A DNA stretch of 64,000 nt from Turbatrix aceti (lineage: Eukaryota; Nematoda; Chromadorea; Rhabditida; Panagrolaimidae): positions 3,438,739 to 3,502,738 of the forward strand of contig OZ017767.1 in assembly GCA_963969345.1 (NCBI GenBank), read 5' to 3'. The translations under genes were made by a program, and so were the position numbers. A model generated the notes under the pieces. It was not told the DNA's origin. It made no database searches and saw only the letters and a program-made list of their open reading frames with translations. This document shows positions 1 through 64,000 of this stretch, piece after piece (positions within the stretch are counted from its first letter, which is position 1; each line of letters starts with the position of its first letter).

Positions 1-139
1 AAAAAAAGGTGTCAATTTTATCTTAAAACGAAAACCGAGGCATATTTTGAACAAATTTTTCGTATTTTGCTCTGTTTTTGCCTTTTTGTGTTGTTTTTGA
101 ACGTTTTTCCGCGTTTAACGCTAAATTTTGCTCGTTGTC

Positions 140-275
140 GGGGGCAGAATCTGTCGGGGGCGGGGGTTTTACTCCCCGACGGGGGTCACAAATGGTCGGG
201 GGCGGGGGTCGGGGGCCACCCCCGGCTTCACCCCCGCGGGGATCCCCGCGGGGGCGGGGGGGGGTTCGAACCCTA
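140..275. repeat. GC-rich palindromic tract
   Basis: A strongly G/C-biased stretch of about 135 bp in otherwise AT-rich flanks. It has repeated GTCGGGGGC-like blocks, runs of five or more G, and a perfect 24-bp palindrome at 231-254 centred on GGGATCCC. It also contains a 10-bp palindrome, GGTTCGAACC, at 265-274. The stop codon of the adjacent fucosyltransferase gene falls exactly at its right edge. It may be the end of an inserted element or a foldback sequence. The GGTTCGAACC block resembles a tRNA T-arm, but no tRNA fold surrounds it. Confidence 0.7.
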
Positions 276-1391
276 CACGGTGCCCCTGGACTTGAGCAGA
301 AATGCCATCCACCAGGAATACGTGCTCCCGGACGAAGTCGCTACCAGGGCGTCGCAGTAGTGGATGCCGAAGCACAGATCCGTCGTGGCGGACGTGTTTG
401 AAGGAGATGCCACTGTCAACGACCTGACTTCCGTCTGGTTAAACTTTAGCGATCGCAAAAACTGAGTGTCGGTTCCGAGAAGGATGAGATCGATTTTTCG
501 ACCTTTTTTGGCCTGAAAAAAATGTTTTATTTGGCATTTTGATCTCGCAAATCACGCAGACCTGCTCTTTTTCCAGGGCATAGTTTGTTGCCATTTCCGT
601 AAACTCTTTTTTCGACTCCAGTTGGTAGTGCTCACCCTTGAAATCCCCCCTTCTGGTGTACACGCAGAGGTTGTATCGGCCAGGTGAGGAGACATTGAAC
701 GCGCGAGCCTTCTTTTTCGCTGCAACCTGTTCTGCCGGCGAGCACTCCAGAATTTTCCTAATTTCTGTTGCATAGTCTTTGAAAAAATCATAGATTTGCA
801 GAAACGTCACATCCAATGCCAGGTGGGATTCTGTGTACCGTTCTAGCCTAAAATTTGTCAATCTGCAAATCTTTTGGCATTTTTTCTCACATACATTTTT
901 GCCGTTGGCGAAGATTGAAACGTTTTTCCAGGCACACTTTCGAAATAATCGTATCCAAAGTCAACTTTTCTCGCGTTCGGAAGTCCGATAACTTTGATAA
1001 CGTTTTTGAGACGCGGAAAACCACGACATGTTTTCTTGAACGCGGGCAACTCCGAGTCACGGTATTGTCCCACGTACGCCACCCTGCCAGAGGCTCGGGC
1101 GAGACCGTATAGCGATGCGTATCGGAAGAGAATATTTCCCAGCCCTCCGGTATCCTCATTTCGTGCCGTCAGGAAGCGACCTGCTTTTTTGGAGTTGTTT
1201 GGATACCGTTGAATGATCTGACGAGTGGTATGCTGATCTACAACTGCAATTGCAACTGACGACGAAGTGCCGTTGAACCAGAAAAATAAAGCAACAGTTG
1301 CAAATATTGCTACCAGAAAGATCCACCGCTGGAAACTCGTTGAAGGGATAAAATGAAGGGCTTTGAAAGCCAACTTCTTCATCAAAGTCAT
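273..1391 (-). CDS. GT11-like galactoside fucosyltransferase
   Basis: Predicted type II Golgi membrane enzyme that would transfer fucose from GDP-fucose to a galactose-containing glycan. Three exons: 1391-895, 862-562 and 512-273, joined in phases 2 and 0, giving 345 residues. A short cytoplasmic tail is followed by one hydrophobic segment (about residues 23-43). The GT11 signature blocks are visible: GGLGNILFRYASLYGLA near residue 80, CVYTRRGDF (the family H-x-R-R-G-D-F block), and a late STYSWWMAF block. Intron 1 is only 32 nt. The donor of exon 2 is ambiguous: 562 or 556, both in phase. The protein stops soon after the SWW block, about 35-40 residues earlier than usual for GT11, right where a GC-rich palindromic tract begins, so the true C-terminus may be lost or lie in an unseen exon. 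Confidence 0.85.
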
Positions 1392-1849
1392 TCACTCGTT
1401 CTAACAATGCTGCAGGTTCCAAAAAAACTTTCAGAACAAAGCCCGAAGAAAATGAATACAGTTACGACTGTACAACGATGAAGCGCAATATGTTGTGCAT
1501 GAGTCGATGAACATTCAAGCAACATTTTACAGACAGATTAATAATACGAGTGACACATCACCTAACATAAGAAAACACGAAGTTTGCGTAGACAGACGCT
1601 CGGCAGATTGTCTAGAGATGTGAAAAAAAATAATAGTCCAAAAATTATTCATAAGTGTAAAAGTATAATAATCCAAAAATTATGCCGGTAGGCGTAGGAA
1701 AAAGCCAACACAAGAAAGCACACTAAATTGATTGCATTATCTTTGGTGCTTTTGTGCTCGACTTTACACAAAGGTAAGGACAATTGTCAAACAAATTGTA
1801 TGGCTTTACTGTTTTGCGTCTCAACGGTTAACAGAATAATGGCAACAAA
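1392..1849. other. Upstream non-coding stretch
   Basis: AT-rich DNA upstream of the fucosyltransferase gene, presumably holding its promoter. I see no coding exon, RNA gene or clear TATA box. Confidence 0.5.
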
Positions 1850-2345
1850 AGAAAGGCAACTGTAAAATATTACTCGCGAATAACATATTTTTTTTACTAT
1901 TGTATTACTTTTCGTTTTCAGAATTTTGCGAGTAACATTTTTTCAACCCTGTTATATTACTTCAGGTGCGCTGCATAACATCCAAATTTCGCTATTCTGT
2001 TACTTTTGGTTATTAGAATTTTGAGAGTAACATGTTTTGGTTCTTATTATGTTACTTCTGGTGCGCCGAATAACATTTTGTTTTCACTGTTTTGTTACTT
2101 TTCGTTTTCTAAATTATGCGAACAACATTTTTTTTTCTTATTTTGTTACTTCAGGTGCGCTGCATAACATTTCTTTTTCACTATTCTGTTGTTTTTGATT
2201 ATTAGAATTTTGGGTACCTGAAGTAATATAATAGCGTTGAAAAATTTTACTCGCGAATAACATATTTTTTTCGCTATTATGTTACTTTTTGGATGTTTTC
2301 GCTATTATTTTACTTCAGGTGTCGTTTCATAACTTGGTTTTTTTT
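1850..2345. repeat. AT-rich dispersed repeat, array 1
   Basis: Degenerate tandem copies of a unit of roughly 90 bp. The recurring pieces are GCGAGTAACATTTTTT, a CTATTNTGTTACTTTTCG-like block, and AGGTGCGC(C/T)G followed by AATAACAT. Part of the array (about 2210-2270) reads in the inverse orientation (CACCTGAAGTAATATAATAGCG type). The same family recurs at 18.5, 20.0 and 32.3 kb in this window. No open reading frame runs through it. Confidence 0.85.
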
Positions 2346-2545
2346 CATATTTTGTGTTTTTCTGTGTAGAAATTATTGCTGTTATTCAGATCACATTTGA
2401 TATCAAAATGAATGAAAATTTGTAAACCTTCGTTTCCCACGGTCACGTTGCACAATTTAGCATAGTCTGCATTTTATCGCATGAATGACTTCGCGTCATC
2501 AAATCAGTTCTTCTTTGTGCTTTGTTTTCGAATTTGGTGTTCGGA

Positions 2546-3061
2546 ATGTTTTTCCGCTCAGGGTTTGTCTTGTTGCTTGCCATCTTCGACTACTTTGTCA
2601 AAGTTCATGCTGGTGTACTGTACAACCGTGGGTTTACATATCTCTGTGTCCAGAATTTTTATTTTTTCATGGTTGTTTTTTCAGTAAATCCCAAACAGGA
2701 TTACGTTGTAGTACCCCCGGGCGAATTCTACATTCTAGGAATCATCGACTGCGATTGCAAAACCGTGAATGAGAAGGGCGTCATAACGCTTCGCAGCTAC
2801 AAGAACTGGGATGACACGAAGGAGGTCCTCAAAGTGCAGCCGCAGCAGTTTGTTGACGACAAGTCTAAGGGAACCAAGGGATTCTATCAGTTTTATAACG
2901 TCCAGATTACCGGACACAGACAATATTACATCGAGATGGGAAGCGTGTGTAAGGACAATGACAACACGTATGTGTACACTGGAGGTGTTGATGGATTTGC
3001 AACCCGCATGTTCATCCCGTGCGATCCTCTCAAGCGAGCCAGGACCGATGATGCTGTATAA
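2546..3061 (+). CDS. Small secreted protein, unknown family
   Basis: Predicted exons 2546-2627 and 2685-3061 (57-nt intron ending TTTTTTCAG) give 152 residues. The intron length is a multiple of three with no stop, so an unspliced reading also stays open; the TTTTTTCAG and T-rich content favour splicing, and the exact donor is uncertain. The N-terminus is a good signal peptide (MFFRSGFVLLLAIF..., likely cleaved after VHA near residue 22). The mature part contains CDCK, a lysine/aspartate-rich middle and two further cysteines (SVCKD, IPCDP), suggesting two disulfides. I do not recognise the family; transthyretin-like and C-type lectin signatures are absent. Confidence 0.65.
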   Translation: MFFRSGFVLLLAIFDYFVKVHAGVLYNRGFTYLCVQNFYFFMVVFSVNPKQDYVVVPPGEFYILGIIDCDCKTVNEKGVITLRSYKNWDDTKEVLKVQPQQFVDDKSKGTKGFYQFYNVQITGHRQYYIEMGSVCKDNDNTYVYTGGVDGFATRMFIPCDPLKRARTDDAV

Positions 3062-4304
3062 TTGAATACTGTGATTTGTGATAAACTGTTTGATGACAAA
3101 TTGGACTTATTGTGTTGGCAGATGTGTGCCCGATAAATTTAATCTGAAGATTTAGAAATTCTCCCAAAATAGGATTTTTGGTTAGGTGAACTTTGCAATC
3201 ATACTTTCCATTCGTCAAGAGCCAATTCAAACTACCAGTTTTTATAATAATTCATAAAGTTTAAATCACACAAATACAACAAAACCGAATACAAAAAATG
3301 AACGAAGTCTGCAATATTTTACCACAATAAAAACGACAGAATTTGACAAAATATAAGTATAAAAAAGCTTGCACGAGAAAAGTAAATTCAATTACAGTGC
3401 TTACAGGAGACAAAATTACCTCGAAGTAGGTAGGACGAAAGAACGATGATTGGTCAACCAAGTATGACAGAGTGAGAAGTGTGAAGAGGACAATCAATGG
3501 TACAAAAAAAACGGAATCAAATAAATGATTTACGCAAGTTAGCTTTGTAAATAAAAAAAAAATTTGAAAAAGGTGATAAAAAAACAAATCTTTGCCGTTA
3601 AATCGAGACCGAATGAACCAGTTGTTTGCTACGATTGCTACAGGAAAAGAAAGATAAACTCGTGCCAAAAATTGTGCGAAAAGATGTTTTTTTGGGAACA
3701 AACAGATAAAAATTGGAATTCCGTTCGGTTTTTTTGGTATAAAAAAACACTCGAATTTGACCGGATGATACCACAGAGTCCAAAATGGAAAAATAAGAAG
3801 CTCAGACTAGCACCCGGATTTTTGGTTTGATTAATAAAACAAAAATTATGGAATGCGTCAAATTTGTAAGCCAGTCCGGGTGGTGGCAAAAAAAATATTT
3901 TAAAACATCTGTTATTTTTTTACAACAGTTAAATACAAAAAGATTTATAATTCTTCTGCAAAATAAAATCCGAAAAAAAAAGATCGGAGCAACAATCTGG
4001 CAAGAACTTGGCCGGTAATAAAAAATGGATGAAAAAAATAAGTACGAATTTCCTGAAGTGGCCATCGGCTTCGACGGAATGGAAAAAAAAGACTGACTGA
4101 CGGGAGGGGTGGAGGACTTTGACTGACTGATTGATTGATTTTTTTCACTGCGCGGAACGTGCCGAGCGATGATGAATGTGAGTAAGAAGATTTCCCGAAT
4201 GTTGGCTGAATGACTGACTGACTTGAGACTGCTGCCATCGACGACGATGATCCCACCGACGACAACAGCGGTGGATGAACAAACAAAACACCTGTGGGGA
4301 CTGG
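3062..4304. other. AT-rich gap between convergent genes
   Basis: About 1.2 kb of A/T-rich DNA between the secreted-protein gene and the 3' end of the FBXO11 gene. Open frames here are low-complexity (Phe/Ser/Lys rich) and lack splice-compatible partners. The segment at about 4090-4220 contains short GACTGACTGA-type repeats. No gene supported. Confidence 0.6.
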
Positions 4305-7300
4305 CTAATTGTTGACAGCAGACGTCTCCGTTTCGGTGGGTGTTGCCGAGTCGTAGACGGTATCGTTGTCGCGCACCTCCGTCTGGAGACGACATTGCTG
4401 CTTTTCAAGGGTGCCGGCGCCACAATCGCAGAAAAAGCTAAAACAAAAACACATTTTTAATTCAAATATTGACAAAATAAATAAAATGTATCAACTCACC
4501 GATCGTGCCGGACCCACTGAACTTCGTGTCCCTCGTGGCACACTTTGACACAATTTATGCAGATGGCATTGCGCTCCGTCGTATTACACGTCACGCACCT
4601 GTAAAACTCCCTTTTCAGTATCCAATCCCGTCGAACAAAAAAACCAACCTGTAGAAATCATGCATAGGGAAGGACGTGCAGGAGCTGATCTTGAAGAGAC
4701 AGTACCCCCTCTGGACAGCCCTCTGCACAGCGTTGTGATTATCAGAAATATCATTGTCCCGAGCATTGATCTTGACACCCGTCGCGATACACAAACCGCC
4801 AAACTTGTTGCCGTAGATTCTGTTATTCTCCAGGGTCGCAGTCGCGCCATTGGTAATTTCAATCCCCGCAGCACGGCCTTCCCGGATAATATTTCTCTTC
4901 AGCGTTGGATTTGATTCCGTCGAGATAAGAACGCCCGCCTGCGCGTTTCGGCTGATTTCATTGTCTTCGAGGATTCCGCGACCCTTTGTGAAGATGCAGA
5001 CGCCGCCGTCGAGGCCATCGCAGATCTTGTTCCGCCTCAGGACAGGGTGGCTGTCAGTCTTGATCCAGACACCGGCCATCGCGTTTTCGAAGATCTCGTT
5101 GTCTTCCAGGACACCCGCGCCGTTGTTGTAGACGAGAACGCCGCCGTTCTGACCGCCCCAGATCTTGTTGCGCGTGATTTTCGGGTTGCTGCCCGTCCTG
5201 ATCTGGACGCCAGAGTATAGGTGGTTGAAGATGTCGTTCTCCTCGAGGAGACCGTGCCCGTTGTCGTAGAAGTACACGCCGACCTGCTTGCCGGAGTGGA
5301 TCCTGTTCTTGCGCAGGATGGGAGAGGAACCCGTCGTCACCCAGACGCCGGCGAGAGAGTTGCCGTAGATTTCGTTTTCCAGGATTAGGCCTTTGCCTTT
5401 TTCGTGCTAAAAAATACAAAATATGAATTTTCATTTTTTAGGATCAAAAAAATCCCCAAAAAATTCAAAACATGATTTTTACCAAAAAAAACAAAAATGT
5501 GGTATAAAAAGATTTCCATTTCCTTTTTTTTGCGCTCAAAAAATCCAAAATCCAAAACATTCCAAAAGTCCATATAAAAAAAATTTACGTTTAAAAAATC
5601 CAAAAGATTCGAAAAACAGATTTTTCAATTTTTCGGGCCTAGAAAACCTAAAACATTCAAAAAGTTGATTTTTCAAACTTTTAGGCTCAAAAAAACCCCA
5701 GAACCTAAAACAATTTTTTTACATTTTTTTCGGTTCAAAGAAACCCAAAAAAGTTAAAATTTCAAAAAACCCCAGAATGAATAAATTTCACCCCAACTCA
5801 CCACATAGATACCGCCATGAAGCCCGTCGTGGATCTTGTTGAGCCTAACGATAGGGTCCGAGCCTGTCCTGATCTGAATCCCTGCCAGAGCATTTCCATA
5901 GATATTATTCTGCTCAATGAGGCCCCTGCCTTCGCCAAAGATGTACACTCCGCCCTGCTGACCGGTGTAGATCTCGTTCTTCCGGATGGTCGGATCGGAC
6001 TGCGACGTGATCCAGATTCCCGCAAACGCGTTGCTATAGATTCTGTTCTCCATGAACTGTCCTCGGCCTTTTTCATGAACGTAGATTCCACCTGTCTGTC
6101 CGTCATGGACATCGCACCTGACAACCGTCGGATTCGCGTGATTCTTGACTTCAATGCCAGAAATTCGATTTCCATGGATGTTACAGTTTTCGAAATAACC
6201 CAGACCGTATTCAAAGGTAAAGATGCCGACATCCCTGCCGTGATGGATGTGGCAGTGCCGAAACATGGGATTTGCGTTGTTTTTGACCCAGACTCCCGCG
6301 AGATTGTTTCTCGCAATCTCGCAGTACTCGTAGTGGCCCATGGCGTGGTCCGTGATGTAGATGCCCACGTTCTCGCAATCCCCGATGAAGCAGTGCCGGA
6401 CCCGGGGGCTCGTCTTCGGATTCTTCACGCAGACAGCTGCGCCCACCATTGAGGTCGAATGGATGATGCAGTGATCGATCGTCGGACACGCGCCGTCCTG
6501 GATGAAGAGCGAGTAGTGATTCTGATGCGGCTGGGGATCCTTGCGTTCCGGGTTGAAACGGACCGTCACGTAGCCCACGTAGCAGTTTTGGACCGCTTTG
6601 GAGAAAGTCATCGTCGAGTTGGTCTGCGATTCGATTTCAACGGCCCTGGTAACGGCTACCGGGGGCAGAGGGCCGGCGCCAATGATTTCGACGCCGGAGG
6701 GGACGTTCAGCGAAGTCACGCGGTACTGACCCGGATGGACGAAGATTACCCGTGGCAGCCCGGAGCTTTCGATGACTTGGAGGGCTTCGTCGAGGGTTTC
6801 GGAGTGCAGGATGCCCCGGGGCGTATAGAGATTGCCCATGCCGGGTCGGACATGGATTCCGGGCCTCTGAAAAAATTCACGCATCATTAAAAAAAATTCT
6901 GTTGCAAAATAAAAAATTTCAAATATCACAAAAAAATTCTTGGTGCTAAAAATTTGTTTTTTTTTGGTTTAAAAAATTATAACAAAAAATTTTCGTTCCA
7001 AAAAAAATTGGTTTGAAAAAAATTTTCGGTGTAAAAAATTTCAAAAATTTTTTTTGTGTGAAAAAAATTCTTTGTAACAAAAAAAACTCACCAGTGACAA
7101 AAAGCTCTCTTTCCATGGATTACTGATCCTCCAGCGATGCACCGGTCGAAACTCAAACTTGCAAGGCTCCGGATGAAGAACGGGTGTCGAATATTCGTAC
7201 ACATCTTCGTAGAGCGTTTTCCAGATATTTTTATCATTTGACAGACGATGAAAGCGTCGCGAAACCCGTGACAGCGAAGCGAGATCCTTTTCGAAGAAAT

Positions 7301-10300
7301 TTTTGAACACTTCTAGGACGACCTCGTCGGAGAGAGAATCGAAGGGCGAAGGCTCGACGTCTACGATCTGAGCGGGTTCGGGAGCCTCGTGTTGACAGGT
7401 GTTCCGGGCTTCGCCGGGGGAATCAGGCTTGAGGGCCTTGTGCGAGGGCTCGTAGGGCGCTTCGTCGGCGGTGGCGGCGAGCGTCGAGCGACAGATGAGG
7501 TCGTCGTCGTCCTTGGGATACGACCGACGTCGCCGGAGTGCGTAGCGTCTCGAATCGGCCGACGGCGTGGCCGCGTGGGTGACTGCGCCGAAGTCATCTG
7601 TCATGCCGCCGGAAGGCAGGGCCGTCGTGTCGATGGCACTCAGGATGACCGAAGACGCGGACGGGGTCGGGATCGGCGTTGTGAGGATTTGGGGGCTTTG
7701 CAGGACTGAAAAACGGATTGGGTAAATTTTTTGGACTCCAACAACGATAAAAATGTAAAAATTGAAATATCGATCAAAAATTCATTTAAAAAAACCCGTT
7801 TCAAAATTTATAAAAAAACACGAAAAAAATTCCAAAAGACTCAACTACCCAAAATCTTGTAAGAAAACAAGAAGGAATTAGAAATTCATCCGACGCCATA
7901 AAAAAAAACAAACACGTATCCACAAAAATTCAATCGTCAACAACAAGTACATCCCTGCTATTTCTGGTTTACGGCTATTAGAAATCTGCAAAAAATTCTT
8001 CTTCCCCTTTTATCCGGCTTGGCATTCATTCAAAATGCCCAGCAGCGACAAAAACAACACATAACAAATAATAACACCCCGACCGCCGTCATCACCACAC
8101 CTGTGCACCTGTTTCCCCCGCACCTCGCTAATTAATTTATTTAGCTACCTGCCCAGGTAGACGTCGGCCAGCCTGCCAACCTGACAGTCCAGTCTGTCCA
8201 ATTAAATATTCAGCCGCCGGCCTTCTGTATTCCCGTCATATTACAAAAAAGTGGATACGCAAGCTGTTTGTCATCGTTATACATACGTATATACATCATT
8301 GATCGTCCGTGATCTCTTGGGTGCTTCTCAAATTCTATGCACGCCAGAAAAAGAAAAAGAAGAAAAAAAATAGAACTTCCTCAAACTCAAAAAAAGAAGG
8401 TAAACAGCTTCCGCCTACATATACATAGATAGTACAACAACAACATACGCCGTGGTCAAATATTCTCATCTCTCCTCCGAAAAGATGGTTGACACAGAAA
8501 AAAAAAAATCAAGGTGAAGAAAACAACATGTTGTGATGATGAAAAATGACCAAATAACACGGACTGCTGCAGAAACTGCTGCAACGTACGCGTACGCAAC
8601 TCCCTTGATTTCCTATATTCCTATTCCCATTCCTAGCAGTCCCTGCTGATGTTGCACCGGCAATCTTCTTTCTAAAAACGACGCTCCGAAGAAGAAGAAG
8701 ACGAAGAAGAAGGAAGATTGCTCGCTCGTGAACCAGATTTAATTTTTTTGTTAAAGGAAAAAAAAATTGTGATTGATTTCCGTCTTGCATTGTTGGTGCA
8801 CGATAAAAGTGTATCTACAATGATCAATACACATTGACACCCCCCGTGATTGCCACCACCACAACCAAAAACGTGTCACCAAAAACGAAGAAGACTAAAA
8901 AAAACGAACGCTGCCGCCGTTCAACAAAAATTTTCAATGTGTTTGGTGCAGAAAAAAATCAGAACACGACTTCCGTGTGCTTTAGCGTACGTGAACTATA
9001 TCCATCCATCCATCGGCTTTGAATGAGCCGACAAACCAAAAAATATCGAAAAGACGGATAAAAAGGACAAAATTAATCAGTTTTGTTCTGACAAAGAAAA
9101 AAAAAGGGTCTTTGCGGAAAAAAATGCAAGAGACGAGATAACAACGTACAGGAAGCAATTTAATTTTCTTATCGCCAGTGGAATCAGCAGAGCATTCTGA
9201 CACGTAGCAAAATATCGTATCTCAAAAAAAAGATTCTGCAAGAAGCAAACAAATGAGACAGATGTTTTTTTCCGGACAGGCAATAAATATGGGATGGTCA
9301 ATTAAAAAACATTTCACGAGAGAGAAAAAAAAACATGTACGCCGGGGATGAGATGAGATGCAGGATGTGAAATCGCGCCACACGAACGACCACTGCGTTC
9401 GTTCGTGCATTCGTCAACAGCCACAGCAACCAACAGCAGCAGCCAGCAGCCTTCAAAAAAATGCAGAGTCGGAATCGTCAACCTTGAACCTTGTACCTGC
9501 CTACCTGCATGTTACAAAAAAAAAGGAAGTCGTCGTCAGTCACCGTCACCCCACCCTCGAGGATGATGCATGCGCGACCGGGTGGGAAGGACTGTTTTAA
9601 CGAGGAGTCGGGAGCAAAAAAATAAGACAAAAAAAGAGAGAAGGATGTTTTCGCGCCCTATCGTCCTTCGGGCCTTCGGCGACATCGTCGGGCACATACC
9701 TGTCAGCGTCCGCGGTAGTGACGGTGGTATCAAAAACGTTCTCACGCAGCTACAGCTACCGACAACGTCCCTCGTCCCTCGTAAAAAAAAGTTCTCCCCT
9801 CCTCCTCCTCCGACGTTCGTTCGCTCGTTCTATTCTTCATCATGTACTGCAAGGTGGGGTGAACGAACAATGAACCCCAACAAATTATTCGTCCTTCCCA
9901 TGAACATGAATCACGACAAAAAAATAGGAAAAAAAAGGCTTTTCATGTGGCCTGTCCCTTTCACTACGCGTGCACTAACTCGTCCCTTCTCGTCCTTTCC
10001 TGCCCTGTCCAATGTCAAGTGAACGCCGGTCGTCGGCAAAAGTGTAAACATTCATCAGGAACGATGGGGGGAAGTGACATTTGAAAAAAAAGCAGGAAAA
10101 AACAAAAGTTCGGTTGCACTTGTGTGGACTCTGAACCGTCGACGCAGCCAGCTCCAGCTCCAGCGCATGGAAAATGGCTTTTTGGTTTTTTATACATGCG
10201 TCAGATACTCTTTTGGAATATAAACCGGGATAACAAGATCTGTTGATTCTATTATCGTCCAGAAACTCCAAAGTACGAACTATTTACGCGCGACAAATAT

Positions 10301-10980
10301 TCTAAAAAAAATAGAATTTCGAAATTTATGCCAGATGATCGTAAAAAATTCTAATAAACAACTCAAGAATTTCTAAATAAATCCATATCCCCGACAGGTG
10401 ACCCCAACAAATTCCTAATCTATTTCAAATCCCAAAAAAGTCAAAAACCTCTAGAATCTTCAAAATACCAAAATAAGTGCATAAAAAAAAAACAAAAAAA
10501 ATTTCAATTTCCAAATTCCCGCCAGGAGACCCCCAAAAAATTCAAAAACTAACCACTCAGCAGGTGATGCCGATGATGGTGGTTGTGAGGCCGCTTGCGT
10601 TCTCCGCTCGCACTGGTCCTGCTCCTCGTGAGGCGCGTTGACGTTGACGTCGAAGTGGAATTTGAATTTGAATTCGAAGATGATGTCGTCGACGAAGACG
10701 AAGAAGACGACGACGGCGAATTCGACACGACGCTAGGAATGGGTTGATGCGCACTGAGCTGCTGGATGCCCTCGCCGTGCTCGTGTTCGTGCTCGTGATC
10801 CTCCTCCTCCTCTTCCTCGCCTTGGGGGGCCGGTAGGGGTTGGTGTTCCTGCTGTTCTTCCAGCGATGCAGACGCAGACGCAGTCGACACGGCGGTCGTC
10901 GTCGTGGACGGATCGCTGTTGCTGGATGATGGCGGTGACTCTAGGAATGGCACATGCACGACGTTGCTGTCACTGGCCAT
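4305..10980 (-). CDS. dre-1: F-box only protein 11 (DRE-1 orthologue)
   Basis: Substrate-recognition subunit of an SCF E3 ubiquitin ligase; in C. elegans DRE-1 controls developmental timing by promoting BLMP-1 turnover. Six exons: 10980-10554, 7705-7092, 6866-5802, 5406-4649, 4598-4500 and 4437-4305. All phases match and the total is 3096 nt (1031 residues). Order of domains: a Ser/Glu/His-rich disordered N-terminus (exon 1), F-box at about 264-310 ([16 protein letters not shown]...), a long right-handed parallel beta-helix of repeated N-I/E-I-x-G-N-x-x-x-G-I-x-I units (about 360-900), and a C-terminal UBR-type zinc finger ([13 protein letters not shown] ... FFCDCGAG, about 952-1005). Length and order match the family. 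Intron 1 is 2.85 kb; the others are 50-430 nt. Near-identity of many repeat blocks to the vertebrate protein makes the call firm. Confidence 0.95.
7706..10553 (-). other. FBXO11 first intron (2.85 kb)
   Basis: Long AT-rich intron separating the disordered N-terminal exon from the F-box exon (donor GTTAGT, acceptor TTTTTCAG; codon GTC is formed across the junction). It holds A-runs and simple repeats such as CATCCATCCATC near 9002. Open frames on either strand are low in complexity and look like chance. Its size, compared with introns of about 50-430 nt in the rest of the gene, makes it the natural place for regulatory elements, but I recognise no specific site. Confidence 0.6.
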
Positions 10981-13900
10981 TCATCCAGCTTGATCGGTTA
11001 CGCAGGGGTAAAAGATATACTTTGCAAGTTGATTGCCTGCCTTTTTTTGGGTGGGCTTCAATTGTACCAGCCAAACCTGGTAGCAATTTAATTGAGCTCA
11101 AAAATATTTCTCAGGCGTCAAGATCCGACATTCAAAGAACAAATCCACGTTCTTTTCGTTTTCCGGGCGATATCGAAAGAAATAACCCCGCGCGAAACTC
11201 AGAAAAACTGACCAATCCGGTGATCCTGAAATCAACAAACTCATGAGATAAATTCACGTCAGTCAATCGGCGAATAAGAAGCGTATAAAAACAGTAACAC
11301 GGAAGAAATAAAAAAAACGAGTCAACGCGGAGCGAAAAGGGCACAACAATATTTTATGAAACTGGATTAAGATGAGGATTTTGGATTTGGTGTTCATCAA
11401 GATAGCAAAATCCGTGTATTTAAAATTTACAACCGCGATCAGAAAAAAATCTAAATCTTTCTTCCGCCAAATATTTTTCCGAAAAGTAAAATTAATGATC
11501 AAAGTTCCGAACACGAATTTTTTTACGAATAAAAAAACACTTTTGACAAACAATCGCGTTTTTTTTGTCAAAAAAAATAAGAAAAACAGTACAAAGTAAA
11601 AATAGGTTAAATTTGTATTTATTTTTGCTCACAAATTCATGGAACCTTGCATATTGCGTTTCTAGGGCCAGAAAAAGAAAATGCATGGTTAGTCGAGGCA
11701 CGCGATTACGTCATTCACGCCATTTAGGGTCAAATTTGTATTTTTCGGCCGTCAAAGGCGGAAATTAGCTTCGATTCTCGAAATATCCCAAAAACAAACG
11801 AAAAACAAACACAAACAAAAAAATTCTAAAAATAAATTTTTATGGCCCGGTTGACATTTGAAATTCAAAAAAAAACAGAAAACCTCATGCAAATGTCAAA
11901 AAAATGTCAGATCGATAGTTTTCACAGAAAAAAAACCGATGAAGACGAAAACGAAAAAGAACGTGCACACAGATACAAACGCTGAGAAAAAGACGACGGC
12001 TTTCATGTCAGATGAAAAATCCTGGAGGGTAGGGGGGGGGGGTGTCAAGTGGGTCAGAGATCTTCGAGGATCGGATCTATCCCACATCCATTTATCCAGC
12101 GACGACCCCTTGAACGCTGCGTACACTCTTTTTGGAAAATCCAGCACGCAGGCAGGCAGGAAGGAGGCAGCGCAACACCACAATCACTGCCCTGCGCAGG
12201 CTGGCTGGCAGGCAGCGAAGGATTTCAACTGACATCCAAGTGGTCAATCGTCATCGTCTGGATGGGGGGATGGGATCTGCCCTGCCAGCCAGCCATCCTC
12301 CATCCAGCCAGCCGGTGTCCGTCCACTCCACTCGGAGACAATGATGGAATGAATTCTGACCAATTCTACTACACGCACAAAACCACGCAGAAGAGCAGGA
12401 GAGCAAATTCATGCACATACACACACACACACGCACACAAACGAGCAAGCGCGTGACTCGTTCGTCAATTGACGGCGGCAATTCAAGCGCACAAAGAAAT
12501 TGCTGAAATTTCATTCGATAATTCTTTTTTGACCAGGAAAAAAAATTTGGAATAGTCAACATGCGCTAAAATTTGGCGTTTGGCGCCAAAAAGTTGACAA
12601 ACAATAAGTTTTGTTCGCGCAAAACGCCATCTGGCAGCATCCACGCCGGTTGACGGATCATCAGAAGAAACAACAGTCAACGACAAAAGACAGCCCCGGG
12701 TGGTATTGGTTCGCTCGGCGCCCCCCGAAGACATTTTAGATCAAAAATCCCAGACATTAACCTCAATATTCTTATTCCTGCCCTCAAAAATTGTTTGCCA
12801 CAGGCACAGGCACAGCGGTCGTCTTTCTTCGAAGACAAATAGAGAGAGGTACAAAACACATAATTTTTTTTATAATAAAACAATTTTTATATAAATAACA
12901 AAAATTTCCCACGCGACGTCAAGCATGCAAACTTTGTATATTTATGAACGCAGCACGCAAACGCGATCAATTGGATCATAGTGCCCCTTTTTGTGACGTA
13001 ACATGCATCAACGGTAGGGGATTTCGGATTTCATCACGTTTCTAGAACTCTGGGGAAAGAACATAAAAATTTGTAAATATTAAATGAACCCAATTTTTTG
13101 TCCGGCTCATTTCTTCGTCTTCGATTTTTCGACGGACGATAGAATAATACGGGCCACAATGACCTTTACCGAGACCAATGAATGCATGTACTTCGTCAAA
13201 CAAAAAAAAGAGAGTGGGTATGACTCGACTCGACAAGGATGAATTCACGGAGATAAGCCATCGCAAAAGGTGTAACAAATTCCAAAAACACGGTAAAAGG
13301 ACAAAAAACCAACTAAATCTCGACTTATCCAAATCAAAAAAGCTTTTAAGCTAAAATGAAATCCAATCGGCTAAGTGATTCTACAAACCCCCGATAAAGG
13401 TGCGCATGCAAAAAGTTTACGTCTGATAAATAAATAAAAATTGAAAACTAACCTAAATATGAAACAAAAAATTTTAATTAATCAAATTCCGCGAGCATAA
13501 ATTTATTTCAGCAAAAAGCAAGCCGGAAGTCTCGAACCCCATTAAAGGCAGTCCAGCAGGACCATCCCAAAATAAAGTAACGCAACTACCGAAGCTCAGA
13601 GACGAATCGAGGGGCCAAAGCGCAGCAGAGAAAAGAAAAGATGCCAAGGGACATATATGTACAGTCACGAGAACACAAGGAGTCCGATAGTCACAGTCAG
13701 AGTCAGAGTCAGTCGCCACAGCAACTTGAAAAGGAAAAAAAGACTTCCGTTAACTTGACTGACTGCGAGAAAGGGCACAAACAAGACGAAAAAAGGGGAT
13801 AATTTTTTATTCGTGCAGAAAAAAATACACGAAGGAGCAGCAGTTGCAGCTACCAGGGGGAGGGACAAGGCGGTGAGAGTTCCGGGTTGCGTTGTGTAAT

Positions 13901-14630
13901 GTTTTTTGAACAGCTTGGGGCTTCCTCATCAGTCGGACGGACCTCCTTCAAATTTTTGGTTTATTCGAAAAAAAAATATTATTCGGCTGGAGATAAAAAT
14001 TAATTTTTTTTTTAGAAAAATTTGTTGGTCTCGAACGAGTTTATTACCCTTTGCCCCGACCAACTTGATCACCAGGAGACGTTAATCCTTAATCCAGGGC
14101 ACGCCAAAGGTGACAAAGTTTGACAAGTCGAAAACAACTTTTAATTAACCAGATGAAAAAAAAAAATACATAAACATAGTAGAGAAAAAAAACAGAAAGA
14201 AAAAATACATAAGGTTTATTATCGATGCCTGGAAAATGAATGAATAAGAACAGATTAGTCCCCATGACTGGCTATTGCGAGAAAAGAGGAAAGAAATCCG
14301 TCGTTCAAGCAGAAAAAACAAACTACACTTTGCAGGTCCGACTAAATGCTCTTTTTTTTCGGGCAAACAAACAAAAAACTAAGCTCAAATCAAGTTCAAA
14401 TATGCTTTTAGGCTGAATGCTCAAATCTTCTTCCCAAAAATATTCAAGTGCCCAAAATGAGCTCAGTCATCCGTGGCACTGGCCTACGCACGCACACACG
14501 CAAATAGTATCCAAAAATTTTTTTTATTTATTCACAAGACTCCTCGAGTTTCACACACGGCAAAAAAATCGCGTGAAAAAAAAAGACTGCAACAAAGTGC
14601 AGAAAAAAAAGAGTTTTGCCCGATTAGAAA

Positions 14631-14681
14631 ATGTACTCCGCCCTCAGCTTTGCCGTTGCCGTCGTCGTCGTTGCCACCCTA
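14631..14681 (+). CDS. Possible orphan signal-peptide exon
   Basis: ATG at 14631 opens a strongly hydrophobic stretch, MYSALSFAVAVVVVATLG, that has the form of a signal peptide. It ends at a good donor (GG|GTATGT). I could not find a convincing downstream coding exon in the following 3 kb, so this may be a remnant, the first exon of a gene with a long intron, or chance. Confidence 0.2.
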
Positions 14682-17600
14682 GGGTATGTATCTCATTACA
14701 TCATTACTACCGTAACCTGTGATATATCATTTCCTAGTGTGTGTGTGTGTGCGTGTGTGTGTCAACGTAAAAGTGCACGCAAGTGTGTAAAAAAATGCGT
14801 ATGTATAAAAATTTTATTTCTTATTTCTACGAGATTTGAAAGAAAGAAAGAAGGAAGGAAGAAAATGGGATGGTTGCCGTTACGAGCACCAGAAAATGAC
14901 AAAAAGAGAGACGGAAGAGGAGAGATTTGATTTTTATGGGCATTCGTGACTTTACGGAATTCTTTTGTACTTTTTCATTGGATTCTGGAAATTTGACTGA
15001 AATCGGAAATTTTGTGTCACACAAAAAATTACTGATTTGGTCTGAAAAAAATTAGTTCTGTTGATTTGTGGAATCTAATGTCGGTAAAAAATGTCTAGAG
15101 AACCGTCAACCGCGATCAAACAAGTCACCTAATATTATTCCACTATCTGCTACAATACAATTTCTATTCTAATTCATTGAACCCACCCAAAAGGACCAAA
15201 AATTAACGACCACTAATTTTCTGGCTTCGTTGAGAAGAACACGAAAAGTGACCCCTTTAAGCTCCAAATCAATCATCTCAAATTTTCCGCGTCAACGTAC
15301 AAATTACATACATTTTTTTCCGCCCAAACAGGTGAAAAAAAGGCATCAATTTGTTTGTTTGTTCCGCGATAGCCAATTAGCTTCCGCGTTGATGCGTTGC
15401 TGTCTAGGGGGAGTTGAGGGGGGGGGGGCTAACAATCCTATACCCCACCCCACCCCAGGGTTCGAGGAGGGAGAGCAAATAAATATGTATACAAATAACA
15501 ACCCATCACCTCACCTCACCTAAATCGGTCGATTCAAGTCAGTCAGCCGAGTCTGAGTCTGCAAATCAAATATCTACGCTGAATTGACAGCACCAGCACC
15601 AGGAGCATCAGTAGTCGAACGTCGTCTCATTAGTCTGAGCAAAATGAAATGAGACAGAAGAGCAAAAAAAATTACCCCGACGAAGACAAGAAAAGTAGAC
15701 AAAGATGGATTTGTGTCTGTCTCTGCTGCTGGCTATAAAAAACCACTCCCCATCCCCCATCATCCATCCACCCCGATCGACTGACTGATGCTGCTGGCGA
15801 GATGGATGGAAAAGGGGATAGGAGGAGAAAAAAAAGAAGACAAAAAATTCCTGGGTGGGGTGGTACGTATACACAAAACCAAATATGTACCTACCCCCAG
15901 GAAAGGAAACTACTATGTTCATCCCTGTCCGCGGCGGTGGCGATGGTGTTCGTTCTTTCCATCATCATCATCCGCTGCTAGGTGCTTCAATTTGTCAAAA
16001 TTTCACAAAAATGACAATTGAACAAACTATTTAAATATTTCTCCCCTCTCCTCCGCTCCCTCCATCATGCACACTACTAGATACGCCTATGTAGACCAAA
16101 TCCGATCCGTGAACAACACAACACCAGACAGATGGGGGGGGGGCGGCTGCGAGCCTTTTGTCGTGTCGTGTCACCCCCCAGACACAACAATTTGCTACTA
16201 CTCTGTCTGTGGTCAGAGGAAATACACAAATGTGAAAAAAAGGGGAATACCAGGGTGGTGGATCTCTCATCTAAATATCTCATCGCAACCTACATTGGGT
16301 GGCGGGTGGCAGCAGGGGCAGGCAGGCAGGTAGGCAGGCGGACAGGTAGGCCCCGTCGTACCACCGGACACAGGGGCTATTATTTATTTATTTACTAAAC
16401 AACAGGTCGATGAAGGGGGACGGATGGATGGATAACTAACTGCCAGACGGACGGAATAAGACGTCGTCGTCGTCGTCTTCTTCCGTGTCCAGTCCATTCA
16501 ATCACTTTTTCCCGTGTTCACAAAAAAATTGGTTCACGCAAAAAAGACATCGTTAATTCAAAAAAAATATGAGATTTGAGGCCTCAGGCCACTGAAAGCC
16601 CATCAATGAGTTTGTTGACGACAATTTGTTGGACGATGATGATGATGATAATGGCCGGAGCAGAACGGGGGACGGATGATGAGAGTGGTCGTGGCAGACG
16701 CAGACGACATCAATTGAGAAGAGGGGGGAGGGAGGAAGGAAAAAGAGGCCGGAATACTGTGCAATGTGCACAGTTTACATAGTACATAGTACCAATACCG
16801 GCAATAAATACATACATACAATACAAGCTTGTATAATAGTAGAACACCGCATCGCACCTCGCACCTCGCACCGAATCACTAAATTTTTCCCCGTGTCTGA
16901 CATGAAAACGGAAAAGGATATTTATAATATCGTGAGTCAAATGAAAAATCTGATGTAATTTAAAATCGATAAATAGAACGAACGAACGTAAACATGAAAT
17001 GAAAAAAAGATACGACAGAAAGAACAGTATCCGATAATCCAGATAAGAAACAAACAATCATCGTAACCCGAATAATAAATCAAGCAAGTAAATGGAATAT
17101 CCAAAAAATCCGTACATCGCGATATTACTCTTTTTTACGTTCATTCGCGTAAAAAAATCGTCACAAGATCCACAATCAACAAATTTTTGCAATTCGGCAC
17201 TTTATTTATTGCCCTTTTTCAAGAGATGAGATTTGATTTGCTCCAAGCTCAAATAAACCCAAAAAGAAGTGATGTCGTCGGAGTGATGACAAAGAATTGA
17301 AGGAAAGAAAGAAAGAAACGAATTAGAAAGAAGAAAAGATGGATGGATACGTATCTCACGCTCGTCTCCGTCCTGCGCCTGCGCAAATCATCGCGTCGTC
17401 CACCAACATCACCGCTCGCCTCTCATCTTGCACTTCACTTGTCGTCGCAACACTACTGCCGACAGCACAAAGACGACACGTTGTGTGAAAAGCGATCAAT
17501 ACGCCAACTTTGTCGGTCGATGTCCCTTCCCTTCGGTCGGAGGAGTAAACGAGGCCGTCGCCTGCAGCACAACGGACCGACGTCGACCGAGACGCACTCC

Positions 17601-17870
17601 TGCAGGCTGCGAGCGCATTTTTCGTTTCAAGAGGATACTTTTTGAATGTTTTATATTCGCGCTGTTTTGGGGGAAATCGAGTTTTTTGTTGTTCGCGCTT
17701 GTTTTTTCTAATTATGGGTCGCTTATTATCGTGTTTTTTGTGGCGTAATTGCAAAAGCAAAGTGTAAGGAGTAATTAGGATAAAAATAAGCCCGTGATTT
17801 TGAATTGTGATTGTGCGCGTGATCAAAACGTTTTTTCTCGAGACTTGGGAATTGGACAGTTTTCAAAAAC

Positions 17871-17880
17871 TCATTTTCAG
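17871..17880 (+). promoter_or_regulatory. Probable trans-splice acceptor of NOP53
   Basis: TCATTTTCAG ends 5 nt before the NOP53 start codon, with no in-frame coding exon upstream. In nematodes this layout normally marks spliced-leader addition. Inferred from sequence only; an ordinary 5'UTR intron is the alternative. Confidence 0.55.
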
Positions 17881-17885
17881 AAGAA

Positions 17886-20800
17886 ATGGGTCGTCCAAAG
17901 TCAGTTTCCCGCAAGAAGGGCTGGAAGCTCTCTCGCAAGGATGAAATTGCTGCTTTGGATTCCGCGAGGGAGTTGGCAGCGCCGAAGTCAAGGGACCTGA
18001 CTCAGGTTGTCAAGAAACCCGACGAAAAGCTTACACCCGCGCAACAACGAGCGCTGAAACGTAAGCAGCAGATTGACGAGTAAGTTTTTGGAAAAATTGG
18101 GGCGCTGAATTCATCGGTTACAATTTTTTCAGACTGAACAAATTGGACGTCAAAAAGTCGATTTTGCCCATCAGCAAACGGAATCGGGTTGTTTTGCCGC
18201 CGAAACACAAACGCTACGCTACTGGTGTAAGTTTATGGGAAACAAAATTAAAAAATCGAGGCCCATGTTTATTTTATAAAATCGTTTTTTACATCAATCA
18301 AAATTCCAAACGGACTTTTTTTTACATTTTCGCTGCATTCAGAAATTAGGCTGCAGATGTTTGATGTCCCCGATTTCGAAAAAAAGTGGCACATTGCGTT
18401 TGCGCGAATCCTACTTTTCACAGATGTGTCCTAATTTTTTTACGACTTTGCTGAATAGACAGGTGGTGGTTTTTAGGATATTTAATTTTAGGCACCTGAA
18501 GTAATATAATAGCGGTGAAGAAAAAAAATATTATTCGCGAATAACATCTTTTGACACTATTTTGTTACTTTTTGGATGATATAAACTGGGCACCGGAAGT
18601 AATATAATAAATAGCGTTGAAAAATGTTACTTGCGAATAACATCTTTTTTCACTATTATGTTACTTTTCGTTTTCAGAATTTTGCGAGTAACATTTTTTC
18701 AACACTATTTTATTACTTTAGGTGCGCCGAATAACATTTTGTTTTCACTATTCTATTACTTTTCGTTTTCTAAATTCTGCGAGTAACATTTTTAAAACCC
18801 TATTTTGTTACTTTAGGTGCGCCGAATAACATTTTGTTTTCATTGTTGTGTTACTTTTCGATTTCTAAATTCTGCGAATAACAATTTTTAGTACTTATTT
18901 TGTTACTTTAGGTGCGCTGCATAACATTCTTTTTTCACTATTCTGTTACTTTTGGTTATTAGAATTTTGGGGCACTTAAAGTATAATAATAGCGTTGAAA
19001 GATGTTACTCGCGAATAACATCCTTTTCCACTATTTTGTTACTTTTTTGTCAATCCAATTCCGGACCTTTTGACTATTTTTTTCACGCGGTGAGTGAAAC
19101 ATTTAACAAAATTCAAAAACATCGGTGTACTTTTGGGGCCATTAAACTACAGAATACCTACAAATCACGCCAAATCGGTGAAATTCATACGTGAATAACT
19201 TAAAAGTAAATGACGATACGTCTAGAGATCACGCAACGCAGTCTGGTGTATTTATCCTGTAGACGTGCGGCATAAGTGACATATCCACCCTCCCAAACCC
19301 GTCTACATTTTAAAATTAAATCTCCCCCACTTGAGCTCCTTTCTTGCCCGAAAATATCCCTAAAAGTCTCTTGTCGTCTCCGCGCGTCACGATTTACGAC
19401 TTTCAGGGTTGCGTTCCCTTTGGCGATGGCGCAAAGTCACGTAACATGCTCATTGCGTCTGTTTTATAGGTTCAGCCACGTGAGGAGGTGCTCCCAACCG
19501 GTGTCCGTCCGAAAACTGTTGATCTCTGGGATGATGACGACGCCAAGGACCCCGCAGATCTGAATGAGCCAGAAGATGAGGCTGACGATGGCTTTGTTGC
19601 TGAAGGCAAGGAGTTCTTCCTCAAAACGACGAAAATCCAGAAGCCGAAGGCTCCCAAGACGAGAAAGTACGTTCCGAGTGCGCTTCAGGCTACCAAGGTG
19701 GCGGATCCGGGGGCGTCGTACAATCCGGCACTTGACGATTATCTCGTGAGTTTTTTTTTATTTGAAAAACAAAGTTTAGTTAAAAGAAATGGGCGTAAAA
19801 GAAGCACAAGTTTTTGCAAGCTCGTAAAAATGTGTTTTTTTGTTTTATTTTGTTGTTTGGCAACTTGAACTGGATTTTTTACATCTCCGGGCAAACAGGA
19901 TATGTGTTTTTTGTTTTTGGTTAGAAAATGCCGTTTTTGCTTGGTTTGCAGGGACTTTACGATGTTTATAGAAATAACTTTTAAAATGTTATCTACAATT
20001 TTCAAAAGTAACAAAATAGCGTTGAAAAAGACGTTATTCGTAAAATTCCAAAAGTAACACAATATGGTGGAACCTACAGTGTAACAAACGTAATAAAAAG
20101 TAACATTTTTTTTCAACTATTTTGTTACTTTTCGGATGTTCAAATCGGGGCACTTGAAGTAATATAATAGCGTTGCAAAATGTTATTCGCAAAATTGAGA
20201 AAACGAAAAGTAACAAAATAGTGCCAACAAATTGTTATTCAGTGCACCTGAAGTAACATAATAGGAACGAAAACATGTTACTCGCATTTTTTTGGTTATC
20301 AAAAGTAACAGAATAGCGAACTTGGGATGTTATGCAGTGCACCTGAAGTAATAAAATAGCGTTCAAAGATGTTACTTGCGAATAACATGTTTTTTAACTA
20401 TTTTGTTACTTTTGCTTTTTCACGAATAACATTTTTTCTGCGCTATTATGTTACGTTTTCGAACAAAAATAATCCCCCTGGAACTGTCCTTTTTGTTTTT
20501 TTCACACTCTAACTTCCGCTTCCAAATCCCAATGAGCAACAGGATTAATCATCTCATCCTCAAAAGTCTAATGCCCCCTATTTTGTTCCAGGATTACGCA
20601 AATCGCATCGCCAAAGAGGAAATCCAGCTGCAAAAGGGCGAGGAACGAATTCGACGTAAGATGAAGCCAGAAGGCGTCAAGTTCGTGACCCCTGAAGAAG
20701 AGCAGCGCGAACTCGAGCAGGGCTTCTTCGAGGAATCCTCCGACGAGGAAGACGTCGAGATGGACGATGCTGCGGAGGACGAAAAGCCGGCTCCGAAGAA

Positions 20801-21377
20801 GGTGCCGAAGCAGAAGTCGCTCAAGTTGAAGAAACGGGCTCTTCTCCGCAAGATCGAGGAGTTGAAGAAGAAGGAAGAGCGCGACTTCTCCAAGCAGGAG
20901 CGGGTTCAATTCGCCAAGTGAGTTTTCTTCCAGAAAATTTGAAATGACCCTACGTTTTCTGTTTTCAGCCTCAAAAAGCTGCTTACCGACGTGGATACCC
21001 AACTGAGGACTTCTCTGTCCAAGGCCAAATCCCGCGCGGCCCAGCGCTTCCTCGACAAGATTTCGAAGCGAAAGCGACTCGGTCGCGGCGAATTCAAGCA
21101 GTACGAGGAGCCTGTCCTTCTCACGGACGAGCTTTCGGGGTCTCTGCGGCGTACCAAGACTCACGGCGGCGTCCTGCAAGGTGAGTGAACTTTTTTTGTT
21201 CGACAATTTAATTTTTGTTTTTGTTTATTTGCAGAACAAATGGCGAGTCTCCAAGAACGGAACATCATCCCCGTCGCTGGACCCAACGACAGCCGGGTTC
21301 TGCCGAAGCGACTCAAGCGCAAGTTTGTTGAGCGCAGAAACGTTCGCGAGATCACTGCTGAGAGCAAGCCGATTTGA
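17886..21377 (+). CDS. nop53: Ribosome biogenesis protein NOP53 (GLTSCR2/PICT1)
   Basis: Nucleolar factor needed for 60S subunit maturation; the yeast orthologue recruits Mtr4 and the exosome for 5.8S/ITS2 processing. Six exons: 17886-18079, 18133-18226, 19470-19745, 20592-20917, 20969-21180 and 21235-21377. Phases all match and total 1245 nt (414 residues; human about 478). Family features: a basic N-terminus (MGRPKSVSRKKGWK), an acidic linker with WDDDD, the conserved GASYNPALDDY block at the end of exon 3, a long charged helical region with EEE/KKK blocks in exon 4, and a C-terminal basic region with SLRRTKTHGG and RVLPKRLKRKFVERRN. Introns 2 (1.24 kb) and 3 (0.85 kb) are enlarged by AT-rich repeat arrays, while the others are 50-54 nt. 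Confidence 0.95.
18480..19060. repeat. AT-rich dispersed repeat, array 2 (NOP53 intron 2)
   Basis: Same family as the array at 1850. It begins with inverse-orientation units (CACCTGAAGTAATATAATAG) and switches to forward units near 18640 (GCGAGTAACATTTTT, TTACTTTAGGTGCGCCG). It lies wholly within intron 2 and accounts for about half of its length. Confidence 0.85.
19960..20460. repeat. AT-rich dispersed repeat, array 3 (NOP53 intron 3)
   Basis: Same family, mostly in the opposite orientation (TAACAAAATAGCGTTGAAAA, CACCTGAAGTAATAAAATAG), flipping to forward units near 20380. It fills most of NOP53 intron 3. Confidence 0.85.
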
Positions 21378-22064
21378 TTGGCGCCGACAGACGGATTCGT
21401 TGTTTTTCTGCTTTTTTGTTGAGTTGTATTATGTTTTTGTTTTGTTTGAATGAAATCATAGCAAGATGACGTGTTTGACGAGTTGGGGGAAACAGGTGTT
21501 TGGAGGGGAAATTTTTTTGGTTTGTAGTTTGAACTGGTGACAATTTTACTTTGAGCGAATTTGGGCGTCGACATTTGGCTGACGCCATCTTTTGACTATT
21601 ACAAGATTAGAATTTGCTGACACGATGTATTACGTATTTTGTTAAGTATACGATAGTTCTGCAAAAGTTTGTAAAACTGCCTTCAGATCCGTAACTTGCA
21701 AAGCCTGATCGATAAAAATATTTTCAACAAAAGTTACAACGTTTCACCCAAAAAAATTGTACCCGGAACACAACACCATTTTTTACGCTTCAAAAGCCAA
21801 AAAACAAACATCATTCAGTATCCTATCATTGGCAAATTTTTATCTTGCAGTCGAATGATAACTTAGTCAGGCACTACTCACCTGTCGTGCAATCCACGTT
21901 CTCGGCCGATGTGCGTTGTTTGCGGGTTCCCAGGGTGCGGTCGTTCGTTTGTATCACGGTTATCAGGGCAGAGGCAATGACGCCGACGCCAAATCGGATC
22001 AAAGCATGGCATCATAAATATAACCCGCTTTTCTGCTGGGCTTATGCATTGTCTTCCTCCCAGC
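21378..22064. other. Intergenic, NOP53 to mucin-like gene
   Basis: About 690 bp of AT-rich DNA between two genes on the same strand. It should hold the NOP53 3'UTR and the promoter of the mucin-like gene. I see no perfect AATAAA close to the NOP53 stop and no clear core promoter. Confidence 0.5.
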
Positions 22065-23465
22065 ATGACGGGTGCACGTCGATTTCTTGGGTTCTGCCTG
22101 GCAGGTAAGGTTTTTCTCCAACTTTCACCTTTGAAAATTTTTTTTAGTGTTACTGATGTTGACGCCGACTTCTGCCAGATACATCGACGATAGTCTGGAA
22201 GATGAACCTCTGACGTCCGTAGCGTCAACGGTCGAACCATCTGCTACAACAGTTTCTAGTCCTCCGGCTGATCTCTCCAGCTCAGAATCTCCATCGACAA
22301 CGGTCACCGCAGCCACTCCTTCGAGTGAAGCTCCAACCTCAGCACCGGCGATTCCATCGACTACAGCTGACTCTTTGACGTCTGTGAAACCCACAGAAGC
22401 AGCAGTTACGACAGAAGGTGCAATTTCAACAACGGATGCTGCTGCGGTAGCTACATCCGATTCAGCAACGACAAAAGCTTCTGCGCCAGAAGTTAGCTCG
22501 ACGGTAGCGGCGGTAACCACACCGGAAGCTACGACTCTTCAATTCTGACCCCCTCGACACCAGCAAATCCAGAAACAATCCCAACAGTCATAACTACAGA
22601 GCCATCAGCGGAGACAACCTCAGGAAATCCATCGACAGTTTCGGTTTCTGTAGAAAATACGACTCCTATTTTGGAATCTACAACCCCGTTGTCTGGTGAA
22701 ACAACAGTTATTACAACACCGGAAAATCCAGAGGCAAGTTCCACGGTGGCACCTACAAAAGCTCCAGAAGCAAGCTCGACGGTATCCATTACGGCAGAAG
22801 TTACGACACCTCTTTTGGTATCTACAACACCGTTATCCAGTGAAACGACGGTTATTACAACACCAGAAAATCCCGAAGCAAGCACTACAGTGATAATCAC
22901 AGATGTCCCAGAAGCAAGCTCAACGGTATCAGTCTCTGCAGAAAATACAACACCACTTCTGGTTTCTACTACGCCGTTGTCCATTGAAACGACAGAAGTT
23001 ACACAAAATCCAGAAACGAGTTCAAAAGTGACTCCACCAATTTCTGATGAAACGACGGTCATTACAACGCCAGAAAATCCGGAAGCAAGCACTACAGGAG
23101 TCCCAGAAGCAAGCTCAACGGTATCGGTTTCCGCAGAAACTACAACTCCTATTTTGGTATCAACAACCCCGTTATCTGGTGAAACAACGATTATTACAAC
23201 GCCAGAAAACCCAGAGGCGAGCTCTACGGCTGCATCTACAGTAGCTCCAGAAGCAAGCTCAACGGCATCGAGTACGGCAGAAGTTTCAACGCCAGAAAAT
23301 CCGGCTAGCAGCGTTCCATCACCAACTACGACAACATCGACAACAACAACAACCACAACAGTGGCAACGACCACTCACCACAGCGGGGCAAATCAAAATC
23401 ATAATTTCGGAGTTATGATTACCAGCTTGTTGTTATGCTTTACCACTGTTGTTTTTGCACTGTAA
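22065..23465 (+). CDS. Mucin-like Thr/Ser-rich surface protein, frameshifted
   Basis: Exon 1 (22065-22104) and exon 2 (from 22148) join in phase 1 to give a signal peptide, MTGARRFLGFCLAVLLMLTP, cleaved near TSA. Next comes a region of about 400 residues made almost entirely of Thr, Ser, Pro, Glu, Ala and Val, with degenerate repeats built on ENPEASSTV and TTPLLVSTTPLSGETTVITT. It suggests a heavily O-glycosylated stalk. The C-terminus (FGVMITSLLLCFTTVVFAL) is a hydrophobic tail suited to GPI anchoring or a final membrane span. The frame breaks near 22530-22548 (stop TGA at 22546-22548) and resumes one frame over in the same composition. This is consistent with a 1-base deletion, an assembly error, or an unrecognised small intron. 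AATAAA lies at 23479-23484. Confidence 0.75.
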
Positions 23466-23478
23466 AAAATTTTGTTTG

Positions 23479-23484
23479 AATAAA
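23479..23484 (+). terminator. Polyadenylation signal of mucin-like gene
   Basis: Canonical AATAAA 14 nt after the stop codon, followed by an AT-rich tail region. Short spacing is usual in nematodes. Confidence 0.6.
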
Positions 23485-23959
23485 ATTATTTAGTTAAGAT
23501 CACGGACAACTTTTATATTTTGATGTGTTCCAGCGCTACAAAGTTTGTTGCTGTTTCGCTATCTTTTATCTGTAATTTTGCAGAAAATGAGTTAATCTGA
23601 GGCTTACAATGCGAGTGCACTATGTAGGTACGTGGCCTGTCTTTCAGTGAATTCGAAAAATGACATTCTCAGAGCATTGCGAAACTTGTACTTTGCCCGA
23701 CTGAATTTAGACAAAAAAACAAACAAAACTGGCATTTTCAAAGAAAAAAATGTACTTTGGCATACTTAATAAAATAACTCAAATAACACTTACCTTGTTA
23801 CTCCCGTCGACAGTTAATCATGTTATTCTCCTGACGCCTATCACTTTGCGTCAAAAAAGGTTTGTTTCACAGACCCGGAACACATAAAAACAGATTCAAT
23901 TTTCTCGACACTCCGTCTAACACATTTAGCTCGGGTAAACATTTTTGGATGCCACCGCG
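23485..23959. other. Intergenic before chemoreceptor 1
   Basis: About 470 bp of AT-rich DNA with no coding exon seen. It presumably contains the promoter of the downstream chemoreceptor gene. Confidence 0.5.
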
Positions 23960-25052
23960 ATGGAAACCACGACTTTTGTTCCTGCTCCCGAAAACAATGC
24001 TTCCAAATCCGAAATGGATCAATACAACGATGTTATCGAAGGTCTTCTTCGTCAGATGTCCCGTCGCCAGCTGCAGGTCATAGAAACCCTCGAAACATGT
24101 TCTACCGTAATAAACTACGTCAATATCGTATTTGCAAATTTATTTTTGATTTTTCTAATTCAGAAAATGACTCGTGCTAAAAGTCAAATTAGAACGCCTT
24201 ATTACTGTATTTTTTTGACCGGCTGCATTTATTTTTGTGTTCTAAAATTCACAGCGCTGGTTGTCGACAATTCGGACAATTTTACGATGCTTCAGATTTT
24301 TAAAATTCTGTACTGGCATTACGGTAACTTTGCCGGGGTTTGGAACGTGACAATCGCATTCAGCAGGTTCACAGCTGTTATTTGGTGGGACAAGGTTGGG
24401 GTCATCTGGACGAAGGCGTCGACTTCGGCTGCTGTTCTTCTGCTTTTCGCTTATCCGTTTTTGCTGAATCTTCCGATTATTGAATCCTGGCCCTGTCAAT
24501 GGATGCTAGAAAGTTTGGTTACAATTTACACATTTTTTTTCAAAAAACATATGTTTTTTAGCATCTTTCGGAGAAGAAGAATCAACCTGCACTCAAAAAA
24601 ACGATTACTACAACTTTGCACTCATTTCCTCGGATCTCGTCACGGCGGTTTTATCCTTGACGTTTTGTATCACTGCCGTAGTCACAAGTCGCTGCACCAG
24701 GCGGAAACGTGCTACGGGCTCTTCCAGTGTTGCAAACACTCAAACAAAGGCCGAGAATCTGCTGCTCATCCAGTCAATTTGCCTTACCGTTCTTTTTGCA
24801 ACGACGGCACTCGCGAGACTGGTGGCTGTTCTCTCCGACGACGTGTTTACCAAGTGGCTTCTGAACACGGTCATGAATAACACGCAGTCTTTTTACGTAA
24901 CCATGTTATACATTCCCTACTTTGTCAACAAAACGTGGCGAGACCAGTTTCTTCAATTTTACCTGAGGCACAGAATTTACTGCCAGGTGCTTCCTGCAAA
25001 AACAAATGCAACGGTGAATCCCGGTACTTTTGTTTCTTCTCGGGTACTTTAA
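23960..25052 (+). CDS. Nematode seven-helix chemoreceptor (Srg/Srv-like) 1
   Basis: Exons 23960-24512 and 24562-25052 (49-nt intron, phase 1) give 347 residues. An extracellular N-terminus with an NNAS glycosylation sequon is followed by hydrophobic helices: INYVNIVFANLFLIFLI, TPYYCIFLTGCIYFCVL, a third ending in VWNVTIAFSRFTAVIWW (the place of the TM3 family motif N-x-x-F/I-x-R), then ASTSAAVLLLFAYPFLLNLPI. Exon 2 encodes the last three helices and a short C-tail. WPCQW after TM4 and KAENLLLIQSI before TM6 are shared with the second receptor at 45.7 kb, so the two are paralogues. Expected in the plasma membrane of sensory neurons. Srg versus Srv assignment needs a profile search. Confidence 0.8.
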
Positions 25053-25186
25053 TTTTAAAAGTGTTGCATTTTCTAAATATTAACGACTGTGTCGTTGTAA
25101 TTTTGTATTCATCAGAGTGTTTATAAACATCGTTACAAGTGGGTTTCAATAGTTGAATTCAAATGAGTCAGCGTCAAAAATTTCTT

Positions 25187-25799
25187 TTACTTGGCAAACT
25201 GAAATTTACGATGAAGCTCATGCCAATGACTGAAACTGAAAATCTCACCTTATCCCGCAGCACAACCACAGCACGGAGAACCTTTCCGATATCCTTCTCG
25301 TCCAGAAGATCGCTCAACTCGAAAAGCTCAGAATCAGGAATGCCGAGTCGTCGGGCGCTGTCGAGAAAATTTGTCACGTTGTCAGCCGACGAAAACTGGG
25401 ATTTCCTTGTGTTCACCTTGCGCAGGAGTGTTCCTGGACAAACGATTTCGAGAACTCTAAATCGACAAAAAATATTTGAAAAAAAATTTTAAATTTCACT
25501 TACTGGCACAAAATAATGCCGTCCTTAAGCCATTCTCCAAGTTCGCTATCCGCAGGCGCAAATTTTTTGGTGACAGTTTCAATCCATGAAATTATGTGTT
25601 TTTCTTTTTCGATGTCACGTTTTCCTTGAATCTGTAAAACCCATGTGGGTTACAAAAAAAATATTCAGAAGTCGCCTACCCACGGAAGTCGGAACTTTCT
25701 GTCATTTTTGACACCAAAACAGAACGAAGAATAATTTGCGTTGTGAGCCAACTCGGGATACTGCGAGGCCCCCGTAAACTTGCGCCAGCCAGCTGCCAT
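25187..25799 (-). CDS. Calponin-homology (transgelin/Mp20-like) protein
   Basis: Exons 25799-25680, 25631-25504, 25456-25249 and 25198-25187 give 155 residues, with all phases matching. It is essentially one type-3 CH domain: WIETVTKKFAP ... LGEWLKDGIILCQVLEIVCPG ... FSSADNVTNFLDSARRLGIPDSELFELSDLLDEKDIGKVLRAVVVLRDK. The LKDG-x-x-LC and N-x-x-x-FL-x-x-x-x-x-G-I/V-x-x-x-x-LFE-x-x-DL signatures are intact. There are no C-terminal calponin repeats in view, so it resembles muscle protein 20/transgelin cores rather than full calponin. It probably binds actin in muscle. The last exon encodes only FAK before the stop, which is the least certain part. A TTCCAG acceptor just upstream of the ATG suggests a 5'UTR intron or a trans-splice site. 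Confidence 0.9.
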
Positions 25800-25829
25800 G
25801 CTCCGAACTTACCCTGGAATTACAAAAGC

Positions 25830-26300
25830 GTACAATGAAGATAGATCGATCTAACAGGCCACCGAGGACGTGGAAGTAGGAATGAATCAATTCCACCTAC
25901 CGCAGAGCATCTTTTCGACCGATTTTTTCTTCAATTAAGGATTAACTTTTCCGCACACAAGAAAGAGAGGGAAGAGAAGCCGAGTCCTGGCTGTCATCTG
26001 GCCAACGGACTCGTTTTTGTTGACAGCAGCGCAGGTGAGCAGGTGCGCAGAGTTTTTTTATCCCGGCTTCTCGTATATGTTGCAACCTGTCAAAAGTGCC
26101 TGCTTTCAAGTGGGTATTTTTTTCAACCCCAGCTACTGGAGACTGATTCATCGAAGATAAGGGCCTGTTCGTTTTGCGGAACGGAACGGAAAAGAAAAAG
26201 ACAAAAGGTTTTGAAAAACATACCACTGATTTGTCATTACGGAACAAAAAAAAATCAGAAAAAGGTCGGATTATTCAATTTCAGTTTTTTTGGAAATAAA
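25830..26300. other. Intergenic before foldback element
   Basis: AT-rich upstream region of the CH-domain gene, with no further exon seen. Confidence 0.45.
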
Positions 26301-26303
26301 TAA

Positions 26304-26855
26304 CAGGGCTCACGTGGCAGAGTTGTCGACCGAGCCAAAATTACCGAGCCGAGCATTCGAGCCGCTCGGCTCGGCTCGGTGGTTCTCGAGCCGAGCATTC
26401 GAGCCGCTCGGCTCGGCTCGGTTGCCCCCGAGCCGAGCATTCGAGCGAGCGGCTCGGCTCGCTCGAACCGAGCATGGCAATTTTTTCCACTCAATTTTCG
26501 CTTAGAAAAAAATTTTTGGGGACACAAAAACCATTTTATAACAAAAAACGTGTTTGGAATTGTGGAATTTAGCGTAAATAAACTACAAATATCATAGTTT
26601 TGGCATAAAAAAAATTTTTTTTTCGTCATTTTTGGGTCATTTTTTAGGCTCGGCTCGGAATCCTCCGAGCCGAGCATTCGAGCCGCTCGGCTCGGCTCGG
26701 TAATCTTCGAGCCGAGCATTCGAGCCGCTCGGCTCGGCTCGATTTTTTCGAGCCGAGCATTCGAGCGAGCGGCTCGGCTCGCTCGGCTCGCTCGAATGCT
26801 CGAAATGCTCGGCTCGATGCTCGGCTCGGTCGACAACTCTGTCACGTGCTATGAA
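26304..26855. mobile_element. GC-rich foldback/MITE-like element
   Basis: Terminal inverted repeats of 26 bp with one mismatch (26311-26336 and 26823-26848, CACGTGRCAGAGTTGTCGACC...) enclose tandem, nearly palindromic units built on CGAGCCGAGCATTCGAG and CGGCTCGGCTCGG. The units sit in both halves, around an AT-rich core at 26485-26645. No transposase frame is present. The left end reads CAGGGCTCACGTG, which recalls hAT-type ends, but I cannot identify a clear target-site duplication. Best described as a non-autonomous foldback DNA element. Its Arg/Ser/Glu-rich open frames are artefacts of the repeat. Confidence 0.75.
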
Positions 26856-26859
26856 TTTA

Positions 26860-27510
26860 AAACCGGTCAATTGAGGGAAATTTCATTTAATTACAAGCCG
26901 GATGAGATCACACTTGCAAGAAGTGGTTCGACGCCCGCAGCATTGTTTGTTGACCGACATCACCGATTGCAATTGGGGATTACTTTTATGGTCGTCGCTG
27001 ATCTAAATACGTAAACAACACATAAAAAGCAGTTAAAGATTTTTCCCAGCAGGTAATTGTTCCGTGGCTACGTTTTTGGTCATTATTCAGCTGCGCAGAA
27101 ACAGAAAAAAATTTGGTATTCTATAAAAAAACACATTTTTTCGGTAATTGAACTATTTTTTTGTATGCAATTGTCAGAAATGACCCATACAAAAATGCCT
27201 TTTTGCGTATGCATATTTCACCTGGATGTCCGCATCCCCGCGCAAAAGGGCACCTTTCCTTCTCTTCTCCTTGCGTTTATTCATCCTCCGTCATTAGTTG
27301 TATTATTGTTCGCAATTGCCGCAAGGCTGTCCACCGTGGCGTGGCGACTTTCTAGTATGTAAGACATGACACAAGACAACATTTTTGTTTTCGAATGCGG
27401 CCCGTGCATGCACCTTGAATTGACATTTTCAAAATATTTTTCCTTCCTTGCGCGTTGAGTTAGTTGATTGGTGACAACCCGGAAATTGAAAAAAAATAAT
27501 ATAAAAATCT
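26860..27510. other. Intergenic after foldback element
   Basis: About 650 bp of AT-rich DNA with no coding exon chain recognised. Confidence 0.5.
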
Positions 27511-27521
27511 GTCATTTTCAG
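27511..27521 (+). promoter_or_regulatory. Probable trans-splice acceptor
   Basis: GTCATTTTCAG ends 5 nt before the ATG at 27527, with no coding exon upstream; layout as at NOP53. Confidence 0.45.
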
Positions 27522-27526
27522 CGGAG

Positions 27527-30242
27527 ATGATAGACTGTCTTGGCTTTCCCAGCTTCCGGCACTCCCGTCGACGAGCATCTTCCAACAACTTCAGAAGCCC
27601 ATTTTCGCTTGTCTCACCTGCAAACAACCGTTATTCCCGGGCCCCCGAGAGAAGCTACAGTTTCCGGTCCGGTCCGACAAGCAGCATCGCTGCCGGGTGT
27701 AACCTTTCGCGAAGAGTCGTCAGACGTGAGTCTGCTTCTTCTTCTTCTTCGATCACTCCGACAGCGGGTTTTTCTCTTCCACGGTCTCTTCCGTGCCGAC
27801 GCTTCGTCCATGACTCGACTGCCAGGTGAGTAAGCGCAACGCAGTTGAAAAACGGAAAACGAGAAACAAAAAAAAGAAGAACATATGTATCAGAGGCGGT
27901 TTTAGCCAGGTTACATGCAATCACGGTGTCTTCTTCACCTGTCTGGTTTTATTCCGTATTTCACAAGAATTTTGTGATTTTATGTAACTGTGCTCCGAAC
28001 AAGCTGCTTGATTAACTTTTAGCTTTACGTTTGATTTGCTAGCACGGACAGCATGAATGCGAGGGGGTTGTGCACTTTTATTGTTCTGCATGCGCGCAGA
28101 CGAAGCTTGCTGGATCGAAAGGGAAACCGACGACTGTTATTCCCTGTGATATCCTCCTCTGTTACACCGACTTTGTTCTTTTGCGATGTAATTTTATTAT
28201 TTTTCTATGTCGAGTGAGCATCAAGCGGGATCAACTTGAGATGAACAAAATCATAGTTTTCGCATTAAAGTTACTTTTTCAGTCTTGATTTGAAAAATTC
28301 TGTTAAAAAAATTACCTGTCTGGTTATTTTGAAATGAATCAAAAAAATCCTCGCCATTGAAGCTTGAGAAAAATTTTGTTTTCTCAAGGCCAGCCATTCA
28401 CACATTTGCCCCACCTGTCCGTTTTTCCCGGCATTCATTCGCCAGAGAACAGAAAAAAACCTCTGACCCCTTAGAACAAGAAAAGTCATCTTCCTGGCGT
28501 TTTTTACGGCGACAAACCCCTCTGTCACCTCTTTTTTTTCCGTTTTGCTTTCTTCCTGGTCGAACAATTCAGAGCACACGTTCCAAAGGCCAAGTCATGT
28601 ATTGCGCTTCAAATTCACCCTAAAATTGTTGACTCTTTTGATTATCCGATCCCCTCCTCAGCGGCGACACTCACTCACTCACACGTCAAACGTGTCCCTT
28701 TGGCTTTTTCCTGCACCATCTCCTTTCTCCACCGAACTGCACCAGAAACAGAAACAGAAACAGAAACAGCAGCAGTAAGACAAACAGAGGAGATACAAAA
28801 TTATCCTCCCGACTCTGACTGAGGAGTACTTGTCTTGTGTTGCATTCTATTTTTTTTATATTGACCGTCGGGGTTTGATGTCGATTTGCACTTGCGCGGC
28901 TGCACGTCAAGTTGACGTTCACCTGTTTTTTTTAAATTTACTTTTTCTGCAAAAAGTGAGCACTTGATCATTTTTTATTTTACCTTGCATCTTTCGAAAA
29001 AAATGATACTGCTTTTGTTTTCAAGATCAGAACAAAAGAGATAAGATGTTTTTTGGTACCCGGATGTTCACGTTTTCGTCTTCAACAAAGAGGCAAACCC
29101 AGGCTTCACATCCTATTCTTATCAGTGTAGGGCTTCATTGTGTCAGGAAGCATTCCAAGCGTCTTGTAAGATGTCGTTCCCATTTTTGTGCTCTTCTACG
29201 CTCTCATTTTTGTCTTAAAAAATTCATCACAAAACCGTTATTAATTTTTTTTACAACGTATCTGCTTGATTTTTCAATTTGAATTTGTAATGTAATTTTT
29301 TACTAATGCTTGTGTCATGAAATTCCACGTTGACATCTGAAAATGATAAAAACGGTTTTGAGCATTAAAATTGCATAATATTTCCAATTTTCATGCCTCC
29401 ATTTTTCAGGACCCCCTCTCGCCTCGAAATGGAGGAATTCAAGCGTGGCTTCGATATCTTCATCGATTTTGCCAACTTCCACAGCGCGCAGCTCATCGAT
29501 GACTTGCCACGCTTTATCTACGCGATCGCAGTCATGCCGGATCCGCTGAACATCAAGAACCTCATCAAGGCGACCGTCATCAGACAACTCGATCCCGTGG
29601 ACATGTCCCTTTCGTCTACAATTGTCCAGAAGCCCGGCACCGACGTCCTGCCGGCCATTACGACAACAAAGGATGTCACGATCTCTCGAGTCGAAGCTTC
29701 CAACGATGAATTTTTGATATCCAACAAATTGAACGACGGCAAAGACATCAACGACAACAGTATGGACGATCAAATTGTTTTTCATACCGTTGAATCCATC
29801 GCCACTCTCGACTGTGATAAAATACCGTCTGAGGACCCCGAAGAACCGATTGGGACGCAGAGAGTCGTCGTTGAAAGGTGCGTTTGGGAAGAAAATCGGT
29901 TTCACGCCTTTGAGGTGGTTTGGCATAATCCCGTATGCAAACACTCATTTTCAGGACCGAATTGATGGATATCAACGATGTTAAGCCCGATCAAGTGACC
30001 CTCGCCGAAGAACAGCGATCCAAAGAACCCCTGACAGTCGATGAGGAGATTGAGGCGGCTCTGCGCATTCTCCATGAATCCAAAAATCTCCTCGACGAGT
30101 CCATCGAGAGTTTTAGGGTTTGTTTTTTTGTCTTTCAAATATTATTAAAAAAAATAAAAAATTGCAGTCCTTCCAGCAGACGTCCTCAACGAGAAGGGTA
30201 GTGCGTGACGGCTCCTCCATGCACCCCAACGGCTACAGGTGA
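27527..30242 (+). CDS. Unrecognised multi-exon gene
   Basis: Proposed exons: 27527-27827, 29410-29877, 29955-30117 and 30168-30242. The first junction (27827 to 29410, a 1.58-kb intron) is phase-matched (AG|G) with a strong GTGAGTAAG donor, but it is the least certain link; exons 2-4 form a separate, firmer unit. Exon 1 encodes a Ser/Arg-rich, probably disordered segment. Exons 2-4 encode an alpha-helical start (MEEFKRGFDIFIDFANFHSA...), an acidic middle with several DIND blocks, and a charged C-terminus (RTELMDINDVKPDQV, EEIEAALRILHESKNLLDE). There is no signal peptide or membrane span. The stop TGA overlaps a good donor-like CAG|GTGAGG, so the C-terminus could continue in another exon. I do not recognise the family. 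Confidence 0.65.
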
Positions 30243-30492
30243 GGTGAGCAGCGAGCAAGCGGTCGGCTGCCACTTCTCGCATGTGATCACCTGGCTCAAC
30301 CAGCGTCACATAATGTATACGCACTTGTCTCACGCATATCCCGCTTATTGCTGCTTTATGGATGCTCAACAGTCCACTAATGTAAAATAAACAGAAGCTC
30401 ATTTAGCACTGATGAGGGTGACTAGAACGGCAAAGCTTTTTTAAAAATGCACAAATCCAAAATTTATCCTGTTGGCGGAGCAGGGATGACTG

Positions 30493-30880
30493 TCAGAGTT
30501 TTGTCTTATAAGTCGTTGGTTGTTGAGCTGCGTTCTCCGATTTTTTGTCTTCTACAGGTTCAGAATCCAAAGAAGATGCTGATTCCGATTCCGATGCCGA
30601 TGCCGAAAAATTCGAAGTCGAATCAGATTCTTCATTATCATAAGTTGACGAGTCAGAAGAATCTTGATTCAGCTCAGAGAGCGGCTTCAGTTCGAGTTCA
30701 GCGCAAGTCACAATTCTCGCCGAACTGCCGGTCGGCACCTTTAAAGAATGTCGAGAGTAGTCTGAAAACTGAAAAAAAATCAAATTAATGAAGATATCCA
30801 ACTTCAAAAAAGATCTTTACCGTTTCTGTATCGCTATCAGCGTTAGGTCGAAGTCGAATTGTGGCAACGGTGCGATGCAT
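30493..30880 (-). CDS. Small acidic protein, unknown
   Basis: Exons 30880-30821 and 30768-30493 (52-nt intron ending TTTTTTTTCAG, phase 0) give 111 residues. The N-terminal half is ordered-looking: MHRTVATIRLRPNADSDTET, then FSDYSRHSLKVPTGSSARIV. The C-terminal half is a Ser/Glu/Asp-rich tail (SASASESESASSLDSE) typical of casein-kinase-2-type acidic tails. No signal peptide. It converges on the preceding gene with about 250 bp between stop codons. I do not recognise the family. Confidence 0.65.
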
Positions 30881-32329
30881 TTTTTCAGCGTGATACCACC
30901 GCCACCTCCCTTCTTCGAGGCTGAACAGAAACTGAACGGAAACTGAATTGAAAAAAAGTCAGGCAACCAGGCAACGAGGCGCGCTGCTGTAGTGCTGGTA
31001 GGCTGACAATTTTTTATTGTGATGCAGAAAGCCTCATTTTTTTCCCAGAAAAAAATACATCACAACAATCGTCATCGCACTGCCAACGATACCGTTGATT
31101 CATAATTCACACTGTTCAAGTGTGACGGGGTCGTCGCGCTATGAAAAATGTTTTCATATTATTTTCAGTCCCTCAAAAACTTTTGTTAGGAATGCAGAAA
31201 TTTATGAACAGTGGAAATACAGAAAACTATTTTTCTGGGACATTACTTGATGAATCCGTGTGCCGTAAACATCAGACAGACCAATTATGTAATAGAGACG
31301 TGCGACTGAAATCACCAGGATGAGCGAGCTTGGAACAAAAGTAATAAACACATTTTGCTTTATCAGAGTGCACGGATATTCGAGATGCATCAAATTTTGT
31401 TTTATGACATCCGGAATCTCTGACCCCCGGTTTCTGAGGTTTCTGATTCCAGGTCCTTTTTTTTCCGGGTTGTACCCTTTAAAAAACAAATAAAATGTCC
31501 TCTCCGCTGCAAAACCACTTCGCCCACTTCAAAAAAATTAAATTCAAAGCGGGTACATTTTTTTTCTTCCAAAATGGATGTGTGCGTGGTTTATAGTTTT
31601 TTCACCCCCAGAGGAAGTAAAATATATTTGTACATTTTCCAAACGCAAAAATGTTCAAAATGACGAATTTTAAAAGTTTTTCCCCGGTAAAAGAAATATT
31701 TTGGCTGTTCACGTTGTTTGAATATTTGTATCATAAATCCTCCAATGTTTACTCTTGTTTTTCATCTACGAAGGTGATAATATTTCCTAGAACATTTGTG
31801 GCTCTAAAAATAATACTCCCGCACATTTTATAAATTATTTGGCGCTCATTCTTGGACGAGTCCAGGGAAGATTTGGAGTCTTAGCCCTCTATGCGGTCAT
31901 TACGGGATTCCCATTGACGCACATGGCCCTTGATTAGGAAACGATAATCTGTTTAATCAACAAATGAAAACGCTCAGACTCCTCTTTGGGTACTTTCAGT
32001 CGGAATTTCCATTTTGAGAATGCAAAGAATGCCGTCTCTAAATATTTTTACAGTATGAAAAACTTGTTTGGGCATCTATCTAAATATGAATGAAATTTTT
32101 TTAATTACAGCAAACGATAACTTTAATTTATTTAGTAAGCAATAGAATGTGTTTTGACGTCAGAGAACTATTTTTTTCGCAAATGCCTGTGCCGCAGGAT
32201 CTGTGATTACCAGGGTATTCAGTCAACATTTTTTTGATGGCATGCAAAAAAAAGAGAGCACAATTATGTCCAAACATATGCTCTGCTGCTGATATCAATT
32301 CATTAAAAAATGAATAAAAGAATAATGAC
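30881..32329. other. Gene-poor AT-rich stretch
   Basis: About 1.4 kb with no convincing exon; short open frames are Phe/Lys/Ser-rich and lack splice partners. Confidence 0.5.
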
Positions 32330-33265
32330 AGTAGCGTAAAAAATGTTACTCGTTAGTAACATATTTTTTCACTATTTTGTTACTTTTTGGATGTTATCAA
32401 CTGGGCACCGGAAGTAATATAATAGCGTTGAAAGATGTTACTCTTATTGTACTTTACTTTACTTTTTTCACTTATTGTACTTTACTTTTCATTTTCAGAG
32501 TTTTGCGAGTAAAATTTTTAAAAACCTATTTTGTTACTTTATGTTATCAAAAAATTACTTTTAGTTATCAAAAAATAGCGAGTAATATGTTTTGGTACTT
32601 ATTATGTTACTTTAGGTGCGCTGAATAGCATTTTGTTTCCACTATTTTGTTACTTTTCGTTTTCTGAATTTTGCAAGTAACATTTTTTCAACCTTATTTT
32701 ATTACTTCAGGTGCGCTGCATAACATTATTTTTTTGCTAATATGTTACTTTTTTGATGTTATAAACTGGGCACCGGAAGTAATATAATAGCGTTGAAAAC
32801 TGTTACTCGCGAATAACATCCTTTTTCGCTATTGTGTTACATTCCGTTTTCTGAATTTTGCGAGTAACATTTTTTTAACGCTATTTTATTACTTTAGGTG
32901 CGCCGAATAACATTTTGTTTTCACTATTCTATTACTTTTCGTTTTCTAAATTCTGCGAGTAACATTTTTAAAACCCTATTTTGTTACTTTTGTTGCGCCG
33001 AATAACATTTTGTTTTCACTGTTGTGTTACTTTTCGTTTTCTAAATTTTGCAAGTAACATGTTTTTAACGCTATTCTATTACTTTAGGTGCGCTGCATGA
33101 CATTCCTTTTTCACTATTCTGTTACTTTTGGTTATTAGAATTTGGGCACCTGAAGTAATGTATAATAGCGTTGAAAGATGTTACTCGCATATAACATTAC
33201 ATTGTTTTACGTTGTTTTGTTATTTTTTGGATGTTATAAACTGGACACCGGAAGCAATAGTAGTG
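32330..33265. repeat. AT-rich dispersed repeat, array 4
   Basis: The longest and clearest array of the family. Forward units (GAATAACATTTTG, CACTATTCTATTACTTTTCG, CTAAATTCTGCGAGTAACAT, CTATTTTGTTACTTTAGGTG) repeat with a period near 90 bp from about 32610. Inverse units (CACCGGAAGTAATATAATAGCG) occur at 32405, 32770 and 33145, so the array is itself made of head-to-head blocks. Confidence 0.88.
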
Positions 33266-36200
33266 TTGTTTTACCCCTTTTAGATCGTAAAAAATTTGTC
33301 GTGATCGACGATCACTGATCGTACAGATGAAGTCAATGATAATTTTGAATTTTCTGACGTCGTTTGGTGGATATTTTTAACCGCCGCCAACAAGCTGCGA
33401 GCAATATCTTACTGGTGTGAGCTTTGTAGTTTACGGACTTTTGATACCTCACGTCATGTCATTGTTTGTTGTCCTCAATGAATTTAAATAGCAAACTCAA
33501 AAACAAAGTAAAGAAAAACAACACAAACAAAACAATGACCTGTCTCATAATAGCCCGAGTGCACCTCAAAGAACGAACGAACGCTTAAGGCAATGTAATC
33601 CTGCAAACAAATTATATAAAAGGGTTGAACACTAGTCCCCGTTCTTTCTAAACTTTGAAAACCCCTAAACATGTGTACATAATTTTTTTGTTTAACTCCA
33701 TTGGCATCGGTTGTTTTTTTTGTTGTTGTTCAAATCTATTTTTACGTCCACAAAATAAATACGTGACCCCACTTGAGGTTTATCTGATTAATTTGTGATG
33801 TCGCTGACTCACGGCGACAACCCGTGGTCAAAATGTGGCGTCATCCTCATTAAACAGCGCCAACCTGATGTTTACACGCTCGGCATACGGTAGTGCTGTT
33901 TATAGCGTTCACAACACACTTTCGACAGACGGCCAAGCACTTTGTGGTCTGGAAGATGAGCATGGTCGTTCTGAGATAACAGCTGGCTTTAGCACTTTAC
34001 AGAATCTGATTTTAAGTACAATTCTGTCTCAAATTGCACATCTTAGAACTGATAAAGCCGGTTAGAAGCACACAAATCGTGCACGGAGATTTGTCGCGAC
34101 ACGCGACTTTTGGTTCTTGTTTTTTTGTTAATCGTGTGACAAATTTATTTTTTATCCAAAGTTTTGTTTTTTTTTTCTTGCATCTTCAAATTATACTCAA
34201 AAAATACTTGTCATGTCAACTCCAAACATACATAATTGCGTGCACTAGTTACCCTTTTTGCCGTGACTTGTAGACAAAATTTCATTTTTGAACTTCTTGA
34301 CCCTCAAAGTCCAGTCCTTTGTCAAAAGGGGCAGTTGACAGTGGCGAAGACAAAACACGTCCTCCCACCCTAGGGTGCACCCTCTCTGCATCATAGCGTG
34401 ACGTTTGAACGTTTGCCAAGCTCATTTATCTTGGGGGTTATTTTCGGCAACTTTCCGGGATGCTTCTTGCGAGAATTGCTATTTACGTCGCCTTTGCGGT
34501 TAAAAATAGAAACTCTAGTTATTTTCAACTATTCGCGTACCCAGAACATGCAACTTTCTTGCAATATTAATGTTTTTGTTTTTGTTTGTTCTGCAGAAAA
34601 GTTGAATTACAACTTGCCAGGAATCCGTCCTGCGCACCTGAACTCACGGCCAAGTGTGTATGCCACAGGATGAAACAAGTGAGCAGTAGAGCCTGAAAAA
34701 GTGCACGCTCATGCGCGCAGGGTGTTATCTTTGGCAGCATGGGATAAAATCAGTTTCTAATTGAAATACATGATATTTATATCAATGAATCGAGCATGTC
34801 CTGAATTTTGCAACGAGCCATAGTTTGTGAAAAAATATTAATTTTAAGCAATATAACAGTGGCTCAAAGTGAAAGTTGGCAAAAATGCATAAATGCCCGA
34901 TTCACAGGCCATTAGCTAAAAGCTCTGTATTGAGTTGTCCGTTACCTTGCTATCAACACATAGGAAAAGAGCCTGATAGCCGACGATCGTTCAACGACGA
35001 GAAATCATTTGATAACTGTTTTGCCCCTTAAAAATGCGCACGCTGTGCATTTGCTGCCCATAATGCATGCTCCCATACGGATATCCGTCCGGCGCGCGTT
35101 TAAATTGTCGCCATACTTGCAATACCTCGATGAAGGGTTTGGTCATTCACATTTTTTCTAGGACAACTCAACACACAACTTTTGCGTGCCAAATTGTGTT
35201 TTGCTTAACACCGTTAAAAATTTAAGACACGCTCGTTCAAAACCCATTGTCAAATTTTGGCATTGTCATTTTGAAAACTATATTTTGCACGTAAAAAAAT
35301 TTATATTTGCGTCATTTTTTACAGAACCAAAATACGGGTCAAAAACATGTTTTTCGAGTCATCCTGTATCATTATATCATCCATCCAAAATAGCTCATGT
35401 GACAATTACCAGGTCAAAACGCATCCCCCAGGGAACCGGTGCGTTTGGCTGCTTATAAAAGTTGTTGTTTGCCCCCGCGCTCCTCTTTTTTAACGCGCGT
35501 CCACGCCAATGGCACATGCTAATTAAAAAAGTTTACGGTGTCCTGTGCCCTTAGGCGACATTCGAAGAGGGCGGATGCCATCCTGCATTTTTTTTGGGTC
35601 AACGTCAAATTTTTTACGCTTCTTGGCAGTCGTAATTTTTTTTCGTTCGCTCACATCAGTTGATGTCTGAATTCTTTATGGGCGGGGCGCCGAAAAGGGT
35701 GGTCCTGATATGAGTCCAGGACCTGTGGCTCAGTCGGCATGTAATCCGTTCTCATCGCAGCTTTCTTTGGTGCTCGGATGTAAGCGGACTGGTCCCGATC
35801 ATTGCTGACGAACACCTTTCGAAATATTCGCATTTACATATGTAGATGCCGTGAAATGATTCTGAAATGATTACTCTTTGGTTGCCCCGCCTTCCTTTAT
35901 CCTGGGGAGCCCAGCGGTCAGCCCCGTTAATCTCCCTGGCTTTTTCTTTTTTTCTTATTTAATTCTTGATTCATGCGTGTGTATAAATGAGAGCAGAAAC
36001 GGCCTATTTTTACTCATTCAAAGTCGAAGACTAGAAATTCCCGTGGTAAATGCTTGTCATTCCATCTCGTTTTCTTTTGTCCGTCTTCAAGTCACGTCAT
36101 GCTTTGACTTGACGACACAGCGCGGCAAAAGCTGTATGTATTGTTTGCGCATTATGCCCTCTGCGGAAGTGATATTAGTTAGAAAATCGTATAAAAGAGA

Positions 36201-36546
36201 CCTCTTCGAGTGGCACAAAGGGTGTAAAAGTCTTCTTGTCTGTTTTCCAGACAATCCCAGGTACAAAACACGCACCTTGCATTTTTTTGCCCTCCTGATC
36301 TTTGCATTTTCTACAAAAAGACGAAAACATTCTGGGCGTGGCACGGCTCAAGACCGTAATTACTGCCTAGAAAATATTTTGGTACTCCTATAACTTTCGC
36401 GTTGCGTGCAGACCACTCACAAGTCTGTCAAATCCAAAAATCTGGAGATCCTTGGTTTTTGCGATTAACATGTTTTGTTTTGTTATCGAAGCTCTGCCCT
36501 TATCCGTTGTGCCAGAGAACACTGTCTGCCCGCGGGCGCTTTCGTG
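33266..36546. other. 3.3-kb stretch without a clear gene
   Basis: AT-rich DNA with short open frames on both strands. An exon-like segment after TTCTGCAG at 34596 could encode a short Cys-containing peptide ending at an AA|GTGAGC donor, but I find no partner exon. No RNA gene recognised. Confidence 0.45.
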
Positions 36547-36554
36547 TATATAAG
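36547..36554 (+). promoter_or_regulatory. TATA box of secreted-protein gene
   Basis: TATATAAG lies 77 nt upstream of the start codon at 36624 with a plausible initiation region (TCATTTC) about 30 nt downstream. It is the clearest core promoter in the window. Confidence 0.5.
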
Positions 36555-36623
36555 CACAGCTGTCACCTCTAATCCCGATCATTTCTTCAGAACACACCAA
36601 CTTGTACTACGCCATCCATCCAG

Positions 36624-38306
36624 ATGTCTCTTACCGTATCCTACATGCTTTTGGCATTTGTTGCATGCCTCGCCATCTTCGGCGCCGTCAATGCCCTGCC
36701 AGTCGTCGGCAACCAGGTTTGTTGATTATTTTTGAACACCCGAAAAAACTAAAATTGGGGAATTGTGGATTTTGGAAATTGCAAAGATTTCATAAGCATA
36801 GCATATCACATTTGCCCTCCGGTCACCGGTCACCGGATGCTCTGCTGGAAGCGTGCGTTAATTAGGCATAAAAGACTAACAAGGGATTATGCGTTAGGCT
36901 CTTCACATCCGTTCATTCATTCATTCATTCGTTCATAGACAAACATATCAAACACCGCTACATGCAGGCTGTCAAAAAATAGGATTATTTAACGTTGCTT
37001 TCCTTCTGTTTTGTTTATGCATTTTTAAAATCTGCGTCACATCCGTCTCTGCCCCCCTCAGTGGACGTCTACCGGAGACGTGAGATACATACGTGACCAA
37101 GCATGGACACTTTTTCGGTTCATTCTCCCTGCACAGAAGGCATAATTAATCGTCATAAGCAACGTAGGTTAATGACCCATCTGTTTTCTGTTTCGAGTCC
37201 AGATTAAAGAGGAACAACATGCACCACGCATTTTTGAAGTCCTCTATCGTGGCAACGTGTCATAAGCCACCGAACGTGTTCCTTTTCGGCGTTTGTTAAA
37301 TTGACATTGACTAAATTATGGATGCACCGTAAATAACGTCATATTCCCCGAAGTGCGCCACACCTGTGCCCATTTTCACATTTTTTTTCAATTGTTCAGA
37401 AAAAATATAAAGCGTAAAAACTTCTCCTGCTTGTTTTTGCACTCCTCCAAAGACTGATTTGTCACGCTGCCATGCAACGCAGCTATTTTTCGTTTTTTTT
37501 ATTGCTGTCGCCGAGAAAAAAACACTGCCTTAGGATTGCTCATTCAGTGCAGAAATGCTGGACTTGCACGCTTGACTGGGGTTGACAGAGTGACGCGACT
37601 GGTCGCCGGTTATCCACCCCCCTACTTGTCATTCAGAGGATCAAACCGGGGAAAAGAGAGCAGAAAACATGAAAATTGGCGTTGTATCAGATAACAACGA
37701 CATGCAAAGGAACTGCTAAATGAGTTCGTCGCTGTTGGGTGCCAAAAAAGGCAACAACTCACGTCATGAGTGCTAAATAAGCTTCATGCTGTCTTTCTTT
37801 TTTTCACCCCGATGGAAGATGATACCATCTCTCAAGGCCTCAAGGCCAGAGGCAATGCGGAACAGTGCGGAGCAGCGAGTGAATGAATGACTTTCACGGA
37901 TAACGCGCATCCCCTAAATTAGGCTAGGTGACGTAGACTGCGCTGCAGGGTTATCAAGATCTTTTTGCAACCTTTCATTCATTACAAATCCTTTTTTCAG
38001 CGACTGTACAACTACGCAGTCGATCCTGACCTGACCAAGCGGGACTTCGAAGAGGCTGTGTTCTGGGAGCCTCCCCCGGAGCTCGCCTACCTGCTCCAGC
38101 TGCCCCGCACCGACCGCAAGCTCTTCATCGACAACTACTACGAGACAGCGCCCGTCTTTGACGTCCCTGAGCCTGAATCCCAGATGATAGAGTCAGGCGA
38201 GAGGCGGATAGACGTCGTTGCACCCTCGCAGAAGGAAGTCACGGGCAACATCGTGGTCGGACCCCAGACCAAGTCGTCACAGACGCACTCCGCCAAGAAG
38301 CCCTAA
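36624..38306 (+). CDS. Small secreted protein, unknown family
   Basis: Exons 36624-36716 and 38001-38306 (1.28-kb intron, phase 0) give 132 residues. Exon 1 is almost exactly a signal peptide: MSLTVSYMLLAFVACLAIF then GAVNA, with likely cleavage after VNA. Exon 2 encodes a mature chain starting RLYNYAVDPDLTKRDFEEAVF, with a proline-rich FWEPPPELAYLLQLPRTDRK block and an acidic, then polar, C-terminus. There are no cysteines in the mature part, and no repeated amidation signals (G-K/R-R), so it is not an obvious neuropeptide precursor. The TATA box and the compact exon-1 signal peptide suggest a highly expressed secreted product. Function unknown. Confidence 0.75.
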
Positions 38307-38515
38307 TCCAATCATGCATCCATAATCATCCAAGACCAAAATCAAAAAAATACCAACCACCGCCGCCGTTCCATCACCCATCCAATCCAAAGGAACGCAG
38401 TCACGAGAATGAAGAAAAAACGGTACATACCATGAAATTCCGAGTCGTCGCCGCTGCAGCGCTGTCGTGCTGCTGTCAGTTGAGTCAGTGCAAGTATTTA
38501 TAAGTAGACTCCGTA
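38307..38515. other. Intergenic
   Basis: 3' flank of the secreted-protein gene; no feature recognised. Confidence 0.4.
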
Positions 38516-38519
38516 GCTT

Positions 38520-38600
38520 TGCCCCGACCCCGACCCCGACCCCGACCCCGGCCCCCACCCCGACCTATTGTGCCCTACTGTGTGTGTGTGTGTTTGCCCA
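38520..38600. repeat. CCGACC and GT microsatellites
   Basis: About seven imperfect copies of a CCCCGA hexamer (38520-38568) followed closely by a GT run (38580-38592). Low-complexity open frames across it (Pro/Arg) are not genes. Confidence 0.8.
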
Positions 38601-39073
38601 TGTGCGTTGTTTTGTATCCCGCAAAAATACCTGCGATCTCATTTATAGTCGACTTTTCGGGTGCCGAAGATTGTCAAAACTCGGTCAATTTTTTTTGTTT
38701 AAACTTATCAATGTTGTGTTATTTTTGTTTTTGTGTGTGTAATATAACATTGTTTTTTGTATAATTATGAGTATCAAATTTGGTGAATTGCGTTCGATTA
38801 CGTCAGGAAAACCGTTGGCGATTCTGGCAGAACACGTTCGTTGGCGTGAAAAAAAATAAAAATTGTACAAACTAATGTTTGATTCTTGGTCGAATTTTTT
38901 GGTTTCTCACAGACAGATTTACACAAAAAACACGTGCATGTCGAAAACAAACGTGCATGCAAATTTCTGATACATGCAAATCCATTAGAATTCCGCCGTT
39001 ATTCAGATCTCGTCGATTCTTAATGCCAAACGGTACTTGTAGCGGCGTTTTATGCTCAAGTGAGTGAGTCACA

Positions 39074-40786
39074 ATGTCGCGAGGAAACGCCGTGAACAAA
39101 AAACATGCCAAGAAGGTTGTCAAGCCAAAAAAAATCAAGCACCACAACAAGCCTGACAAGCCCGGCACAGGTACAGCAAAGGTAGAAACAGCGACAGAAG
39201 GCAACAGGGTATGTGAACATTTTTGGGAGGGCTTTTGATACATCGTCTATTTTCAGTTAAAATTGGCAGAGCGTCGCAAAAAACTTCTGGATAAGAATCC
39301 TCCTCCTATTAAAAAGAAAGACGACTCAAATCGCAGCGACAAAAATGACGGTGACTCCAGCAAAGCCAGCGTCAAGTCCAAGGATGTTGACAGCAAGAGG
39401 AAAACCAAAAATAACGAAAAAAAAGACCCCCCTACGAATACCAGCCCGTGTGGACGATCTCCGATGGACACAAAATCACCCAAGGATGATTCCAAAAAGA
39501 AAGAGGACGACGACGACGACGAAGACGACGAGAGCAGTGGTCCTCGCACGCCGCCTGAGAGACCCGACTACAACGAGCCCATCGATCCGAAAAACGCCAA
39601 AAATTCCAGCGGGGAGCAAAAGGAGCTGGCCGAAAGCAAACTCATTGTCGTGGCTAAGAAGGGCGACGTATTGGCCACCTGTGGGGTCAAAATCTCGGTT
39701 TTGCAGGACCTGCACGGTAACTTTGGCATGGGTCCCGGCGTCGTCAAGGAGGTCGAGAAGAAGGCGGATGGCCTCGAAGCCAACGCGCAGATTGAGATCA
39801 AGTACGAGAAAAAGTCTGTTCCTCAGAAACGTCTAACAGTGAGTTTTTTGATTCACTTGGCACCCCAAAAAATATTTCAAATTTTTAAATTTTCAGATGG
39901 AACTCGAAGTACTCCGTCTTGCACCGGAAAGCGAAAGACCGCAGTTTGTTCCTCTCATCTACGCGGACGGAGAATTTACGACCTACAAAATTGCGCTTTG
40001 CCAAAAACTGGGTCCCACCCTGGGTGAAGTCTACGAAAAAGCCGGTACATTCTCGGTCGCGACTACCGTTTTTGTGGCGTTGTCGACGATGGAGCTGCTC
40101 AGAAGCCTCCACGACATGCTCTACGTGCTTCGAGAAGTTCATCCGCACTCGTTCTACGTCCATTCCAAGGAAAACAAGTTGATCATCGGCTCGGTGGGCA
40201 TGGCGAAGAAGTTTGGCATCCGCAAGGAAGTCGAGCCCGAAGAAGGAGAGCAGGAGCCCAAGATAAAGTTCAAGGTCAAAGCTTTGTAAGCATCTTATTT
40301 TTTGCCTTTTCTGTTTTTTTATTTTTTTCTTTCCAGTAAACCCCGAAAGAAGGTCTGCTTCATCGGAACGCTCAAATACTGTCCCCGATCGAGCCACGAG
40401 CACAAGGAGCACTCCCGGCGCGATGACATGGAATCGTGGTTCTACATGTTCTACGAGATGATGAGCAGCAACGCGCTGCCATGGAAGGCGACCAAGGAAA
40501 ACAAGACCATTCTCGAGCAGAAGGAAACCTTTGTTAGCAAAGTCCAGATCGGGGATCCTTTGAAAGCCAAGTACAACACGGAACTGACCAATATCCTGGA
40601 GTACTTCGGTGTGTCCAACTTTTACCAGATGGAGCCTGACTGGGCGTATTTCGAACAAAATCTCAACGCGATTCAGAAGACTGCCGTAAGATTTTTTGAA
40701 CTTCCGGTATTCATTTTCTTATGAATGAGTGATTTCAGGGCGGAAAATCTGAGTGGGATAAAGCCGTTCAAGCCTGCAACGCCTGA
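39074..40786 (+). CDS. CK1/TTBK-like pseudokinase with basic N-terminal extension
   Basis: Exons 39074-39208, 39257-39838, 39897-40285, 40337-40685 and 40739-40786 give 1503 nt (500 residues), all phases consistent. Residues 1-155 are a Lys/Asp/Ser-rich disordered extension. The rest aligns with the casein-kinase-1 superfamily as expanded in nematodes: a beta-3-like IEIKYEKK (Lys227), a helix-C/hinge region, FIGTLKYCPRSSHEH (the CK1 F-x-G-T-x-x-Y-x-S block), RRDDMESWFYMFYEM (the R-x-D-D-x-E-S block) and ALPWK. Catalytic residues are missing: the HRDxKPxN position reads HPHSFYVHSKEN (about 321-332), DFG reads GSVG (about 337-340), and the Gly loop is degenerate. Probably a binding or scaffold protein without phosphotransfer. 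AATAAA at 40864-40869. Confidence 0.87.
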
Positions 40787-40863
40787 TGCGAGCAAGTAGG
40801 CGTGAATCATGCAGCTGGAGCGTCTCACAGTGCACAGTGCATACTATTGTCTTGTCTTATCCC

Positions 40864-40869
40864 AATAAA
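40864..40869 (+). terminator. Polyadenylation signal of pseudokinase gene
   Basis: AATAAA 77 nt after the stop codon, and about 80 nt before the next gene on the same strand. Confidence 0.6.
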
Positions 40870-40948
40870 CTGTTGAACCGAAAGCAAATCAGTCGGGGTA
40901 GTATATAGGCATTTTTTCCGGGGTTAACGTTTATGTTTTTTTGGTCAG

Positions 40949-41929
40949 ATGTGGATTCATGAATTTGTCGCGCTCGTTTGTCTCGTTCAGGTATGTTTTT
41001 TGTGTCGGAATGGAATTTGGCGAATGACGATTTTAATGGGTTATAAATTAGTTTTTTACCAATGACGAATTATTTCTCGAAATAAAGGGATTAGGGTGAT
41101 TTATCCCCTGCAGCGGATAAAAAACAAAGCGCTTCCGCTGCAGTTCTGCCGCTTTAAACAGGTTTTTTTGTTCTCGATGATGACAAAGGAAGAGTTCGTC
41201 GAAAACACTTTCTGTACTCACCGTATACCCCTATAGGCCTCGACCTGCTGCTATCCCCAGGCCCAAGAAGCAACCAACCGACTGCTCAGGTTGAATCAGC
41301 TGCCCATGGAAGACGTACAAGAACGGCTCTCCGACGCCTTTGCAAATCCAATGGGAACCATCAGGGCACTTGGCCTGCCGACTTTTGACCTGGAGAAAGT
41401 CTTTCCTCAACCCGTCGAAAACATTGCCAACGACGAGGCAGCCAAGATTCTACAGAGTGCTAACGATGTTTACGAAGAACCCGAAGAAGACTGCAGAAAC
41501 TCGACTTCTGGAGCCGTCTTGGGACTGACTCAGGTGCCATTTGACAACAAAACGGTTGACAGTTTTTTGGCTAAACAACGAAGGAATGTGGGTTTGGCTT
41601 GAAAAAAAAAACGAATGTATGATAATTTTTTTGGATTCTGGTTTAAGATCAGAACCCTGGAAGCGTACCTGGAAATCCCGTTGAATTCTTTTGGACCCCA
41701 CAGCGATCAGGCTAGGTTTCTGAACATCCACGGAAGTTTTTTCACAACGATCTTGTTTTTCAGAGACTACAACGGCATGTTTGCGTACCAGATAACGTTT
41801 ACAGACGTCCAAAACTGTAAGAAAGCAATGGATTTTGCGCTGAAGGCCGTCGCCTACAGCCGGAACATGAATCAACTCGTTTTTATCTGTCACTGCGACA
41901 AACATCTCCTGTACAAAACTAAAAAATGA
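40949..41929 (+). CDS. Secreted protein, unknown family
   Basis: Exons 40949-40990, 41237-41587, 41648-41715 and 41764-41929 give 627 nt (208 residues). The ATG directly follows a TTTTTTGGTCAG acceptor-like sequence only 162 nt downstream of the pseudokinase stop, so it may be trans-spliced as the second gene of a small transcription unit. The N-terminus (MWIHEFVALVCLVQ, then AST) is a short signal peptide. The mature chain begins CCYPQAQEATNRLL, is helical and acidic in the middle, has an NST sequon, and ends with a second compact part containing four cysteines (NCKKAM..., ICHC). Introns 3 and 4 (60 and 48 nt) are in frame-preserving lengths, so their use should be confirmed. AATAAA at 41939-41944. 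Confidence 0.7.
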
Positions 41930-41938
41930 TAAACCAAA

Positions 41939-41944
41939 AATAAA
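41939..41944 (+). terminator. Polyadenylation signal
   Basis: AATAAA 10 nt after the stop of the secreted-protein gene; the convergent transporter gene ends 96 nt further on. Confidence 0.6.
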
Positions 41945-42039
41945 GTGTGATACATCAAAGCAGCTGCCCGCCAGAGGCGTTGTCACAGCACCCGGATTCA
42001 ACAAAAAAATCGAAGACAAAAGTGAAATCAGGTAGAAGA

Positions 42040-43664
42040 TCAGTTGCCGGCAAGTTCCCGCACAATGTCCTCGATGGGTCTGTTTTTTGTTTCGGGAAGG
42101 TTGAAATAGAGATGCCCCGAGCAGAGCAGGAGAGGCACGATGAAGATGAGGAAGGTGAGAGGACCGGCGGCGTCGTAGAGCGGGAAGAAGATCAGCGGCG
42201 ATATGAAGCATGTCAGGTATTGCGTCGAGATTGAAGCCGACTGCATCCAGGGCCGGTAATCCGAGGTTGTAAGCTCGGTGGCGATGAAGAGAGCGAGAGG
42301 ACCGACGCCGACGCTGAAGACGAAGAGGAAGACTGTGAAGACAGCGAGGAAGGCGTAGCCGGTGTTGACGTCGCCCGTGGCCCGAAAGACAAAAACGAGA
42401 AACATGAGTGCCGTGTTGAGAATGGCAAGGCTCACAAGCCCGCCCAGGATGAGCACCCGTCTGCCGACCCGCTCGATGGTCACCGTGCCGACCACGTTGC
42501 CGAGTAGGCCAGAAAACGAGGCAAGGCAGTTGGCGACTGCAGCGCCAGATTCGGAAAATCCGATGCCCTGAAGCAGAAATGTGCCGAAGAAGGAGACGGC
42601 CATGATGCCGCTGAAGGAGACGGTCACGTTGATAAGCACGCAGATGATAAATGCCTTCCGGGCAGGACTGAAACGTATTTGAAATTTTAATCGTTTTGTG
42701 CACAAAAAAAACTCACGGATACGAAAACAAGTTCATGAGTATGTCTCCCGGCTTTGCGTGTAATTTGCTATGATCCTCGAGTTCGGCGTAGATTTCCGGT
42801 ATCCTTTTGGATGCGCCAGCCTTGCCGTGGTACAGTTCGAGGCACTTGTGTGCCTGTTTTTCCCGACCGGTGTTGAGCAGGTAAACAGGTGAATCGTAAA
42901 ATACGGTGAGCATTCCCAAAAGAACGATAACTGACGGGATGGCTTCTAAAAGCGTCCATTATCTTTGCTTTTGCCATAAAAAACCAACCGATGAGGTAAG
43001 CCCAGTTCCACAACCCAGGAGTGCCCAGCAACTGCGGTACTCCGATGCCCGAAGCAAGGACAAATCCAATAGACTTTGAAAAACCCGTCAGTGTACCGAT
43101 AAATCCACGATACCTAACAGGACTAATTTCGGTGAGGTAAACTGCCTGTGTGGTCGTAAACATGCCAATGCCGACGCCTGAGAAAAATCTGCCGACAACG
43201 TACACCTCCGCGGAGTCGTAAACCTTGGATACAAACGCGCATCCAAAACTCGCCAGGAGAACGATCGATGAGATGATAAAGAAATTCTTAAGGCCTAGTT
43301 TTTGCATTGCCCGAGGGGCAATGATGGCGCCGATGAAGGCTCCGATGAAGAGCAACCCGGCCACGGAGGGCCAGATGATGCGTTGCGCTGCTGCGTCGAT
43401 GTCTACCTGGTAGGTCCTGGAAGACAGGTGTATATTTGTCTTCATGTCATCCTCAGAAAATTTGTGAAAAACCAACCGATTAACACTGCGCTGAATAAAA
43501 TCCTGGAGGATATCGGCCATGGGATTGATGAGTGAGATCTGGTACCCAAAGTGAAAGCTTCCGCCCAGCACGACGACAACACTGGTCGAGATGAGACGAG
43601 CCATCTGGAGCATTCTCGGCCGCGTGTCCCCATCGTCGAGCTCCGAGCACGCTTTATCGGGCAT
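42040..43664 (-). CDS. GLUT-type (SLC2A) major facilitator transporter
   Basis: Exons 43664-42989, 42945-42717 and 42667-42040 give 1533 nt (510 residues), the usual GLUT length. Twelve hydrophobic segments are apparent. Family marks: GRFFSGVGIGMF ... LTEISPVRYRG at the TM4/TM5 side, SPVYLL then the central loop, ERVGRR between TM8 and TM9, and PETKNRPIEDI after TM12. Hallmarks of true glucose carriers are altered: the TM7 QQ-x-S-G-x-N block reads TVSFSGIMAV and the TM5 QLS position reads GFSKS. The substrate may therefore not be glucose. The first extracellular loop is long (about 60 residues). Located in a membrane, probably plasma membrane. Confidence 0.92.
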
Positions 43665-45732
43665 CTTTTTTTTTGAAAATCACAATCACTCAGTCAGCGC
43701 GGCAACGTGGTTTGGCGTACGTGACTTATGTTAGCGTGTGGCCTGAAAGTTTCAGGCTGAAACCCGTAAAGCAAGTTGACACCTAGTCTGGCGCACGAAA
43801 GGCAATAAAAAGTGGCATAAAAAATATGTTGCATAACGGCCCCCGTTCCACGTTCATACATACATGCATACGTACAAACTTGTTACTTTTATACTCCAGC
43901 CGAAAAATGCCCCGATCTAGCTGGAGATTACATAAATATTTAGTTAGTTAGTTCAGATGGGGTTGAAAAGGTTGAACGCGCGTAACCTGGCTAATCTAAT
44001 CTGGACCAGATGGCAGCTTAACGCGCATCACGCATCTCCCTCTGCCATCTGATGTCATCCAAGTTGGCAGAAACTGATCAGTTCACAAGATAAAGTGAAA
44101 CACAAAAAAAACATGAAAAGCGAAAAGTTGCAAAAATATTTATCAAAATGCATGGACCCCTGTTACCTGTTCTGCCCCGGTCGCGACAGCCTCGCGCACA
44201 CTGGATGAAGATTGGGGACCGGGCCGTGTCCGTGTCCGTGTCCACGGCCATCAAATATGTAAAGTACGAAACAACCCCTGCTATCATCACAAATGCACAC
44301 AACAATGAGCAGTTAATAAATAAATATCAGATTGTATGGTTCTCCTTGCCTTGTTCTCACGACGTCGCCGAAAAACCCGGTTTACACGCATAACAAAAAA
44401 TTCACAGACAATAAAAAAAAAGTTTTTTTGTTTGCCAAAAAAACATGAACTACATAAATTGTACAATTCATAATAAAAAAAATCGACAACTCGGTATAAT
44501 AATTTTCATTTTTATTTTTTAAAGATTCTGGAGAAAAAAAACAAGGTTGCAGACCGGTCTGGAAAAAGTGGGTCAAAAAACAATAAAAAAAATCATCGAT
44601 AGCCGGCGAAAATCTCCAGTGAAATGGTCAGCATTCTCCCGAGAGATGATGACCACCCGCCACACCCCTTCGGCAAAGTCTATATCTGGTAAAAAATGAA
44701 ACCGAAAAAAATGAACAAATTGAACTGCCTTCTCCCACATCAATGAATCGTATAGTATTTTTTATCCGTGGCAGAGCGATCGGTGTTCCTGTGTGCTCGG
44801 ATGCGCGAGTTCTTTGCAGTCTACTGATTGATTGATTTTCACACAAAAACAGGATAAAGATTATTCCAAACTGGTGGCCACGTTGTGTTGCCCCAAGAAA
44901 TCAAGTTTTAGGCTGTCTCGTCGTCGTCGGCGATACAACAATGCCAAAACGGGTCTTGCCACGCGTGATTGTTGTGAAAATCGGTCGTGGAACAATTTTT
45001 TCCCGAAGAAAGCATAGTGGGGTGGGTGGAGGTCTCTTTGCTCTGCGGGGGTGAGTGCAGGAGAAGAAAGCAAAAAGCGCGGGGGAGCAAAACAGGATAG
45101 ATGTCACGCGATTGGATAATCCCCCCGGTCATTGCACAATCCCAGCACCCCGCAAAAATGTTATCTGCAGTCTGCAGAAATCGCTTGCACGCTCCAGAAA
45201 TTCTCCGGCCGACTGGTAAATTGTAAATCGCGAAGGGGTCATATTACAGGTAGCCCGCGGAAAAGTCGAAAGTACCAGCCAATCAACGGCTGTTTTGCAA
45301 CGATTCTCAGAGCGCACATACACCTTTTTTAGATCAAAAATCAGATGATTTTTTTTCTGTTTTGCAAATTCTGTGAAAAACAAAACGCCTATCATCAGAA
45401 CCTGAAACTTTGCGTCTAACTTTATTTTTGGCCCAATTCAAAAACAAAAACACCCAAAGTTGAGCAACACACCTTGTTACAAGTTTTTGACATGACATGA
45501 TCTATTGTTAGCTTTGACTTTGTGGACTGGTAAAAAATTTAGTTTTTTTTTTCAATTTGAAAAAAATAAATTACGGATTGAGGATTCTTGAACTCTGATT
45601 TCGAGCACTACTATACTCTTGTTCAAATCACAGATAACAAAATAAGGCACCTTTATCACCGGAAACAATATATCTAATTATGTATATTTATTTCTGGCCC
45701 GCGTAAATAAATGTCGTAAGCGATAAATCTGA
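43665..45732. other. 2-kb intergenic region
   Basis: AT-rich DNA between the transporter start and the chemoreceptor 3' end (both minus strand). Contains CATACATACATGCATACG near 43855 and A-runs. No exon chain supported. AATAAA in minus orientation near 45685 could serve the chemoreceptor. Confidence 0.5.
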
Positions 45733-46781
45733 TTACGAATCTCTTGTCCGTTGAGAAGCCCACGACAACGTCTTTGGTTTAACCTGGTTTTTCTTAAATA
45801 GAGTCCGGAATTGTCGTCGTCTGGCTTTGCTCAGTATAAAAGGTAAGCAAGAAACAGTCAAATATAAATATTCAAGTACAGCCACCAGATGTACCATAAG
45901 CATTTTTTTGAACTGGTCACGGTTGAACAAGAAAAATGCGGCTACTCGTGCGATGGCCAGAAGAAGAAATATGATAGTGATAAAAATAGTCTGAAGCAGA
46001 AGAACGTTCTCGGCTTTGCGCTGCTTTTCTGACACTTGAGCAACCTCCTTCTTGCCACAACGACTTGACAGCGCCGCAGACAGGCACAAAATTGCTGACA
46101 CGACGGCGGAAACCATGTTCGAAGTTGACAGAGCGATGTTGAAATATCTGTTGCCGCCGTAGCAGTCATCTGCATCCGAGATGTACCATTGGCAGAGCCA
46201 ATACTTGGCTATGGGCAGATTTAACAGAAAGGGATATAAATATGTCAAGATAAGAACTATCGTAACTGTTCTTTTGTTCCAAATAGTGTTCACGTGCCGC
46301 CACAGAACAATTGCTAAAAATAGAATCTAATTTTGAATCGTACTCAAAAATAAAAAAAATAATAATGTTCAAACTCACCTGAGAACCTGTTGAACGCCAA
46401 TGACACATTCCAGACACCCTGCATGCCCCTGTACACCCACAACAGGATGGAATACATCTGCAGTGCCCATGCTAATCGAAAAGCAAAAGCTATTTTGTAT
46501 GTGATACTGCAGATTACAGAATGGCTGCAGCCGATGACAAATATGACAAAAAACGACGATCTCATGTTGTTCTTTCCCCTGATCATGCTGCCAATGATGA
46601 ATGTTACCACAATAAGCACCAAGACAAGATTTATCCATTCCACAGTATCGCCAAAAGTATTAATGACTTCCAAAACGTTCATTTTGTAGCCAGTAAAGGT
46701 AGGATACCCAGAACCGGGGTCTGGCGTTTGATCCTGAGTTGTTTCGTTTTCAGCCAGCGTGGAGTTTTCTACGGCATACAT
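45733..46781 (-). CDS. Nematode seven-helix chemoreceptor (Srg/Srv-like) 2
   Basis: Exons 46781-46379 and 46313-45733 (65-nt intron, phase 1) give 327 residues. N-terminus with NST and NET sequons. Helices: VEWINLVLVLIVVTFII, SSFFVIFVIGCSHSVIC, a third ending GVWNVSLAFNRFSAIVLW, TVTIVLILTYLYPFLLNLPI, then SNMVSAVVSAILCLSAAL, VLLLQTIFITIIFLLLAIAR and LVAVLEYLYLTVSCLPFIL. It shares with receptor 1 the GVWNV..AF.RF block, YPFLLNLPI...W.CQW after TM4 and KAEN.LL before TM6. The intron is placed elsewhere than in receptor 1 (after NRFS rather than after QWMLE), so the pair is an old duplication. Expected in sensory cilia membranes. Confidence 0.82.
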
Positions 46782-47158
46782 ACATAAAAGTTTAAAATTG
46801 AAATACGTGGCAAAGAGACGATAACAGGTAAGAAAGGTGGGAAGGAAGCCAAACGCTATTAAAAATACCGGTGAAAAGTCGTTAACATAGTTAATCTAAT
46901 CACGACGGTTCTGCTTTCTGATGTTTACCGCACATTGTAGCTTGTATGCTGTTTACTGTAACTAAACTCAGTTTCTGAATTGTTTTGTCATCAGGAACAA
47001 AAATTGTACTGCAAAAACAAATTTTATGATTTACTTTTTTGACGTGACGTCAAGATTCTCCATTGATAAAGGAAAGGTAGCAAAAAACATCAACTTGATA
47101 ACACATTTTTTGCTGTGATAAAGCAACCAAAGAATAATTTCGAATCGAATGCCGAGAT
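46782..47158. other. Intergenic
   Basis: AT-rich upstream flank of chemoreceptor 2; no feature recognised. Confidence 0.4.
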
Positions 47159-47561
47159 GGTGTCCCCGTCCGAGAATGCCATAAATGGTGTCGGCAGCGA
47201 TGCTGGCAGCTCCATGCCCCGCGACGTGAACACACTCTGTGTTCACAACGCCGCCGACGCCGTCTACGACCACCCTGCCAATCAGGATCCCTTCTGGGGA
47301 TCCGTCGACGGTGGCGTTGATCGTCGTCCCCAGAGCCACCATCGACGAAATCAGGTGATTGTGCAGCGTAGGACCTCAACCAGGTCGAGGCAGCGACCAT
47401 CTCACCTGTCGACGCGGCTTCCATCGATTGCAACACAGAAGCTGTTCATCACTGTCCAAAGTAACTCTGAAAGCAGAAGACGCTCAACCCGACAATCCCA
47501 TGATTCACATCAGCACAGCATCATGAAAATCGGTTTATTCTGTAATAAAACGAAAAAATAA
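47159..47561 (+). CDS. Doubtful short ORF
   Basis: ATG at 47159 opens a 133-codon frame. Its first 65 codons have strongly C-ending third positions (MVSPSENAINGVGSDAGSSM..., then HNAADAVYDHPANQDPFWG), unlike surrounding AT-rich DNA, which supports coding on this strand over the also-open minus-strand frame. A possible donor (CAG|GTGATT) lies at 47359, so the downstream Arg/Ser-rich part may not be translated. No signal peptide, membrane span or known family. It could be a fragment of a gene. Confidence 0.35.
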
Positions 47562-48791
47562 TAAATCAGAAACAAAACAGTAGTAAAAAGGTATCCAGCA
47601 GAAATTTCTTCTCGACTCGTTTACTCGTGACGATGGCAGTGTCCTAAAAACAGAAACACTTCATAAAAACGGTAAACTCGAAAAAAAATTTTATCAGGAA
47701 TATCGCGTCGCGTTCAAAGCAGAAAAAACACAAAAAAATTTGTGCATCCAAAAAAAAACAACAAAATTTGTATTAGGCTTGCAGTGAAACGTGGCACAAA
47801 ATTCCGCCCAGGAAATCGGACATGATCGGCGTCGACAACGAGGTAGGAAACTGCGGTGCACACAGGAAGAAGGAAAAAAGTCATTTTTTTTGAAGGAAAC
47901 AAATGGGAATCAGGAAAAAAATGCAAAGAAAAACGAGAAATGAAAAAAAAAGTTATAACAAAGATGAAAAAAAGTGTGGACAAATAAAATCGCAGTGAAC
48001 CACAGAAACATAACAAACCGCAAAGAAAAGCAAAAGCATCTTTATCCCAAACTTCTGCGCCCTGGCCGAGCCAAATCAAATTAGAAAAAAAATTTCTTGC
48101 AATCATGCCAAAAAAGGTGCACTATGGAAAGAAAATTTAAAAATCGTGAGTAAAAGACGGGAAACGCCCCATCAACCACCACGATGGCCAGAATCAAATG
48201 ATAAGAAAACTGCACCTTTGCCAAGACAATATCTACCTGCACAGGGCACAAAACAAAACAATCAACCAAAATAAAAAAAATCCGACGATAAAAATTGTTT
48301 TCACCCCACCTTGGAAAGGATGGAAAAAAATGAAATTTGAAACAAAAATCTTCCTCGCCAAGACAGCCACAGGCTTCAAATTGTGCAATTGCCGAAAAAG
48401 GCTGAGCCAAGGACCGCGATCGATGAATAGAAAAGCAAAAAAACATGAACAAGAATGCGCAATAAAAAAGAAGAATTCTGGAGGAACAAAAATAGAGCAA
48501 AACGTAGGAAACATTACTGTGACTTATAAAATACTGTAACTTTGTTGTCAGAACTGGAAAAAAGGTGAATTCAAAAATCCTGGATAACAACAATGGCCAA
48601 AAAAGGTTGGCAGCAGCAGCAGCGCAGTGACGAGAAAAGCAGTGGTTGATTGTGCGGGAGAACTGCGCGCACACACAACCATCATGCCAACAAGGGAAAG
48701 CGTGGGTATCAAAAAAAGCCTGATCAGGGTTCTCGGCACGAAAATAAAGCTGATGGCAAGAAAAATTTTTTATTAAAGTTATCTTTTAAAG
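47562..48791. other. A-rich intergenic region
   Basis: About 1.2 kb dominated by A-runs (AAAAAA every 20-40 nt on the plus strand). Open frames on the minus strand are Phe/Leu/Ser-rich by composition only. Upstream flank of the acidic-protein gene; no promoter motif identified. Confidence 0.55.
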
Positions 48792-51700
48792 ATGAATTCG
48801 AAGCACGACCAAACTTCGAGCGACGCGGCGCATGCCTCCGGGCACCGTCGCACTCCATCCCGCTCGCCATCGCCACCTCCTCCAACTGCATCGGCGCGAG
48901 CGGGAATGTCGCCTCGGCGACAGGAGTCACCTGGGGCTGAAGATGCCCGTCGGTTTCTGGGTAACCGGATGCAGGCGGTGCACTCTGAGGTCCAGGGACT
49001 TCACAACGCAGGACCCATCGAAGGTGAGTAACATTCATTTATCAACTTGTTTTTTTTTTATAAAATCTTGTACAACCTTCACTGATGACTTTTTTTGCAA
49101 CATCTTCTGGGAATGGGGAGAATTCTGGACAATTGAACATTATTTTTTTTAATTAAAAATTTATTTTTGAAAATAAAAAAAAACATTTTTGAATTTTGCT
49201 TGTTTTCAAAGGAATTGTTCGGAATATTTTTTTGTTTTTTTATAAGCTCTGTTTTTATCCCCAGCTAACAAGAATTTTTTGTTCTATGCGTACATCCTGT
49301 TTTATTGTCACCTGATTTTTACAAAACTGATTCCCGTTCATGGCATACTCTTGACTGATTTTTTTCATCTTCAATTTTCAGTAGAATTTGATTATTTGTA
49401 AATTCGTGATTTTTGTCCACCTCCGGCCAAAAACAATTTTTTTTGACGGATCATTTTTTTCTGCGAATGGGAAAGAATCCTGAACCATTGATCATATTTT
49501 TTTTTAATAAAACAAATTAATAAAATGCATCCAAAATAATTATCTTCACATCTGTCTGTTGTCATCCGAATTTCTTTTTTTTCCAATTTTTTTCTTTTTT
49601 TCTTGTCTTTTTTTTAACTTTTTTGAATTTGCTTGTTTTCAAAGGTTATCTTTTATCTTTATCGTTGGAATATTTTTTTTTGTTTTTTTTTATAATCTCT
49701 GTTCTCATCCCCAGATAACATGAATTTTTTGTTTAATGCGTACATCCTGTTTTATTGTCACCTGATTTTTACAAAACTGATTCCCGTTCATGGCATACTC
49801 TTGACTGATTTTTTTTCACCTTCAATTTTCAGTAGAATTTGATTATTTGTAAATTCGTGATTTTTGTCCCCCTCCGGTCAAAAACAACTTTTTTTGACGG
49901 ATCATTTTTTTCTGCGAATGGAAAAGAATCCTGAACCATTGATCATAATTTTTTTTTAATTATCTTCACATCTGTCTGCTACACGCTGGAATGAATTTAA
50001 TGTCCGGAGGCTGTTGCCATCCGAATTTCTTTTTTTCCGATTTTTTCCCTTTTTCCTGAATTTTATTTTTTTTTTGTTTTTTTATAATTTCTGTTCTTAT
50101 CCCCAATCCTGTTTTTTTTGTCACCAGATTTTTGCAAAATTGCCTCAAATTCATGACATACTCTTGACTGAATTTTGTTCACTTTTGATATTGAGTAGAA
50201 TCCGATTATTTGTCAATTTATCGTGATTTTTGTCCCGCTCCGGGCAAAAACAGGCTGTAATTGAACAACATTCTTCCCGTAAATAATTTTTTTTTCATCC
50301 AGGACCTTACGTTTTTTGAGTTTCTAGCAATAAGTCTCGCATTTTGTTTTAAAAAAAAATCTTGTGGTTGTAATTCTTATACAAATTTTTTTCGAAAATT
50401 TTTTTTCGAAAATTTTGTATGAATAAATTATCTGGTCAAAATGTTTTGTAAAAATTTAAAAATATGTGATTTGACTTTTTTTATGCTGAATTTTTTTTCA
50501 GACGTCGAGATGGAGTCGCTGCACGGCGACGACGACGTCGAGATGGCCAGCCTGCAAGGGGACGGCGACGTCGACATGCAGTCCGTCGACGGCGACGAAG
50601 ACGACGACCACAACAACGACGAGGGCCAGGGCTTGGGCGGAGCTAGCCGATCGTCCCCGGTAGCACGAATCTTCCGTGCTGCCGTCGGACCGAGGCTCCG
50701 CATCCCGCTTCGGAACCGGCCGGCTTTCAAACCGGTACGACCGATGGGGTGCGGGGGCACCTTCGCGGTCAACCGGGCATGGGAGGAAACTCTCAGATCC
50801 TACCCCGACCCGCGAGGAGCCCAGCCGCCGGCTGCTCGACGCACGCGGCCACCTCGACCAACGCATGCTGCCGCTGCGGTCGTTGCTGGCATTCCAGCCA
50901 GCTCGGCCAAAGCCAAAGCTGCAGCCGCCGTCGTAGCAGCCCCCGCCCCCTCCTCCTCCTCCGTCGCCGTCCCCCGCTGCCACACAGGCGGCACCTGAAG
51001 CCAAACCGGCTGACGGTGCCGTCATCAAGTCCACCGGCATTGTCGGTGGCAACCAGGTCGTTCCCGGCGACCACGTCTGCCTTCGTCGGCCCCGCTCCTC
51101 CTCCACGGAGCCCCCGGCCAAGAGGCGACGTGTGTCGGCCGATGTCGACGAAGACAACACCGAGCCCCTCCGCTCGCCGAATCCTGTCCCTAGCAAAGAC
51201 AGCGAGGCTGGCAGCGGAGTCAACACCGGCGGCTCGGACGACAACGACGGAGAGGCCCTGCAAGTGGCACCGCAGGTCCTGGCGGAGCAGGCCTCTCCAG
51301 TCTGCGTCAACAACGACGACGACGAAGCCGAAGACGATGAGGAAGCCAACAACGGCGCGGAGAACGACGCTGACGCTGGTGGCGCCGACGACAACGCGGA
51401 ACTCTTCAACGTTCCACCGCCGCCAGCTGAAGCGTCAAGCGGATACCCTGAAGCTCTCTTTCGGGGTCCGTACATCCCGCCGTTCGTCCCGTCCGCGTAC
51501 AACTGGAACATCCTCCAGTACGCGTGGACGCGGCTCTACGACGACAACGGCGACCTCATCGTCCCCTCGCGTGTCGAAGCCCCGGTGATTCTTCACCGCA
51601 GCGAAGAAACGGGCGACGACTACGACGAGAACGGCGACGTCATCGTCCCAGAAGCCGAAGAAGAACCGGCCGTCCGCGCCCCACCCAGCCCATCCACATC

Positions 51701-52183
51701 GCAGGGTGGCGCACCGGTGGTCGACGATGTCCAGGCTCCCGACAATGTCGTGGCAGTCTACGACGCCATCGTGGAAGACGTCGGCCACTGGCAGGACGAT
51801 GCCGGCTTCGACGGCGAAGCAGCCCTCGACGACGTCGACGAAGCTGTCAACGACGACAACGGCAACGACAGCGACGAAGACAACGACGAGGAAGACGACG
51901 ACGCCCACCCGTACCCGATGGATGACGCTTGGGTACTCGACGTCGAAGCCATGGAGGACCTCAATCTCATTGGCGGAGACGTTGAGCCCATCGTCGTCGA
52001 CGCCCCTCCACCTCCTCCTCCGAGCCCCGCACTGCCACCACCACCGCCTCCGCAGCAGCCGAGGTACAACTTGCGGCAGGCTCGCCGGGCGCCTGAACGG
52101 CTCAATGTCGTTCACAGCGGGCGGGTACAGAGGTACCCCACGACGGGTGGCGTCGTCGTTGATCGACAGGGCAGGCGACTTTG
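48792..52183 (+). CDS. Acidic, proline-rich, probably nuclear protein (frameshifted)
   Basis: Exon 1 (48792-49023) and exon 2 (50502-52183) join in phase 1 (G|AC). Exon 1 is Ser/Pro/Arg-rich. Exon 2 opens with acidic repeats (DVEMESLHGD, DVEMASLQGD, DVDMQSVDGD), an Arg/Pro-rich stretch, polyAla, PPAKRRRV (a basic nuclear-localisation-like motif), long Asp/Glu/Asn tracts, the repeated YDDNGDLIVP / YDENGDVIVP block, polyproline runs, and the basic YNLRQARRAPERLN near the end. The frame shifts once at about 50936-50975, where a CCCCC run has one base too many for continuity. No catalytic domain is seen. GC content and codon use are far above neighbours. Splicing the GTATGT donor at 52184 to the next TTTTCAG (52380) would create TGA at the junction. 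About 640 residues if the frame is continuous. Confidence 0.6.
49199..50260. repeat. Tandem triplication inside the acidic-protein intron
   Basis: Three copies of one AT-rich segment at about 49199-49504, 49627-49951 and 50076-50260 (the last partial), period about 430 bp. Shared marks: TTATCCCCAG, TACATCCTGTTTTATTGTCACC, GGCATACTCTTGACTGA, and CTCCGGCCAAAAACA. The first two are nearly identical and the third is degenerate, so the duplication is recent for two copies and older for the third. Confidence 0.85.
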
Positions 52184-52370
52184 GTATGTTTTTATTTACT
52201 TATATTTTTATATTTTTTATATAAATTATTTTTATTTTTTTAATTATTTATAAATTGTATTCGTTTCAAATTGTTTTTAATTTAAAAAATACGCAAAAAA
52301 TGCAAAAAAGTAATTTTTCTCAGCCTATAAAATTTTATTACAGTAATTATTAGTACCTTGTTTTATAAAA

Positions 52371-55300
52371 ATGAATTTTCAGAAGCAAGAATTTCGGCCA
52401 CCTCTGCTCATTTGGCTTCTCCGCTGTCCGAGCATGTGGCAAGTTCTTCGCCTGTCCTGTCATCTCTTTTCTGACAAACCGACGTTGAATCCTGATACAT
52501 CTTCTTCAACATCGGGAACTCAAAACGACGCCAAGCACTCCGACAGTGGACACTCAGACGCCAACAGTCCGACAATGGTCCATTTCGGAAGCCCAGATGC
52601 CAAGGAGGACACCCAAAATTTTTTTCGGTTAGTTTTTTTTCTCATCTGATTTTTTATTTTCGTGTTTTCATCAATATATTTTTTTCCATTATTTTTGCAC
52701 TTAAAAAAATTATTTTTTATAAAAATCGTTAAATTAGTTCGGCAAAAAAAAACTATTTTTGTTGCAACATTTTTTTCTACTAAAACAATTGTGAAACCGA
52801 GTGTAAGAAGATTTTATATACATTTTTTCATGATTTTTTTTTCAGAAGCGAACCAAGCCAAAGCTGTCTACCCCGACTGGAAGCCGCCAGGTACCGATGG
52901 AGCCTCGATCGATGACAACGACACGCTCCGCATCCTTCCACACACCTGATCTGCGGTTTTGCCAGAAATTCTGTTGCCGATCCATTCGGGAGACCAGAAC
53001 CATGCCTTGCAGCCTACGATACCGACTCTGGGTTTTTTGAAGACGCACTCGCTCGAGAAGCTTGCGTGCCATCCCAGTCACTCATGAACAAGCACATCCA
53101 AGCAATCGTTTCACGCCAATGAAGCCAAATGCAGATGAAATGTGTACCATGGCGCGGTCGTTGTGCTGCCAGATTTCATTTTTTCCCTCAAAAGTGAGTT
53201 TTTTGCAGATTTTTTTTATAAAAACTTTTTTGGGAGCTAAAATACAATTTTACATGGGTTCAAAAATCTGTAAAAAAAATTATTACGCGAAAAAAACGTT
53301 TTTTATGTTTTAGGAGCTGGATCGAACGAAGCCAGAAGGCAATTCTTGATTTTTCCGTGACAACCCAATTCCGTGCTACAATCCCGATATTCTCGCCTCA
53401 AGATGGGAAACAGTGATACCGGATCAAGCCTGTCCAGAAAAAGCTCCTCAAACAAGATCGATTTGACGCGATTTGAGGCCTCCAGGAAGCCACTGGGTTT
53501 TTTGAACACAAATGCAGCCGCTCGAAATTCGCTGAGGAATTCCACACGCCAACGACAGTCTCGCATACCACCTAGCCAAGATTTGTACCGGTGTCGGCTA
53601 TTTTGCTCATCCTCAAGCTCGTTTCCGGATGCCCAGATGCCAAGGGGGAAACGAAAAATTTTTTTGGTTGGTTTTTTTCTCATTTTGTATTTTATTCATC
53701 AATTCATAATTTTTTTCCAATTTTTTTTCCAATTAAAAAAATTATTTTTTTATAAAAATCGTTAAATTAGTTCGGCAAAAAAAACTATTTTTGTTGCAAC
53801 ATTTTTTTCTACTAAAAAAATTGTGAAACCGAGTGTAAGAGTGTTTTATACAAAATAATGCGCTGTTACTTTTTTTTTCATTTTTATGTTTTTTTTTCAG
53901 CAGAAGCGAACCAAGCCAAAGCTGTCTACCCCGACTGGAAGCCGCCAGGTACCGATGGAGCCCCGATCGATGACAACGACACGCTCCGCTTCCTTCCAAA
54001 CACCTGATCTGCGGTTTTGCCAGAAATTCTGTGGCCGATCCATTCGGGAGACCAGAAGCAAGCCTCGCAGCCTACGATACCGAATCTGGGTTTTTTTGAA
54101 GCCGCACCGACTCGAGAAGTTTGCACGCCACCCCAGTTACCCATGAACAAGCACACCATCCAAGCAATCGTTTCACGCCATTGAAACCGATGAAATGTGC
54201 CCATGGCGCGGTCGTTGTGCTGCCAGGAATCAAAAGTGAGTTTTTTTGCACACAAATTAGAATTTTTTTATAAAAAATTTTTTTGGAAACCAAAATTCGA
54301 TGTTGCAAAAAAATGGTAAAAAAAAATTTATGTGAAAAAAAACGTTTTTATTTGGTTTCCTATCAAAACAAATGGTTTTCAAAATTTTCCTCATTGTTTT
54401 TTTTAAATGGATTTTGTTTTAGGGTATTTGTGGCGACCAACCTGCATTCCATGTGCCCGATTTGAAAATCCAGCACTCTGTCAGACGATACGGTGTCACG
54501 AGCGCAAATCCCACCACGACGTCAGCATGCCATGATGTCACCCCGATTATTCCGCTCCACCATCGCGAAAAACTGACAAGCAGCCGCCCGAAGCACCCCA
54601 GCAACCACTCGCTCGAGAAGCTCGCTGCCGCTCATTTCTCAGGCCATTTGACGTTCGGGAAGAAAGGTCTGCTCCACCTCAAGCCCCTGAACAACGAGAA
54701 CATTGCTCGCTTATTTCGATGCCGACGACGCTCAGCGATTCCGGCAAGATATCAGATTTGACATGGCTCGCACTGCCTCGCTCAACAGCACGACGTGAAG
54801 TCGATTTAATCAAATTTTGGCCATATTCTGACGCCACCTGCCGATTTTATATTACAACGCCTGCCGAAGCAGTTCACACTGCGATACTGCAACAATTGCA
54901 GCCTCGAAATCCAGGCATACTCGGCCAGGAGTTGTTGGTGTATTTTTTTGTGTGAGTTTTTTTTCGGACACACTTCTTAAAAAAAAAGTTTTTGGAATTT
55001 TTTTCGCACGTTAAATTTTTTTTACGTCCAATACAAAAAAAGTTGTACATACCACAAAATTTAAACTGTTGCACACATATTTGAATTTTTTTATAAAATT
55101 TTTTTTGGAAACCAAAATTCGATATTTCAAAAAAATGGTAGAAAAAAATTGTTATGTGAAAAAAACGGTTTTATTTGGTTTCCTATCAAAACAAATGGTT
55201 TTCAAAATTTTTTCATTGTTTTTTTTTAAGTGAATTTTGTTTTAGGGTAATTGTGGCGACCAACCTGCATTCCATGTGCCGATTTGAAAATCTAGCACTC

Positions 55301-56370
55301 TGTCAGCAGACGATACGGTATCAAGAGCGCAAATTGTTACCCAGCGCTTCTACCAGGACATCAGCACGCCAGAAAACTCGCCTGAATGACAGCCCGATTG
55401 CACCATCATTACTTTCGAGCAGTCGCCAGATGCACGTGGCTAGTCCAGCAAGCACTCGCTCGAGAAGCTCACACTGATTGCAGTCCCCGTGATCCACAGA
55501 TTTCTCATGCCATTGGACGTTCGGGAAGGAAGGTCAGCTCACCCTCAAGCCCATGAACAAAAGCAACATTGCTCCGCTCATGTCGAGTTGCATTTGATGC
55601 CGACGACGCCGGCGATTCCGGAGGACATCGGATTTGACATGTTTCGTCTCCGTGCAAAAATTTCGCTCCCCACATTACCTCACAGTCCGACATGAAGTCG
55701 GTTCAATCAAATTTTGGCCATTTCCTGACGCCACCTGTCGAGCCTGGATTACAAATCCTGTCAAAGCCGTCCGCACTACTAAACTGCACCAATTGCAGTC
55801 TCGACGGAATCCTGATCATACTCGGCCATGAACCGTTGGCCTATTATTCGTGTAAGTTTTTTTTCTTATCCAGTATTTTTTATAAATTTTTTATTAAAAT
55901 TTTTTTATGGAAAAAACTAAATTAAAAAAATTTAATTGAATAATTGAAGCAAAAAATTTTTATAAAAGAACATTTTTACATAACTCATATTTTTTTTTCA
56001 AATTTTCATCCAGTATTCTTTTCAGAATCTGGCATCAAAAATTACTCGCGCAAATGCCCGGGAAAGCAGACAGTGCAAAATCGGAAATCGCGCTCTTTTA
56101 TCGCTTCCGCCAATCCCGTCAGCAACGACAAAAGCCACGAATACTCAATGAGAGTTGCTTCAAAAGAAAAAAAATGTCGTAAGCCAAAGCCATACCGAAA
56201 TGAGTCCACGCTGTCCATCAATGACGACGACTTTGAACGCCCCATTTCTGGAGGGCATCGTCGCGACGACCACCCTCAATCACTCGGACATCCGAGTTGA
56301 ACGTCGTCACCAAATCCTGTCGACACAGGACGGACAGCTAATTGGAAAATTGGTGAAAATTCGATGGCAT
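52371..56370 (+). ncRNA. Duplicated exon-like blocks without a conserved frame
   Basis: GC-rich blocks (about 52381-52628, 52845-53190, 53313-53665, 53899-54237, 54422-54954, 55244-55852, 56025-56372) alternate with AT-rich spacers that look like introns (GTGAGTTTTT starts, TTTTTTTTCAG ends). Two cassettes are duplicated: 52690-53190 with 53712-54236, and 54280-54955 with 55110-55855. Between copies the best open frames differ and each is broken by stops or indels, so protein-level selection is not apparent. Small hairpins occur in both copies (CTGCA..TGCAG at 54887 and its counterpart near 55790). Either a decayed repetitive coding gene or exons of a long non-coding RNA continuing into the structured region to the right. 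Confidence 0.4.
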
Positions 56371-56579
56371 TAGGTGGGTTTTCAAGGAATTTTTTTTAAT
56401 CTTATAAAATTTTGATATTTTTTGGAAAAAGAAATTGTAAGACTACGTAATTACTTTTTATTTTGATTCGCAAAAAATCTCAAACAGTAATGAGTTTTTA
56501 TTTAAAAAATGGACGCAAAGACACACATTTTTAATTATACAGATTTTTTTTCAAAAAAACCCGTTCACTATTTTTTTTC

Positions 56580-57165
56580 AAAGTAAGCCTTTTTTTAGCA
56601 GATACCAAACGAGACCAAGACTGCTCCAAAGCAAACCCACGCACGGCAACCGATAGCCGAATCACCTCGTACTCACACTCCATGGCTTCAAATGCGGAGC
56701 CCGAGTTTGGCAGCACCCATTAGCCAATATTGCTCGATCACCACCCAAATACCATCCTTTCTACCCAAGATGGCGTTTTGGAACAACGGCAGACAACAGC
56801 CGATACCGAAAACGAGCACCGCGATTGACACCTGATTTTATCATCGCCGAAACCTGTCAGCAGCTAGCGACAGCAAATTTGAAAAGAATTGGGGCATATG
56901 AGGTACGTTTTTAGCAAAAAAAAATTTATAAAAAAAAGTTGAACCTTTTTTTGGGAAAAAGGTTTTTCTTCAAATTTTTATAATTTTTTTCAAAATGCAG
57001 AACAAAAAATTTCTCACAAAATGTTCATGGAAGTATTTTTTATTTTTTATAAATTTATTTATCGTTTTTATAAAAATATCAATAGACATAAAAACTAATT
57101 TCGGATAAAAACATTTTACTAAAATTATTCTCACAGATTTGTTTTTCAAAGTAAACTGTTTTAGC
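56580..57165 (+). other. Exon-like block plus AT spacer
   Basis: A GC-richer block (56600-56905), ending at GAG|GTACGT, is followed by an AT-rich spacer with TTTATAAATTTAT-type sequence to about 57165. No frame is convincing. Only short inverted repeats (4-5 bp) are seen in the block. Confidence 0.35.
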
Positions 57166-57875
57166 AAATACCAACAAAGTGAAGTCAATTTTATGGCCAG
57201 AACACCCACGCAGATTGAGCACTGCCGTCAAAGTCAAGCCAGACAACGCTGCCCTGCCGAATTTCCTTTCACGCGATTGACACCCGACTTGGAGCCCCGT
57301 CAACTCCAGAAATCGCAAAGGCAATGTGGATCAAACCCTCGCGAGCAACATTGCCATATCGAGCAACCGGCACAAGCACATCCGTGGCAGCGCAAAAACA
57401 AAGAAATGCATGGGCACCTGATGAGGGGCATCGCCGAATCCTGTCAACTCTGAGGCAACCCCACGCACGGCATTCCATACCCAGACCGTCAAAATCGCTG
57501 CCCATGCCAAGAATTTCCTCTCACGCGATACAAGTTCGACTTGGAGTCCGCTGAGCTCCAGAACATCGCAATACCAAAGCAGCCAGGTGCCGTGATTGCG
57601 AGTCCGACATGACCCATCACGTAAGAACGCCCTGCTAGCTACGACGACAACTACCGTAGTCAGAGTATCAAGGAAGCAGATGACCGAAACCACGATGGCA
57701 TCGTGAGTGGCCTGCCCGATACTCAAGCGAACACGCCTGCGTCCAGTCATCGTACTACCATGACTACGGTGACACCGAACAATCCAGTTCGTCACCAGAG
57801 GCAACAACATCCCCATCAAAGGTTGTTGCCTCGGACCAGGCGTCGCAGATATTTCCACGATTTTTCCTCGAGGTT
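57165..57875 (+). ncRNA. Structured block A
   Basis: A block bounded on the left by a TTTTAGCAAATACC acceptor-like site and on the right by an intron-like AT spacer. Two diverged copies of a segment (57231-57330 and 57485-57585) keep the stem TGGAG/CTCCA (57290-57294 with 57304-57308; 57542-57546 with 57556-57560) while the loop differs. At its right end are nested perfect stems: 57653-57661 with 57762-57770 (9 bp), 57663-57669 with 57718-57724 (7 bp), 57691-57697 with 57699-57705 (7 bp), 57768-57773 with 57791-57796 (6 bp) and 57798-57808 with 57822-57832 (11 bp). No long frame with a recognisable product. Confidence 0.45.
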
Positions 57876-58134
57876 CGTTTTTTTTTACAAAAAAATTTTT
57901 ATAATATAATTTATTGGAAAACTAAACTGTTTTTTTTGGAAAACTAAATTCTTTATTTAAAAAAAAATTTTTGGAAAACTAAATTATTTTATTAAAAAAA
58001 TATTTCATATACTATAAAATGCTTTTTTTAAACAAAATTATTTTGATACCTTTTTTATAGTTTAAATTTGTTAAATAAAAATTGATTGTTGAAAAAAATT
58101 TTTTTCATCCATTTTAATTGAATATTTTTTTCAG

Positions 58135-58475
58135 ATCGGCTGTCCGTTCATGGACATCCCATTCCCGTCCGCCAGGCAAGCACTGGACGGGAGTCCACGT
58201 CAGCCGATCCATCCAAGCCGTCAGCAGCGATCAAGTGACTCTGATCCGCGACGCACGGGCCGAGGCACCTAAGCCAGCCCCGAGGTAGGCTCGTATCGGT
58301 TTTTCTCAAAGTGGGAGGGTCGTGCTCATATAGGAGGGGGTTCTTGCTAACAGCTTATATAGGTGCCCGGATGCGCATTTGTGACTGGCTCAACCCTGGG
58401 TCAGTCACCGCCCCTGCGACGTCGGGCTTTTATTATTTATTGAATGCATTTATTTTTATGTTATAATTATTTGTA
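58135..58475 (+). ncRNA. Structured block B with cloverleaf-like fold
   Basis: Starts right after a TTTTTTTCAG acceptor. An outer 9-bp stem (58134-58142 with 58201-58209) encloses GTCC/GGAC (58142-58145 with 58152-58155) and a 7-bp stem CCCGTCC/GGACGGG (58164-58170 with 58185-58191). Further stems: GATCA/TGATC (58229-58233 with 58242-58246) and GTGACTG/CAGTCAC (58381-58387 with 58402-58408). It is followed by an A-rich tract, a layout reminiscent of a retroposed RNA. It is not a tRNA: arm sizes and loops do not fit. Confidence 0.4.
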
Positions 58476-58517
58476 AAAAAAACCCAAAAAAAAAAAAACA
58501 AAAAAAAAAAAAAAAAA

Positions 58518-58556
<39 letters not shown>

Positions 58557-58600
58557 AGAAAAAAAAGAGCCTATAATGCCACCAGAAAAAAAAGAGCAAA
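58476..58600. repeat. A-rich tract 1
   Basis: About 90 bp of nearly pure A, interrupted by single C or G, after structured block B. Could be a retroposition tail, simple-sequence expansion or a spacer. Minus-strand polyPhe open frames across it are artefacts. Confidence 0.8.
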
Positions 58601-58683
58601 AATGCCAAAAAAAAAGAGCCATAACAAGGGCCAACTTTCTGTCTAGCAAATAGACAAAGAACGGCGGTGGATGGTAGTCAGCC

Positions 58684-58950
58684 ATGGTCGAAAGACCGAC
58701 CATCGGAGCATATTAGCCGTGCATTGTTAACGGACGCTCCGGTGGTTCCACCGGGCCCCCCATGGATGACGGGGGCCCAGGCAATTTCTTCGGAAGTTGC
58801 CAGCCGTTAGATGATCGCTGTCCTTCCCGGGCGGCGTCGCCATTCCCGCCCGGTCGACTAGCGGGCTGCCTCGTGGCCCGCTGCTCTCGGAGACGTCCAA
58901 TAATTTTGGCCGCCTCCGAGGGCAAACCGTGCAGCGACATCGACTAATGG
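58684..58950 (+). ncRNA. Structured block C: train of hairpins
   Basis: Consecutive perfect stems: GGTC-GAAA-GACC (58686-58697), CGGAGC/GCTCCG (58704-58709 with 58736-58741) enclosing CCGT/ACGG, CCGGTGG/CCACCGG (58739-58745 with 58748-58754), GGGCCCCC/GGGGGCCC (58753-58760 with 58771-58778), GGCAATTTC-TTCG-GAAGTTGCC (58780-58801, with one G-U), CCGGGCGG/CCGCCCGG (58827-58834 with 58846-58853), AGCGGGC/GCCCGCT (58860-58866 with 58876-58882) and CTCGGAG/CTCCGAG (58886-58892 with 58914-58920). Neighbouring stems that overlap by a few bases are alternatives or coaxial. GAAA and TTCG are the classic stable RNA tetraloops. The block ends at a possible donor (TGG|TAAGT). Open frames on both strands exist but show no family. 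Confidence 0.5.
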
Positions 58951-59002
58951 TAAGTTATCTGGGAACATTTTGGAACGACTAATCCGCATTTTGTCTTTTG
59001 CA

Positions 59003-59150
59003 GACAACCGCCTGACCAGCGAAGAGGCTTAGGCTGCTAGTCAGCCTTCCTGCCTGCCCGACGCGGTTTCAACTGCCGCACAGGGCCGCCACCACACGAG
59101 GCATTGGACCTGAAGATAATCGGTCCAATGCGTGGTAGTATTTTTCTATC
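59003..59150 (+). ncRNA. Structured block D
   Basis: After a TTTTGCAG acceptor. Holds a perfect 10-bp stem GCATTGGACC/GGTCCAATGC (59101-59110 with 59122-59131, 11-nt loop). Confidence 0.4.
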
Positions 59151-59215
59151 TTTTTTGAAGGTATGTCTCTTTGAATTTTTCAAAATCAGAAAATAAAAGT
59201 TGTTTTTTTTCAGAC

Positions 59216-59442
59216 GCAAGGTCACTAGATCAACATTCGCTTGATCATTCACCACTCAACCATCATAATCTTCAACAATGAATCCTCAATCATCCATCAT
59301 CAACATCGGAGCGACATAGTCGCTCCAATTAGCGGGCCCAGTCATCCCAGACTGCCCCCGCCGATGCGCCAGCGTCTTCACTTCAAAACAGCAAGAATCC
59401 AAACTTGCAGCGCATCTCGGAAACGAAGTGCCATCCAAAATG
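59216..59442 (+). ncRNA. Structured block E
   Basis: Between a TTTTTTTTCAG acceptor (59214) and a GG|GTAAGT donor (59442). Contains GGAGCGAC-ATA-GTCGCTCC (59308-59326), a perfect 8-bp stem with a 3-nt loop. CATCAT/ATCATC-type simple repeats precede it. Confidence 0.35.
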
Positions 59443-59501
59443 GGTAAGTAAAAAATTGGGGTCGGTGTCCAGAGCTTCTAATCAGAAATTGTACTTTCAG
59501 A

Positions 59502-59890
59502 TGTAAGTCGCTTCTCCCTTCCACGTCTGGTTTGGGATCCTTCAACTTTCTTCAACTCAACATCGTCGCAAAACCCACCGCAGCCAGCGCCGATGATCTT
59601 CGGATCATACAGGGGCCACCGAGTGTCCCACAAATGGCACGTCGGCCGGCGCTGGCTGTCCGTCTATGGTGGCAATTTCCCTTTGTTTCCCCCTATTTAT
59701 ATTATATACCCTTTTGTGTCTGCTAACAATCAGGCACTCCCGGCGTCGCGCGCTTTCCTGGGCACCACTTAGAGCACCTAGCATTACCTCCCTCCTGAGC
59801 ATGACCCAAACACACCCGATACGAGCTGAGTCCCCAAAATTATGAGAGGAAAGGAAAAATGTGGAAACACTAATTAGATTGATATCAGCG
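59502..59890 (+). ncRNA. Structured block F with 12-bp stem
   Basis: A perfect 12-bp stem CAGCCAGCGCCG/CGGCGCTGGCTG (59581-59592 with 59647-59658) encloses ATGATC-TTCG-GATCAT (59593-59608), a 6-bp stem capped by TTCG, and a further GTG(T)CC/GGCAC pairing. The inner hairpin abuts the outer stem, so the two would stack. No convincing coding frame. Confidence 0.45.
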
Positions 59891-59892
59891 AT

Positions 59893-60163
59893 ATGCGCCG
59901 ATCTACGCCTCCGTCGACCATAGGCAATCCTGCCTCCGGAGCAGCAGTAGTGGCGTCTCGGTGGTTGCAACCTTCTCTGCAGCCACCGAGCAATCAATGG
60001 GCCTCGCCAGCCCAACCAACTACGAACGAGGTGATGGCACCAACTCCAGAAATAAGTCCATCACCTCACGTAGACGATTCCGGTCGCACCTTCTAGGCGA
60101 CGAGCAGGCATTTTTTGCCGTCAATCGCTCCAAAGTCGCCAGCTGCACCGTAGAAGGGTTACA
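59893..60163 (+). ncRNA. Structured module copy 1
   Basis: Order of stems: CTCGGTGGTTGCA/TGCAGCCACCGAG (59957-59969 with 59978-59990, 13 bp with one G-T), TGGGC-CTCGCCA-GCCCA (59998-60014), GAGGTGATGG/CCATCACCTC (60028-60037 with 60058-60067, 10 bp), then a second domain CCTTCTA/TAGAAGG (60089-60095 with 60151-60157) enclosing GGCGAC/GTCGCC (60096-60101 with 60135-60140) and GGCA/TGCC (60107-60110 with 60116-60119). Ends at ACAG|GTAGGT. The stems recur in copies 2 and 3 with sequence changes. Confidence 0.55.
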
Positions 60164-60349
60164 GGTAGGTAAAATATTTTTTATTTCAAATACAAAGTAA
60201 AAAATTGACATTTTATTTTTAGGTAAAAAAATCCATTTTTCTGCAGATTTTGTTGAAAACATTTTTATCTACGAAAATCAATTTTTTAATAAATTTTTAT
60301 TCAAATGTTTCATTCCGTCCACAAACTAATCGTTGCCATTCTTTTCCAG

Positions 60350-60890
60350 GAAACGAAACATACCTGCACCCCGTGCCGACCGATGAAAAGACCCCGGCGG
60401 CAATCCATGCTGCCGCTCAAATGGCACACCGCCGGGGCAACGGCGTCTTGGTGGCTTCAACACTGCTCAGCCACCAAGAATCCATGGGCCTCGCCAGCCC
60501 GAGAAACTACAAACGAGGCGATGGCACAATCATCTGAATAAGTCCATCGCCTCATGTAGAACACGCGGTGACCAGTAAAGCGCACTAAGGTAATTTTTTT
60601 TATTTTTTTATCGGTGCCAAAATCGAGTTTTTACAAAAACTATATTTTTCTAATAAAAAGTTTCCTATTTTTAATTTAAAAAAATATTTTCATTTTCTTA
60701 TGTATTTCTCAAATCCTAAAAAAATCTTACTAAAAAAAATTCTGACTTTTGTAATTTTTTGTAGGTGCCTGATGACCAAGTCATCCAACGCCCCCGTAGG
60801 CGACGATTCCGGCGGCCCCTTCTAGGCGACGAGCAGGCACTTTTGCCATCAATTGCTCTCAACTCGCCCATAACACCTTAGAAGGATAAC
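60350..60890 (+). ncRNA. Structured module copy 2
   Basis: First part, after a TTTTCCAG acceptor: CCCCGGCGG/CCGCCGGGG (60392-60400 with 60429-60437), TCTTGGTGGCT/AGCCACCAAGA (60446-60456 with 60469-60479), TGGGC-CTCGCCA-GCCCG (60485-60501), GAGGCGATGG/CCATCGCCTC (60515-60524 with 60544-60553). After an AT-rich spacer (about 60590-60765) comes the second domain: CCTTCTA/TAGAAGG (60818-60824 with 60879-60885), GGCGA/TCGCC (60825-60829 with 60864-60868) and GGCA/TGCC (60836-60839 with 60844-60847). So the two domains that are continuous in copy 1 are separated here by an intron-like spacer. Confidence 0.55.
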
Positions 60891-60944
60891 AGGTTGGTCA
60901 ATTTTTTTATTTCCACACAAACTGACCCCTCTTATTTTTTGTAG

Positions 60945-61174
60945 GTTACGCAACGTCCCTGTTCAAGCGCCGACCGATGAAAAGACCCCGGCGGCCATCA
61001 GCTTCGAGCGGAATTAAAGTGCAGAACGCTATGCTGCCGCTCGAACGATAGCCTCCTATGCCGGGGCAGCAACGGCGTCTTGGTGGCTTCAACATTGCCA
61101 CCAAGAAACTATTTATGGGCCTCGCCAGCCCAATCGACTACAAACGAACTCAGGATGACCAGTAAATGCACTGA
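60945..61174 (+). ncRNA. Structured module copy 3
   Basis: Stems: CCCCGGC/GCCGGGG (60986-60992 with 61060-61066) enclosing TTCGAGCGG/CCGCTCGAA (61003-61011 with 61037-61045, 9 bp), TCTTGGTGGC/GCCACCAAGA (61078-61087 with 61097-61106, 10 bp) with a shorter loop than copies 1-2, and TGGGC-CTCGCCA-GCCCA (61116-61132). The GAGGYGATGG stem is lost. It begins after TTTTTTGTAG. Confidence 0.5.
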
Positions 61175-61375
61175 GGTAATTTTTTTTATCAGTTTAGTGA
61201 GTTTTGAGCAAAAATCGAGTTTAATTAGTTCGTGGATTTCTTTACTTTTTTTCAAAAAAGATCTACAAATTTATCTGTTCCAATTTCGGTTGCATTTATC
61301 ATTCTGACCGCAAACTAATCACTGCCATTTTTTCAGGAAACGAACGTACCTCACTGCAGCGGCCAACTTCAACTT

Positions 61376-61577
61376 CAAAAAAAAAAAAAAAAAACGGAAA
61401 AAAAAAAAAAAAAAAAAACGGAAAAAAAAAGAAAAAAAAAGGAAAAAAAAAAAAAAAACAAAAAAAAAAAAAAAAAAAAAACGGAAAAAAAAACAAAAAA
61501 AAACAAAAAAAAAAAAAAAAAATGTCTTAAAACAAAAATTAATCTTTTGAAACAAAAAAAAAAAAAAAAAAAAAGAG
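61376..61577. repeat. A-rich tract 2
   Basis: About 200 bp of A-runs broken by CGG, G or C. It follows the module region in the same orientation as tract 1 follows block B. Confidence 0.85.
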
Positions 61578-61835
61578 CCGTACGGCCACATTTTCGTTTA
61601 TTGAAATTTGGACACCTGAAACCACTACAGCTACAACACGGCGTCCACATCACGGTTTTTTTGAAACCCAGACGACTACCACTATTATCATCGTCAAGTG
61701 CTTCCAGTCCAGTCCTTCCGAACAATACTGGACTGGACTCCCATTCACTCAAGCACTATTTTCCATGGACTCGATCTGCATCATCCACAGATGCAGTTCC
61801 TCTTCATGCGACAGCCTTTTTTCCAAACTTGAAGG
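61578..61835 (+). ncRNA. Structured block G
   Basis: GCCGTACGGC palindrome (61577-61586), then nested stems AGTGCTT/AAGCACT (61697-61703 with 61751-61757) and AGTCCAGTCC/GGACTGGACT (61706-61715 with 61730-61739, 10 bp), then CTGCATC/GATGCAG (61776-61782 with 61790-61796). Ends before GGTTGGTTCTTGTAAAAA, an AT-rich spacer. Confidence 0.45.
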
Positions 61836-62005
61836 TTGGTTCTTGTAAAAAAAAATTTATCTTTCTTCTGAAAAAAAAAATAAAACTGAAAAACAAAATC
61901 TTTTTCAAGTGCTTTTTTTACTATGCCTACATGGTCCGTTCGTTTTTTGTTCACAAAACAAAACCACCAAAAATGTTTACCTTTTTCAATTTTAAATTTT
62001 GCAGG

Positions 62006-62300
62006 TCTGAAAATCGGACTTCTTTCTTCCGAAGTTTCCCGAAAACCCGATACCTCAAGTGAAGATTTTCATTACCACGCTTACTTCAACTTTGCTCTAC
62101 TTTGACCACAAGTTTATCCAGCATATCACCGAAAAGCAAATTGTAACATTGCTCGCATCCCATACCATCCATCTACCTCAGCGACACCTGTACTCGCTCC
62201 TGCACCTCACGACCGAACAGCACCGCACGGTACGGCACTTGTACCGCTCAACCGACATCTCTCGCTCTCTGGCACGCTGCAGTTCCCGGATAGTTGGTTT
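62006..62300 (+). other. Exon-like block
   Basis: After a TTTTGCAG acceptor. Only short stems are visible (GGTAC/GTACC near 62228-62244). No recognisable frame. Confidence 0.3.
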
Positions 62301-62409
62301 CAACTTTACATTTTGTGTTTATGAAAGTTTTAAAAACTTAAAAAACCAAAACTTTTTATCAAAGCTGCCTGCCAGCGTCAAAAACTATTTTTTAAAATTA
62401 TTTTATAAA

Positions 62410-63875
62410 ATAACGAAAAATCCGGAAAAATACCCGGTCTGGCGCGGCCAGTTTTTTGAAGATACCTGTGCGACACCGCGGCGAGACTACCACGGCGGCT
62501 ACCTATTCCTGGTCCTCAACCAAACCGACTACAACAAAAAACATCCTCACTATCCGTTAAATAGGACGTACTCATCCCAGTCCTCGGCGACGACTCACCG
62601 CTCTCAGGATGGTTTTTATATTTTTTTCACTCACATCAGTTTTTACTTCTTTTTGTATTTACTCACCTCGGCACACATAAAACACGTGTGTACAAAATTT
62701 TTTTATTACGATTTTCAAACAATTTTAAGTGCGACTACCAAAAACAATACTTTTTTCAAATTGTTTTTCTAAATTCTGGAAGAAAATTATGTTTCACGTA
62801 ATCACCAAATCCGGAATTGTCCGGTCTGGGATGACCAGTCTTTTGAGGTATCTATGCGAAACCACTGCGAGCCTACCGAAACGGGTACAACCATCAAACG
62901 TCTACAATGTCCGTTAAATAGGACGTATCCTAATCACGGCGACGACCCTTATGCCTTAGGCTGCTATCAGGATGGTTTTTATTTATTTTCCCTACTCACT
63001 TCGTTTTTTACTTTTTTTGTATTCACTCACCTCGGTACACAGAAAACACGTGTGTACGAAATTTTTTTTATTAGAATTTTGAAAGCACTTTTTATATTTT
63101 TTATGTAACAAAAAATCCGGAAAATGCCCGGTCTGGCGGAGCCAGTCTTTTTAGGTTCTTTTACCTGATTTTCATACTTGCCTGAATCTAAACAAGACAA
63201 CTGCATCAACAGAGCAGAATAAATATTCATTGGGCACACACCGGCGCCACGAGCCGATCAGATCAGGCTGCTACGACTACGGATGCCGTTGGCATTATTT
63301 TCACTACTCACTCGCGGCCACTACTTCTCTGCCACTGCAATTCAGGAGGCGTGTTGGTTGGTACACATAATTATAAAAGATTTTTTATTAAAACTACTTT
63401 TTTCGTTTTATTTTTTAATTGCGACAAACAAAAACAATAATTTTTTGAAACAGTTTTTCTAATCCTGAATTAAAATAATTTTTCACGTAACCAAAAAATC
63501 CGGAAGATGCCCGGTCTGGCGTAGCCAGTCTTTTGAGGTGCGATAACTGCAGTTGCAACTGTGCGTGCCATCCCAATCGACCGTGACCTGCACGACAACA
63601 GCAGCAACAGCTAGATCAGAAAACGGCTCACAATGCCTGCACGTTCCCGATGGTCAACGTCCTACATCTGCTCTTCCTAGCCGCCTACTGCAACTTACTG
63701 CTGGTTGGCAAACTTACAAATGATTTTTTTTTCAAATTATTTCAAACTTTTTTTAATTAAGACTAACACACATTTTTTTCGAAAATATTTCTTTCCAAAT
63801 TTGACTAAAATTATTTTTCACGTAATCGCAAAATCCGGAATTGTCCGGTCTGGCATGACCAGTCTTTTGAGGTAG
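62410..63875 (+). repeat. Five-copy CCGGTCTGG hairpin repeat
   Basis: A conserved core occurs at about 62420, 62808, 63110, 63497 and 63832 (spacings of about 300-390 bp): AAATCCGGAA, 4-6 variable bases, CCGGTCTGG, then a 5-nt loop-like segment and CCAGTYTTTT(G)A. CTGG(C)/(G)CCAG is complementary in every copy, while the loop varies (CGCGG, GATGA, CGGAG, CGTAG, CATGA). Each core is preceded by an AT-rich spacer with TTTCACGTAA and followed by a divergent GC-rich block. Frames are not conserved. Confidence 0.75.
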
Positions 63876-63946
63876 ATATATCACCTGTACAACACTCGCA
63901 CCGCTTCCAGCATGCCGCGACAACTATCGCCCGAGTCAATCACCGA

Positions 63947-63986
63947 GGACACGTCCTGTGTTGTAGCCGTTGAACAGGACGTGTCC
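63947..63986 (+). ncRNA. 13-bp hairpin near right edge
   Basis: GGACACGTCCTGT/ACAGGACGTGTCC (63947-63959 with 63974-63986), a perfect 13-bp stem with a 14-nt loop. The array evidently continues beyond the window. Confidence 0.45.
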
Positions 63987-64000
63987 GACAATTTTCCTCG

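What the first reader, a model, noticed from the sequence alone, without database searches (positions are those of the whole stretch)
59957..61132. Paired substitutions preserve stems in three diverged module copies
The first stem reads CTCGG..CCGAG in copy 1 and CTTGG..CCAAG in copies 2 and 3: C59959-G59988 became a T-A pair. The second stem reads GAGGTGATGG/CCATCACCTC in copy 1 and GAGGCGATGG/CCATCGCCTC in copy 2: T60032-A60063 became C60519-G60549. The intervening loops differ in sequence, and in copy 3 the loop is shorter while the stem stays perfect. The small hairpin TGGGC-CTCGCCA-GCCC is unchanged in all three. Two independent paired changes in so short a module point to selection for base pairing.
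Basis: seen in the sequence. Interest (0 to 1): 0.92.

Follow-up and report, generated by a model that had tools for sequence, protein, structure and literature searches.

The report
Worm gene family with structured RNA
A nematode gene family, in about fifteen copies nearly all on one chromosome, carries long non-coding exons that seem to be kept folded into specific shapes, because changes on one side of a stem are matched by changes on the other.

Summary
The three modules lie in spliced-looking non-coding exons of a ~17 kb unit. Its best exon occurs in 9 close copies (F1: 8 on contig C2, 1 on C5) and 6 diverged ones (F2, 78-80%, all C2). Over F1 and F2 module stems, 7 of 28 pairs vary, and all 7 vary on both sides and stay paired (P 8e-7). 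In 8 F1 copies stem columns vary in 10/246, loops in 48/205. Exon 58640-58949 folds with z -10; its one-sided changes keep G-U on the spliced strand rather than make A-C (12:2 and 18:2; 4:11 and 0:17 on the other strand), which favours RNA over DNA palindromes or template switching. Against: in six other exons the strand test is flat or reversed (19:20 and 12:24); paired changes lie on few branches; the unit's coding exon also has low z; no RNA data; no R-scape. No Rfam match. Best reading: a new multicopy structured RNA region downstream of a disordered-protein frame, probably a docking scaffold (function inferred). The genome is a nematode's (exact SL1 leader).

The parts
48792..49022 (+). 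first coding exon (by reading: ATG to a gtgagt donor)
   Evidence: direct reading; 5' part aligned in 5 copies
50493..52181 (+). coding exon of an acidic, proline-rich, probably disordered protein; frame interrupted in this copy, open over 506-646 codons in the 9 other matches
   Evidence: no Pfam match in another copy; no relative among the 7999 candidates scored
52383..58420 (+). exon-like GC-rich non-coding blocks, mostly without excess structure (z -2.6 to +2.0)
58640..58949 (+). best structured exon: multibranch fold with a GAAA and a C(UUCG)G loop; exact 5' end of the exon not fixed
   Evidence: z -10.2; 14 copies aligned, 98.2% of 1369 cells paired, 3 double-change pairs; strand test
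59004..59160 (+). structured exon with stem 59101-59110/59122-59131
   Evidence: z -3.0; splice sites kept 14 of 14
59214..59443 (+). structured exon with hairpin 59304-59330
   Evidence: z -6.8; splice sites kept 14 of 14
59501..60164 (+). exon holding module 1 (may hide a further intron)
   Evidence: z -5.0
59957..59990 (+). module 1, stem 1
59999..60013 (+). module 1, small hairpin GGGC-CTCGCCA-GCCC
60020..60073 (+). module 1, stem 2 (60028-60037/60058-60067) inside CTACG/CGTAG
60350..60589 (+). exon holding module 2 and the outer stem 60392-60400/60429-60437
   Evidence: z -5.5
60446..60479 (+). module 2, stem 1
60486..60500 (+). module 2, small hairpin
60507..60559 (+). module 2, stem 2 (60515-60524/60544-60553) inside CTACA/TGTAG
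60765..60892 (+). structured exon, partly repeated from the module 1 exon
   Evidence: z -3.6; repeat D12
60945..61175 (+). exon holding module 3 (stem 1 and small hairpin; stem 2 absent here)
   Evidence: z -4.3
61078..61106 (+). module 3, stem 1
61578..61832 (+). structured exon with stem 61703-61713/61727-61737
   Evidence: z -6.0; stem unchanged in 8 of 8 copies while its loop varies

Best explanation
The modules are parts of spliced non-coding exons of a multicopy nematode gene, and selection keeps their base pairing, most likely in the transcript. Shown by comparison: stems are kept while loops drift, and changes in stems are paired. Inferred: transcription left to right, with coding exons for a disordered acidic protein first and then more than 20 non-coding exons, of which those at about 58.6-61.8 kb fold into hairpins and multibranch domains. 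How it most likely works (inferred): these exons form a scaffold in the long transcript; stems with free loops hold the shape, and the repeated small hairpin with the nearly constant loop CUCGCCA is the docking site of a protein or another RNA, three per transcript. Whether the RNA is a very long 3' untranslated region of the protein's mRNA or a separate transcript is open.
For: Paired changes: 7 of 28 module pairs vary, 7 on both sides (P 8e-7); stem 1 2 double pairs in 30 rows, stem 2 3 in 24 rows, outer stem G-C 13, G-T 1, A-T 6 in 20 rows. Stems 10/246 against loops 48/205 variable columns in 8 F1 copies; 60/324 against 99/258 over all 25 blocks with this copy left out (P 1.3e-7). Exon 58640-58949: z -10.2, F2 relative -6.6, 3-4 broken pairs against 11-14 expected in four F2 comparisons, G-U to A-C 12:2 and 18:2 on + against 4:11 and 0:17 on -. 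All 8 main exons of 58.6-61.8 kb have lower z on + than on -. Splice GT/AG kept in 14 of 14 copies (3 introns) and 8 of 8 (4 introns). Constant loop: 23 exact small hairpins in the 27 F1 modules expected and 10 of 12 in F2.
Against: Strand test in the other six exons: 19:20 (this copy as reference) and 12:24 (second reference) on +, 25:20 and 26:15 on -; counts over all stems are even (29:29 at arms >=6; 6:4 at arms >=8 in 57.1-61.9 kb). The number of double-change pairs is within shuffles in both alignments (246/500; 204/500). Coding exon 2 of the same unit also has z about -6 on +, so z alone is not specific. Own-against-F2 coincidence of changes in exon 58640 is only P 0.013-0.022. Few branches, one genome, no transcript data, no R-scape; docking loop and partner are guesses.
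Confidence: 0.7

Rival explanations
1. Mutation, not selection: template switching during DNA replication copies one hairpin arm onto the other, so paired changes arise as single events.
For: The mechanism exists and mimics compensatory change (PMC8794818, abstract and one section). In one copy an inner hairpin has two perfectly matching 12-base arms that the others lack (c5.05).
Against: It does not slow stem evolution, does not predict the single-row G-T states seen beside G-C and A-T, and beside T-A and C-G, and is not strand-specific (exon 58640 only).
Confidence: 0.08
2. Pairing matters in DNA: the palindromes are sites for a DNA-binding or recombination protein, or cruciforms.
For: Module exons show no + strand bias, and if anything the reverse; the copies sit largely in inverted pairs on C2.
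Against: Strand bias in exon 58640-58949; hairpins sit in exons with kept splice sites; stems lie in multibranch folds with lower z on the + strand.
Confidence: 0.1
3. A selfish multicopy element whose transcript structure serves its own spread or packaging.
For: Multicopy, units of about 17 kb, a protein frame travels with the structured exons in F1 and another disordered-protein frame in F2.
Against: Introns are kept in all copies aligned, so spread was by DNA; 14 of 15 copies of the best exon are on C2; no enzyme domain in the protein tested. Termini were compared in 5 (5' end) and 9 (3' end) copies without a clear target duplication by eye.
Confidence: 0.15
4. Hairpin precursors of small RNAs.
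For: Many perfect hairpins in a presumed transcript.
Against: Perfect arms are 8-13 bp, short for Dicer or Drosha products (recalled); loops and arm lengths are irregular.
Confidence: 0.06

Closest known systems
roX1/roX2 RNAs of Drosophila
   Same: Non-coding transcripts whose conserved parts are stem-loops bound by proteins, with little conservation outside (PMC7734150, passages; listing of MLE-roX papers).
   Different: No sequence or Rfam match; here the exons follow a protein frame, the genes are in many copies, and C2 is probably not the X (one marker, COE, X-linked in C. elegans by recall, lies on C6). No role in dosage compensation shown.
Long non-coding RNAs tested for covariation
   Same: Long, spliced, non-coding exons.
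   Different: The usual case is weak or absent covariation support (PMC11234323, abstract and section 2.7; Rivas 2017 seen only as a reference title). Here several stems change on both sides.
Hairpins made by template switching (PMC8794818)
   Same: Perfect stems with multi-base compensatory change.
   Different: Stems here evolve more slowly than loops and show G-U states.
Large structured bacterial RNAs such as OLE, GOLLD, ROOL (recalled)
   Same: Large multi-hairpin RNAs, some repeated per genome.
   Different: Eukaryotic, spliced, no Rfam match at gathering in the window.

Membership tests
Conserved structured RNA (new family) | compensatory changes beyond chance in the same stems | tested here: met
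   7 of 7 varying module pairs vary on both sides; 3 double changes against 0.2-0.3 expected in exon 58640. Bare counts of such pairs lie within column shuffles.
Conserved structured RNA (new family) | covariation above a phylogenetic null (R-scape) | not tested
   R-scape was not available; copies are too few branches for a G-test (my judgement).
Conserved structured RNA (new family) | pairing kept on the transcribed strand | tested here: inconclusive
   Met in exon 58640-58949 (12:2, 18:2), leaning in 59004-59160 (4:2, 5:3), not met in the other six exons (19:20, 12:24).
Conserved structured RNA (new family) | transcript exists | not testable with these tools
   No RNA data; only kept splice sites.
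Any Rfam family | match at the gathering score | tested here: not met
   0 in the window; best at E<=5 in 57.0-62.4 kb is a bacterial sRNA at E 4.9, 20.6 bits against 79.
roX-like dosage RNA | X-linked action | tested here: inconclusive
   One marker only: COE on C6, not C2.
Template-switch hairpins | arms change together without slowed stem evolution | tested here: not met
   Stem columns vary less than loops.
Transposable element | terminal repeats and target duplication | tested here: inconclusive
   Ends compared by eye in some copies, none clear; no systematic search.

The most novel reading that the evidence does not exclude
The C2 clusters encode a large, modular, spliced RNA (about 2.2 kb of structured exons per F1 copy) that works as a chromosome- or complex-organising scaffold like roX or Xist, with its repeated CUCGCCA loops as docking sites, and that acts together with the disordered protein encoded at the 5' end of the same gene.
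Probability: 0.18. Interest if true: 0.92.

Novelty: new variant of a known kind. Interest (0 to 1): 0.75.

Why it matters
Long eukaryotic non-coding exons rarely come with paired-change support for a structure. Here many copies in one genome, at two depths of divergence, allow the test without a second species, and give a concrete fold, a candidate docking loop and a candidate partner protein that can be tested in a worm.

Tried and rejected
Coding exons: rejected for the structured exons because copies differ by indels of 1, 2, 4, 5, 11 and 15 bases. Known RNA families: none; no tRNA by ARAGORN, bacterial code. Viral or bacterial origin: two exact patterns of the best exon gave 0 matches, one in viral contigs, one in genome contigs; these are narrow tests. 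X chromosome: one marker only. A pairing partner for the CUCGCCA loop: TGGCGAG does not occur at 48-64 kb. Strand test over all stems or all exons: no bias, told above. In print: seven paper searches, read as listings; none of the titles or abstract starts listed is about such a nematode RNA; the library lacks most subscription papers. Limits of counts: of 9 F1 copies of the best exon 8 were aligned (one of the pair 5.05/5.07 per alignment); 24 modules gave 21 distinct sequences. Columns with a gap in some copy count as variable. In one search only the named positions were left free in the search patterns, so it says nothing on the other positions; the outer stem of the module 3 exon was not matched by its pattern. 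The null takes its transition share (0.36-0.38) from unpaired columns.

Full report
What was checked. Stem 1 is CTCGGTGG/CCACCGAG in copy 1 and CTTGGTGG/CCACCAAG in copies 2 and 3. Stem 2 is GAGGTGATGG/CCATCACCTC in copy 1 and GAGGCGATGG/CCATCGCCTC in copy 2. Copy 3 of this window has no stem 2. A third paired change was missed: the stem around stem 2 is CTACG/CGTAG in copy 1 and CTACA/TGTAG in copy 2.

Where it lies. The window is part of contig C2 (12.3 Mb) of a 59.9 Mb genome in 28 contigs. Of 43 matches to the nematode SL1 RNA family none passes the curated cut-off (best 46 bits against 75), but both loci examined hold the exact 22-base leader, so I take it as a nematode. The modules belong to a unit whose shared 5' part begins near 48517 in three of four copies compared and whose shared 3' part ends about 1.9 kb beyond the window in most copies, about 17 kb. 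The best exon, 58640-58950, has 15 matches: 9 at 96-100% (F1; 8 on C2, 1 on C5) and 6 at 78-80% (F2, all on C2). The protein exon has 10 matches and the 3' part 11 long ones, so some units are partial. The small hairpin ATGGGCCTCGCCAGCCC occurs exactly 23 times, at F1 units only; its reversed control 0 times.

Anatomy. GC-rich blocks from 52.4 kb onward are mostly preceded by ttttcag-like and followed by gtaagt-like sequence (by eye). GT and AG are kept in 14 of 14 copies for three introns (8 F1, 6 F2) and in 8 of 8 F1 copies for four more. I read the blocks as exons of a gene transcribed left to right. In front stands a protein frame (50493-52181), open over 506-646 codons in the 9 other matches and interrupted here. 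In another copy it has no Pfam match, and none of the 7999 candidates scored in the protein database is a relative. By reading, and if the splice sites are right, a stop codon forms where this exon joins the next. F2 units have a different disordered-protein frame with a similar basic tail; the two align only weakly (E 0.29). Relatives of the F2 frame stand at all six F2 loci and, at 49-60% identity, just upstream of five F1 units (places compared by me).

Structure beyond chance. Perfect hairpins with arms >=10 number 9 in 25 exon blocks against a shuffle mean of 0.2; with arms >=8, 18 against 3.5, 16 of them at 57.3-61.8 kb. Folding: the eight main exons at 58640-61832 have z from -3.0 to -8.0 on the + strand and -1.7 to -6.7 on the - strand, lower on + in each; a 36-nt piece at 61337 is near +1. 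Eleven introns lie between -1.2 and +2.0, five stretches of other genes between -0.6 and +0.7, and the 16 other non-coding blocks of the unit between -2.6 and +2.0. Coding exon 2 of the unit, however, also reaches -5.7 to -6.2 on + (-1.3 to -2.5 on -), so z alone proves little (all). With 100 shuffles 58640-58950 has z -10.2 and its F2 relative -6.6 with 200. F2 module exons have z -3.8 to -5.6 on + and -2.8 to -4.7 on -.

Evolution. For 13 stems at 58.7-61.7 kb, in 8 F1 copies, stem columns vary in 10 of 246, loops in 48 of 205, other exon columns in 349 of 1749, introns in 224 of 750. Most of these stems were chosen as perfect in this copy; with this copy left out and all 25 blocks taken, 60 of 324 stem columns and 99 of 258 loop columns vary (P 1.3e-7). 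In 21 distinct modules 99.6% of 545 cells pair and three pairs change on both sides; sliding the partners gives 26-45%. Shuffling partners among sequences reaches three such pairs in 246 of 500 cases but never the number of cells or the covariation score. With F2 added, stem 1 has 2 double-change pairs in 30 rows, stem 2 has 3 in 24 rows, and the outer stem of the module exons shows G-C 13, G-T 1, A-T 6 in 20 rows. Over four stems and representatives of each group 7 of 28 pairs vary on the 5' side, 7 on the 3' side, and the 7 coincide (P 8.4e-7).

Exon 58640-58949 in 14 copies: on the structure predicted from this copy alone 98.2% of 1369 cells pair, 3 pairs change on both sides (204 of 500 shuffles reach 3; 0 of 500 the cells or the score; slid versions pair 32-46%). 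Between this copy and each of four F2 copies 3-4 pairs are broken where random placement of the same number of substitutions breaks 11-14 on average (P at most 0.0001), and 3 double changes are seen where 0.2-0.3 are expected (P 0.0006-0.0023). The plain coincidence test is weaker (P 0.013 and 0.022 for two F2 copies, 0.028 for c5.07). In the four F2 rows printed, stem 59101-59131 has one extra base in each arm and the hairpin at 59304-59330 is rewritten on both sides.

RNA or DNA. A one-sided transition in a G-C or A-T pair leaves G-T on one strand and A-C on the other. If pairing matters in the + strand RNA, G-U should be kept there. In 58640-58949 the counts are 12:2 (reference this copy) and 18:2 (reference F2) on the + fold, 4:11 and 0:17 on the - fold (binomial P 0.0065 and 0.0002). 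The next exon leans the same way (4:2, 5:3). In the module stems five pairs have G-U states and two A-C (my reading of the rows). But over the other six exons, on whole-exon predicted folds, the + counts are 19:20 and 12:24 and the - counts 25:20 and 26:15 (sums), and counts over all stems are even. I take the strand evidence as good for one exon, open for the rest, and partly against. The C(UUCG)G loop of that exon is of a class said to be stable only as RNA (PMC8794818, section read); the 8 F1 copies have it, F2 has another loop.

How it probably works. Stems are kept and loops drift, except in the small hairpin, whose loop CUCGCCA is nearly constant: 23 exact hairpins where 27 F1 modules are expected, 10 of 12 in F2 (read). 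This contrast suggests shape-holding stems around a sequence-read docking loop. Partners, cell type and role are unknown; the encoded disordered protein is a candidate by position only.

Known or new. No Rfam family matches. The nearest thing in how it may work is roX, with conserved protein-bound stem-loops in a poorly conserved transcript (PMC7734150, passages); membership is not claimed. Template switching is the serious non-functional rival (PMC8794818, abstract and one section).

Limits. All evidence is from one genome; the copies are joined by few branches; the transcript has not been seen; R-scape was not run; letters of some flanks were not available.

Noticed in passing
C2 3.49-3.62 Mb and 5.04-5.08 Mb (L001, L003, L008, L035, L036): Copies sit in inverted pairs: F1 + at 3.49, F2 - at 3.51, F2 + at 3.57, F1 - at 3.62 Mb; the F2 pair is 100% identical over 400 bases. 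The F1 pair at 5.05/5.07 Mb gives the same scores.
   Followed up: partly
window 49182-50082: A tandem repeat of about 0.45 kb in the first long intron, with differing copy number among units.
   Followed up: no
window 62416-63880 and L011 about 100-150: A repeated short motif ATCCGG..CCGGTCTGGC..CCAGT, spaced about 0.35 kb, also present in the F2 gene.
   Followed up: no
window 58475-58625 and 61377-61580: Long A-rich tracts stand on both sides of the structured exons.
   Followed up: no
window 50493-52181: The coding exon of the unit has folding z about -6 on its own strand and about -2 on the other.
   Followed up: no
window 20000-32000: 34 perfect hairpins with arms >=8 against 5.0 in shuffles; cause not looked at.
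   Followed up: no
genome contig C6 about 3.38-3.42 Mb: SL1-like RNA matches in a row, mostly 1644 bases apart.
   Followed up: no
L011 3930-5387 and L012 7021-8409: Two cytochrome P450-like genes (by reading) near the F1 and F2 copies.
   Followed up: no
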